Assembly: GCF_011397635.1 (NCBI RefSeq) | Contig: NC_064759.1 | Location: 15,582,428 to 15,646,427 of the forward strand | Source of the DNA: Epinephelus fuscoguttatus | Lineage: Eukaryota > Chordata > Actinopteri > Perciformes > Serranidae | DNA length: 64,000 nucleotides | Direction of reading: 5' to 3' | Shown here: in pieces, positions 1 to 64,000 of the stretch | Position numbering within the stretch: the first letter of the stretch is position 1 | Layout: each line of letters begins with the position of its first letter | Notes under the pieces: generated by a model | The model's input: the letters and a program-made list of their open reading frames with translations, nothing else | What the model was told of the DNA's origin: nothing | The model's database searches: none | Made by a program: the position numbers and the translations under genes

Positions 1-2130
1 TTAACTATGAACCAAAATCCAAAAGCACAGGATTCATTCAGCTGCCGTTTTGCCTTTGCAACAGGGCTTTATTCAGTATACGTGCGCAGGTGTGAGTATG
101 AATGTGCTGTGTGAAAAAGGTATGTTTGCATGCAGACTCAGTGTAGTATCCCCCTCGTCTTTGTTCACTTCGCTTCAGTGCAGAAGTAATGTACTGCATT
201 GAAATAAACTTCCTTCATCTTTTATTCCCGATCCCGAACTCTCTGACCTCTCATCCAGCCCTCCTTGTGTACTACAACTTATTTTTTTGTGCCAACTCTA
301 TGTTTACGCTAATTTCCAGCAGAACTTGCACAAGAACAGTTTGGTCAAAAGAGCAGTCTGATGAATATAAAGTTGCCTTTCTTTGTCTCTTGCCTCAATA
401 TTGTAAGTAGCAACATATACTGAGATATTTCCATCTTAAGAGTTTCACTGTCTGGTCTCTTTCCCTATGAGCATTGTGACTACACTGATGTTACTGAGAC
501 AGGTTGTTACCACAGGGTGAGGAGTACCACAATCTCCCATTTGACCACTCTGCATATTTCACCACTCCGGTTGGCTGTTGGTAGACCATATCTTCAACAC
601 TTTGGCAGTTGTTGTGCCTGCAAGCATGGTTAATTATGCTTTCCTGCCTAGAAAGTGCTTTATATCAGCCGATCTACTCTGACAGCATTTTAAAGTCATC
701 TAGGGCTACACGTTGACTGCAAAAAGATAAAAACAGTGAATGTTGCTCTTAGTTTTCTGTGATGTGAATTTGATAATTTACATGCATGCATTGAATAAGT
801 CTCGTTGCTCTCTCTTCTTCAACCATACAGACTGTATAAGAGCGAGGTTAGAACAAAAAAAAAAATCAGCTGTTTTCTTCTCAAACGTAGCTCAGAGCTG
901 ATTTAACTGTGTATTTTTAGATGCATGCTTTTGGGATGCACAAATTACGAACAAACAGACGAGCACAGATTCCATTCTGGGGATCTCATCATTTAAAAAA
1001 ACAAACAAAAAAAAAAACCATGTGGTTATAAATGTCAGCTGCATGGCTGAAAACAGGACCTATCATGTGATCGTTGCACAGTTCCTTTGTGAAATAAAAA
1101 AGCCTTTAAGTGTCATTTTGACTCTAAAGCTCCCGCACATGATCAATTTTGTATTCGTAGACACCATCTAGAAACATAATAGTAGCTTTTGATATACATT
1201 TTCTTGGAATCCCTTGCTTTGACATATAATTTATGGACCATTTTTTTTAAGTATTAAGGTTATATGTGTGCCAGTGCTAATATAACCTGTCCTAACAGCA
1301 GGATAATAGCTCGGTAGAGACGTTAGAGTTTTAGGTAACAGATGTTAAAACATAGTGACCAACTTTCACGAAGCTGTTGGCAAGATTAAGGTTAATAAAA
1401 CAGTTACATGAGATTCAGTGTTCTCACTGTCATGTATGTTTTATATCACCTTTTTGCGTTTGAGCCCAGTTCTTTGGTCTTGTTAGATCCTAATGTTAAA
1501 TACCACTATTCTTTCCATTATTCATCTTTTGTACTCTGTTCATGTCAGTTATATACTATTTTATTCTTATCTTACTGTACTGTACTTCATTGATAAATGC
1601 TTCAAATAATTTGGTTTCATTCTGAACCTGGAGATGTGCCTTTCTCCGCTGTTGTTTCCCATTGTTACTCTTGAATTGAGCCTGGTTTGCAGCTACAGAA
1701 ATTCATTCCACGATTAGAAAACAGTTGTTACTCGTGCTTGCATTGAGCCTGGTGCAGTATAACACCAGAATGACTAACATGGCAATAGTTACTAAGCATT
1801 GCATGCTATTTGTGTAGGTGGTGGTGGCATCTCTTCTAGTATTATGTCTTTTGTTTGCACCAACGACTCCACCTCTGTGGCCCCGCCGTCGTCATCAGTA
1901 CGTGGTATTATACGTATGATGATGCCTTCACAGTCGCATTTATCTGGCATTTTGTTGTGTTACGTCCTATTGTATAACATGCAGATGCCTTGTCTTTTCA
2001 TATAACTTTTTTTTTTTTTTTTATAAAGTCCTGTTTGATATGTGTGAATGTGTACATGTTTAAAAACATTATTTAGCCCCACCCCTCCCCCTTTGGCTGT
2101 ATCAAAAGATAAACAAATAAATAAAATGCT
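1..2130 (+). other. non-coding start of window, possible 3' UTR
   Basis: No convincing coding exon is visible; the short open frames have no recognisable domains and lack splice context. The stretch is AT-rich and unique-looking. It ends near two overlapping AATAAA signals at 2116-2125, just after a C-rich run. That would fit the 3' UTR of a plus-strand gene whose coding part lies left of the window. This is inference from the poly(A) signal only. Confidence 0.25.
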
Positions 2131-2776
2131 GAATATCAAATGTTTTCTGTCTAATTTGTCACCTGGGATGAAAACTGGTCAAGTGAGACAATCGTGAATC
2201 TTGTCATTTCGTCATCATTTTTATCTTTACATGTAGATACTTTCATTACTGAAAATCAACACTGAGCTCATCATAAGCAAGTACATGATTAAAAAATATA
2301 GATTCTGTGGCTGTGACATCACTTCCGAGGGCGCAACCACAATGGAAAGTAAAGTGACAGCGCTTTGAGGTAAATAATGTTAAGGTTATAAAGATTTAAT
2401 AAATGTTGGACAGCTTGTGATTGTTATATAATTTGTTATGGGATGTTATGATGGATTTTAAGTAATTACATTCATTTTTTTTAATGTGGTTTTGACACTA
2501 TCCCAGTTGAGTTCCCTTTTTATATGTCCCTCACAAATCTAGCTTGCTAGGTAGATATTTTAAAGGACTTACTCAAGATAAGATATCAAAGGTTTTTATC
2601 CAACAGCAACCATTTAATGATTACTTTTATTTCTCTTTTTTTACCACAACAATTTTTACAATAACCATGGGCGGATTGTAAGACAGTGGGCCCCAGGGTA
2701 TAGACATGCAAAAGGCCCCACCACCTCTCCAGCAGGTGCTCCAGTCCCTTCCACACCCCCCGCTGCACGTGCATGC
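2131..2776. other. intergenic, partial hAT-like fragment
   Basis: No gene seen. From about 2665 the text resembles sequence common in fish hAT-type repeats (a GGGCGGATTGTAAGACAGTG core followed by C-rich sequence). No terminal repeats could be delimited, so the family is a guess. Confidence 0.2.
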
Positions 2777-3940
2777 CTCCAGACCTTGTGTTACTAATGT
2801 TACTCGGTGAGCCAGTGAAAGCGTTGTAGGATCAAGGGGACTATATCTATTTTGTGTTATCTGGGTCCACGACTGAAACGACTACCATCGACTATCGACT
2901 ATCTTGCTCTTGGCCAGGTGTGCATGGAGACACCGTTGTCAGGCTAATGTTACCAGCTAACATTAGCTAACTTTGGCTACTGTTTTCTACCTAACCTAAC
3001 GTTACGAGGTTAATCGATCCCAGAGGTCTGAGGTAATGCCTTCAAAGCTCTCAGTCGAGGCTAAAAACTTGGAGAAGTTGTTGCAGCTCGATGTAATTGC
3101 ATCCAACTTGTGGTGTGTTTAACATGCTTTAAGGTTTGACAATAGCTGACTGGGCTCTTCCAAACCCAAGACTGAGGTTTTGGATCCACATCTGCTGCTG
3201 TTTCTCAGTGACTTTTTAAAAATACTTCTCCCCTTTACGTCCTACTGTATTTGGGTCATAAATTGGCTCTTGTTTTTTCCCAAGTTTTATTGATTGGAAC
3301 GGCCGTAAGCAGTGCAAATCAAAGGCATTGGTGCAGTGTTGGTAGACTTTGCCTCCAGCTGCCTTCAATCTGGACAGAGCATCATACGTCATATGCAAAG
3401 ACACTATGACTGTGCAGTTTTCAAAAACATGTTTACATATTGTCTAATATTCTCTGTTTGTCTAGCATTTGTTGCTTTTCAATAAATAAATTGTCTTATA
3501 TGACTTAATTCTTATGTTTGGTATCTTGTCCAGCTGATAAATGTGAGTCATATATTAACTTAATATCTGTCCCTTTAGCTGCTTAATGCTCCACTATGTG
3601 CAACAGCTAGTCCCAAACTGTGTTGTTCTGCTGTTTGCTACTGAGCAGGTAGTGAATAGTGGGTTTTTAGAGCAAAACACATCATTAGAGCAAAGACAGT
3701 CAAGCAAAACAGTAAAAAATTGTGGGCTGGACAGCTAAACAATGAGCTGAAGCTCACTGTAAAGCTCTGTAAAGATAAAGAGAGCTGCAGATTCAGGTTA
3801 TAATTGTAGGTTCATCACTCCCAGACACCTTATATTGTGCTTCCCCTACCTACAGTTAGGCCAACACCAAAGAAACACCATATGAGAAGAAACTTGTAGG
3901 CCTACAGTATTTTTAGCATTTGGGCTTTTGTTATAGGAGC
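2777..3940 (+). repeat. 1.16-kb direct repeat, copy A
   Basis: Nearly identical to copy B at 26853-30001 once the hAT insertion in copy B is removed. Shared landmarks in the same order include GTTATCTGGGTCCACGACTG (about 2859 and 28935), a GTTACGAGGTTAATCGATCC block (about 3001 and 29060) and GTAGGCCTACAGTATTTTTA (about 3896 and 29962). Copy A has a small extra tandem of ATCGACT near 2889. No protein domain was recognised in either strand. It may be an unclassified dispersed repeat or a segmental duplication; either way it flanks the PYD gene in direct orientation. Confidence 0.8.
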
Positions 3941-4075
3941 CAGAGTGGTGACATGACCCTGTAGTAGATTACTTTGACAGTTCAATAATATAAATAATAA
4001 TAAAACTGACCTCTCCTGTTCTGTCAGTGTGAGGTTCTCATGATTATTATTTTTCTGCCTAAACTTAAACTGCCT

Positions 4076-4078
<3 letters not shown>

Positions 4079-4153
<75 letters not shown>
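4079..4153. repeat. (TA)n microsatellite
   Basis: About 37 uninterrupted TA units. The Tyr-Ile open frames across it on both strands are artefacts of the repeat. Confidence 0.97.
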
Positions 4154-4158
<5 letters not shown>

Positions 4159-4873
4159 GAGAGCTGCTATAATTACAAAACAAAAACAAAACAAAACAAA
4201 AAAGCAGAGTTTTATTAAGGCTCTTTAAAAACGTGAAGGTTGAGATCATGACAAAGCTGAAGCTAACTAGATACTGATTTTACTGTCATAAATCACAGTA
4301 CATACCTGTCACCTGTGTGTTTAGCTTGTTGTTGACTTCCTGGGCCTTCTTCTTCTGCGCCGTCCTGTTGCATGTCTCTGCAGTTAAGTTGTGTTACCGC
4401 CCCCTGTCGTCCGTCTGATCAGCACCGGTCAGCACTCACCCCAACCACCGAGGAGACCTACAGTTGGAGAGGAAGGCACCACTGGAAACGTCTCTCCAAC
4501 GGGAGGGACACACTTCGACCCCAAGTCCTGTCAACTCAACGAGACATGATATACCGCTGTCATAAAAAAAAATGGACGGATTCATCTCTGACAGCTGAAG
4601 ATACGAGTTGTTTTAAAACGGTTTGTACAACTTACTTTAACTCTTACTTTCACCAAAGACGGTGGATAATCCAGTATCTTTGCTTTCACTTTTATGGTTT
4701 CAACTTCCTGTTGAGCTCCATTCATGTGTAAACGGTTAACTGAGCTAACGTACAGTAACTAACGTCAGTATGTGAACAACAGGTTGCTAGCTAAAGTTGC
4801 TAAAGTGCTTTGACAAGACAGTTTACTAAAACAGAAACTAGAGAAACAGCAAAGACGACGTTCAACGAGAGAC

Positions 4874-4875
<2 letters not shown>

Positions 4876-4928
<53 letters not shown>
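4876..4928. repeat. (GT)n microsatellite
   Basis: About 26 uninterrupted TG units. Confidence 0.97.
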
Positions 4929-4932
<4 letters not shown>

Positions 4933-5039
4933 CAATTAATGATCAATGATGTATTATTATGGATTAAGCTACCCAGCAGTAAAGTAACGTTAACAGTTAG
5001 CTAACATTAGCTCCATCTTTACCAGCTGCAACATTAAAG

Positions 5040-5102
5040 AGATATGCACATTGGAATTTCTCACTTGTGGGATCAATAAAGGTGTATCTTATCTTATCTT
5101 AC
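5040..5102 (+). mobile_element. LINE 3' end with (TATCT)n tail
   Basis: The text 'TTGTGGGATCAATAAAGGTG' followed by TATCTTATCTTATCTTA resembles the 3' terminus of fish LINEs (RTE/L2-like), which end in a conserved GGGATCAATAAAG block and a short tandem tail. Only the 3' end is seen, so the clade is uncertain. Confidence 0.5.
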
Positions 5103-5749
5103 ATTAAAGCATCAATAATTATATATTATTAGATTTTAATGACTTAATACAGAGTATTTCTACAGTGTGTGCCCTTACATTAGTCAAAGATCTGAGTACT
5201 TTCTCTGACCGCTGGTAGTAGGGCTGCTGGGGTACCTTACATAATAATAATAGTAGTAGTAGTAATAATAATGATGATGATAATACATTTTATTTATAGA
5301 GCCCTTGTCATGGTGCTCAAAGACACTTTACATTGGTTAAAAACACTCATAAATATAGTAGTTTAGTCTGCTAGGTAATTAAAATTATAACTGGGACCCA
5401 TTTTTACACGCTACTGTTCATGTGTTAGAAATGTACTTTTCTCTACAAAACTACGTAACTATTTCTATAGTCTTTCTTTCGACACTGCACCATAAAAACA
5501 CAAAGATAGTGAATAATAGTGAATGTGAGGTTGGCCTTGAGGATAAATTTGGTGAAGCAGGAGCATTTAAGAGACAAAGTCTTAATCTATATTAGCCCTG
5601 CATTTTTCCCCAATGCCATGACAGAAAGCATTGTGTTTGCTGCCTGTGTGCTTCAACTCCAGTCATGTCCATCGTAAAACAACTTCTGAATTTTCTCTAA
5701 TTTTGTTTCAGCTGGGAAACCTTCAGCCAGAGCAACTGGTGTAGATACC

Positions 5750-8700
5750 ATGGCAGAAGGTGGGTGCAGAGGTAGTATGATGTCTTCTCAGTAAATTATT
5801 TGTTCTCTGTTTGTAATCAGTCACTGATCAGATTCTCTAGAAACCCAGAATCTGACAATAAGGGCCCCTGACACACCAAACCAATGGTCAGCGTTAGGTT
5901 AATGTCAAAAATCTGTTGCCTACCTGCTGGTGTGGAGAGTTATTTCCTCTTTCCTCTTTTTGGCCGAAACACAGGCGACATGAGGCAAGCAACAGTTGCC
6001 CTTTGTCACCGCTAGTTCTTTGATGTCAGCTTGCTGTGTCTGAGCCTTAAAACCTGTTTCCTAATTTACTGTATGGTTAAAACAGGCCTAATTCGTCTAA
6101 ATAGAGTTCAGGATCAAGAGCAATGAATAAACGTGATGAGTGTTGCATTATTGAATTTAAATTAATAGTGTGACTTTGGGGAGGTATGCCTTTTTGCATG
6201 TCTTTCTTAAGTTAAATGAGAACATCACTACGACTGGTGTTTGTACATTAAGAATAAAAGAACTAGAGTCAGGAGACTTTTAGCTTCGCTTAGCATAAAG
6301 ACTGGAAGCAAAGAGAAATGCTTACCCTGGCTCTGCCCAAACTCCAGAAAAATCTGCCGACCAGCATCTCTAAAGCTCTAGTTAACACATTAGTTCCTTT
6401 TTAAATGGTACAAAAAACACTTTGGTCAGGCTCGCTTTTTCTCTTGGGTCCAGTCTTTTGTCAAACTAAGCTAAACTAAATATCTCCTAGCTTTGTATTT
6501 AGTGTACAAAAATGAGACTGGTATCAATCTTCTCATGTCACTCTTGGCAGGAAAGACAGAAAGTGTATTTCCCAAATTATCATCATAAAACTTCAGATGT
6601 GACAGAATGGCATTTGAAGAAAACGTCATATCATAATTAAAAGATGTATTAATTAATTGTCTGTATTTGATGAATCTCATTTACAAGTCAAGTCATTTAC
6701 ACTTTGATTATTGAAATTAGAAGTTTTATAGTATCTTACAATAAAACCTCTTCAGATGAAATTTTCAGAAATTCCAGTCGGTCATTGTGGAGTCATTTTT
6801 TCCTCTTTCCTCAGACAAGCTCTTTGTGGATAAACATCGAGGCGAACTGATACAGAGAGCGAACAACACCGCAGCCATTCTAGCTGAGCTTGTCAGTGAA
6901 AATGTCATCCAACAAGACAGTTATGAAAAAATCAGGGCTCTGCCTACCCCTCAGCAGATCATGAGGGAGCTCTTCAGTGGGCCCTTGGCATCCAGTGGAG
7001 TTCAAGGAAAAGAGACCTTCTACAAAATCCTGAATAAACATGAGTCTTATCTAATCGATGACCTCAAGAGAACTGAGTATGAGAACGCCATGAAAGTGAG
7101 TAAATCCTTAGTTATTTAAATTATTTATTAAATTACGCATTGAGTGAGTACAGTTGAGATTCAAAAAATCATTATCATTACTTTGTGTGCAGAAACTGAT
7201 ACCACATTCACAATCCTAAAACGTAGACATTGATGAGATGTGAACAGACAAATCTGTGACGATCCCTGCTGACAAATTGCACTTTCACCCCCTGAACATC
7301 TCCTATGAATTTACCAGGTGGAAACCATATCATCTGTCATAGAGCTGCTTTTGGAAACGCTGTCTGGTTTGAGTGACTGGGAGCTTGAGGAGTTCAAGAA
7401 TTTCCTCCTGAGTCAAACTTGCATCTACGAACACTTCTCAAATATCCAGTGGAGGCTGTTGAGGACCGCAGACATGCAGGACACAGTGTTTTCTATGGTG
7501 CAGAATAATGGCCAACAGTCTGTGGAGACGACCAAGGAGGTTTTAGAGAAGATGAAGAGGACTGATCTGGTGCAGAGGTTGTCAGACAGCAGCTCAGGAT
7601 CCAAAAGTAAGACAGTAAAACTAAAAAAGATGTTAAAAATATTCCTTAACATGTGTCTTTTAAGTTTATAAGCTGTTTTCTTCTCTTCACATTATTAATA
7701 ATAAGATTTATGATGTAGACATTTAAAGATACACATCATCAGGTGAACAAGATATATTTTATGACTAATGTAGAGCATGGAAAAATATTTCGGGTAAGGA
7801 GGCAAAATGTCTGATAAATTATCTGTTGACGTTGGAGTGTAATTCTGTGCTGACGTCTATGTGTTTTTCCCTACAGCAGTACAGTCTGATGTCAGTCACA
7901 TGTTTTTATTTCCTTTCTTTCTCCTCAGAAAAACACTCTGTGGATGAACACCTGTCTGCACTGATCCACAAAGTAAGCAATATCATATCGGTCTGACCAT
8001 GCAGAGTACAGCTTTTATTAGATAGGATGCAGGTTTAAATTCATATCAATATTAATTATGATCAATTAAACCAAACTCGTGATTTAAATAAAATGTTTCT
8101 ATTGTTCCTATTATCAAGTCATTGTATTTTAAACAGTTTTTCAAAGACTTAAACCAAATGCTCAACAAGAAAATGATAAAATATCTTCATTGTGCCGCCA
8201 CCTGTTAGTGCCATGACATCATCGACATCTGTTGTTCAGATCGGGTGGCTCATTTCAGCTTATAGCGGCACAATGAAAGAGTTACGGGTCAAGGTCAAGA
8301 TTACTTTATTTGTCTCCCTTGGGAGAAAATCATCTTGGATAAAGGGACATTGCTGCGTCAAATCAGACATTACAGTACAGAACATTAAATAGATACAATA
8401 GAACAACACAGTAAAGATATTAAATATTAAATAAGACACATGCAAAACGTTAGCTTGTGGTAAAGTACTGTGCAAATTAGACACTGCAAATTAGAATTAC
8501 AGGGCATACTATTGCTACCTGAATATTCAGACACATATTCACTTGCATACTTACATGCTCACACATTCTCATTCATACTTAAATACTGTACATGCTACAG
8601 TACATAGTACTCCAAACATGCCACCACAGATAAGATCAACTGCTTACCATAGACCTTAGGGGCCTCCTATGTTTCTGTCTGTCCTCCATTTGATCATTAA

Positions 8701-11700
8701 TAAGTTTGACTGAGAGAGGGACGAATGAGTGTTTGTTTAAACAGAGGGATCCTGTTCCTCCTCCCTGAGTTTATTAGAATTCAAAGCATGGGAAGTGTCT
8801 GATAAAATCATAGTGGCCTGCCTAATGGCGACAGCTAAGAAAGATTCTAGGAGTCAAGGCGCAAGTGGATTCTCGCACAAACACTCCCCACCCATGTATG
8901 CCAGCTCAGCTCATTATCAATATGACCCCCTAAATATTTCTGTGAACTGACTATTTGATGTCCTGACCATGTATGACGGCAGAACTTTGTCTACAATTGA
9001 TCTAGGATCCAGCAGCATTTCTACAGGCTCTCCAGTGATTTCGGCCTGGAAATGAAATTAAAAGAACATTAATCATGTTACAGATATTAAAGAGTGGAAG
9101 AAAAAAGGAATCATCTTCTGCACTAACAATCAGATAATTACCAAATGTATCAGTACCTTAGGTAATCTTGTAGAAAAACACATCTTCCAACATTCAAATG
9201 TAAAAGTATAAAAGTCTAATAATAATGATATCGATCAGGAGCCAAAATATAAATCTATTAAACATTTACTTGTAATTTTCCAGGTGGCAACTATGAGGGC
9301 TATTAAAGAGCGGCTTTTGGAGACACTCAGTGATTTGAGTGACAGGGAGTTAGAGAAGTTCAAGTGGTTGCTGCAGTTCACGTTCTTCCAGAGGAGTCTT
9401 GAACTCATCTCATGGAGAGAAGTGCAGTGGACTTACAATGTAAATGAACTGGTGGATGTGATGGTGGAGAAGTTCGGTCAGCAGTCTGTGGAGGTGACCG
9501 TGGAGGTTTTGATGGACATGAACAGGAGTGATCTGATGCGGAAGCTGTCAGAGACCATCTCAGGACACAAAGGTAAGATTGAAGAAGACAACTGCAACTT
9601 TGTACGTAATGATAATACACATGCTTACAAAATTAGCAGCTTGTCGTTTCAAACAATACAGTAATAACATGTAGGCCTGCCATGACCCCAAGAACAACCA
9701 AAGAGTTGAAACAACACCTCTCAAACACAGTCTCATGTAAAAACTAAATATCAACTTCACAGAGTTATTTATCTGTTTTTTTTAAAAATACAGGAATATG
9801 CTTTTTACCCAGTGAAATTAACTGACAAACTAAATTTACTTGTGCTCACAAAATAAAAACTAAATGTGAGATTAGACAGAAGTCCTTCTTACACTGCCAG
9901 ATTTTCGGCGAATGTTGGGCGGTTTTGCCGGCAAGCTGCGAGCATTTAGACACACAGAGCTGGATTGGCGAGTTGATCCGAGGTACCCAATTTTCCGCCT
10001 CGTAGGGTAGACATATTGGCAGAACCCTTTAAGTTTAAACAGACCGAGGCGACCTTCCGCCACGAGAGGGGCTTTTGAAGACTTGTGGGAGGAGCTGTTG
10101 ATGACACCGCATGTGCGAACCACTGGCGGTGGATAAACAGGAAACAGTTGATAGCAGGAATTAGCCAGCAGCTAGTAGCAAAAGGGAAACACAAACCTGA
10201 CAGACACTGTAAAGATGAGCAACCGGGGAGACAAGGAATTGCGCGCTGTCCTTGCCCTTGCAAACGAAGAGGCCATTAACCGTCAGATGACAGGAACGAT
10301 GAAGAACGCGCCGACTTACGAGAGAATCGCCGAAGGACTGACCAGCCGCGGCTTCCCTCCCATGTCACTGTTCACATCACACGCTGAGCTACACGTTTTG
10401 TTACTTGCTCACTCCCCCCACTGCCCCGAAAAAAAGCACATTTTGTATAAACACAAGTAGGTAGGCGTCATTTTGCCGCACTCCCCGATTTTGTTTTTAT
10501 ACTATCAATGCTGAAAAAAGACTAATTGGGCTTTCCTGCAAATTTGCACAATTCCTATCTAAAAAGTACTTTTGGTTCTTTTTTATAAGTTTGTGTGTTT
10601 TCAAAAGTTTCTCAACACCTTTTCTTTAAAAAATATTCTTTGTAGGGTTGGGCGATACAACAACTATTTACGATATATTGATATCTTTTTTTTTTGTATA
10701 ATTATTTTATTTTCATTTCTCAAACAACAAAAATTTCACGGTTGATACACGATACACGATTATAATAAAAACATCCAAAACGAGAAAACAAACAAACGAA
10801 AGAACAAACAAAAACCCAGACACAAACAAAACCAAACAAAACAATTACACAAAAAAAAATAGAAACACAACACAAATTTATAACAGACCCAGTGAAAACA
10901 AACAAGCTCAACCTCCTAATTTCATGTCCTTTATCATTACATTAATCTCTATCATCCAGCGAATTAACTTTACTCAACAGTTTAATCGATGTCCCTTGTT
11001 TTAAGCCATGCTATTTATTTATCCTACTGCATAAATTAAATATAACATCAGCACAGATAATTCATACTCAAACCGTAGGAGGAACCAGAATACTATATTA
11101 GTTAAACCCATTTGTTAAACATACAACTTTATGAACTCAACACTTGTGATACTTTTCCCCATGTGTTTTCAAATTGAGTCACTTTATTTTTTTCAGTGGC
11201 TATAAGCTTTTCCATGTTCAAATAAAAAGACAGTTCATTTTTCCAGTGACTAAGAGAGGGAGGATATGTAAATTTCCAATGTTGTAGAATAAGTTTCTTT
11301 AATATCAAAGATGAGAAAAGAATGATCCATTTTTGTGGAAAATGCATATTATTATTTGAAACATCTTGCAAAATACAAAACGATGGATGGAAAAGAAGCT
11401 TCGTACCAAGAGCCTCAGATAACCAATTCTCCACTTCCAACCAAATCCTCTGAACTTTATAACATTCCCAGAACGCATGAAACAGAGAGTCTGGGGTTCC
11501 ACACTTTAAGCAGCCATTTGAAACCTTTCCATCATACTTATACATTTTATCCCTGGTACAATTTATTCTATACATTATTTTATACTGAATCAAACGTAAA
11601 TTTTCATTGACTGTAATATCTCTTGTTATATTCCAACATTGTACCCACTTGGAATTTATATCCTCCCTTCCTAAGTCCTGGTTCCATAAACAAGTTCTAG

Positions 11701-14700
11701 ATTTCAACAAATTATCAACCAATATCGATATCTTTTCAAGCAAAGTATAAATTTAGGCAACACCATTTTATCGATAAAGGGTCAGGTTGCCTTATATGTT
11801 ACAAACCAGTGTGCATCTCTCCTCTTTCACAATCTCTTCACAGCTCTGCCCCACTCACTCACAAGTTCTCCAGCAATACTTTGTAGAGCTGTAACCTGAC
11901 GTGCACCTCCCATAGACTTATAAAATAAATAAACCAGACAAGGGTGTTCTGTAGTTACAGAAAAATACACTCGATACTGCTGAATCACAGTGGGTTTATC
12001 TAAAATTCAATGAAATAGAAAACTATCATCACAAATTACAAAGGCATTAAACAATTGAAATTTCTGTATTTGGAATGAAACTAATGTTCATAAGCTGAAA
12101 TTTTACAGGTCTTGATCAAATTAAAAAAACATACAAGCATGCATTACTTAATGAATGAATTATTAAAGTTGATTTTTTTTTTGTTTTTTTGTTCATTGTA
12201 CCAGTTCTAATATAAGTCCTTGATATTAGAATTGTAATAGTTAGACATTGTCTGATTATAAAGCCTGATGTTAAATCAATCATTCCTTCATATTTCCTTT
12301 GTCCTCAGAGAAACACTGTATGGATGAACATTGCCCTGCATTGGTCCAGACGGTGAGTAATGTCACTTCTGTCCAACATTGTATGATCAGTTGGACAAAT
12401 ACTATGAATTGTATCATTACTTTATGTGATATAACTGATGAACTCTTACCTCATCCACATCTCTAAAGAAAAATCTGTAATCATCCCTGCTGACAAATTG
12501 CACTTTTACCCCATGAACATTTCCTTTGAATTTACCAGGTGGAGATGATGACATCTGTCATAGAGCTGCTTTTGGAAACACTGGCTAGTTTGAGTGACAC
12601 GAAGCTCAGGAAGTTCAGGGACATCCTCCTGAGTCAGACTGACTTCGACAGATGCGTTTCATACATCCCATTGATACTGCTGGAGATAGAAGACAGGCAG
12701 GTCACAGTGTTTTTAATGGTGCAGACCTATGGCCAACAGTCTGTGGAGACGACCAAAGAGGTTTTAGAGAAGATGAAGAGGACTGATCTGGTGCAGAGGT
12801 TGTCAGACAGCAGCAGAGGACCCAAAAGTAAGAAAATGAAGAACAAAACTGGTCTTTAACACGTGTCTTTAGTTTATAAACCATGTTTTCTTCTCCTTCA
12901 ATTATAAATATTAAGATTTATGATGTAGAGAAAATAAGAATCACTCTCTTGATAGAAAATATATTTCATGGCTAATATGAAATATGAAAATATTTAGGCA
13001 GAGGGGGCAAAAATGACTGTTGAGCTGGTTTCAGTGTAATATTACCAATTTAATTTTTTTTTACAAAGCATAATGGCCTGATAACAATGTTTATTGGTAG
13101 ATGTTTGATCAGTCACTCACAACTTTTGCTACTTTTCTCCTCAGGTGAACACCAATCTGCACTGATCCAGAAAGTGAGTAATGTCACACCTGTCTGACTT
13201 TATACAAAACAGCGTTCATTAAATAGATGCAGGTTAAAAATCATCATCGTCTTGAACATTTTCTATGAACTTTGTTTATTGATATTTTTTTTTACATATA
13301 AATTTATAATGGTGTTAAAGCACTTGTGAGTGACGGTTCGATGTAATAGTTGTGCAGAACAAAAGAAAACCAACCAACAAACAAACAAAAACTTAGAACC
13401 CACACAGAATAAAAACAAACAAACAAAACTTTCAGTTTGGTCATACTGGTCATTGGTCATATTACACTTGTTACATTAAACAATAAACTTGCTCAAAATG
13501 TCAGTGTAAAAGTAAAGATATGGGTACAAAAACAGACAAGATTCAGGAGGTTATTATTCAGGGATAAGTGGAAAAGTCATTTTCTTTCTGAGAATCTCTT
13601 TTCTCCACAAAGTGTTGGAAGGCAGTGTTGGTCATTTCCATCTCATTAGTATTGGATGTCTAGCCAATAATGTTACAAAAGCTACAAGATCTGCTCCAAG
13701 CTTAGGCAAAGGCAAGTGAGAGATGCTGAACAGGGCTGTAATGGCATTAGGAGAGAGCAGGACTTTTCCAAAGTTTCCTTGGTGACATCACAGAGTGACA
13801 GATCCCTTTATCAGTAGTGCCCTATCAGGTTTGTAAACTGGTCTCTCACTTAAGTGTGAGAATGAGGCATCCTGTGGAGATAAGGGCCAAATGGCTTTCC
13901 TTTGTTTGAAGAACAGTGAACATGAGGTATCTTACCATTTCAGATGGCAAGACCCAGAGGAAAAAGCCTTTACATGTCCAGTTTAGATTTGAACAAATGA
14001 CAAATCATCTACCGTCTAGTGAATCCCAACAACAGTGAAGAGAACTTTATCCAAAAGAAACATCAATTTATTGTACTTTTAACATTTTTCAGAAAAGCAT
14101 TAAACAAAATATAGAACATAAAAAATATAAATATCCTTTTGAGCCACTGTGACTCATTTAATTTTTTGTGAAAAGCCTGTAAATTAAAGGAAAAACAATT
14201 AACAAGTTCATCAGAATTAAAAGGAAGAAGTCACCAACAACAGCAGTCACCAAATGATCAATATGCTATGTTATCTGCCAGTAACACTCACATCTCCATA
14301 AACACTGATGTGGTGCAAAGAAACACATTTGTAATTGTCCCAGTGGATTAAATATATGTCCTATAAATGTATTGATTATTTCAGGTAGCAACAATGGCAG
14401 CTGTTAAACAGCTGCTTTTGGAAACTCTGAATGATTTGAGTGACGAGGAGCTCAAGAAATTTAAGTGGTCTCTGGAGTGGATTGTCTCCCAGAAGGACCT
14501 CCCAGATGTCTCACCGGAGTTTGGCCTCACAAACGACAGAGCAGAAATAGTGGATGTGATGTTGCAGACCCACAGCCAACAGTCTGTGCCATTAACCAGG
14601 GAGGTTGTAAAGAAAATGAACAGGATTGATCTGATGCAGAGGTTGTCAAAGCCCAGCTCAGAACTCGAAGGTAAGGTAAAAACTGTCATATTACATACAT

Positions 14701-17700
14701 TTTATGATTCATAATTTGGAAATGGTAAATCTGCTTGTGTACACACTCTATCATCACAAATGTGAAGAAATAAAACAAAGCAGGGATCAATAAATCATCA
14801 GTTGAATCATAACTAAATCAATAACAGTCACACAAAGTGTTATAATTTTAATGAGTTAAGTAATTGTTGCAGGACTTTTGTGTTGGATTGCTTTCGACTG
14901 TGAAAGTGTTTATGATATTGTGAATTTGTTATATTTACTTTTGAGTTACCTGAGTCTTTTTAAAGTCGATCATACTTTCTCTGTTAGGTTAGAGTTTAAT
15001 CCTCTGAGTCATTGTAAGTGTCTTTTCTCTGCAGAGGCACACTCAGTGGATGAACATGTACCTGCAGTGTTGAAGAAAGTGAGTCTAACTTTACACATCA
15101 CAGCTTTCATTCAGTAGATGCAGGTTGAAAACCATCCTCATCCTGAACATCATGAATGATGATACAAATCAAACCGAAGGTTTTAAACTTGATGGTTCTC
15201 ACAGTCGAAGGGTAACTTCTGTGTTTTCCAACCTGGACCCTAATTTTCCTTTAAGTGACTAATGGGAACAACAATTTTTGAAAGTGGTTCGGTATTGAGC
15301 GGACCGCTGCAGATAACAGTGGCAAAAGCAACTGTCGATTTACATCCACTGTAAGTGCTTGTTTTTGCCACTGACAGGCTCAGATTGTTAATTACAAGTG
15401 TCTGACAATAGGCACAAAATAAGTCTCTCAAAAACCCTCTTGGTTGAAATAAACCTTGAATTCATAAAGTTAGATGCAAAATATCAACCAGCAACCTCTG
15501 GGGCTGAGAATTGAAGCCAATGTTACAGCAGAAATAAACATGTTTACAGCCTGACACAAAAAAAAACAGCTTTGGTCTCTGTAGCTAATTTCAACATTCA
15601 CAACAATTGTATGTGGGATGGATTTTTTAGAACTCACTTGTTTACTTTTTTTTTTTTTTTAGGCTTAAAGTTGCACATTTTTAACGATGGGGTGGCTTGA
15701 GTGACAGGCTGGGTGCGATGCGTTGCTGTCGTCTGTAATTTAGATCCATCCCTCACTTTTCCACAGCTCCACCCTCTCATCCAAATGTGGTCACTTCTGA
15801 CTCCAAAAAGCCAATTTGGCAACACCTGAAATGTCAAACTCAAGGCTTCAAAACAGCAGTCTACAAACCAGTGGGTGATGAAGCAACAATACATATCTAA
15901 ATATCTAATATCTATTATTTGCTAAGTTATCTTATTCAGATTTTTAACTATGAAAATAAAATACTTACTTTCAAGTAGAGTAAAAAGTTTCTTTGAGTTA
16001 CAGAAACAATGTTATGTTAGATCAGGTGGTAGTAATCAGTTTACAGGTATTAAGGGGTAAAAGTGTGAAGGGAATCGTCTTTTGCTTTGATGCTGCTGAA
16101 GTAATGAATAGACATAAAAAAATGTGTTGGTAAAGAAAAAGAGGGAAACGTAATCAACAGAATATTTATTACCAACTGTATCTTTGTCTTGAGTGATCAT
16201 ACAGAGAAAGTCTTAAAAGATCCAGGTCTAAAATACTGACACTGATGAAATGCAAAGAAGTAGATGTTTTAGAATGCCACTTCAGAATTGACACATTTGC
16301 TTAATGCATCCTTTAAATCTTTCAGGCAGCTGTGAAACTGATTCTTTTGGAAACACTGAAAGATTTGAGTAAGAAGGAAATCGAGAAATTCAAGTGGTTG
16401 CTGCGGTTTACGCAGTTCCAGAAGGGTCTTCCACACATCCCATTGAGCGGATTACAGTGGGCAGACAGTACAGACACACTGGTGGATCTGATGGTCCAGA
16501 CCTGTGGCCAGCAGTCTGTGGAGGTGACCACGGAGGTTTTCATGGACATGGACCGGACTGATCTAGTAGAGAGGTTGTCAATCATCAGCTCAAGAATCAA
16601 AGGTCAGAGAAAAAAGACAAAAACTGCCACATTACACAGTCATATGTTTCTCATAAATGTTTAATAAATACATTTTAGATTTCATAGTGAAGCTGCATTC
16701 AAACTTTATTTAATCAATAAGAAATCTGAAAAATTAGAAAGCAGACAGCGACACAACCACACCACATTTATTACTTGGACTGCAGAAATCACTGAGTTGA
16801 ATTCAACCTCTTTGATTTTCATGATGTCATGACTGAGTAGATTTTACTGTCAGTTTTGCAGCAGTGAATTCTTTGTATTTTATTTTCTTTAAAAGCAACT
16901 GAACTTGAATCAACACTTCTGACACTGAATATCTTAATTTGACAGCTTTGTAGATTATATATTTTGATACATTCCAGACATTATAATCTTTATAAACGTA
17001 GTGTTTGTTGCAGGACTTTTGTATTGTAGTCCTTTAGATTTAATGGGTGTTAATGATATGGTGTCCAACCTCTCTCATTCTGTTTTTATGATGTCAGATC
17101 CAAGTCCATTCTAGTGATATTTTGCGATTAATCCTCCATTAGGTTTTTAATTCAAAAGCAACTAAATCTGACTTAAGTTGTTTATAGTCTGATTCTGAAT
17201 CTGTGAAGAGTCATTATTTTTTTCCTTCTCTTCAGAGAAACAGCCATCTGAACTGCTCCAGAAAGTGAGTAATATCACATCAGACACGTTTTACAGAACA
17301 CAGCTTTCTTTGAATTTTTACAGATTGAAAATGATCCTCATCTTAACAGTAAAGAGGTGGAAAACATTTGTAAACCAGAAACATCACATCTGCTGTAAAA
17401 GCAATGAGAACATGTGATCAGGTGGATCGTTCCTGCTTTTGGTTGCACAGAGAGAGAGAGTTAGAGACAGTCATTAAAGCACAGTTACTGATAACCAGTT
17501 TATAGCATTAAATGGATCACACTGGCCCTCATTTATCAATCTAATGTACAAACCAGCACAGAACCAAACACAGAAATCATCTAAAATAGGGTCTTGCTGA
17601 TTCAAATGATGAAGCGTCATTTAAATATAATACATACTGGTTTAGTTTACGGCATGGAGAGACATAATACAGCTAAAAAAAGAGTTTTAGATAAATTAGA

Positions 17701-20700
17701 GCTGGGCACTAGTGGTGTTCGGCCTTTCGTCAGTAACACAGAGCCAGGCAACTGCGAGCTATGATAGAGAGACTGCGTCCATTTGGCAGCGTTACATTTT
17801 TAAGTTATTACTGTGGCTGCAAATACTTAATATGCCCTTCATAATATGATCTAATAAAAATGATCCAACTCAGCTTGATTTTCTGTGCGTGAGTTGAGAC
17901 GTGATGTGAGATTTGATCGTAGCCTCCGCTCACGTCCACATTGATCAATGCAAACTTTTGCGTGGAAATGACTGAATGCCCAGGTTTCTGTCATACGTTT
18001 ATTTTGTAAATGAGGGCCACTGTATTGTGATGAAGCTACAGAAATGAACACATGGAAGGTCTTTGTTTTTATAGTCACCTTAAAATTCAGTCTCACTAAT
18101 TTATCATTTTGCCTTATGTGGTTAATATTAGTTGTTACAAATAAATTAATGTATTGTTACTACAGTGGAGCTATGACATAAATGTTCTCCGACTACTTTC
18201 TATCCACCAGGAAGTCACCATGACACCACTAATGGAGAAACTTTTGGAAACACTGGAAGATCTAAGTGAGTGGGAGCTCAGGTACTTCAAGCATGTCCTA
18301 CAGCACAGCAGAATGAAGAAAAGCCTCCCAAAATTCTCCACACAGAGATTGGAGACAGCAAGCAGAATTGGCATGTTGAAGCTGATAGTGGATTTCGACA
18401 GCCAGCTGTCTGTGGAGGTGACAAGGGAGGTTTTAATGAAGATGAACAGGAGAGATCTCACAGAGAGGTTGTCAGAAACCAGCTCAGGACTCAAAGGTAA
18501 GATGAAGAAGACAAAAACTGCCACATTGCACAATCATATGTCTCATAAATGTTTACTTGATTTTTTTACTTAAAGCCTCAGTGTGTTAAAATGGTGAGTA
18601 ACAGTGACATCAGCGGTCAAATTCTAGATTGCAGCGCTCACTCGCGCTTACTTGCTCACCCCTCCCGTCGGGTAAGTGACGGTGGCCTCGTAGGACAAAA
18701 AGCCTTGCGCTGACAGCAGAGATGGCATCATCCACGAGTTTTTCAGGAGTATCTAGCAAATACACGCTACACGTCTAATAGATTTCCATATTTATAGTAA
18801 CAAGGTAAATCTGCTTGGTTTCAAACTGTAATGTGAGATATGAAAAAATGAGGGAGCAGACAGCGATGCAATAACACCACATCAGCCGTAACTACCTCCC
18901 AGGGAAACTGATGCGTGATGCTTATACTAATGCCTAATGCAGCAACTGTCCACAGGCAGGACAAGTTAGGTTGGTGTTTGAGCTTAGAAATTCATCTGTG
19001 CAGAATGCCAGGGAGGTGAAGAAGTGGCCAACATGAAGGAAGAGAAGCACAGCAACAAGGGAGCTGGACAACTTGGGAGACAGTCACCAACAGGGCTATA
19101 ACTTGAGACAATGGGCTCTAGTTTCCCGGCGCAGCGCAGGGTGGCAAACCCCGCGCAGAGCTAGTTTCGAGCAACACAACCCGAGGCGTGCTCAGTTTGG
19201 TAGTTTGGCAGACCAAGGTGCGCTGAGATGGGTGTGGCGGCGCAGCAGGGGGAGGTGTCAACAGATGCAGCTTGGCGCAGTGACAGTTTCGTGCCAAAAG
19301 GCTTCGCCGAAGGTGTGCTAAAAGCTTGCCAACTGAAACCACGTCTACTGTCAGCGAAGGCGGAGCGCAGCCGGTGTAAGCCGAAGTTTGGCTGACCAGC
19401 GGACAGTGCGCACACGTCATCAAAACCTCACAGGCAGGTTTCCAGAATGTCAGGCACATTAACAATGCAATAAATACCCAAAAAAACACTATTCAATGCA
19501 ACTATCTGCAATCAGCACATAAATGTATCTTTATATCGTCTGTCTCGTCACATCTGATGTCAGATCAAAGGGGATTGGCACCGTTTGGCACGTTTGGCAC
19601 GCGTAATGGAAACCCAACACACAGCTGCAAACTAATGAGTTCACATCCCTCTCAGCCAACCACAAACAGCATCAGATAGGGAGTATATATTCAGCATCTG
19701 TCATCTTAGAAAAGTCAAAAGAAAAGAAACAGAGTGAGACTGCGAGAGAGAAAGAGAGAGCGTGCGCACGCGCGCACACGCGTGCACGAGAGAAACACAA
19801 CATTGATTTACAATTGTGCTGACCTCCTCCCAGGCTACCTTTGCATCATCAGCCCGTGGAGGTCTGCTAGCAGTTCTGTATATTTGGACACTGCGAGCAG
19901 ACCTCCCGGACCAAAACATCAGTTTCCTCCTGGAAGAAGAAGAGTTTGGCCGTCTGACGCTGCTGCTCTCTTCTGCCATGGCGAATTGAGTCTCATTACG
20001 CCTTCGCGCGGCGCATTTAAGGGCGAGGAGAGGGGCTCATTTGATTGGTGTGATGTGTGTAAAACCCACTCCACGCCTTCTCTCCTCCCTCTTTCCGACT
20101 TGCGCAGGTAGGAGGGACGGAGGTGAGATAGAGGGGTAGCTGCGCCAGGGCGCACGGTGTTCCAGACTTACAAAATCCGCCTGGCCACACCCAGTTTGCG
20201 AAGCGCAGGTGCACTGCGCCTCCGCCGCGCCCGGTCTGCGAAACTAGAGCCCAATATGTTTAGGATACAGGCAAGATTTAGCTCACTCATCAGGTCTACG
20301 TACAGTAGCTTCCCAAGTCCCAGAAATCTGAACGGCCATCTTTGCGACACCCAAAAACCAAGCTTGAGACATATTCTCTCTAGCTGCAAAACAGCACTGA
20401 CCCAGGGCCAGTGCAGCTGATGTCCTGCAAAAGTTGGAAGAGGGCAGATAAGCACGCAGACTAGAATTACATAAGGCCAGCCCCTCAACATCATGATGAC
20501 AAATCTATTTTCATCAGTCAATGAGGTGGAACACAGAATGCTACACAGAAAGCAGATGAGGCCATCAGTCTGTCACTTACTGCACTGACAGTTTGCTCCA
20601 ACATGGACACACACCACAAAAAAAAAACAAAAAACAGTCAGGACCAACACATCATTTTCTATCCCCACTGCAAATAAAAAGAAGGAAGCTGGAGCATCTT

Positions 20701-23700
20701 GATGGCCAAATGGTTACAGCATGCAATGTAACCACAACATCCACAGTTTGATTCCATCTGTTGGACCCCCCTCTCTCACTGTCCCAGACTTCCAGTCTGC
20801 CTGCACACTGTCATCTGTCCAATAAAGGCAAAAAATGCAAAGAAAAAATATCTAAATAATAATTAAAGAAAGCCATCGTTCCCAAATACGGTTGGAAGTT
20901 GGGGATAAATCTGATGACTGACCTGCTGCATGTATACACAGCTTAACAGTAACCTGGTTACTACAGTGCACGTAAACACACTGAATGACTGCAACATCAA
21001 CACCCATTACTGTACATTACAATCCTAACCTACTGTTACATATTGCTCTCATGTTTGAGCAGCACTATCTAGCATATGATGCAAAACAAATGCAAAGTTA
21101 TGCGGTTTTATTTATCAACTTAACATGTAGTTTAATCTTCTGTGTCTTCACAAGGGCCTTCAAGAAGCTTGGAGCTTGAGGACTGTGGAAACATTATGGT
21201 AATTCCTTACATTCATTCATTCATTTGTTTAGTTTAATTTAGTTTATTAGGATCCCCATTAGCTATTCTTCAGGTGAGTTTATTTGTCATTCAGTCATTT
21301 ATTTTATCAGTTAATGTGATGTTACTAAGACACATCTTCACTTCTTTGTAAAAATGACTGTCCTCTGCAGCAGGACTCCAGTGACTGGACTGAAGTTGAA
21401 CCTGAAGTGAACAGTACAGATGCAGACAAGGCTTCAACTTACAGGTAAATATAAGATCCTAAGTGTTCCATCACAGCTAAGCGTCATTGTTTGGGGCTGA
21501 AAAATGAAGCCCATGCTGAAGCAATGTCAGGAACCAGACTGATGACGATGAGCCTCTGGGGGCGAATTATTATTATTATTCGGTAGGGGTAGGAATCACC
21601 AGAGCATCCACGATATGATAGTATCAGGATACTTAAGTCACGATACAATATTATTGCGATAATAAATATGTTGCCATATGCTGAGTGTTGTGATAAAATA
21701 TATTGTGATTTATAAATTATGTCCCCAAAAACAAAGTTTGTCAACATCCGTTTTATCTAATAAGAAAAAGTTTTCAGTCTGTTCATCTCACTTCAGCCAC
21801 TTTTTTGCAGAAGCGAAATTTATCTAGTAATAATGATTATATATTCTTGTAGACTACCAAAAGCTCATTTGTAATATTAATGATTTACATAATGAAAAAA
21901 TATCAATACTTGGCACTGTGTGACGATACAACATTGCCACACAAAAATATTGTGATACTGTGCTGAATAGATTTTTACCCCACTCTTATTATCTGGTATA
22001 GTAAGCTGATATCCAAATCAAGACTTCTTCCTCTGTGCACCCATCATTTCAGCTAATCTCTATATCTGCAGATGAATGCAGATAATTTGATAACTCTGGT
22101 TTGTTTGTTCCTCATCCTGGTGATTGACACATCTAGGTGACACCATCGAATGTGCGTTACTATGTTTTGTATGTTGTTATATTCACGTCCCCTACAGTGG
22201 TAGAGCAACACCTGCACACCGTCTTGTGCATAACTCTCTCTAGTGCTGTTGTAGCTGACCGGTACACTGGAAACCAGCAGATGGGTCCTCTAGCCCCAGT
22301 GTATTAATTTGTGTCCATCATAGTGACTTATTCGCACACCAATCCATCTGTTGTGCTAATTTCAGCTTTTGTTCATTTTGTTTCATATGATAGACCCACA
22401 TACATTGGTCACTGTCTCATTATAAATCTGACTTTGGTCAATACTACTTGGACTACAAACGGACTACAAACAGAAACCAGAACACTTCTGATACCAAAAT
22501 CTGTCCCATTGCCTGCAGATTCTGTATACATATATGCAGAATTTGTTTATAGAGATTAACACAGAGGTGCCAAAAACTGCAGGTCCTCAAATGGCCACTT
22601 GAGACTGGCCCCAAAAGGGAGTTAATCCTCATAGATCCCCATGTTAAAATGCCCAACTTCTCAGCAGAAATAAATATGTTTACAGCCTGGTACAAAAATG
22701 TTCTGGTGAGCTTTTAAATAACACACGCCTGTAAAAAAAATTAAGGTTTATAATTACGCATGATCAAGGGCGTGGCTGCTGTGAGTGACAAGGCTGCCTG
22801 TAGATAGGATGAAACCTTCAAGCTTGGTTTCACAGAAGGGAATCTAAAATCTCTCTGTGCTGTTACTGGTTACTAATGCAATAAAACAATTATAGTGGCA
22901 ATAGATTTAACACCAAATAAACTGAAGGCTAATACGCTTGAGATTTACGTTTATTCCTTTGTGACCCTAATACAGTATTTTTGTGCATAGACACAAACTC
23001 GCTTGTTTTCTTTTCATTCACATTTAGCCTACAGTCTGAAGCAGGAAACTTTGAATGCAGTGTCTCCGGCTTGCGCTGGATCTGTAAGGAAAAGGTCAGC
23101 TTTAAGTACCAGTTTTGCTCTTGGGAAGGACCTATAGAAAGGATAGAAAGCATGCAGTACATGGCTGCAGGTCCCCTGATGGACATCACAGTCATTGCTG
23201 GGAAGTTAGATGTAGTGTACCTGCCACACTGGATCTGCATAGGTAAGTGGACATAAAGAAAATAATAAAATAAAAACTAACTTTTCTATTCATATCTTAT
23301 AGCATGTGTACAAAAATTGACACAATCCTTTTCTCTTCACTTACTGTGTGTGCTTTTATTTTGTGCAGATGACAACCCTACAATATTAGACAAGTTTGTA
23401 GTCCTACACATAGATGACTGTGGAGATGTCGTGGAAAAAGTGTCTGAGGTCACATCGTCCCATGTCAAGCTGTCTGAACCAGTTTTCTCTCCAAGAGCGG
23501 TCCTGATGAAAGCTGGCCTGTTGGTGAAAATACACTGTAATGTGTTGATATACAAGACCAACACAGCATTCCTCACTCTCCATGTTTATCTGATCCCATG
23601 TGATCCGGGTCTACAACAGGTTATTTCATAACTTATTGTCATCAATACCAATCATAATAAGACACAGAATGGCACAGTCAATAACTTGATTAATATACAA

Positions 23701-26599
23701 CACAGCATCAACCTTGTAGCAACTTTGTGTTAAGAGTTTGGTGTGTTTTTACAGGAAATGGACAAGAGGGAGTTATCCCGTGGATACAAAATTATCCAAA
23801 AGCCACATCCAGAGAGGTCCCTGAAAATGCAAGATCGTTTCATCCTAACAGCAGATTTGGACAGTGCAGACATTTGTCCTGAAGTATGTTTTAAACCATT
23901 TAAGAATAACTGCTCTATGTTTTGTGATTTGAAATGAAAAATCATTACAAAATGATCCAAATTTACTTAAATGTTTTGATTCTTGTCTCATGAGAAATTT
24001 ACATTGAAACAGTCTAGTTAAAGACATTGAAATGTCCTAAAACATTTTTATTTATTACTCATAAACAAACTGTGACACTACTCATAAGTTGTGTTTTCCA
24101 GAAAGCAATGACGTCTTAAAAGCTTTTTATATACAAAGATTGTGCTTTTTGGCCGCTACAAAGTTCCTTCTTTGTGTCGCCTTAGCATTTTTACACAGAA
24201 CCTAATGACGGGGGCATCATGCTGCTCGAGTGTGGACATTTTAAATAGTATGCAGGCATTGCGGAAGCAAAAGAGGCACAACAAGCATGACATGAAGTGA
24301 TTGGTAGGGTACTGAAAATACAGACAGTACTTACTGACCCTCATGCCAACAAGAAGTCCAGTGTAGTTTTTTAATCCACAAAACTCGTTTGGGGTATCAG
24401 AGGATAACAGCTAGCCAGAATAACAGCTACACTTGAAGTGCACGGAACCCACATTTTGAAAATGTAATAAAACTCCGCTAATGCATTTCAAAAACATCAG
24501 AACGACTCGTCCGTCATAATCCAAGTGCCCTGGCGCATGAGTTCACATGTAAACACAACAGCCTGCAGGGCAGGCTAACTGACCACGGTGAGAAATGATG
24601 CTACAAAAGTGGAGTAAATTACGTCTTTTCAAGTTAGTTTTGCATGCTGCAGCTTCAGGGCACTTGGATTACGACGGATGAGCCGTTCTGACGTTTTTGA
24701 AATGCATTAGCGGAGTTGCACTTCAAGTGTAGCTGTTATTCCGGCTAGCTGTTATCCTCCAATACCCCAAACGAGTCTTGTGGATTAAAAAACTACACTG
24801 GACTTCTTGTCGGCATAAGGGTCAGTAAGTACTGTCTGTATTTTCATTCTAAAGTGGCCATATCCTTTAAGTACTTTAAAAAACAAATAAAAAATTCATT
24901 TTTGAAAAATCAATAGTGCTTTAGTTCAGGCGGAGATGGGCTTCCTGGCTTGCATTTGAGGTGTTCCTTGTGTGCTCTCCTCCTACACTAGATTGAATTA
25001 ATGTTGTGTTTGTTGTAATGAAGGTAAAAAAGGCAAATGCAGTGAAGTAAAAAAAAAAGAAGATTATTGGCTCAAAAATATCACCATCACCATATCTTTT
25101 TCTTTTTTTCTTTTTTTACAGACATTAAAGCTCAGACATAAAAACATAAATTTCTTTGAAGTGTTCATTGAAAATCCAGACAAAGTTTTCAAGCTCAAGC
25201 TTGAACAAGTAAATGATCATCAACCAGTGTGGACCTGTACAGTTCGAAAAGGTCAGTTTTAATAATACCACAAGAACTTAAATACACTGTCTGAGTACCA
25301 CATGGATTTTATTGAACATCATTATTGAAGCAGACATCTATTGATAAAAGGCAGTAAATCAGCTACGTATTCATATTTCCTTATCTCTGGATTATCTTTA
25401 CAGATGACTACCAAAGCAGCACTGGTCCTTTACAAGGTAAAATATTTTAAATGATTTGTGTTAAGAAGAATTGCACTTTAGATTTCACTCTGTTTTGTCT
25501 GTCCGTCTGTCTGCTGCGCTGTGATGTGTTCACAGTAAACACAAAGTAAATTTTTTTGCATTGCAAATTTTTGCATTGCATCAAAGTCAGGAGTGTTTAT
25601 TTAAAATACAATACAGTTTACCAGTCTGAATATTTATTTTCTTGTCTCTGTTCTGTATTCAATTGAATATAGGTCACAAAAGATTCACAAATAATTGCAT
25701 TCTGTTTTCATTACATTACATTTTACATTTTAATCAAGGTTGTATTTTTCACATTGTCCACGGCAGCGCATTACTGCTTCACTCCTTCCACTGTCTTTCC
25801 AATAACTAACTTTAATTACTCAAAGCATTTTGCTAATAAGCAACTCAACAAAATCGCTAACACAAGTCCAAATGCATATTCTCAGAGCTTAACCGTGTAG
25901 TGCTACGGCTTTGCTCACTAATCTCTGAGCCCTCTCCTTTTTATGTTCTGTCTCTGTACAGTACTGACACTGAGTCACAGACAGCGACAATGTGTTTATC
26001 CTCTATTTCTGATACTTGGTAATGTCAGAAGAATCTGTCAGGATAGGCTTGTGTAGGCCTGTGTGTCATCTTCAACCTGCTCAAATAGTGCAATCTGATT
26101 ACTGACCTGCTGCATGTCTACATGGATTTACAGTAACCTGGTTACTTCAAACCAATAAAATTTTGAATGTTAGGCTGTCCGACAGCGACAAACCATTTAA
26201 GCTCGACAGGTGTTTGCAGTATTCAAAAGGTTTGAGTGTCACTTTGCAATAAATTAACCCTCTCTTTCTTTTAAATCGTAAAGGAACTGATGTCACCAGA
26301 TATTACCTAAACAGATTTTTCTGCCCTCAGGGGAGCACTTTGTGGATAAACACCAGTGTGCTCTGATTGAGAGAGTGAGCAATATAAAACCAATCTTGGA
26401 TAATCTCCTGAGTGAAAAGGTAATCCAACAAGAAGAGTATGATACAATCAGTGCCATCCCAACCACTCAGGAGAAGATGAGGAAACTCTATAGCGGTGCC
26501 CTGAAAGCTGCAGGACATGACGGCAAAGACGTCTTCTACAAAATCCTTGAGGAGAACGAGACATATCTTGTTGCTGATCTCAAGAGGAAGGAGTCATAA
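5750..26599 (+). CDS. CARD-(PYD)6-FIIND-CARD inflammasome-type protein
   Basis: Hand-spliced model, 1113 residues. Coding exons: 5750-5759, 6815-7095, 7318-7606, 7929-7972, 9284-9572, 12309-12352, 12539-12827, 13145-13173, 14385-14670, 15035-15078, 16326-16602, 17236-17264, 18211-18496, 21155-21198, 21371-21444, 23028-23242, 23369-23619, 23755-23883, 25122-25251, 25404-25436, 26331-26599. Domains: CARD 4-95, PYDs at about 98-193, 209-304, 320-415, 426-520, 536-627 and 638-732, short linkers between, FIIND about 748-1013, CARD 1025-1113. All 20 junctions are GT-AG and keep phase. The FIIND has the F|S site of NLRP1/CARD8 (F883-S884) with His857 27 residues before Ser. By family knowledge, a freed UPA-CARD tail would nucleate caspase-1 activation in the cytosol. 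No NACHT or LRR frame exists anywhere in the span. The start is the first ATG after a splice acceptor and gives M-A-E-D joined directly to the CARD. The 5' UTR exons are unplaced. Domain calls are strong; a single transcript containing all exons is inference. Confidence 0.82.
5862..6052. mobile_element. MITE, TIR family GGGCCCTGACACACC, copy 1
   Basis: Begins with GGGCCCCTGACACACCAA and ends with TGTGTCTGAGCCTTAAA, an imperfect inverted pair. The same ends and internal text (AGTTCTTTGATGT, GACACAGGC-like block) recur at 50527-50988. It lies in intron 1 of the PYD gene. It looks like a non-autonomous DNA transposon; superfamily not assigned. Confidence 0.55.
6815..7095 (+). other. coding exon: N-terminal CARD
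   Basis: Exon 2 of the PYD gene, phase 1 in and phase 0 out. It encodes a complete CARD (starts KLFVDKHRGELIQR, ends near NKHESYLIDDLKRTE) of the ASC/NLRP1 type. It is clearly paralogous to the C-terminal CARD: both carry FVDKH, VIQQ and FYKIL at the same relative positions. A CARD in front of PYDs is the reverse of ASC's PYD-CARD order. Confidence 0.88.
7318..7606 (+). other. coding exon: PYD 1
   Basis: 289-nt exon, phase 0 to 1. The pyrin-domain signature is visible as LLETLSGLSDWELEEFKNFL, then GQQSVETTKEVL and RTDLVQRLSD. Its flanking intron text, including the GACAAATTGCACTTT block 49 nt before the exon and about 160 nt after it, closely matches that of PYD 3. Confidence 0.87.
7929..7972 (+). 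other. coding mini-exon: relic CARD start, linker 1
   Basis: A 44-nt exon, phase 1 to 0, encoding KKHSVDEHLSALIHK (first Lys split). It aligns with the first 44 nt of the CARD exons (KLFVDKHRGELIQR and EHFVDKHQCALIER). The donor GTAAGCAATAT sits where the C-terminal CARD encodes Val-Ser-Asn-Ile. Confidence 0.75.
8292..8400 (-). mobile_element. possible LINE 3' end (antisense)
   Basis: The text AAGATTACTTTATTTGTCTC then CCTTGGGAG reads in reverse like the CTCCCAAGG..AATAAAGT 3' ends of fish LINEs. Short and diverged; clade not assigned. Confidence 0.35.
9284..9572 (+). other. coding exon: PYD 2
   Basis: 289-nt exon, phase 0 to 1. Shows LLETLSDLSDRELEKFKWLL, GQQSVEVTVEVLMDMNRSDL and a terminal RKLSETISG. 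Closest by eye to PYD 5 and PYD 6 in the second half. Confidence 0.87.
9890..10480 (+). mobile_element. Harbinger-like transposon remnant with Myb/SANT-like start
   Basis: A GC-rich island in the intron after PYD 2. From 10215 it encodes MSNRGDKELRAVLALANEEA followed by TYERIAEGLTSRGF. That resembles the Myb/SANT-like DNA-binding helix found in Harbinger-type accessory proteins. The frame then runs into unrelated sequence, so only a fragment remains. Ends are approximate and no terminal repeats were fixed. Confidence 0.45.
10690..11721 (-). mobile_element. 5'-truncated L1-type LINE
   Basis: The minus-strand open frame 11743-11129 encodes the C-terminal part of an L1/Tx1-like ORF2, with a zinc-binding motif of the form CLKCGTPDSLFHAFWEC. 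The element ends in a poly(A) (read as T run at 10686-10695). It is bracketed by 15-bp direct repeats: ATATTGATATCTTTT at 10675-10689 and ATATCGATATCTTTT at 11722-11736 (one mismatch). It inserted into an older GGGTTGGGCGATAC-type repeat inside the intron between PYD 2 and linker 2. Confidence 0.85.
12309..12352 (+). other. coding mini-exon: relic CARD start, linker 2
   Basis: A 44-nt exon, phase 1 to 0, encoding EKHCMDEHCPALVQT. The intron starts GTGAGTAATGTCACTTCTGT, which read in frame would continue as Val-Ser-Asn-Val-Thr-Ser-Val, like the CARD helix it replaced. Confidence 0.75.
12539..12827 (+). other. coding exon: PYD 3
   Basis: 289-nt exon, phase 0 to 1. Shows LLETLASLSDTKLRKFRDIL, GQQSVETTKEVLEKMKRTDL and VQRLSDSS. 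Nearly identical in its second half to PYD 1, with matching flanking introns; the two are a recent duplicate pair. Confidence 0.87.
13145..13173 (+). other. coding mini-exon: relic CARD start, linker 3
   Basis: 29-nt version of the linker (SEHQSALIQK), 15 nt shorter than the 44-nt ones but in the same phase. The donor GTGAGTAATGTCACACCTGT again continues the Val-Ser-Asn-Val reading. Confidence 0.7.
14385..14670 (+). other. coding exon: PYD 4
   Basis: 286-nt exon, phase 0 to 1. Shows LLETLNDLSDEELKKFKWSL, SQQSVPLTREVV and RIDLMQRLSKPSS. The most acidic first helix of the six, closest to a textbook PYD. Confidence 0.87.
15035..15078 (+). other. coding mini-exon: relic CARD start, linker 4
   Basis: 44-nt exon encoding EAHSVDEHVPAVLKK; donor GTGAGTCTAAC. 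Confidence 0.72.
15470..15896 (-). repeat. dispersed fish repeat, copy 1
   Basis: In reverse orientation it contains CACCCACTGGTTTGTAGACT, GTTTTGAAGCC, CAGAAGTGACCACATTTGGA and GGGTGGAGCTGTGGA. The same ordered blocks recur at 60425-60815 and more diverged at 22570-22860. This looks like an abundant non-autonomous element of fish genomes. Confidence 0.6.
16326..16602 (+). other. coding exon: PYD 5
   Basis: 277-nt exon, phase 0 to 1. Shows LLETLKDLSKKEIEKFKWLL, GQQSVEVTTEVFMDMDRTDL and VERLSIISS. The donor is the weaker GTCAGAG. The start lacks the Val-x-Thr-Met lead of several other PYDs, which shortens it by a few codons. Confidence 0.85.
17236..17264 (+). other. coding mini-exon: relic CARD start, linker 5
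   Basis: 29-nt exon encoding EKQPSELLQK; donor GTGAGTAATATCACATCAG. Confidence 0.68.
17524..18018. mobile_element. Harbinger-like MITE with 3-bp TSD
   Basis: Inverted ends GGCCCTCATTTATCAA and TTTGTAAATGAGGGCC are flanked by direct ACT triplets (17521-17523, 18019-18021). A 3-bp target duplication fits PIF/Harbinger. It carries no coding frame and lies in the intron before PYD 6. Confidence 0.72.
18211..18496 (+). other. coding exon: PYD 6
   Basis: 286-nt exon, phase 0 to 1. Shows LLETLEDLSEWELRYFKHVL, SQLSVEVTREVLMKMNRRDL and TERLSETSSG. The intron text after it (AAGACAAAAACTGCCACATT) is shared with PYD 5, so these two modules are also a recent pair. Confidence 0.86.
19113..20252. mobile_element. 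CpG-rich Harbinger-like element, 1.14 kb
   Basis: Ends are GGGCTCTAGTTTC and its inverse GAAACTAGAGCCC, flanked by AAT triplets on both sides. The arms are rich in GCGCAG/CTGCGC text that also pairs in inverted orientation near the ends. Unusually GC-rich for its AT-rich intron. Several open frames exist but none shows a transposase motif, so it is probably non-autonomous. It sits between PYD 6 and the last mini-exon. Confidence 0.7.
20690..20860 (+). mobile_element. tRNA-derived SINE, copy 1
   Basis: A-box-like TGGCCAAATGGTTACAGC and B-box-like GTTTGATTCC are followed by CCCCTCTCTCACTGTC and ACTGTCATCTGTCCAATAAA, then GGCAAAAAATGC. The same body occurs in reverse at 32595-32798 and 41450-41637. 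Confidence 0.7.
21155..21198 (+). other. coding mini-exon before the FIIND
   Basis: 44 nt, phase 1 to 0, encoding GPSRSLELEDCGNIM. It has the same length and phase as the CARD-relic linkers, but its protein is the LELxDCGxI lead that precedes FIIND domains in fish proteins I recall. The acceptor is CTTCACAAG and the donor GTAATTC. Confidence 0.65.
21590..21990. repeat. CGATA-rich dispersed repeat
   Basis: The text runs from GGGGTAGGAATCACC to GATTTTTACCCCAC (imperfect inverted ends). Between them are CACGATACAATATT and GTGACGATACAAC blocks, a style common in fish non-autonomous DNA repeats. Limits are approximate. Confidence 0.45.
22570..22860 (-). repeat. dispersed fish repeat, diverged copy 2
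   Basis: Shares the AGCAGAAATAAATATGTTTA then CAGCCTG block and the GTGAGTGACAAGGCTG block with the copy at 15470-15896. Strongly diverged and partial. Confidence 0.4.
24313..24846. mobile_element. foldback element with about 190-bp inverted arms
   Basis: The left arm (about 24313-24534) and right arm (about 24655-24846) are reverse complements with few mismatches. Examples are GAAAATACAGACAGTACTTA at the left edge, its inverse at the right edge, and AACAGCTACACTTGAAGTGC in both. The left arm has about 27 extra nt after GAAGTGC. The RNA would form a long hairpin inside the intron that splits the UPA region. Confidence 0.85.
26331..26599 (+). other. coding exon: C-terminal CARD and stop
   Basis: Starts EHFVDKHQCALIERVSN and ends ENETYLVADLKRKES then TAA. 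A full-length CARD of the ASC/NLRP1 type; by family it would be the caspase-1-recruiting end. Its internal GTGAGCAAT at 26375 (codons Val-Ser-Asn) lies 44 nt from the exon start and matches a splice donor, the position used by the mini-exons. I see no AATAAA between the stop and the hAT element; the first one, at 26960-26965, lies inside that element. Confidence 0.9.
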
Positions 26600-26852
26600 A
26601 TACTGTGATCAGGGTAAATTTGCTCTTTTGTTATATTTCCGCTCTGAGACTGTGGAACTGACCCTGTTTTTCTCTTATTTTGATTCTACACAAATATAAT
26701 AGCTTGTTTGCAATCATGTGATTTAAGACTCGCTAAATTTAGATGGAGGGAAGGTAGTGATAAAACCCATATAGTGCGTGAATTTGAAATAGAGAAGGGT
26801 GACTACAAAGAAGGGTCGGACACTATCGTTGTTAGAATTTACCTTGTCCTTC

Positions 26853-29800
26853 AGACCTCCTAATGCTACTCATGTTACTCCGTGAGCTAGTTAAAGTGTT
26901 CTAGTGTCTAGTGGACTATAACCAGTACTGGAGATGAGGGGGGATGGCATCCCCCTTGAAATAAAAACGGTCAAAATCATCCCCCTTCTAAAACTGCCAT
27001 CCCCCTTTCCATCCCTTGTGTCATTTTTTTTTAATGAATGTGGTATTACTGCTATTTCAGCATTTAGTCTTAACTTTGGTTTTACGTATATCAAATAAAA
27101 TACTGTGGGCGAGAGCACACATGCAAAGATGTTTTTATATCGTATCTCAGCGAGCTGTGACGTTGATGTTATGCCTGTGCCCTATAGAGGGCGCCTGAAC
27201 AACACATAGTGCGTCCAAATTCACACTTGTTCTTCTCTATGGATTTTCTCCACAACCGTGCGTTGTAGCAAGAAGCCACTCAGGTTACGTGAAACAGCGG
27301 AACCGCAGCTTTCCGACAAGACCACGCACTTGTCGGTAGTCTAATTTTTTCACAGCGAAAAAAATGATAAAATTACACTAAAATGATTTATAACAAAGCT
27401 TTCATACAGCTTTCCACACACATTGCTCTTGGATGGATTACTCGCGAATGCAGGGTTGCACAGAAATGACACGCATATCACATGAAAGGGCAGGACCAGA
27501 GCTTTCCGATGATACCACACACATCATAGGTCATCCCATCACGCTAAAAATACAGAGCAATTGTCTACAAAATAAAAACCTGACAAATTTCTTTACAATC
27601 CATTATACAGATCAGTCACTTCATATATTTTTCTGATCTTAGATGTAAATATTGCATGTTTCTTTCAAATAAAACACATTTTTGACTTGTGAATGAGTCA
27701 ATCGAATTTCTTGCAATAATGAAAAAATGCTGGCAATCACGCCTGGCACAAACCACATGTTTTGGACAGCTGTGAAGTGACAGAATGTCCCACCATCACG
27801 GTTCTTATATTGCCAGATTCCAGAGAGTCTCCCCTCTTCATATATGGCAGAATATGTGTACTTCCCACTTGCTATGGTGAGATACATGTAAAAATTTAGT
27901 AGCACGTATTTGTTTTCATTGATAGAAAAATATTTATAAAATACAGGCACATAGAAGGACGTGGTGATGGCAAATCTGGTTAGCCCAGATTGTCCTAACC
28001 CCCCCCCCCAAGATATAGCATGTGCATGTAGCCTTTATAATGACTGTGATATGAGCTTAAATGTAAAGGGCCCAAAGGGTTAAACAGCGATATTAAAAGG
28101 AAGGTGAGAAATTATTTTCAGCCCAAAAACTATTTTATCTCCAGTGGGGTTTTTTTAAATCCACACTTGAATGTTGGGCATTTTCAAGAAAATATGTAGT
28201 TTTCTTAAAAATCAACTGGAAGAGTAATGTCATGTGCTTGCATAAGATTTCTGCTCAGTCATTCTAACAAAACCATAATGAGCTTGTTTTCTTCACATAG
28301 AGGATAACTATGGCCAGCAAGCAAGGGCAAGAAATAATGAGAACAAAAAGCATGACTATGAAAATCTCTGGAAACTTTTATGAGATAGGGGAGAGTGGGG
28401 TAGGCAGCCATAGAATTGGACCTATGTATTTTGTATTATTTGTATTTTTAATATGTTTTTATGTTTTAAGTTTCAATTCGCACTCCATGCCCTGAAGTTG
28501 GGAATTTTAACCTACAATATTTGTATTTGTATCAGTAAAGATCAACATTTCTTTTTCATTTTTTTAATGAAGGGTTTCTTGTTTAATTTATATGATTTAA
28601 TTAATCACAATTAAAAATTAACCCTTAGATACCAGTTTTGATCGTATACCACTAACTGCTTTTTTGGAAAATACACTATAATTCAATATTCTAAAAGCAA
28701 AATTGACTTTGATTATTATTAGTATCATCGGTTGACACAAGTAGAAGATGAAGAAGAAATGATTTTGCACTTGTCCTGTGCATTTGACCCTAACTATGTA
28801 AGAGCAGTGGTGCTATGGCAGACCCTCTGTGCTGTCATCAGCACAATTTATGTCCCCATGTGATAAAATCCACCATCCCCCCCTGATTTTTTTTTTTTTT
28901 TTACAACTTGAGTACTGACTATAACTATTTTGTGTTATCTGGGTCCACGACTGAAACGACTACCATCTTGCTCTTGGCCAGGTGTACATGGAGACACCGT
29001 TGTCAGGCTGATGTTACCAGCTAACATTAGCTAACTTTGGCTACTGTTTTCTACCTAACGTTACGAGGTTAATCGATCCCAGAGGTCTGAGGTAATGCCG
29101 TCAAAGCTCTCAGTCGTGGCTAAAAACTTGGAGAAGTTGTCGCAGCTCGATGTAATTGCATCCAACTTGAGGCATGTTTAACATGCTTTAAGGTTTGACA
29201 ATAGTTCACTGGGCTCTTCCAAACCCAAGACTGAGGTTTTGGATCCACATCTGCTGCTGTTTCTCAGTTACTTTTTAAAAATACTTCTCCCCTTTATGTC
29301 CTACTGTATTTGGGTCATAAATTGGCTCTTGTTTTTTCCCAAGTTTTATTGATTGGGCCGTAAGCAGCGCAAATCAAAGGCATTGGTGCAGTGTTGGTAG
29401 ACTTTGCCTCCAGCTGCCTTCAATCTGGACAGAGCACCAATGTAATATGTCATATGCAAAGACACTATGACTGTGCACTTTTTAAAAACATGTTTACATA
29501 TTGTCTAATGTCTGTTTGTCTAGCATTTGTTGCTTTTCAATAAATAAATTGTCTTAATATGACTTAATTCTTATGTTTGGTATCTTGTCCAGCTGATAAA
29601 TGTGAGTCATATATTAACTTAATATCTGTCCCTTTAGCTGCTTAATGCTCCATTATGTGCAACAGCTAGTCCCAAACTGTGTTGTTCTGCTGTTTGCTGC
29701 TGAGCAGGTAGTGAACTGTGAGTTTTTAGAGCAAAACACATCATTAGAGCGAAGACAGTAAAGCAAAACAGTAAAATTGTGGGCTGGACAGCTAAACAAT

Positions 29801-30001
29801 GAGCTGAAGCTCACTGTAAAGCTCTGTAAAGATAAAGAGAGCTGCAGATTCAGGTCATAATTCTCTGTAGGTTCATCACTAACAGACACCTTATATTGTG
29901 CTGTGCTTCCCCTACCTACAGTTAGGCCAACACCAAAGAAACACCATATGAGAAGAAACTTGTAGGCCTACAGTATTTTTAGCATTTGGGCTTTTGTTAT
30001 A
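26853..30001 (+). repeat. 1.16-kb direct repeat, copy B, split by a hAT
   Basis: Second copy of the unit at 2777-3940, starting about 250 bp after the stop codon of the PYD gene. The part before the insertion is 26853-26922 and the part after it 28918-30001. Differences from copy A are scattered point changes and small indels. After 30001 the two copies stop matching. Confidence 0.8.
26923..28917. mobile_element. hAT-superfamily element, 1,995 bp
   Basis: Terminal CAGTACT and inverse AGTACTG are flanked by perfect 8-bp direct repeats ACTATAAC (26915-26922 and 28918-28925). An 8-bp duplication with CAG..CTG ends is the hAT signature. CATCCCCC-type blocks lie near both ends. No BED finger or hAT dimerisation motif was recognised. 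A minus-strand frame at 27950-27639 (103 residues, containing EEGRLSGIWQYKNRDGG) is unassigned. Confidence 0.85.
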
Positions 30002-31869
30002 ATTAGACATGAACACTGAGTAAGGAGTTCAATAAAATATTTTTGTGGGAAACATTCATCATTAAATTGAGGATGATTCAGTCCTAAGTTTCTTATAGGA
30101 GTCGGAGCCTGGTCATTATTGTACACATCAAGTGTAGATGTTTCACAGTTGGTATATACAGACACAGATACCTCACATGAATGATGTTTGATTGTCCATA
30201 GTTTTTGTATGTGTGGTCCACTGGGAGCAGTGTTGGATGTATAGTCTGACAGCACAGCGGGTGAAGCAGTCAGTCACTGAACGAGCTGCCCAGTGCTGAC
30301 AAAGTGTCCTGCATGAGGTGGGACATGTTGACCATAAGGGATGATAGCTTGGCTAGCATTCTCCTTTCTCCCACCACGACCCCAGCGGGTCAAGAGAGCG
30401 CCCCAGGACACAGCTGGCCTTCTCTGTCAGTCTGTTGAGTCTCTTCCTGTCAGCTGTCGAGATGGAGGTACTTCATACCTAACCAGTAATATACATTTTA
30501 ATACACTGCCTAAAGAAAGCTTTGATGGCTGGGACATTTGCAGTATTTGCGAAGCCAGATACGGTGGTGAAAATGTTACCAAGACGACCGAAGATTGGAT
30601 CATGGCCTCATTGAAGACAGGGAAGCATTTATTTGCACTGGCTGTACTGACATATAGACTAACCTTCTATACAGAGAGCATAAATGAAATTAAGCCTGTG
30701 TGAATTAGTTATAAGAAGAGATATTCATGAAGGTTCCTATTTTTTAACATTAAATTTATACAAAATAATTTAAACATACTGCAAGTGGGCAAGGAAAGGA
30801 GAAGGAAGATAATGAATCTGCTGTACCTGAACCCCTCCTTTAATAAAAACATGTTTATACTGTTGTTTGTATTAAAACTGTGCATTTAATCCATTAGACC
30901 TACACTGAAATAACAACAGAATGTGGTTTAAATGTCCCAGTTTGCCAGTAAAGGTGTCCCAGACAATAACTCCTGGAAAATGTGGTGTGTTTGAGTAAGA
31001 GTCATCCATCCTGTGTTACGTGTTTCTCTCTTTTTTTCTTCTGTGTAGTATTCTAGAGCTCTAAAGCTATTTAAAATAGTGTCATGAGAGGGGCTGCGAC
31101 AGTTAGATCATAATTAAAACTGACACAGAAGGTAAATTATCTGAAAGTGTCCCACTTTAGCAGTATTCACACTATAATGTTTGAGTTCTGGACGATATAT
31201 GAAATAGTGTATGCACTGAATAGTCACCAAAAAGTTGCAAACAATTAGTGTTAGTCACTGGTCGGCCTCCATGTGACGTCTATGAAACGTGTTTCACTGA
31301 GCTACACTGATACATGACCTCCAGGATGCCAAACAGCTGTATCAGTTGTTAACAGCCATGTGTTGCACTGATAATGACGACAGCGGACATGCGTGCGCGT
31401 GCATCTGAGAGTGTTTACTCTCCAGGAAGTGCTTGCCCTCATTTAATGCCATGTAACAATTCATAAGCAAAAATTTGTTGGCCTCCACTTACCAGCCGAG
31501 ACCTTCTCTTCTGTAAGCCTTTAACCCTGCAGACAGGAAGGAAAGAAAAACACAAGTTAGAGTCCATATGTTGAGTTCTGCCATGGTTCAAAAACAAAAC
31601 ATCCAGACATAGTTCCCAGAGCAGAACCATAGTCTTTGGCTAATTATGTGTGCTCTGGAGAGGAGAGTGAGACCTAGCCAGCAGAGTTGTTTTTATCAGA
31701 GTGTCATATGAGGAGAGAAGTGAGTGACGAAGAGAGATAGAGAGCTGAGATGACAGCTGTCTGACGGAGAGACAGCAGGAGGAGGGAGCCCCTGTGAAAC
31801 ATCACATGTACAACACAGAGGATGCAAAAACGCAGGAGAAACACAGAGCAACACATCCATCTACTAAGA
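30002..31869. promoter_or_regulatory. upstream region of kel
   Basis: This stretch has no confident gene. A 120-residue open frame (30341-30703) has no domain I recognise; its first third reads like antisense of repeat sequence. Near the kel start, TTATCA at 31693-31698 is an inverted TGATAA (GATA-factor site). That fits the erythroid expression known for Kell, though a single such site is weak evidence. No TATA box was chosen. Confidence 0.3.
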
Positions 31870-32659
31870 ATGAGTGAAACTCCCATACAGCTTGAGGTAA
31901 GACCTTTTAAAAAAACACTAAAAGTTGGCCATGTTATTATGAAGCTGTGTTTACACGGTAATGAAAAGTGTTTTTTGTTGTTGTTGTTGCTAGAAACTGG
32001 AGCAGAGCCATGTGTGTTCCTGGGCGATATTATTTAGATTGTGTGGTTTGGTGTGGTCTGCAATGTGCTCAAATTATTTTTGCCACAATATAAAATGATG
32101 TTGTTCTGATCAGCATTTTCTGGTGACTTTGGAAGACTTCAGACAGAAAACACACTGTACATAGACAAGCTGCGGGTCAGTGCTGGTGATATTAACATGA
32201 GCTATGAGTTAACTGAACTGTTAAGTACATGTCACTGGAGTTATCTAAGTATTTATTTATGCCATTTAAGCTAATGTTACAGTTGCTCTGATTAAAACTT
32301 GGTGGTGAGATCAGAAACTCCAATGTGTGGTTGTTTTTGAGGAAATACTGAGAGGCTTCTAGGTGTGGTGCAGAACAGTGGAAATGACTCAGTCTGTGAT
32401 CAAAAATTAACAATGGATGATCAGGGGCTTCTGGGATACTACAAATCAGTGTTAGGTCTTGTGGAGTGTTTCGGGCCAAGTTCTGTAAAAGATCTGAGAC
32501 AGGACATGAGACATGACAAGCTGATGACCACACTCATGTACACAAAATTTGTCTTCCTCAACACGTTTTCTTTCTCACCTAAGTTTTTTCTAACTTTTTT
32601 TAAAGATATTTTTAGCGCACTTTTTGCCTTTAATTGACAGGACAGTGAAGCATGAAAGG

Positions 32660-32699
<40 letters not shown>

Positions 32700-35600
32700 C
32701 ATGCAGCAAAGGGCCACAGGCTCGACTTGAACCCGGGCCGCTGCGGCAACAGCCTTGTACATGGGGCGCCTGCTCTACCACTAAGCCACTGACGCCCCAG
32801 CTTTTTGCAAAGCTATAAATAGAACAGCACAACATCAACACAAGCAATAATAGAATAGAATACAAACTAAAAATATACAGTAACAGCAATTGGCTTGTAA
32901 ATGTTTCAATATTTATCTTCTAATTACGCATTTATTTAGCTGGCGTCATGTCCCATGTAAATGTTCCCATTTTTTTTTTAGTTCTTTTAAAATTGTATTC
33001 TCTTTCATTTTCAAAACACTTGTAAACTCTTCCATGACGAGAATGCCTTCGACAATTTCCAGCCAGTGTTTCTGTTTCGGAGCATCTGCATTAAACCAAT
33101 GTATAGTAACGGCTTCCTTACTTGCTACATGTAAGACTTAAATCAAGTAAATATCTCCTCTCATCACAACACTCTATCCTGATAAAACAATACTCACAAC
33201 TTGGATTGATTTTTATGCTCAACTTAGATGATAATCAAGGAACAGACACATAATTTGAGATAGCCAACAACCCGCTTTTATACATTCAAAGAACTTCTAT
33301 AAAAAAAATGAATTGCTTGGCAACCAGATCAGGCGTCTAATTGAGACAGGCCTTTATTTGTCAAAATGTGTAGCCACACCGAGCTAGTCAAAGGGCTTGG
33401 TGTTTAACTGGGACTAGGCTTTTAATTGAAGTTTTACTGTATGTATGTATATCAGTCACTGCTGAGTAAATAGGCTACATCAGCAGGGGAAAAATCCCCA
33501 AAACATTGTTTTTAGTTCTGTACAGTTACACTGTCGTTCCACTTGCTCACTTCCAGCCTCAGTTATCAATCCAGCCATCATCACAGCAAGAACCTGAGAG
33601 GGGGCTGCGGCCTCCACCTCTGTTTCAGCTGCCACTCCCCACCCAAGATCCCCATCAACAAAGCCAGTTCCAGCCTGAGCTGCAGCTGTCAGAGCCTAAC
33701 CCCGAAAACCGGCGGCAAGCAGAGCCAGAGTGGATAAACTGTCGAAGGCTGCTCCTCTTCTTTTATGGGTTCTTATTTTGTGGTTCTGTTTGGGGATTTA
33801 TTTACCATATGCATCGTAATCTTCAAAACCGAAGCAATAATCACACAGACAAAGGTAGGCCTCCAGAGAAACACAACAACGTGACACCATGAATTCAGAA
33901 TTTGATGTTTTGTCTCAACTCTTGTTGTACTCTTCCCTGTAGTGATTCCATGTCTCTCCTCGGCCTGTCAGTGGGCCTCAGCCCGTCTGTCCATGTCTGC
34001 TGATCCCTTCACGCAGCCTTGTGATTACTTCTTGTTCACATGTGGATCTGACAGACTTTCACTGGACAGTGGGGGGAGGCAGAGAGGTCAGGGCATCCCT
34101 GGACATCCACAGAACCTGAAGGGAAAGGCTGTGTGGCCGGACAGCGTCAGACAGAGTACAGAGAGAGAAGACAGAGGAGTGAGAGAGGAGAATATGCTGG
34201 ACAGAAAAACCATGCTGCTGCAGTATCTCAAGGAGATTTTGGGTAGTATTCTGCAACCAAAATATCCTCTAACATATTTCTGCATCATTATATCAATGTA
34301 TTCTCTGAATCGTGTTTTTCTTGTTCCTTTTTTGAAGAATCAAATGACAGACCGGGTAGTACAGCTGTGCAGAAGGCCAGAGCATTTTACCATTCCTGTT
34401 TGGACACCAGATCCATAGAGACTGCTGGAGCAGAGCCCTTCCTCACACTCATCCAGAAAGTGAGATAATTACTTGCCTTTAAAATGTGGGCCTTTGGCTG
34501 ATAAATCCCAAAATATAGGTTGTTAAATACCATGTTCCCTTATCACCTCTCTTTAAAGGGATACTGTAAATGAACTGTGGTAAACATCCCTCCATTTTAC
34601 CAGCGCCATTTCCCAGCACTGGATAACATGCTCCGCGGTTTTAGCTTGAACTGCAGATTGTACTTAACATTTTCATATGTCTGCCACCGTGGACACAAAG
34701 AGTATAGACACGTATTGAAAGAGAGACCCGCTCCTCTTTCTCTCAAACTGTAAAATTAGGCAGCACCAGTGGTGTAGTGGAGGGTATACTCAGGTATATG
34801 GAGTATACCCACTTCTTTTTCTATCCAGTGACAGTATACACACCTATCAGCTAAACAGCCATTAGGAGAGTATGCCCACTTCCTCATCGGTAACCTACCT
34901 ATCTACCTAGTACACCCACCTCATCAACTACCACTACACCACTGGGCAGCACTGACCAATTATTTATAGGTGCTATTACTGTATTGCCTATTTCTCGCCT
35001 CAAATGTCTTCAGAAACACATTTTAGTGCACTGTTTGGCTGTCATATGAGAATTTGTGAACAGGAAGTGGTATCATACTAACAAACAGGGCTGAAAAAAC
35101 TGAAATCAAATGGTAAAACTAATTAGTGCTGATCAAATATGAATCAAAAGTGTTGCTGCATTGCCGATTTCTTGCCTCAAATATTTTCAGAAACATATTT
35201 TACCTCACTGGTTTACTGTAATTCGAGATCATTTGTTACCAGCCAAGTGAAATACTGTTTCTTGTGTCAAAATGGACAAACGTCACCTACCAGCGGAAAC
35301 ATTTATTGGTCCAATGCGCCATAGTACATTCTGGTAATTGTTGGTTTTCCTTCCCCTTGTAGCACCAATTTCAAGGGAATTTGCATCTTTCTACTACATT
35401 GACAACCCAGTTTTGTGAAAAGACCATCTTTCCAGCAGTGACATATTGCTTTAAACGTCAGGGGACATGAATTCGTCTGTTAAACTTGGCATCCCAGGCA
35501 ACAAAGGACACAAAGAAAAGCTGCACCTTACCACTATCATAGCAAGATTTTTAGCCATGCTTGAGGTATGGCTCAATCATGCTGTCTATAATGATTGTGT

Positions 35601-38600
35601 AATATCTCTCTCTCTGTCTGTCTGTGTGCAGCTGGGAGGCTGGGCAGTATCCGGCCAGTGGAATCAGACTGAATTCAACTCTACCCTGAGCCTGCTCATG
35701 AGAGATTACGCCACCTTTCCATTCTTCAACCTCTATGTGGGCAAAGACCCAAATGAAATTACCCGCAGTACAACAAAACGATACATACAGGTCAGTCTCC
35801 ATTAGGATCATTTGACATGCTGGTGGGAGCACTGCCATAGCAACGTAGGATTTGTCTTATTGCTTTAACTCAAGTCTCCTCTCTGTCAACAGATTGATCA
35901 GCCAGATCTGTTGATCCCGATTGAATGGAACATCAAGACAATGAAGTCTCAAGCTAAAACTCAGGTTGATGACTTAGCCAGACCGCTATTGATTCAAGAG
36001 ATGTCTTTTTTTATGAGTAAACATTATTCATCCATCCCAGTAATGCATTCCTTTATTATTCTCCCGTCTCTTTTCATCCAGACGCTACGTCCCTTCTTGG
36101 CATCGTGTGAGGAGTACCTGGCACTATTGGGTTCCCCGGCCAGCAGGAGCATGATCCACGTGGGCACGTTCATCTCTCTGTCCTCTGAGCTCGCTGTGGC
36201 TGCAACACCTCTGCAGTATCGCCTGTCAAAGGGGCAGCTCTATCAGCGCATGACAATCAGAGAGCTACAGGTACAAGGAGAGCAGGATGACGGGTCACTA
36301 TACACACATAGGTTGTATTCAAACTGCCTACTATACTAGCAGTGCGTAGTGATTAACGCCAGTTGTTAGTTTGTAGTAGGCGGTTTCAAATACTGCCACA
36401 CTGAATCGGCTGTTACTGATTGATTTTCTTCACATGTATTTACCCACAGAGCCAGGCCCCTGCCATTGACTGGCTGGGCTGTCTGCAGGCCGTTTTCCAT
36501 CCGCTGCCTCTTGTTGAAGATGATCACGTACTTCTGCATAACTTACCCTACATTGTGCAAATGTCCCGCGTCATTAGCAAATGGCTGAACAGGCACGAGC
36601 TGAGCACCAGGTATTGTAAGTGGCACAAAACATCCCACAATCAAATATGGATAGATTTTTCCTTTTTTTTTTTTTACCTTGTGCTGTCACATTCGACTCC
36701 ACTCAGCGGCCCCGTTCATACTTTCATGGTCCTCAATCTGCTGCATACCCTGATGCCTGCTCTCGACCGCAGGTTTTCTGAAACACAGAGGAATTTGTCT
36801 GTGGCTCTGGGCAACACTGAAGGAGTGAGTCAAACAAAGCAAATGTACTTTTTAAAAAGATGATACCTGTGAGTTTGTTTGTTTAATCACATCTTCATTA
36901 TGGGTTTCTTCATCAGGTAGCCCCTCGCTGGGAACAGTGTTTGTTAGAAACCGAGAGAGGATTTGATTCAGTCCTTACACACCTTCTCAGTGAAAGGACA
37001 GCACACAGAGAGGTAAGTAGCCATTATGGGCTTTGGGACGTAATGAATTTAGCAGCGATCCAATTTTAAAGCTGATATGTATTTAAGATTTTCATTGTTC
37101 AACAGGCAGAGGAGATTATTCAAAATATCTTTTCCTCCTTCAAGTCCAAATTACATGAACTCAAGTGGACGAATCAGACGTTTCTCCAGACTGTTATGAA
37201 AAAGGTAACAAGTGAAGCATGAATTGTTTTTGTACTTCCTGAAACTACATTTGTTGTTTTGATATTTATAAAGGCCTGTCTTCCTCCAGGTTCAGTCTTT
37301 AATTCCAAGACTTTGGACTATGAAAGAGATCTCTAGTGAGGCTGAGCTTGACCTGCTTTTTTCCAAGGTATATTACAGACCTCTGCTGGCTCTAACAGAT
37401 TATTAACCTCTTTCCAGCTGAGATTATCTTTAGTTAAATCCATCTGAACTCATTTAACACGACTTTTGTTTTGATTCCAGGTTACTGTCGGCACACAGAG
37501 CTTCTTCTACGACTACTTACAGCTCCTGTCCTTGTGGCAAAAAAGACGCAGTAAACTCTTGACTGAGCAGACTGAGGCAGCTGATATGTAAGTGTCTGCC
37601 TCTATTCTTGAAGTTGAGAGTCGATATGAATGTTTTGAACATGTTTTTAATCTTTTCTTTTAGTCTGGCTGCCACACCGTTCCTCCTCGGTAATGAGCTC
37701 CTATTTCCCATGGGAATGTTCGTCCCTCCTCTCTTCCATCCCACCTATCCAAGGTAATGTGTTGTGATTTTAACTATTAAAGTGTGTTCATATGATACTT
37801 ATTATTGAACATTACAGTACACTCTTTGTTTTATTTCTTAACAGGGCAATGAATTATGGTGTAATAGGTTTCCTTATAGCCAAAGATGTCCTCCACCTGC
37901 TTCTGCCTGACAGTAAGAGAAGCTCACATTTGTTCTGTTTGGGTTATGTACACAGTTGATCCCCTTAACAGGACAATTCACCCCAAAAACAAAAGTATTT
38001 TTTTCAATTACCTGTAGTGCTATTTATCAGTCTAGATTAACCCACAAACATTTGAAAAACTCAACAGCAGTGTCTTTTTCCATTAATCATGACCTGGTCA
38101 CTCAAGATAATCCGCAGACCTTGTTGTGAGCAGTTTCATGTAGGAAGTTACTAGGAACTATTTTCTCTCTATCATACTACACCAACAGTGTCACTGCGCA
38201 GAAGGAAGCGTGCATCTACTCATGGATAACAGGCTTGTGCTCTTGACAGCGCAAGATGTAAAGGTTAATGGCGTCCTCCTTGCCTGAGTGGAAACGTTAC
38301 CTACCTCAGTGGTGCTAGGTGAGCTAGCGGTAAATGCACTCTTCTTTCTGCGTGGTGATGTGGTTGGCCGATGTAGTTCAATGAAGACTGAGTGTATTTG
38401 AGTCCCACCCCAACCAACATGGTAAAGAATCCATAACTCATTTATTACAAGCTGCTGAACCAGAAAAAACTGAGCATTTAAGCAATAAGACGTGAGACAT
38501 CAGCAGGAAAATATGGAAAAACCTCACTCTACGAATACATGCAGCGAGCACTTTGCTATTTGGTCAGACAAACTGTAGAGGGTGAAGCTAACTAAGCTAT

Positions 38601-40169
38601 GTAAGGCCTGCTTTTGATCTTTGATGGGCTTAAATGATGATCTCACCTAGTGATTCGGTCAAATAGTTGTAAATATCAAAGTATGTCATTTCTGGCTATT
38701 CAGTGGGATCATCTCACCAAGATTAGTAAGGTAAGGAGAAGGAACACGGCGATGAACTGACGGGAACTGCCCATTGGTTCGACAGCCCATTGGTTCGACA
38801 TCCCATTGTTCCGACCACATTAAACTCATTGTTCCTAAGTCCGTTCCGAAATCATCATGATGCCCTGTGGTTAAGGTCTGGTTAGGTTTAGGCACAAAAA
38901 CCACTTGGTTAGGGTCAGGAAAAGATCATGGTGTGGGTTAAAATGAAAAAGAAAGTGACAAGCACATAAGCCGTGAGCCTGCTCCGCCTCAAGCCGGTCG
39001 CGGCGCACCATACGCCCGCCGCGAGCCGTTCAGCACCGCGGACAGTCGGACTAATGGGATGTGGAACCAATGGGCTGTCGAACAATGACACAGACCCAAA
39101 CTGACAACATGCTGATATCAAATGTTTTTAGCTAGCTACCGCTATTTTGTTAGCTTTCAATCCTTGGTTGTATATTGCGGCGCCAACAGTTTCCCCCTCC
39201 AGCAAGCATGATTTTGCTCCGTCTTCATAGAGAGAAAAAAGTTCCTCTATGAAGCTGATCACAAACAAGGTCTGTGGATTACCTTGAGTAACTGGGTAAT
39301 GATTTCTGGAAAGAGACATTGCTGTTGAGTTTTTTAAATGTATTTTTAAGCCGAGTGCCATTTAGTTCAATTATATCCGAGAGAAGGCAGGCATCTCTAC
39401 AGCCAATATCGCCAACACACGGCAACTGACACCAAAACAATCTAGACAGAGAAACAGCACTCATGTTAAGAGAAAAAATATGTATATTTGATTTTGGGGT
39501 GAACTGTCCCTTTAATAAACTGTTTTTCAGATGTTAAAACTATCTTCTTTACACTCTACTGTCAGATGATTTAACAAGCCTCATAACAATCTCTGTGTTG
39601 TGCTTCAGTTTACTCTCAAAGTGAGACGGTGCATGCTGTGGGGGAATGTGTGTGGGCTCACTACCTCACTGTGACAGAAAAAGCAGGCCGAGGTGGAGTG
39701 TTTTCTCTCTCAGTGGCACAGCAGCAGGAGGTGTGGGTGCAGTACTCTGCACTGCAGATAGCATTGCAGGTGAGCAGCCATCTTCTGGCTTCAGTCATCT
39801 GTGTGTGCAACACTGAGCTCATACATCCACATTTTTATCCTCAGGCATATCGTCAGAGTCTAAAGAACCATCCGAGTGACACCTCCATCTCAGGACTATC
39901 ACACACTCGTCTGTTTCTCTCATCTTTTTCTCAGGTAGTGTGCTTTTATTATCAGGTTACCGCTGTCATCTCCTTTCCTCTCTGCTATTGCTCTAATGTG
40001 TTTTACTATAATCCTTTTCCAGGTTAACTGTGACTCAGACCCATACCGTGAATTCATGCCCTTGGAGCCCTCCTTCTTGATCACAGTGATTTGTGCCAAA
40101 TCTGACCTGTGTCCTACAAGCCTGCAGTGCCTCAACAAAACACAGCAGCATTCATTACAGACCTGCTGA
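31870..40169 (+). CDS. kel: Kell blood-group glycoprotein homologue, M13 pseudoprotease
   Basis: Hand-spliced, 793 residues. Exons: 31870-31896, 33557-33854, 33943-34242, 34338-34459, 35632-35790, 35893-35964, 36082-36270, 36450-36610, 36707-36824, 36917-37012, 37106-37204, 37290-37367, 37481-37587, 37664-37753, 37845-37912, 39609-39769, 39845-39934, 40023-40169. It is a type II membrane protein: Pro/Gln-rich cytosolic tail 1-72, transmembrane segment about 74-93 (LLLFFYGFLFCGSVWGFIYH), then an M13 ectodomain with sequons at 100 and 104. Kell-specific text includes LGGWAVSGQWN, YATFPFF, APAIDWLGCLQA and GFLIAKDVLHLLLP. M13 proteases carry HExxH; human Kell has HELLH. Here the site reads KDVLH (652-656), and the ENxxD zinc-ligand motif is also absent around 708-715. 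Splicing and frame are otherwise intact, so it looks like an expressed pseudoenzyme. Kell normally pairs with XK on red cells. A poly(A) signal lies at 40446-40451. Confidence 0.88.
32595..32798 (-). mobile_element. tRNA-derived SINE, copy 2
   Basis: Reverse strand: GGGGCGTCAGTGGCTTAGTG start with A box TGGCTTAGTGGTAGAGC, B box GGTTCAAGTCGAGCC, then a (CT)n tract and TGTCCTGTCAATTAAAGGC. The (AG)n run at 32661-32691 belongs to it. It lies in kel intron 1. Confidence 0.85.
34767..34944. mobile_element. hAT MITE, 178 bp
   Basis: Starts CAGTGGTGTAGTGG and ends CCACTACACCACTG, flanked by perfect 8-bp repeats GGCAGCAC (34759-34766, 34945-34952). It lies in kel intron 4 with no coding content. Confidence 0.9.
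36313..36394. mobile_element. short MITE in kel
   Basis: GTATTCAAACTGCCTACTA and TAGTAGGCGGTTTCAAATAC form imperfect inverted ends about 40 bp apart, in the intron after 36270. Confidence 0.5.
37971..39510. mobile_element. nested DNA elements in kel intron 15
   Basis: Outer ends GGACAATTCACCCCAAAAAC and TTTTGGGGTGAACTGTCC are inverted copies, with TTAA near both borders. Inside, 38772-39087 is a second element with ends CCATTGGTTCGACAGCCCAT and ATGGGCTGTCGAACAATG. Both look non-autonomous. Together they make this the longest kel intron. Confidence 0.6.
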
Positions 40170-40720
40170 GTACACTCCTCTGGAGACCAGCAGGCTTTGT
40201 TTTTTAGAGTTGTTAATTGTTATGGATTGTCTGGCCAAACTATCCACTTAGTGCTGTAGAAATTGAGCACACTGTGAATGTTTACAAACTGTTGTTACAG
40301 GGATAGTTTATTATACCAGATGTTTATGGTAAGAGTACTGACAGTAAGTACAGATAAAAACACTGACATTTTTTGTATAAGTAGCTGTTAAGAGATGTTT
40401 GGATTTCCATAGATTGCACAAGCTGTTACATATGCTTGTAACTGAAATAAACATTTGAAAACGTTTCATTTCACTGATCCACATTATCACTTTGTCCACT
40501 ACCATGGTAAAAAAAAAAACACCCATTAATTTTAATTGAGGTCTGTCTCCTAGGTGATGTAAACAATCACCTCCAACAGCAACTAAAGAGTTGTTATATT
40601 TTCAAAGAAATCACACACTTACTGTTTGATAATCAGGCCATATGTGTCTGTCAGACTCCAACAATCAGCTGGGCAGTTTTTAGATTTCCTTCTGAAACAT
40701 AAAATAGGCTAACAGCGAAA
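40170..40720. other. kel 3' UTR and short spacer
   Basis: Holds the kel 3' UTR with AATAAA at 40446-40451, then about 270 bp to the next start codon. No recognisable promoter element was seen. Confidence 0.5.
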
Positions 40721-43700
40721 ATGCGGAGGAAAGACACCGTCAAAACAGCCTCACCCAAGGGCGCCACCGAAAATGCTAATAGACACAGTAACGTTAAAGC
40801 AAGAGAAAATACACCGTCAAAGGTGACCAAGCTAACAAGGAGACCTTACAAAACTCTGACCGGGTTAGGCCTCGGAAAAGCTGGAGTAAAGCGTTTGGGC
40901 CGGCTGTTGAAACGGGCCATCCAGGACGAGGTGGAGTCCACCGGGAGGGGGAAAGCCTCTTTGCCAAGTAAGTAACGGTTACGGCCATTTTAGCTAGCAG
41001 CTAGTTAGCTAGTAGCTAGTTAGCAGGTAGCTAACTTTACCTAGCCACTTAAAGCAGTATTTACAGCCGGCTAAACTTAAGGATACTTCAAGTTACAAGT
41101 TTATTTATTTATTTATTTATTAATCTTATCTAGTCTTTTTTTTTTTTTTATCACATTTTTTAACTCGCTTCAGTCAACATTTAACCAAATGTTAGCTTGT
41201 GAAGAAAACAAAAGGGGACCTCGAGTTTCTGGACCTTACATGGCAGATGAGCTGTTATTGGGAAATTTTGACAGTGAAATATTTACACATTTTTTAAATC
41301 AAAGAAAATTAGGAAAATATATGAAATATCCACTGTCTGTGCATGTTTTTATTTAATATTATTATTGTAGAACTTTACAAATTAAATACAGAGGACATGC
41401 CCTTGGTGTACTCAGTGTAAGCCCTTAGTGATAATCAGGGTTTTTTTTTAAGAATATTTTTTGGGGCATTTTGCCTTTAATGGACAGGACAGATTGAAAT
41501 GGGGTGACAGAGAGAGAGAGTGGGGGTTGACATGCAGCAAAGGGCTGCAAGCTGGAGTTGAACCTGCAACCGCTGCAGCAAGGCATCGCCTCTGTACATG
41601 GGGCACCGGCACTATCCACTATGCTACCGACGCCCCTGATAATCAGGTTTTAATAAAATTTACTATACTTGAATTTGTATAAAGTAAAACTAAGTTTATT
41701 GGGTCCTTGGCACAAAATACAATACTAGTTGCTCTTTCAATTCAGTTGAATTCAATAAATTTATAATTTAAGACAGTGGAAATTCAAAAACACTTGCAAC
41801 AAATGCATAGGCATACATTTTAAAGGGGAAAAATGTAGTAAGTGAAGGAGTACTCAATAAAAGGCAGAGCGTGATCTGTGATGAGATGATCTATATGTTG
41901 TTGTGCTGGTTGTCTCCTAGGCTGACATGCACTGACATATCTTGCTGCATCTGTGGCGCTGACATTTTTTTCCGAGCAGATGTTGCATTTTAGTCTGATC
42001 AGAAAGTGTATCAAAATCTTGGAGCTTACACTTAATTTTTGTAAAGAACTTTGTCCTGATGTCTTCATATGTGCTACATTGTAGCAGGATATGTTGTCCT
42101 GTCTCTGAGGACAGAGCTGACACAGCCTGTCTTCTCTGGGCAACCAGGTCTGCCTGTGTCTGTCAGACTCTGTGGCCAGGCTGTGATCATTGAGTCTGTA
42201 CATAGACAGTATCGTTCTGTTCCTGATCTGTCACAACGGTCAGTAGCTTGCAATTGTGTACTGTCTGTTTAGGACCAAATCGCATTTGGGTTTGTTTTGT
42301 TTTTTTGTGGTAGATGTCCAATAGTTGATGTAGTTTTCTTTTTCTTTAGCTATAACTTGGTTTGGCTGGATTGTGTGAGGGTTGTCCTGAGACCTTGTGC
42401 TGTTAGAGGAGGGGAGAAAGGTGCTCTTATATTGTTAATGTTTACTCATGACAATTTGCTGTTCTCTAAGAAAAGTTGTCATTGCCATGTTATAGTCTTC
42501 CTTTATATATCTTTTGAAAAAAATTCAAATTTTTATGCCATCAATGTCAATCTCCCCACATGGTGTCAAACATTATATTGAATATCAGTATTTTTCAAAA
42601 TCTTATGTCAAGGTTAGAAATTCCAGTGTTGTGACATTGATTCTTACATCTCCTTTTTTTTTGTACCATGTCACACAACCTTCTTTTGTCTTTATTGATC
42701 TTTCAGAGACTCCTTTTCGCCTTTTCAAGTATCAGATTCAAACTAAGATCGACAATGCACCCAAGACAAACAGTGCAAAGCCGACCCCGGTTGATGTGCG
42801 CCACCTCATCCTCAATGTGGTTTCCCAGTGCAGACACCGAGGTGGCATCTCCATGGCGGAGCTTAAGCAGGCTCTGGCCGCTGGAGGCTATGATGTTACC
42901 AAGAACAACAGGCGAGTGAACGCGGTGACTCAAAGGCTGGTTAACAATGACACACTTATACGGACTACGAGGAGTGTCACATTCAGACTCAACAATAAGG
43001 TAAAAGAACTTTTGCCCATATGATTTGATAACAAGTTTGCTCCTAAATTGGGCTGAACGACAAACAGAAAATTGCTGCTTCAGTGCTCTGTACATGTTGT
43101 ACGCATATTTTATTGGGATGTGCCCAGAAGTGGAACATACTTGAAAGTTTCAATCCATTTAATGCAGCAGTTTTCTTTCCTGTGTGATGCTATACGACAG
43201 GTTTGTCTTGTCAACAATAATTCAGTATTTCCTGGAATTCACTGTTTTGTTTTGTTTTTAAAGAAAAATCAGAAACAGCCTGAAACAAAGCAAGTGAGGA
43301 CAAGCACTGTGAAATCTCCAAAACCAAAAGGAGATCCTGAGCAGAGAAAAAACACCAGCAGATCTCCCAAAGGAGCAGAAAAGTCACAGAGACCAGCCAG
43401 AAAGAGTACCCAACCAAAAGGCAAGATCAGCCAAACAACCAAATCACACAAACAAACAGGAGAGACTCTCAAACCAGCAGCCACATCGCACAAATCAGAC
43501 GGCAAGACCCGTAAACCAGCAGCCAAATCCTGCAAACCAAGAAAGAAGACACCTAAAGCAAAAGGAAAATCGCCGAAGCCAGCAGGGAATAAACGCAGAT
43601 CTGCAACGAACCAAGCAGCACAGGTTCGCAAGGCACCAAGGAAGGCTCAAAGGGCCTGGAGACGTCGACCAAAGCAAACCCAACATCCATATAAATCTTC

Positions 43701-43767
43701 CCAGAAAACACAGCCACCCAGACAGAGCTGGCGTCAGGTTGCCAGGAGAAGAGCTTACTACTATTAG
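40721..43767 (+). CDS. linker histone H1-like, three exons, sperm-type tail
   Basis: Hand-spliced, 347 residues; exons 40721-40967, 42707-42999, 43264-43767. The globular winged-helix H1 domain lies at about 110-180 (VDVRHLILNVVSQCRHRGGI, ALAAGGYDVTKNNRRVNAV, RSVTFRLNNK). The N-terminal 82 residues are basic and unassigned (GLGLGKAGVKRLGRLLKRAI). The tail (181-347) is Lys/Pro-rich with SPK-like repeats and turns Arg/Gln-rich at the end (RAWRRRPKQTQ, QVARRRAYYY), like germ-line or protamine-like H1 variants. Canonical H1 genes are intronless with a stem-loop 3' end. This one has introns and an AATAAA at 43794-43799, 27 nt after the stop, so it is a replication-independent variant. Exact orthology (H1-7, H1-8 or another) is not settled. 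Confidence 0.82.
41450..41637 (-). mobile_element. tRNA-derived SINE, copy 3
   Basis: Reverse strand GGGGCGTCGGTAGCATAGTG, B box GGTTCAACTCCAGC, CCCTTTGCTGCATGT, a (CT)n tract, then CTGTCCATTAAAGGC. Same family as 32595-32798. It lies in intron 1 of the H1-like gene. Confidence 0.85.
41820..42203 (-). mobile_element. LINE ORF2 C-terminal remnant
   Basis: The minus-strand frame reads YRLNDHSLATESDRHRQTWL, EDRLCQLCPQ, and near its end RYVSACQPRR. This resembles the zinc-binding tail region of fish LINE ORF2 proteins. The frame is interrupted relative to a working copy. Clade not assigned. Confidence 0.5.
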
Positions 43768-43799
43768 CATTTAGAGTAGTACATGGTGAGCTTAATAAA

Positions 43800-44317
43800 C
43801 TCGAACCTTTGCAGCAACTGGATATTGTATATTCTCTTTTGATGCATCAGCTGAGTTGAAAATGGGTTTTCTGATGGCTTATTTTCATTTTACACTTTGG
43901 ATCCATGTTCCCAGGGAAATAATGTGCCTTGCAAAAAAGTAGGCTCATCTCATAGTATTTAGTCTCCACTGTGTATTTCACTCTTCTAAGTCTATATGAA
44001 AGAAAACCACTCTTCACTTTTTCAGATGTTTTAATGTAACTGTATTGATTGATAATCCAAAACCCAGTAATTGGTACAATTCATAAAATATAAAAACATG
44101 CTTCTACATGAAAAGGAAATAGAAATCTTTTTATATTCCACATGGTTTCCAAACACCATCATATAGGTATACACATACAGTGCATAACAGGACACGTCTG
44201 TAGTTCACGCAGCAGCACTGGTGAAATGGACATCATATCCATTCCTAGTCCATTAAAAAAAGTCAATGTACTCTGCTGTCTCTGTCAGGTCAACACCAAT
44301 AGTTTATTGACTGTCTG
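43800..44317. other. convergent 3' ends of H1-like gene and emg1
   Basis: Between the H1-like AATAAA (43794-43799) and the emg1 stop (44318). TTTATT at 44303-44308 is an AATAAA on the minus strand only 10 nt past the emg1 stop, which would make an unusually short 3' UTR. No other feature was seen. Confidence 0.45.
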
Positions 44318-46573
44318 TCACAGGACACCCCAGACTTCCTCGAAGGCAGAGCATATCTTGGCACAGGTCAGTGCCCCAGAGAGGGGGTAGTTACTGATGG
44401 AGACCGTCTTCTCTGTGTAGTCCACATTCACCTAATAAAGACAAAGAGATCAGTAACACAGATATTTGATGCTTAAAGCAGTGAATCAGCTGCCATCTAA
44501 AGCCTTTTCTCACCGCTCCGTGTGCAAAAGCTCCAATCACCACCGCAGCCGGTCCCTCTGGCACCAAAGTCCGGGGACAAACGGCCTCCCCAGCAGAGAA
44601 GGAGGTGGAAATGCGGGGGCAGCCGGGAGGCAGGTGGTCAGACACGGGGTTTTTAATCATCCTCAGAAGCTTCTGAGGACCATCAGCGGCCCTGACACTC
44701 AGCTTGTGCAGCAGCTGAACTAAAGTAGAGGAGAGGAAGAAATAATTAGGATATCAACTGAAGAGGAGTTTACAACATGAAACCACAGCATAGAAAAACT
44801 CAACATATATGCAGTTTATACACAGAAAGCAATTTAACACATAATTTACCCATGAGGCCACAGAAACGAGTGAAGGTTCTTGGGATGCGGGTCTGTGGGT
44901 TGATCTCTATTAAGGCGTTTTTCTCTGTGTGGATGTAAACCTGCAGCAGGCCTGCCCTGTTCAGTGGACTGTCCATCAGCATGAGTAGACACTGGCACAA
45001 GGAAATGAGATGTTTAATTTTTTACATATGAACACAGTCACAGGAGATGGACCAATATGGTTTTTGAAGCCTATTTTCAGACATGCTTGATGCGTTAAGT
45101 ATTTGTAAAATGCAACACTGATTCACCGCTACTATTTTTTTGTTTATTTGAGTTTTTATTCTGTGGGGGAAAAAACAAAACAAAACCAAAAAAAAAAACA
45201 GTTCTATGAATACACAAATACTGGCATTAAAATGTAATTCATATCAGTACTGCTTTAAAGAGCTGATATGGATTGCACCACTGACTCACTGTCTACAAAT
45301 ATCATTGTAGACAATTACATACATACTCCAATCAGCCAAAACATGAAAACCACTGGCGGGTGAATAGAATAACATTGATCCTTTGGTCACAATACAATAT
45401 TCTGCTGGGAAACCTTAGGTCCTGACATTCCTGTGGATGCCACTTGATGCGCTCCACTCACCCAAACATGATTGCAGACCAAGTACCCCCACTCATTGCA
45501 GTGGTTCCACAAATGTGACAAAGAGCTCGAGGCTTCAACCTCGCTTCCCAATTCCTTAGATCCCAATGTGATCGATACAGACAGATGCTCGATCAGACTG
45601 GGATTTGGGGAATTTGGAGGCCAAGTCGTGCCTTGAGCCCTTTGTCATGTTCTTTGGGCCATTCCTGAACAGTTTCTATGGTGACTGCATGGTGTATTTT
45701 TCCGCTGGAGGGGCACTGCCATAAGAGATTGCTGTAGCCACGAGGGAGGCACTTGGTCTGTGATGGTGGAGTGCAGCAGGTGGCAAGGTTCAAGGTTTCA
45801 CAGCAGAACACTGCATTGTAACAAGATAATTTGTTTTTCACTTCACCAGCCACCAGTGTTAATGTTCTGGCTTACCAGTGTACATATACATAGTAGTCAG
45901 ATAATAATGTTTACCTTGTTTACCTTTGTTGCCCTTGTTTTTAAGTGTTAAATCCATTTCTCTGCATGTACATTGAGAGTATCGAAAATCACAGTCCAGC
46001 TCCTTGTCCTGAATGTGTACACACTTACTAGAGCTGATTCTGACAAGCCCCATTTCTGACCTCTAAAACTCTTTTTCAGTGATGCAAATAATATGAACTA
46101 AAACGAAATGGCACTTCTCTGAATCTATCAGTCATGACAGACACAAGTGAAGAACACAGTTGTACACACTACATGAGTGCTTACCTGGTGTGTGATGTCT
46201 GGTCTTATATGTCCTGGATTTCTTCCACTTTTGACAATAATATTTTTGTGTTGGTCACAGTTTAACAGCTCAAAGGTTTTTCCGACCTGTAAAATACAAA
46301 ACATGCACTTATTTCATTAGTTAGCCCCAGTTTAAATGTATAATTACTGATGTCACTTCCACTTGCAGCAGTCAGGAGGCTGCGTCACAACAACAACACA
46401 CACACACGACCCTGAGGCTTTACCTTCACTGTTTCTAACGAGGCTCCCTCCAGAATAACAACCAGTCTCCTCTCTGCCATACGGTCGTGCAGGCTGCGGA
46501 GGTGTTTCGCTGGTTTAGGCTCATATTCGTCCAAATGTTCAAGACCACGCTTCTTCTCGTTAGGAGCCGCCAT
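44318..46573 (-). CDS. emg1: EMG1/Nep1 N1-specific pseudouridine methyltransferase
   Basis: Minus-strand, hand-spliced, 237 residues (human about 244). Exons in transcript order: 46573-46424, 46286-46185, 44991-44850, 44719-44514, 44431-44318. It begins [14 protein letters not shown] and carries [67 protein letters not shown], and ends [13 protein letters not shown]. By family, a SPOUT-fold nucleolar enzyme that methylates a pseudouridine in 18S rRNA and is needed for small-subunit assembly. The start codon lies about 340 bp from the divergent nop2 first exon. No defects seen. Confidence 0.95.
45324..45882. mobile_element. Tc1/mariner remnant
   Basis: The ends CCAATCAGCCAAAACATGAA and its inverted counterpart near 45850-45882 (GTTAATGTTCTGGCTTACC) match the terminal repeats of fish Tc1-like elements. 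Between them CTTTGGGCCATTCCTGAACA, GAGGGGCACTGCCAT and CACAGCAGAACACTGC resemble non-autonomous Tc1 relatives. About 560 bp with no open transposase. Lies in emg1 intron 2. Confidence 0.7.
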
Positions 46574-46911
46574 GACGCCTTCGGATGGACTGTCGCGGAA
46601 TGTGTACGTCACGGCAGAAGTGCGCGTTCACAAGCGGGTGCCGATAACAAGTGTCTACTTTGCGCCTTTTAACATAGCAAACAGCATTTTATGTACAATA
46701 ATAATGAAATAAAGTTTTGTTATTTTATATATTTACAAAAAACGTAACCCCCTGAGCGGTTTCTGTGTATGCGCTCGCGCGTTCGCCACCATCGTTACGT
46801 CACTGACACGCGCCGGATGCACTTCTACAACGTGTTGAAGGAAAATTCACGTGTGGGTATTTTATCTTCAACCGTACAGTTAAAAGTTGGATAACAGGAG
46901 CAGATTTTTCG
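46574..46911. promoter_or_regulatory. divergent emg1-nop2 promoter
   Basis: This interval of about 340 bp separates the emg1 start codon (minus) from the likely nop2 non-coding exon 1, whose donor TTCG|GTGAGT is at 46911. It contains two CRE-like sites (TACGTCA 46605-46611; TTACGTCA 46795-46802), a palindromic CACGTG (46848-46853, E-box of Myc/Max type) and CpG-rich stretches. No TATA box was recognised. Both genes act in ribosome biogenesis, so shared control is plausible inference. Confidence 0.6.
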
Positions 46912-48495
46912 GTGAGTATGTGTAGACTTTATGCTGCATTAGGCAAAGACTCAGTCAGTCTGTCTTGTGTCAACAACCGAGGTCTTAATTTGAGCTTGTA
47001 AACACGACATGCGGAGTTTGGTCAACTAATGTTAATTTACTGTGTGGCTGCTCGTTGCACTTTATTCTGTCATTACTCTGTCACTGCAAACGTGCAGAAG
47101 CGTTTGAAGGCCTTATAATTTAACATTTAGGGTAGCTATATCTCCGGGAATTTAATTTTGGATCCATTGAAATACCATAAAGAAAGTAGAAAGTAAAAAC
47201 ATGTATCTGTGGTAATTAGAGTGAAGTGCGAGACCATTTTCTCTTGCATATGGCCTCTCTCTTGATCACTTTTAAAGATGACTATGGAAATGTTTTTGTC
47301 AGATGATTATAGCAGGCCACATGTGACATGTCTCTGACAGTTGGTCTGCACACCTGTTTAACCAGAGCTCAGTCACCACTTTCTAGATCCCTTTTAATAA
47401 TTTAATGGCTACAGAGCTCAGCTTTTAGCAATTTCTTTATTTGACAGTCTTTGATTACTAATAAATATCTGTCCCCTGTCATTCTGCTTCCCGTAATGAC
47501 TGCAGTCAAAAGACCTGCGTATTTGTGTTTACAGGATTATTATATGGAAGCTTATATACCCTAATGAAACTCTCAATATAAGTTTATAATGGTCAACAGC
47601 TTTAAGTTAAACACACAACAGAGGAAAATTAGAATATAGTTCATGTCCAATAAAAGAAAAGGTCACAAATATTTCTCAGTTTATCAAAATATGTATCCTC
47701 TATTTTTTGTGCCTTTTTACCGTTGGGTACAGTTTAGGACAACATGTTACAATCCTTGATACACATACTTGTGCCCATGAGTGGGAGTAATAGTGCTGTC
47801 TTAGCCCAAAACCTTTAAGCTGCAGGTTATAGAGATAGCTTAACACTGATCATATTTTTGGGGGGTTAGTGGTCAGCATTTTGACCGGACAAAAATTCAA
47901 GTAGGATAAAAACACTGTCTCTATTAAACCTATGTGGCATGGATTAAGTGTGTCTGCGATATTTCTGTTACGGTGGTCAGATTAGTCCTAAGTAAATCTC
48001 TTAAACAATCCCTTAAACATGATCATTATTCAACTAAATTAAGTTCAGTACAGCATGCTGTGTAACTCTAAGTATGTGTAGGTATGTTGTGTGCTTCTCT
48101 AAGCACATGAGTCCCATTGCTCGCCACTGAGCGAGAATCATGTTCTCTGTTGACCAATAGATGGACTGCTGTTTCCAGCTCCACCTTTTAGTATCAGATC
48201 AGTGTGCTAGGTACCTCTACAGAGGGTTGACAGAAAATGGGGACGAAAAGAAATGGGTTTGTTGGTACCATCTGCAACTTTTGACAGTGGAAATGCAAAA
48301 ATAACCGTTCTAATGTGTACTGAACTGACCGGAATGGAACTGGACTGCTTGGTAGAAACTGAGCTTTACAGCACAACATGTGCTAAAGACAGCACCAACA
48401 GTGGCATCTGCTCATAAACAATGACATTGTTATAATGCACTGGCCTTAAAAAGATGGCACATTATTTCCCTTTGCTTTTCGGGGTGTCTGTGTAG
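46912..48495 (+). other. nop2 intron 1
   Basis: Runs from the GTGAGT donor to the TGTGTAG acceptor. No repeat, RNA gene or coding exon was recognised. Confidence 0.5.
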
Positions 48496-48504
48496 ATCGG
48501 AGTC

Positions 48505-49806
48505 ATGGGTCGGAAGTTGGATCCCACCAACAAGGTGAAGAGAGGGCCGGGGAAAAAATCCAGGAAGCAGCAAGGAGCAGAGACTGAGTTGGCCAAGTTT
48601 ATAACTGATGGTGATTATTGTGTCCTTTTTCTATCAGCTGTTTGTAAAGACACACATTCACCCTGGAAATTTAAAGTTTACGAACCACTTGTTCATTTTG
48701 CTGACTGCATCATTATGCCTTGTTTCTCACAATATTTGTTTTTTGTTTGCAGAGGAAACTGAATCAAAACGTCTGTCGAGGAGAGGCAGGCAAAGGTAAG
48801 AGGTCGTCTGAATACAATGTGAAATAATATTACTGTGTTTACAAGTTGCTCATTCATATTGTCATTTTACAGAGCTGCAAAAAGAGTCCATAATCTGAAA
48901 AAGCCGAAAGGTGCTGCTGAGGAAAAGCCCAAGAAAGGTAAACACAGCAGTGTGAATGTGGCTGTGATGTTTTCTGTATACACCCATGCAGATGGTTACT
49001 ACCCAGCACCTGCAAAGAAAACAAAACAAAATATTAAATGTGTGTGTCTGAATTGTTGCTGCTAGAGTAGTTATTTTTTAATTTGTAGAATATGTACTTG
49101 GTGTTTATTGTCTGTTTATTTTTATCCAAAGGATTCACTGATGAGAACAGCAAATGGTTGAAACCAGCGAAGAGGAAGCGCAAACTTGAAGAAGCTGAAA
49201 GTGAGGATGACAGTGATGAACACTGGGAGGAAGAGGAAGATGAGAAGGAAGAGGAAGAGCAGCAACAGCCACAGAAGGGAGGAAAAGTCCAAGGAAAGAA
49301 GGGTGCCAAAGTAGAAATGAAAGAAGTGGAAGAGGACGACGATGATGAGGATGACGATGATGAAATGGTTGATGACTATGGTGCACTTGATGAAGAGAGT
49401 AGTGAGAAAGCAGCGGAAGAAGAAAGTGATGAAGAGGAAGTATGTAAAATAGTTCTCCTATAACTTTTTTTATTTTCTTTTTTGAAGACTGGAAATTTTA
49501 CTGAAATTTTGGTTCAGATGTAAAAATGTAATTTTTACCCAAACTGCAAATTTGCTGATACAGTCCCTGATTTCTTTTTTATAGAGATGCCAAATTTCCT
49601 CCCACTTAACTGCTGATATGTCAGAAAAACTAATGTGACTAATGTGGTAAAATTAAAAGTTAGTATGATTTAGTAAGTTACTTTCCTTGTTCTCCCACAT
49701 TCAGCTTCTTCCCATTGAGCGTGCAGCCAAGAAGGAGAAGAAGCTGAAGGAAACCATGGGTCTAGAAAGTGATGAAGATGACGACGATGATGAGGAAGAT
49801 GACAAA

Positions 49807-49838
<32 letters not shown>

Positions 49839-52800
49839 GGAACAGAAATCAGATGCTGACATGGATGAGGAAGACACAGTACAAGCAAACATAGATGAGA
49901 TGGATACGTTTAGGCTACCTGGTGCGGAGGAAGCCGAGAAGGAAGGTATGTGACTTAGAGTTATTTTTGTAATATTGTTTTCATATTTTTATTGTCATTT
50001 CTTATTCAGTTGTACAAGTAGTATATTTTCTCTGTTTATTATTACATCAAGGCAAATTTGTTGTATGTGAAAGCCTACTTTTTTCTGATTTCTGATTCAG
50101 ATTTCTGATAAGATTATTCTACTTTAATGGAGGAAATGTAAATATTTTTGCAAGAAGTCTAAACCCCTTTCTTATCTGCACTTTTAGGTGTTCTGCCTCT
50201 GGACCTGAAGACGATCTATCAGAGAATAAAAGACAACATTGATGTCCTTTGTAATTTCTCAACAAAAAGAGAGGAGGGGAAAGAGAGAGCAGAGTACATC
50301 TCTCTTCTGAAGAAGGATCTCTGTACTTATTACAGCTACAACATTTTCCTCATCGAGAAATTAATGGACATCTTCCCTCTCTCAGAGGTGGGTAATTTCT
50401 TTCCCCCCTGTAGTGCTGAACAAAACACATTCTGATGTCCTTTTCAACATATTAGAATTGATTGATGTACACAGTTATAAAGTTTTAACACATGGCAGTT
50501 GTCAACACCTGATTGAGAGCTGGGTTTAGGGCCCTGACACACCAAGGTGACGGTCAGTCGTTGGTTTGTGTCAGGCCGTTGGTGAGAATCTGTCACCCTA
50601 ATTTTGCACTGTGTCCCTCACTGTTGGCACTCGTACTCCCTTCTCAGCAGTTTTACGTTCGATTCGGCATGTTCAATCGGTGGTGGAGCCTGTAAGTGAG
50701 AGAAATCCCCTCCCTGTCAATGTGCTAACTGGCTAACTAGCGTCTTGTATCCGTCTTGACGGTCTAATGGTCTTCCAGTTTCCTTCCATTTTTGAATGAC
50801 GAATACAGACTACCGCTGCCTGGCTGCTGGTATCTAGTTATTTCCACTCAGGCAGGTGCAGAATGTAGGTGCTCACTGGCCGTTAACTGTAGTCTGTGCA
50901 GCGTGTTCAAGTGCAACTTTCTGGCCAAGACACAGGCAACAGTACTCCTTCGTCATCATTAGTTCTTTGATGTGTCTGGGCCTTAAATGAGTTTAAAATT
51001 TTTGACTGTGCTGCTTTCTTTTTTTTTCTATAATTAATAATTTTTCTCCTTTCTTGTTTACAGCTGGTTGATTTCCTCGAGGCCAATGAAATTCACAGAC
51101 CTGTCACTATTCGGACGAACACACTGAAAACAAGGAGGAGGGATCTTGCACAGGTAACTGCACAGCGTGGGGGAGACATATCAACCGGCCAATGCAGTAT
51201 TTTCAAATTCAAAATTCCACATGTGCTTTGTAGTATTTCTAGTTAGTCAACTCAACAAAAAGCACAAATGAAGTATAAATATACTGTAATGAATTTGTTT
51301 ACAGGATTTAACAGCACTTTACATCAAGGAAATAACATTGAAATATGAGTTCTAAAAAAGCAGTTTGCAGAACAAAATTTACATTCACCGTAGCCTTTTC
51401 AGAAAAAAGTGGCAGAAATAAAACTTAAGAATTAAAGAGAAATGTTTGGCTTTAGTTCGGAGTGTCATTAACTTATAAACCACCAAGGAAAACCCCTCAC
51501 CAAAACACTTCACTGGTATTGTCTAATGTCAAATACTGCCTTTAAGTGCTCATGTGTCAGTGTGGTTTGTGTTTCTCCATGTTTAGGCCCTGATCAACAG
51601 AGGAGTGAACCTCGATCCGCTGGGGAAATGGTCTAAAGTGGGTTTGGTCATCTATGACTCCTCAGTACCTGTAGGTAAGTTTCAGCACCTTCACATCAAG
51701 GATCTGACTCGAGCTATTAAGGATCTTTTAATGAAGAATATATGAGGCCCACTGTAGCCACACAAGCTTTAACTGTAATTCTTTACATGTTTTAAAACAG
51801 GTGCAACCCCAGAGTATCTCTCTGGTCAGTACATGCTGCAAGGAGCCTCCAGTTTTCTTCCCGTCATGGCGCTCTCTCCACAGGAGGGAGAGTTGGTGTT
51901 AGATATGAGCTCAGCTCCAGGAGGCAAGACCACCTATATTGGTAAGATGTGCTGCAGTTATACTTGTGATACTTGGTTTTGCAAGGGCACCGCCACTGCA
52001 TCCTGGGCTTGTGATTGGTTTACAGAAATACAAACAAGCCAGAGCATTTTCTCCTCTGTAGCAGAACAATAATGTGTGCTTCCAGACCTTTTTCTTGCAC
52101 TGACACAGCGCTGTGTGACTGTTTCAGCTGCAATGTAGGCAAATGCAAACTCTTCTCACATGCAGATGAACTTAGTTTATTTAAATGTTCCACCCTTAGC
52201 TCAGCTGATGAGAAACACGGGGATGATCGTGGCCAATGACGCCAACGCTGACAGGTTGAAGAGTGTGGTGGGCAACATCCACCGTCTGGGGGTCACCAAC
52301 ACTGTTGTTTGTAACTACGATGGAAGGCAGTTCCCAAAGGTAATGTTCATACATCTGTAGAGTAACATTATCTCCTGTTATGTGGCTTTACAGAGCGAAC
52401 TAACCCGTTGAAAACTTTGCCTGCAGGTGATGGGTGGGTTTGATAGAGTGCTGCTTGATGCTCCATGCTCAGGAACTGGAGTGATCGCTAAAGATCCAGC
52501 TGTGAAGACCAGTAAGGTAAAACACCTTTCACTGTTTATGTATATACTAAGGACTGTATATAAAGATGGACAAAGTGTTTCTACTTCCCTCCACTATACA
52601 AAAAAATGAAGCCAAAACATCCCAGATAAGGCCACTGCCATCTTGTGTTGGTGACGTTGTTTGTAGCCGGACCATGTGTTCCGATATCTATATTACCATA
52701 CTATATACAGTAGTATGCCAGAAGAAGATTTAGTATGGCCCAATACATAGTATGTCAAATGCAGTATGCCAAAAATACCAGGATGTTCTACTACATTGGG

Positions 52801-54760
52801 ATATATTTTGCAGTATGCAAGCCAGCATGCTCTTCTGGCTATTCTCAGTGCAGCGGAAAATACATTACATTGCCTGAGCTGCAAACAGATGACAGCTTGA
52901 GAGCTCGTTGACAGCTCTCAGAAGTCACAATGATGGATGACAGCATATTCAAGTGACTAATGACCAGGTGAATAGTAATAATAGGAATATTGATTGTTTA
53001 AATGAACAAAATAATCAAAAAGATGACCAACATTAAAAGGACATAGCTATAAAAATAACAATGACAGAGAAATGCATATGTAATTTAACTGTTGTGAATG
53101 TATGTTAGAATCTATGCAGTTATAACTTCAAAGTTAAACTACATGCATCCCAAAGTAACAACAGCAGAGCTCTGGGTTGACTTCCTTGTCTGGCGAGCTT
53201 GGTGAACAGCATTTTGTTTTATCTCTAAGGTAATGGATTTATGAGAAAGAGGGTCGACTGTGTTCGTACTTTTTAAGGGCAGTTGTAGTACATACTAAAA
53301 GTAAAAAGAAAAAGTATGTGATTTGGAATACACCCAGAGTCTGCACTGTATTGAGCTCCTGCCATCTGACTAATTGCAGCAGCGCCGTTGTTTGCAAGCG
53401 CTCGATTGGCACACACAGCTGTCAGTCATCACATCGAACCCCTTTTTTATAGCATCAAATTAAAACCAAACTTATAAGAAAAACAAACTATTAAACATAC
53501 AACAGCATGATAAGAACTACCTTTGTTAGTTTGGTCAATATCCTGTCTGCTAACATGGAGGAGGCGGTGTTTATGACCTATGTTGCAGGCATCGACATGT
53601 TTGGGCTTCCCTTTTGGGGAGCTGTCATGTCATCCATGCATACATATGCTCACTTTTGGTTTTAAACAGTTTTTAATGCTTTGTTATTTCCTGACAGGAC
53701 GAGGCCGACATCCAGCGCTCCGCTCACTTACAGAAAGAACTGATTCTATCTGCCATCGACTCTGTGAACGCTGAGTCCCCTACGGGAGGATATCTGGTCT
53801 ACTGCACATGTTCAATAATGGTACATGTACTCTACAGGCAGCTAATTCATTTTTTTCCATGTTACTTGTGAGTATTTAGCAGAAGGGTTAGACATTGATA
53901 AAAATGTGTTCCATCAGGTGGAGGAGAATGAATGGGTGGTGGACTACGCTTTGAAGAAAAGGAACGTCAAATTAGTTCCCACTGGACTTGACTTTGGCAA
54001 AGAAGGCTTCACCAGGTAAATAAGATAATTGCAGTATGTTTTTATTCTGTTGCAAATACTCTGACCTTCAACCCTAAATTTATTTTTCATTTTTTTTAGA
54101 TTCAGAGAACGTAGATTCCATCCAACTCTGCGACTGTCTCGCCGATTTTACCCTCATTCCCACAATATGGATGGGTTTTTTGTGGCCAAGCTAAAGAAAT
54201 TCTCCAATGTAATTCCTACTGCACCCACAGGAAAAGGTAACACTTCCTCTTACGAGCATATGCCAACTTTCATCATGATAGTTACCCTGTTAAACATGAA
54301 CTCATCCTCTGCGTCTGTTATTTCTGTAGAGGAAGAAAGCGCAGATGCTCCCGAGGCAACGGCTGTTCCAGACTCTCCTGAAGAGAAACCATCCAAAAGT
54401 GACAAGGCAAAGAAGAGTGTCCCCGGCTTCAAGGGGAAAACCCAAGCCAATGGAACAGCAAACGCCAAGCCAAAAGGCAAAAAGGACTCACCTACTGGAC
54501 CAAAAAAGGCAAAGGTGGCCAAGATGGACGGAGAGACTGTGAAGGGGGCAGAGGCCAAGAAGCTCGCAGTGAAGACAGCTGATGAAACGAAAGCATCAAA
54601 GGCTGACAAAAAGGAACAGAGCAGATTTGAGAAGAAGCAGGGCAAAAAGAGAACAACATCCATGAAAGCAAAGAAGAGGATCGGAAAGAATAAATTCAAG
54701 AAGTTGAAGCACATGTTGGAAAAACAAGAAAAACAAAAGAATGAGGTGTGTACAGTGTGA
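48505..54760 (+). CDS. nop2: NOP2/NSUN1 28S rRNA cytosine-5 methyltransferase
   Basis: Hand-spliced, 766 residues. Exons: 48505-48610, 48753-48795, 48873-48937, 49132-49439, 49705-49945, 50188-50387, 51064-51153, 51587-51674, 51801-51941, 52200-52339, 52427-52516, 53698-53820, 53918-54015, 54100-54236, 54330-54760. It begins [20 protein letters not shown]. Long Asp/Glu runs lie around residues 100-245. The NSUN Rossmann core has the SAM motif [11 protein letters not shown] (414-424), the release cysteine in DAPCSGTG (Cys488) and the catalytic cysteine in YCTCS (Cys542). A motif [17 protein letters not shown] precedes the Lys-rich tail. By family it methylates 28S rRNA in the nucleolus and supports 60S assembly. 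The last exon ends at a GAGGTGTGTACAGTG TGA; an alternative splice there cannot be excluded. Poly(A) signal at 55010-55015. Confidence 0.94.
50527..50988. mobile_element. MITE, TIR family GGGCCCTGACACACC, copy 2
   Basis: Starts AGGGCCCTGACACACCAA and ends TGTGTCTGGGCCTTAAA, with the same AGTTCTTTGATGTG block near its end as the copy at 5862-6052. Longer internal part. It lies in the nop2 intron after 50387. Confidence 0.6.
52549..53460 (+). repeat. dispersed repeat with a nested insertion
   Basis: It starts GGACTGTATATAAAGATGGA and ends with GCTGTCAGTCATCAC. This fits the plus orientation of the family at 15470-15896 and 60425-60815. About 52674-53332 looks like a separate insertion with ends TGTGTTCCGATATC and inverse TTTGGAATACAC and many AGTATG units. 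Both lie in the nop2 intron after 52516. Limits approximate. Confidence 0.45.
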
Positions 54761-56417
54761 CAAATTGTACGACATAATGTAAGAGCTTGGTAGAGCTACT
54801 TCACGAACCCAGATCAGCTAACAAGTGAGCAGCTGTAGTGTATGTGTCAGTCAGATATGGTTGTAATAACTGTGTACAAATGAATCAGACTGGTCAAAGA
54901 TGTTCTCACTTAAGTTGGGTCCCCTGTTTTTTATTTGTATTACTGAATATTCATTATGTTTGTTGATTTAATTGAAGTGTGGGACAATTTCCATTAATCT
55001 GTGAAACATAATAAATCTTTTAAGATGTCTTGTCATCACTTGTTCGATTCATCAATGGGAAGTTTTACTCGTCTTCTCAGCACACAAGGAAACAAACAGA
55101 CAGAAACGTCACACGTGCCTTCATACATCACTCTACAGGGTCACATATTCATAGAGCAGGATCACAATTACGTAGGCTTATCCTCCATTTTGATGAGTCC
55201 ATAATTGGTCCCAAGAAGACACTCCTCTCTTCTGATTGCCATTTATTCTACTGAGCTTACATTCATAAGATGCTATTTCCACCATTGCTTTAACCCATTC
55301 TTTCAATTTTGGAGCCTTTGTTGTCTTCCAGTGCCTTGGAAAACAGTTATTAGACCCACAATAATAACAGAAAATGCACATTTGGATACAACTTTGGATT
55401 TACAGGGATTACTGAACCAAACCAACAACTTAAAATTTCTAAAACTCCAATCCAGAGTGGTCTGACCCAACTTTATTTCCATATACAGTGGAGGAAAGTT
55501 CCTATTTCAGCTATTGTAATTTAACAACTTCATTATGTGTAGAGACATAACTGTGAATGATAACATCTATGCAGTTATATTGTGTGAGCTTCCCCTCGCT
55601 TCTTTCATGTATTTACCACACCCTGACACAATTTTCAAACATCTGTCACCATCAGTTTCTTCTCCGAGATCCCTTTGCCAAATCAGTTTCACATTAAGAG
55701 ACATATCACACAGGAGGTAGTTAGTTACTTAATAAAATTGTGTAGCCTTGTGGTTTTCCGATGGTAATTTGAGATAGTTTATATTAGTAGTGAATGTTAA
55801 ATGCAGCTATAGAAAAAGCTTTTGCATGTAAAGCTTTAACTTGACCATCTCGTTATACATTGGATGCCATCTACAAATGTAGTTTGACTTGTCAGTTTAG
55901 TTTTAATAAGTCATTATTCCAGTTACAGATATATTCAACTGAATTTAGACTAGCAACCCATTTTTCATTCAAACATCTTAAGTATCTTAAACTGTAATTA
56001 GGTGTAGTGAGAAGTGCATTAAAAGTAGATTGAATTTGAGTTCTTATCAGTAATGATGTATAGCCTATGGAAAAATGTTAAAAGTCGCATTGCTGCTATC
56101 TTTATTTTGATTGTCCATACAATTAAATAGTTTATTATTTGTCGAAAGATAATATGAAATGTCTTAATTCTGATTTTAGACTAGTCAGAATTTTATTAGA
56201 TATATCTTAAATTCAAGTTTAGATTTTTAAATGCACTTTATTTTAAATGCTAATCTTTAATATGCCACATGGCAGATAGTATTAATTATATATTTAACTT
56301 AAATAATATCTGTACCAATTTTGGATGTGAATTTGTGCTGGAAAGTAGTGTTGTCAAGGCTGTAGTAACAACCAATCAGATTGTCCGTCTCGGACCGGAA
56401 GCTCTGTTGTTTACAAG
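54761..56417. other. nop2-ing4 intergenic region
   Basis: It holds the nop2 3' UTR to about 55030, an L1 remnant, and AT-rich sequence. Just before ing4 there is ACCAATCAG (56371-56379, CCAAT box), ACCGGAAG (56394-56401, ETS-type) and AAGATGGCGGC (56414-56424, YY1-like, overlapping the start). This is the usual make-up of a TATA-less housekeeping promoter. Confidence 0.55.
55190..55700 (-). mobile_element. L1-type LINE ORF2 tail
   Basis: Reverse strand encodes RHWKTTKAPKLKEWVKAMVE then EIASYECKLSRI and SSWDQLW, the conserved end of L1-like ORF2 proteins. Upstream pieces such as SGCGKYMKEARG lie in other frames. A decayed, 5'-truncated copy; no target duplication was identified. Confidence 0.6.
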
Positions 56418-59400
56418 ATGGCGGCGGGGATGTATTTGGAGCATTATTTGGACAGTAAGCTGATTAATATGTGATAAACATGTTGGAAAACATTTGAACA
56501 TATTCAGCTCGTTTTATACTTTGGCTTTTGTTGTACCGTGTAGTTCCTGGAAAACCCGCGCGCGGAATGGGCTGTTTCGACCGTTTCCCAACGGTCAGCG
56601 GGTTTAGGCTCAGACTATTTCCTGGAAAACGCACCGTGGCGAAGAAAGGATGCAGTTTGAGAATGCAAAGCGCATATGCCACACTAGCCGTGCAGAGCTA
56701 GTTTGAATTCATTTAGCAAGCAAAGCCATATGTCTATGTGCCCCCTTGTTATTACTGAAATACATGTGCACGTTAGCTCGAGCGCCATCGTTAATGTAGC
56801 CTGAGCATCATCCAGCGCGCATTAAGCTAGCTAACGTTATCCTGCTTGTATTAACGTTACAGTTTCAGTTTTTGAGTTCACTGAAAGCGGGATTAAAGTG
56901 TTTGTTTTCTCCCCCTCCACAACACCAGGTATAGAAAACTTGCCCTTCGAGTTGCAGAGAAACTTCAATTTGATGAGGGATCTGGATCAACGCACAGAGG
57001 GTGAGGACAATGACCCGTGAGACTACTGGGGATTTTAACCATGAACTGGTGAAAACAAAAACACGTGTCAGTTGTACACAATTTAGTTGAACCATGTTTT
57101 AAAGCACACTACGCCAGTTAGATGTCCCATGTGTGAACAAGGTGATGTATGCAGTGGTTCCCAACCTGTGGGTCAGGGTCCCCCAAAAGATCCCAAAGGA
57201 AGTCTGAGGTGCCACAAGATGATTAAAGGAACAAAAATGGGGAGACAACTTTTATTTAAAATGATATATGTTTTCTCTTCCTGGTATTTGCCATTTCTTG
57301 TGTAATACTGGATATTTTGACTCCTTCAGGCCACTGAAAACCCTTCAAATGAAACAATCCAAAGGCGTATTTTGACCAAAGGAACTTTTTCATAGGAATG
57401 ACCGTTTTGAGTGACTTTTTTTTTTTCTCTATTGGTGTTTTTGGACCAAACGGTTATGAGTAGCCTCTGAGAGGAACTACCTCCTGGGGACCTCCCCTGA
57501 CAAATGCATACCATCACGTTCCCCTTTTACATTGCCTGTTCAAGACAGGAATATCATGCTGTTTTTCCACCTCACCGTGCCGTATATAAGGTACGACTGC
57601 GTAATGGGGGGACAGTTGTCTCACCTGTAATCTGCCACGGGAAGTAGTAACAGTACAGAAATGCTGTCTTTATAAACAGGGCTTTATAATCTGGTGCTGC
57701 ATTGGCTGTGTTTGACCAGTCAAGGTACACTTAAGTCACCCATGTTTTCTCTCGTGCTACAAGAGTACCTACTCTGGAAAAGGAGCTAAAAAAAAGTCCC
57801 TCAAAACCGCTTTCAGAACTATGATAGTTCCTAGTTCTTCTGGTGTGGACACAACATAAAGGGAGCTAGGTTTCTAAAACTATGAAAAAGTTCCTTGGTT
57901 CGAAAAAATCTTATGTCAGTTGAACACGAGCGAATGCAGCACTGGCAAACTCCATTCTTAAAACCTTTTATCCGTGTAAACAACAGACAACGCAAAACAC
58001 AAACAAGAGCTTGTAACTAAAATAGTGTAAGAAAAGACACAGATGAATGGACCAACAGTGATGTCTAGGTTTTTCAGAGCATATATGCAACAAGGAAAAT
58101 ACAATTATTTTGACTCTTAAAAGTGCAATATTAAGACTCTTCTACTTTACATCACTTCAGTGTTCCTATGGGAGGTTTGAATGCAAACAGAAAAAAGCCC
58201 TCGAAGGTATGTTGTTTTTTGGGGAGCTCCCCATTGGGCATATCCTCTCAGGGAGTCCCCAGAGCTGTTTGGTCCAAAATCACCATAATCATAGTTTGAT
58301 TGAACTAGTTACAATTTAATGTCCACAGCAATGCTGCAACCTGTGATGAGGAGTCACAAGTACTAGAAATTACTTCTTTTTAAGGGGTCTGCAGCCAAGA
58401 AGTTTTGAGAATCAGCAATCTATAGTAGAAGCGCATCATTCCACATCAGTTTGTAAACAGCAGCCTTGTGGTAATAATTAACTGTTGTCAATTCAGTATA
58501 ATACATTGTGAGTGATTTAAAAATTCAGAAAATATTTTAGACACTACTTACTTCTTTTCTCTCAAGGTGTTTGTAGGCATGAATAAAAACAAACGCCCAT
58601 CCATATTAGACATAAAAACTGACACCTAAGATTTGGCATTTGCTTTTTATATATTTGATAAATATTAATAGTGCACAATGACACTTTCACATAATAACAT
58701 GACATAATAATGTACGTAATATTGACTTAAAAGTTACAGTGTTGTTTTAGAAGTTTTACTCCTTGTCTTTGTTTCAGATCTGAAGGGACAGATAGACTCT
58801 CTGGCTAAGGAGTACACAGCCAACGCCCGGACTCTCTCCTCTGAGCAAAAGCTGTCCATACTGAGGCAGATTCAGCAGTCTTACAGTAAATGCAAGGAGT
58901 TCGGAGATGATAAGGTGCAACTGGCCATGCAGACCTATGAGATGGTTCGTATCTTTGAAATAATCAGGAAATAAACACCATGCCACAGTCCGACTGCTAA
59001 AGTTGTGTTTCCTATAGGTCGACAAACACATCAGACGTCTTGACACAGATCTGGCTCGGTTTGAGGCTGACTTGAAGGAAAAACAGATCGAGAGCACGGA
59101 CTATGATTCCACCTCCAGTAAGGGGAAGAAAGGTGTGTGTCCATTGTATTTGTGTGTCTTTCCGCTTTTTACAACAAGAACTGTCAAGACAATGAAGCCA
59201 AACTTGGTGTTTCAACTTGAGTGGTTGTGTAATTCCAGCTGAAACCAGACAGAAGGAAAAGAAGACGGCTAAAACAAGGTCTAAAGTGAAGAGTTCAGAT
59301 GAAGATGGCAGTCCCAAGAGTGCACAGAAGAAAGTCAAACTCCTTCAGCCGTATGTTGTGTATCTACTTTTCCTGCTTGTGATGACCATGTGTTTGCTCT

Positions 59401-61887
59401 TCACGTTTTAGTTTTTAGTTAGCGTCATGATCACACTTACATTCTCACTTTCAATACTTTCTTTGCCATCATCAGAGGAGAATTCAACAGCCCTGCCGCC
59501 AACTTTGGGAATGTGCACCCATCTGATGTGCTGGACATGCCAGTGGACCCCAACGAACCCACTTACTGTCTGTGCCATCAGGTGTCTTACGGCGAGATGA
59601 TCGGCTGTGACAACACTGATGTGAGTTTTGGGGTTTTTTTTGTTATTTTTTCAAATCTTTTTAAATATTTCTGCTTTAATAAGATACCGGGGTGGGACTT
59701 GGTAGTTTCTGGACACTGTTATTGTGCTATACTCTATTTTTTTGGAGAAATAATGCTTCACATCAGGTGTACTTACAGAAGAAGTAGAGGAGGATGAAGT
59801 GGAATTTTTGGCTTTTATTGGTACAAACAACAGTGTGGGTGTGATTTTCTATCTGGTTTTGTTCCTTGCGGATTTTGTATCTATTTTTCCTATTGCTGCC
59901 GGTCTTACACCAAACAACTTTTCAAGACAATTTGGAATGTTGGTATAAAATCATAAAAGTTTTGCTAGAGTTGTGGCATGTGGACTCGATCGTTTGATGT
60001 TATGTGGTCATAAACTCAGTCAGAGCTGTCTTAAGTCCGCTGTTTTCTCGTCTTGATGTACGGACAAAATCAAACATATTTGATATTGTTGCACATTTTT
60101 AGTCTTGGCTCAAACATATACTGAAGTTCAATGACGTGAACGTTGTCAACAATAGCTGTGCTATTCATGTTTAATTTGGTGTGTATTAGATCCACCAACG
60201 GGGTTTTATTTTACTGAGAAATCCTAATTTTTGAAATGGTTTGCCTCTCATTCCCACGGTCTGCTCCAAGTAAAATAGCGCAGTTAGCCAACAGAGGCTG
60301 GTGGCAACTTGAGGCGACAAAATCCAAAATGTAATATTTGAAAATACAGTTTGTATTTATCGATTATATTGAAACAGAATTGACTAGAATACTGTCGACA
60401 TATAACGCCTTCTATCTTGAGTTTTGAGAGTTACGTGTTTTTGCTAAGCATCAGCCTCTGAAGCGTAAAAATGAAGCCAGTGCCAAAGTGCCAGAAACTG
60501 CAGTGCAAAACATTCGTTCATTCAATATTTTTTATTAACCCCTTCACATTTTATTAGTTTACAAGGCTTAAAGTTATGCATAGTAACAACAGGGCCACTT
60601 GAGTGACAGGCTGTCTGCAAGGCATCACTACAGTCTATGAGTCAGATCCACCCCTCGCTTATTCACGTTTCCACCCCCTTGTCCAAATATGGTCACTTCT
60701 GGATCCAAACAAGCAGGATGGTGACAGCTGAGTTGCTGGACTCGAGGCTTCAAAACGACAGTCCACAAACCAGTGGGTGATGTCACAGTGGCTACATCCA
60801 TTATTTAAACAGTCTATGATTTTTGTGGACATGTAAGGAATAAGGAATTGTTAATATATCATATTTCTTAGGATGGGAAATAATCTCAAAAGGAATCTAC
60901 TTGTAGTCTTGAAGACAGTGACCCTGTAAGAGTCTCAGCTTTCCTCATGTCAGACTCTAGTGTTCTTAGAGTATTTTCAAAATCTTGTTTTAAGTCTTGT
61001 AGTGTATGGTGGTCATTAGTTACATTCCTCATAATCATTTTTTGGATTTTGTAAATATTTCCTGAACGGAAGACAATCTATAAGCAAAATAGTGGCATGT
61101 TGCAGGGAGAGGAAAATAGGAATTTTGGTATAACGATGTGCCAAAATGCTTTTTTGTGGCATACAGTACATATAAGAACACAGATAATGTATTTATTCAT
61201 TTCATGGGACCTTTAATATGAAGGGCTTTTCCAAACAACATATGATTAAATGTTTATATTTATCTAAATAGCATTAACTTTAGACACCAATAATGATGTA
61301 CCTTTATAGTACAGGCCTGAAACTGACAAGATAAAGTAAGAGTAATGATAAAAAAACAGATCTTTGATAGCATAATATATCAATAAACAGTCACAGAGTA
61401 CATATACAACCTTTCCCTTAAATATACAGTATTTCCTAAATGCTAATCACAAATTAAGAGGTTGAGGAGTCCTGTAGTCTCATGACTCGTCCTCTGTGGA
61501 TAAGGTCACAGATGACAGGGCGCGTGATTGATTAGCAGATGATAAACTACACACACTGTATGTGCGTTTTTGATGGTCCGTTTTGAATCATTTCGTCTCA
61601 GCAAAGTACTCCATTTGCAGGAATACTTGACGGCACATTATTGTTTTTTGTCTTTGCTCCAGTGCTCCATTGAGTGGTTCCATTTTGCATGTGTGGGCCT
61701 GACAACCAAACCAAGAGGCAAATGGTAAGAAACTCAGGCTGTAATGTACTATTCTTTTTTTTCTTTTACCAATCTGTGCAATAAAAGTGTGAACTGTTAC
61801 TCATTCAAGTCAGTCAACAAACCCTGTTTTTAATCTGTGCCGTGCAGGTATTGTCCACGGTGCTCTCAAGACAGAAAGCGAAAATAA
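56418..61887 (+). CDS. ing4: ING4 tumour-suppressor PHD-finger protein
   Basis: Hand-spliced, 249 residues, the same length as human ING4. Exons: 56418-56454, 56929-57000, 58778-58944, 59018-59132, 59239-59350, 59476-59620, 61663-61724, 61848-61887. An N-terminal ING helical dimerisation domain ([20 protein letters not shown] to about residue 105) is followed by a basic nuclear-localisation stretch ([13 protein letters not shown]). The PHD finger (about 196-245) has zinc ligands C199, C201, C212, C217, H223, C226, C239 and C242, and ends CSQDRKRK. By family it reads H3K4me3 and directs the HBO1 acetyltransferase complex. The donor after exon 3 is a weak GTTCGT. Poly(A) signal at 62190-62195. 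No defects seen. Confidence 0.96.
57151..58423. mobile_element. hAT-like repeat with nested MITE in ing4 intron 2
   Basis: It begins CAGTGGTTCCCAACCTGTGG, a hAT/Charlie-type terminus. A weak counterpart near 58405-58423 (GTTTTGAGAATCAGCAATC) may be the other end. Inside, 57372-57905 is a second element with ends ACCAAAGGAACTTTTTCATA and its inverse CTATGAAAAAGTTCCTTGGT. Confidence 0.5.
60425..60815 (-). repeat. dispersed fish repeat, copy 3
   Basis: Reverse strand: ATAGACTGTTTAAATAATGG, ACATCACCCACTGGTTTGTG, GTTTTGAAGCCTCGAG, CCAGAAGTGACCATATTTGG. Same family as 15470-15896. It lies in the ing4 intron that splits the PHD finger. Confidence 0.6.
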
Positions 61888-63127
61888 AAACACCTGGAAG
61901 AAAACGTGCTCACTGATCCGATGGAAAATGAGAAGAATATTTCTTCATTAGTTACTAGAATTTTTGTTTCTCATCTTCCTTAACATTTGGTGCTTTTATT
62001 TCTTTTTTTGGTTTACGTAATTTGCCTTGCTCTGATGCAGTGTGTATGTGTGAAGGAGCCAAGTGGTTACAAATATATTTAAATATTGATTTTTTTCTTA
62101 ACGGTTAACAATAATTTTGTTTCTTTTTTTAGTTACATTTGGTGCTATTATTGTGATTTCTTTTTTTACATTTTGTTTTACACGTAAATAATAAACACTA
62201 CAGCTGCCCCTAATGGTTTAACATTTCCAAGTTGTCACGATACTTTATACTATATTCACATGTACAACTACAAATTCAAGTATTTTGCTCTTACAACAGT
62301 TTGGCCCTGGTTATTTTTTTGCTCCATTGTATAGTTAGTTTCTTGTGCGTAGCCTTGGAACACTAGATTTATGTTTTAAGTATATCAAGAGGGCAAAAGA
62401 ACATGAAGACAAGTGCTGCATCCTGACAGTATTAGTCATCTGTAGGTAGTAAGTTAAACCATTTCATTTTAACATTTGATTGAGTGCTGTATAGAAAGTA
62501 AGACATTTTGTGAAAAGTATTGTCATTTCTGTAGCTGAAACATTGGTACAGTGGAGAAGGGGTGATTGTGTTGTCAATCATTTGAATACAGCTACTACCT
62601 CAAAAAACTTGGCTGTGTGGTCCTTCGTCTCTCTGTGTTTACATCATATGGTCTGATCTGGCAGCTCTAACCTTGTGCTGTAGTGTTTGTAGTTGTCCAG
62701 TAGGTGGCAGTGTTGTATGAAAACCCCAGATCCTTTTAAAGGACGTCTGTTTAAACGTCAGTCCCAATTTGGAATAATAGAAGGATAATAATTAAGAGAA
62801 AATCCTTTTATTGCAAAGAATGGATGGATCTGGCTTGTTATTAATTTATTAGGTAATCATGGTAGCATTTTAACATATAATACTTTTAAGGGAAATGCAA
62901 TATTGTTTGTACTGACAGGCAATATAATAGTAATGAAGTCAGTTCCACAAGTAATGATTCAGTTAATTAGGGACATCCTGATCTATTCTACAGTTATTCC
63001 ACAAGAGGCTTCATTAGCTACAGGTGGTTTTAATGCAAAATGCAATAATACATTCTTAATGAGTGCTTTCACTTCCATTTGTTTCGCCATCACACTTGAA
63101 GCGAAGATACATGCTGCAAGGATACAG
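61888..63127. other. ing4 3' UTR and intergenic
   Basis: ing4 3' UTR with AATAAA at 62190-62195; beyond that AT-rich sequence with no recognised feature. A 95-residue open frame at 62903-63190 has no domain and overlaps a repeat end. Confidence 0.4.
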
Positions 63128-63300
63128 AATCGGAATCAGAAATACTTTAATTCCCGAGGGGAAATTATGATTTGTTACAGTTGTCCCTAAGTAAAGAATA
63201 GAGAATTAAAATAGTAAGAGTATGAAATAAAAGTGTGTAGATATAAAGCAACAAGTAAAATGAAGTAGAAATGAAATGTGCTTTAAAATAAAAATAAAAT
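63128..63300 (-). mobile_element. LINE 3' end (antisense)
   Basis: CAGAAATACTTTAATTCCCG then AGGGGAAATTATG is, in reverse, the CCTCGGGAATTAAAGTATT 3' terminus common to fish LINEs. Only the end is seen. Confidence 0.45.
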
Positions 63301-63499
63301 GTGCATGATAATACAGTGTTTTAACATTAGTAATTAAGTCATGACATTTGAATATTAGAATAAAATATAGATCGTCACTGTGCTGAAGCTGTAAGTGTAA
63401 AAATTAAACTACAATATATACATCATTAGAATAAAACAATAAAATTAGAGTAAACCTAAGAAATATGTACAGCTATGCGCATTGATTCGACAGAAATTT

Positions 63500-63760
63500 T
63501 GCAGTTAAAATAAGAACCATTTACCACTCTTTTCCAATTCCACCCAAGGCTAAAGAAGTTCACTTTAAAGTAATGAATGAGCTTTACACATGTAATAACT
63601 TCTTAGGCCAAAGGTTTAATTTGGATTGGAATATTTGTACTTTCTGTAACTCAGATATTTAAACCCTGGAACATCTTTTCTCTGTAATGTAATTAAACTA
63701 GGACCTTTTGGGAGTTTTTTTCAATATTGGCTGACTTTAAATAATACAAATATTACGACC
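63500..63760 (+). mobile_element. L1-type ORF2 C-terminal remnant
   Basis: Plus-strand translation gives IPPKAKEVHFKVMNELYTC, QRFNLDWNICTFCNSDI and TLEHLFSV around a stop. This is the zinc-binding tail of L1-like ORF2, decayed. Confidence 0.6.
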
Positions 63761-64000
63761 CTAAGTTATGAAAACATAAACTTTGGTGGAGGACAAGAAA
63801 GCAGAGTTCGGGATTCACAATTCTTTTTTTTTTCTTTTTTTCGCAAAATATTTTATTCACAAATGTCGTTTTCTGAAAACTATCCATGCATTTCCTGTGT
63901 TTTTAAGTTCGATAATTCTATTCATAAAATGTGAGAAATGCTGTAAAAGTGGAGAGGCCCTGCGGGTGTGTAAGTATATGCGCACCTAAATTCCTTAAAT

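Follow-up and report, generated by a model that had tools for sequence, protein, structure and literature searches.

A CARD-(PYD)6-FIIND-CARD gene model of Epinephelus fuscoguttatus, one size class of a large fish family and a candidate NLRP1/CARD8-like tripwire sensor

FIIND sensors are known mainly via NLRP1 and CARD8. A locus of Epinephelus fuscoguttatus (Serranidae, Percomorphaceae) raises the questions of whether a single gene places six pyrin domains (PYDs) between an N-terminal CARD and an NLRP1-type FIIND-CARD, as the original prediction claimed, and of what such an array could do there. The sequence under study was a 64,000-nt stretch of NC_064759.1 (the window), in which the gene was rebuilt on the + strand, 5750..26599 (Table 1). 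Its 21 coding exons join in frame at every junction, with one stop, and encode 1113 aa. All 20 introns start with GT and end with AG; 19 of the 20 donors score at least 7 of 9 against the consensus, a level that 4.9% of the window's + strand GT sites attain, and the remaining one scores 6, while the acceptors comprise 18 CAG, one TAG and one AAG. Pfam on the spliced model gives the predicted order CARD, six PYDs, FIIND (ZU5-UPA), CARD, with PYRIN in six stretches, CARD in two, FIIND and UPA-FIIND each above the curated cut-off; the six PYD exons and both CARD exons also pass individually. Neither NACHT nor LRR is among the Pfam families listed for the product (E up to 0.1), as had been claimed. 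A Phage_TAC_3 match that just passes (22.7 bits, cut-off 22) was taken as chance.

The model is identical over 1113 residues to an NCBI prediction for E. fuscoguttatus, "uncharacterized protein LOC125893087 isoform X2". Isoform X1 has four extra residues beside the exon 1 junction, which appear to fit an exon 1 donor 12 nt downstream. A six-frame scan of the whole window with family-built HMMs recovered the six PYD exons, both CARD exons and the FIIND of the model, without a further significant FIIND or PYD locus; the weaker remainder was led by linker exons (E 0.02-0.2) and then stood at E above 1. The CARD-(PYD)6-FIIND-CARD architecture is thus confirmed on the gene model.

Table 1. Coding exons of the rebuilt gene, in window positions.
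Feature	Position	Strand	Remarks
First coding exon, MAE + 1 nt	5750..5759	+	Kozak-like ACCATGG
CARD1 exon, phase 1 in, 0 out	6815..7095	+	Pfam CARD 3.9e-13
PYD1 exon, phase 0 in, 1 out	7318..7606	+	Pfam PYRIN 2.3e-13
Linker exon L1, 44 nt, probable truncated CARD exon (KKHSVDEHLSALIHK)	7929..7972	+	
PYD2 exon	9284..9572	+	Pfam PYRIN 2e-18
Linker exon L2, 44 nt	12309..12352	+	
PYD3 exon, nearest duplicate of PYD1	12539..12827	+	Pfam PYRIN 1.3e-10
Linker exon L3, 29 nt	13145..13173	+	
PYD4 exon	14385..14670	+	Pfam PYRIN 6e-13
Linker exon L4, 44 nt	15035..15078	+	
PYD5 exon	16326..16602	+	Pfam PYRIN 1.2e-18
Linker exon L5, 29 nt	17236..17264	+	
PYD6 exon, adjoins FIIND	18211..18496	+	Pfam PYRIN 4.3e-15
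FIIND-side linker exon F1, 44 nt	21155..21198	+	
FIIND-side linker exon F2	21371..21444	+	
FIIND ZU5 exon F3	23028..23242	+	Pfam FIIND 4.2e-24
Exon F4: ZU5 end (His857, Glu866, predicted cleavage site Phe883/Ser884), UPA start	23369..23619	+	
UPA exon F5	23755..23883	+	
UPA exon F6	25122..25251	+	
Short exon F7, between UPA and CARD	25404..25436	+	
C-terminal CARD2 exon with stop codon, in-frame GTGAGC (Val-Ser) 44 nt from start	26331..26599	+	Pfam CARD 8.6e-18

In the whole product, Pfam matches are strong for both halves of the FIIND (FIIND 2.8e-37, UPA-FIIND 3.7e-26), and the FIIND-CARD part aligns end to end with two PDB chains of NLRP1 and one of CARD8 (E 8.9e-42, 8.4e-35 and 4e-25). By numbers counted off these alignments, H1186 and F1212|S1213 of NLRP1, which we take to be catalytic sites, face H857 and F883|S884 of the window protein, and H252, H270, E279 and F296|S297 of CARD8 are all matched, facing H839, H857, E866 and F883|S884. 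In an alignment of 197 rows (196 distinct FIINDs from the first 240 relatives, plus the window reference stretch), the autoproteolysis residues are kept at His857 in 193, Glu866 in 197, Phe883 in 195 and Ser884 in 192 rows. The H..F|S set is intact in 93 of 99 rows followed by a CARD, in 63/63 followed by a PYD and in 31/32 followed by no such domain, with two rows unclassed. Such conservation would not be expected had the family lost self-cleavage. The CARD8 residues aligned here matter for self-cleavage according to mutagenesis reported in an excerpt of PMC3210808. By its sequence, the product has the features tested for the FIIND-containing inflammasome sensor class (NLRP1/CARD8), i.e., a ZU5-UPA, the autoproteolysis residues (His, Glu, F|S) and a death-fold effector after the UPA (CARD, 8.6e-18).

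The layout differs from those of NLRP1, CARD8 and ASC, as originally claimed. NLRP1 (human, rodent, zebrafish) likewise has a FIIND (ZU5-UPA) and then a C-terminal CARD, with the same cleavage residues, and human NLRP1 is also a PYD carrier, at its N terminus. However, it has one PYD in a PYD-NACHT-LRR layout, where the window protein has an N-terminal CARD and six PYDs without NACHT or LRR; "NLRP1 homolog", the name of some relatives, would therefore not fit. CARD8 is similarly a FIIND-CARD protein without NACHT or LRR, but its N terminus is a 160-residue unstructured region (excerpt of PMC11760013), with no folded domain before the FIIND, whereas the window protein has about 730 residues there with seven death-fold domains, one CARD and six PYDs. 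ASC (PYCARD) also combines PYD and CARD in one protein, and the C-terminal CARD of the window protein matches ASC CARD structures; unlike the window protein, ASC has one PYD, a single CARD and no FIIND, and is an adaptor rather than a sensor. Zebrafish Gbp3 and Gbp4 have the domain order GBP-FIIND-CARD. They are fish CARD proteins with a GTPase module where the window protein has the PYD array, and the legend of a GBP figure names the FIIND and CARD domains (PMC4932187). In the parts drawn on here, the FIIND is assigned to NACHT-LRR proteins both in a review of fish NLRs and in a survey of metazoans (PMC12436146, PMC11508797), and PMC9978379 describes it for mammalian NLRP1. If the surveys as a whole limit the FIIND to NACHT-LRR proteins, much of the fish FIIND repertoire is left out.

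The original prediction knew of no described protein with six PYDs before a FIIND. None appeared among the matches listed from open-licence literature, yet the architecture is not unique: three protein searches, from which the best 120 of 301, of 180 and of 182 relatives were listed, overlapped to give 255 distinct proteins of a large fish family. These counts are of proteins rather than genes, since many are isoforms of one gene, and some (P0005, P0075) resemble fused neighbors. By the family HMM, ZU5 is present in 255/255 of the relatives listed; at least one PYD precedes the last ZU5 in 202/255 and six or more in 133/255, with none in 53/255. Downstream of the last ZU5, the final death-fold domain is a CARD in 129 of these 255 and a PYD in 89, and the other 37 have none that was recognised. 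The largest array listed, 24 PYDs, is that of Oreochromis aureus (tilapia) LOC116330579 isoform X3, of 3075 residues. Pfam places its best PYRIN stretch after the UPA in P0033 and P0114, and finds nine PYRIN stretches in P0025, which the family HMM resolves as eight before the FIIND and one after. By sequence, the gene is one size class of this family, which is defined by PYDs before the FIIND, short CARD-helix-like linkers separating the PYDs, and a CARD or PYD after the UPA; the window protein has all of these, with a CARD after its UPA.

By entry names, carriers among the relatives listed are mostly percomorph fish, a grouping looked up for two species and assumed here for the rest. The non-percomorph Astyanax mexicanus protein P0235 has two FIINDs and a CARD without PYDs. 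The closest proteins from two other Epinephelus species, LOC117265281 of E. lanceolatus and LOC126392119 of E. moara, match PYD1-PYD6 one to one at 92-99% identity, and both add a seventh PYD with a linker, so that array size within Epinephelus is 6 and 7 PYDs; isoform X18 of LOC126392119 is without the seventh. This PYD was not found in the window, where tblastn with the E. lanceolatus PYD7 gave the six known exons and one chance match (E 2.7). Of the top 40 non-Epinephelus matches of PYD6, 20 are the FIIND-adjacent PYD of relatives (isoforms included), and PYD1-PYD5 show no clear matching array position among relatives. Some array members may be DED-like: in P0064, a tilapia array with 14 PYDs by the family HMM and 13 by Pfam, residues 1108-1187 match Pfam DED above cut-off (42.4 bits vs 35.9). 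Of the six relatives put to Pfam for this, P0025 likewise has a DED match in its terminal domain, below cut-off, and the DED matches of the window protein's PYD exons are far below it.

The multi-PYD FIIND family is apparently undescribed. Among the matches listed from open-licence papers there was no description of such proteins; for tandem or multiple PYDs the only matches concern NLRP3 and AIM2, by title, and multiple PYD with teleost, UPA-PYD, FIIND-PYD, PYD-FIIND and multi-PYD gave no match. Names such as "NLRP1 homolog", "ASC" and "golgin-like" on many relatives disagree with the domains found; misleading names are borne by P0073, P0081, P0088, P0124 and P0141 (golgin, CENP-E, A-kinase anchor, ASC and sialyltransferase). 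P0222 (LOC125888799) of E. fuscoguttatus and P0210 of E. coioides are Caspase-FIIND-CARD proteins. P0222, another unusual FIIND fusion in this species, has two CARD stretches, Peptidase_C14, FIIND and UPA-FIIND by Pfam, in the order CARD-caspase-FIIND-UPA-CARD.

How arrays could grow is suggested by exon phases. PYD exons have phase 0 in and 1 out and linker exons phase 1 in and 0 out, and because these are complementary, gain, loss or skipping of a PYD-plus-linker pair leaves the frame intact. The PYD-PYD linkers are probably truncated CARD exons. L1, L2 and L4 are 44 nt, the exact distance from the start of the CARD2 exon to its GTGAGC, whereas L3 and L5, at 29 nt, fall 15 nt short of this. 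Against the CARD HMM, L1-L3 give weak matches over its first 22 positions (E 0.02 to 0.2), and L4 and L5 give none. Over 18 positions of intron past the donor, likeness to CARD coding sequence scores 11 for L1, L3 and L5, 8 for L2 and 6 for L4. The background of 123 GTRAG sites in the window has a mean of 5.5, and four reach 11, which must be L1, L3, L5 and CARD2 itself; three other donors of the gene (PYD3, PYD5, F7) reach 10. Whole CARDs stand between PYDs in nine of the 255 relatives listed, and a loose search of 434 distinct PYD-PYD linkers of the family found the CARD-like motif in full form in 68, in a shorter form in 132 and no match in 234. From these patterns the ancestral unit is inferred to have been a PYD exon plus a CARD exon. 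Caution for this linker origin comes from F1, also 44 nt with linker-type phases, which by eye is without visible CARD likeness. CARD1 encodes Ala-Asn at 6859-6864, where CARD2 has GTGAGC (Val-Ser, 26375-26380), a possible double-use donor. A general loss of the latent donor in N-terminal and internal CARDs was considered and rejected, as Val is kept in 45/47 distinct ones vs 87/89 C-terminal CARDs.

The output domain has also changed within the family. A tree was made of 126 FIINDs, of which 79 end in a CARD and 47 in a PYD, by a quick method with one support value; on it the fewest label changes are 20, or 12 if only starred branches are trusted, and shuffled end labels need 38 on average. 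The CARD/PYD label, CARD for the window gene, is by this tree clustered and not of one origin. Close FIINDs can have different ends, as with P0241 (CARD) vs P0117 (PYD) and P0041 (PYD) vs P0131 (CARD), the latter pair both from E. lanceolatus; some such differences may be gene-model errors. Isoforms assigned to one gene also end in either domain, in LOC117265274 (P0034, P0011) and LOC119005785 (P0019, P0044). These looked like alternative last exons, but in LOC119005785 each end belongs to a different FIIND on the tree, and for such pairs an origin from tandem cassettes or from merged gene models is equally likely. P0190 and P0246 have UPA, then PYD, then CARD in one predicted protein, which might reflect a transcript that carries both terminal exons, or an erroneous model.

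Between the window protein and 13 hand-chosen relatives of other genera, two of them isoforms of one gene, identity is 79-89% in ZU5, 46-79% in UPA and 46-70% in best-matching PYDs; ZU5 stands out as conserved, and UPA is about as variable as the PYDs. Mean column entropy is 1.76 for the 845 distinct array PYDs subsampled to 61 (range 1.66-1.88) vs 1.33 for the 61 distinct terminal PYDs after the FIIND, two sets whose relatedness differs even after subsampling. Within array PYDs, several core positions hardly vary, and the counterpart of ASC residues 38-50 is among the most variable stretches. The variability of N-terminal and internal CARDs does not exceed that of C-terminal ones (entropy 1.35 vs 1.39 at equal numbers), and given this the N-terminal CARD may have a signalling role. 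Divergence between Epinephelus species is about the same for PYDs as for the FIIND. Nei-Gojobori dN/dS for the 15 pairs of the six window PYD exons is 0.47-0.97, all below 1, which indicates weak constraint or diversification and is not proof of positive selection. A sign of selection in PYD1/PYD3, where the exon (81% identity) seemed to change faster than the intron (89% over 72 nt), was rejected because the stretch is too short and dS exceeds dN.

ASC places such as 10, 21 and 41 matter for ASC filaments. Both the K21 and R41 places are basic in 40/845 array PYDs vs 18/61 terminal PYDs (Fisher 3.9e-9, the sequences being related and not independent), a count to be taken with caution as there are gaps in the alignment around R41 and the K21 place is Glu in human pyrin. 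Among the six window PYDs, 0/6 have both basic contacts and 0/6 are basic at the R41 place. The D10 place is acidic in 93% of the 845 array PYDs, 23% of the 61 terminal PYDs and 6/6 window PYDs, and array PYDs are acidic at the D48 place in 59% and at the D51 place in 69%. Array PYDs may therefore retain one side of an ASC-type interface, and may bind ASC.

In NLRP1 and CARD8, the FIIND cuts itself, the N-terminal part holds the UPA-CARD, and N-terminal cleavage or degradation activates, according to passages of PMC5142783, PMC11760013 and PMC9978379. That the window protein behaves in this manner is, by homology, quite probable. The protein would cut itself at Phe883|Ser884, as predicted from the conserved residues, and its N-terminal part (CARD, six PYDs, ZU5) would stay bound to the UPA-CARD and keep it silent. 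The array would be bait for a pathogen factor directed at pyrin domains (a protease, ubiquitin ligase or PYD-mimicking effector), a role that we infer purely from its variability and its place in the protein. On attack the N-terminal part would be degraded, freeing the UPA-CARD, which would nucleate ASC or a caspase. Cleavage, functional degradation and output are all modelled on mammalian NLRP1 and CARD8. Taken whole, as an NLRP1/CARD8-like tripwire sensor of percomorph fish with a PYD array as bait, this is a reading toward which we lean slightly. Of the three roles guessed at in the original prediction, tripwire or decoy fits best, because the FIIND cleavage residues are near-fixed while array PYDs diversify, mostly without the ASC-type basic pair. 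In primate NLRP1, the cleaved linker evolves fast, as the array does here (PMC5142783, in part). Counted against the tripwire reading are the high paralogue dN/dS, which also fits relaxed constraint, the variable UPA, the equal PYD and FIIND divergence in Epinephelus, the kept acidic D10 place and the CARD variability.

As a high-valency seed, the array would bind ASC PYDs directly and start speck formation, and FIIND and CARD would form a further arm. The six domains are genuine PYDs with a conserved core, their PDB relatives by profile include the PYDs of ASC, AIM2 and NLRP3, and the acidic places, D10 above all, are largely kept; however, scarcity of the K21/R41 basic pair in arrays, and its absence from all six window PYDs, makes this originally proposed role less favored, and we regard it as unlikely. 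Acidic side kept and basic side lost is also what a filament cap could look like. Pyrin-only proteins inhibit inflammasomes, and the array could be a set of such decoys that sequester or cap ASC or PYD receptors, or could be a direct hold on the UPA-CARD. Regulation of inflammasomes by pyrin-only proteins is the subject of PMC7555848, by its title, and for NLRP1 of human and mouse the C-terminal part is described as bound and restrained by regions other than the FIIND (excerpt of PMC11760013). Inhibition alone would not account for near-fixed autoproteolysis residues, which leaves this reading improbable to much the same degree, if marginally less so.

It is also conceivable that the locus holds two or more transcription units, e.g., a CARD-PYD gene and a separate FIIND-CARD gene, or that gene prediction has joined them. 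FIIND-CARD proteins with no or few PYDs exist among relatives, the predicted P0005 and P0075 resemble fused tandem genes, an ATG lies near the start of several PYD exons (by eye), and the 2658-nt PYD6-F1 intron contains four AATAAA/ATTAAA hexamers, as a raw count. However, the frame is kept over 20/20 junctions with good splice sites, NCBI predicts the same model, entries of many other genera (NCBI and submitter names) join arrays to the FIIND, and the top matches of PYD6 in relatives tend to be FIIND-adjacent PYDs, all of which makes separate genes very unlikely.

Joining the tripwire reading with the family data, we tentatively propose, as a view somewhat more likely wrong than right, that percomorph fish evolved a separate tripwire class. 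Hypervariable arrays of 1 to 24 PYDs would bait effectors that attack pyrin domains, in front of a fixed self-cleaving FIIND, and the released effector would have switched repeatedly between CARD and PYD, feeding caspase-type CARDs or ASC-type PYDs. Arrays would grow and shrink by frame-neutral PYD-plus-linker pairs, with linkers derived from CARD exons whose Val-Ser (GTGAGC) turned splice donor. The family would be a natural experiment on FIIND bait evolution, with a nearly fixed cut site and arrays of up to 24 PYDs, and the PYD after the UPA in 89/255 relatives listed bears on whether UPA drives PYD as well as CARD signalling.

No RNA families or tRNAs were found in the window. The PYD2-L2 intron contains a 207 aa open frame on the - strand (11132-11752) with no Pfam match, which by eye resembles what is presumably the end of a LINE reverse transcriptase protein, and the F5-F6 intron a long inverted repeat (24370-24790, by eye), perhaps a small transposable element. 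An exon at ~59.4 kb is ING4-like by eye only, with no Pfam match. Downstream of the gene, 42496-54757 holds a linker-histone exon (PF00538) and exons that match the RsmB/F rRNA methyltransferase family below cut-off and by eye resemble NOP2.
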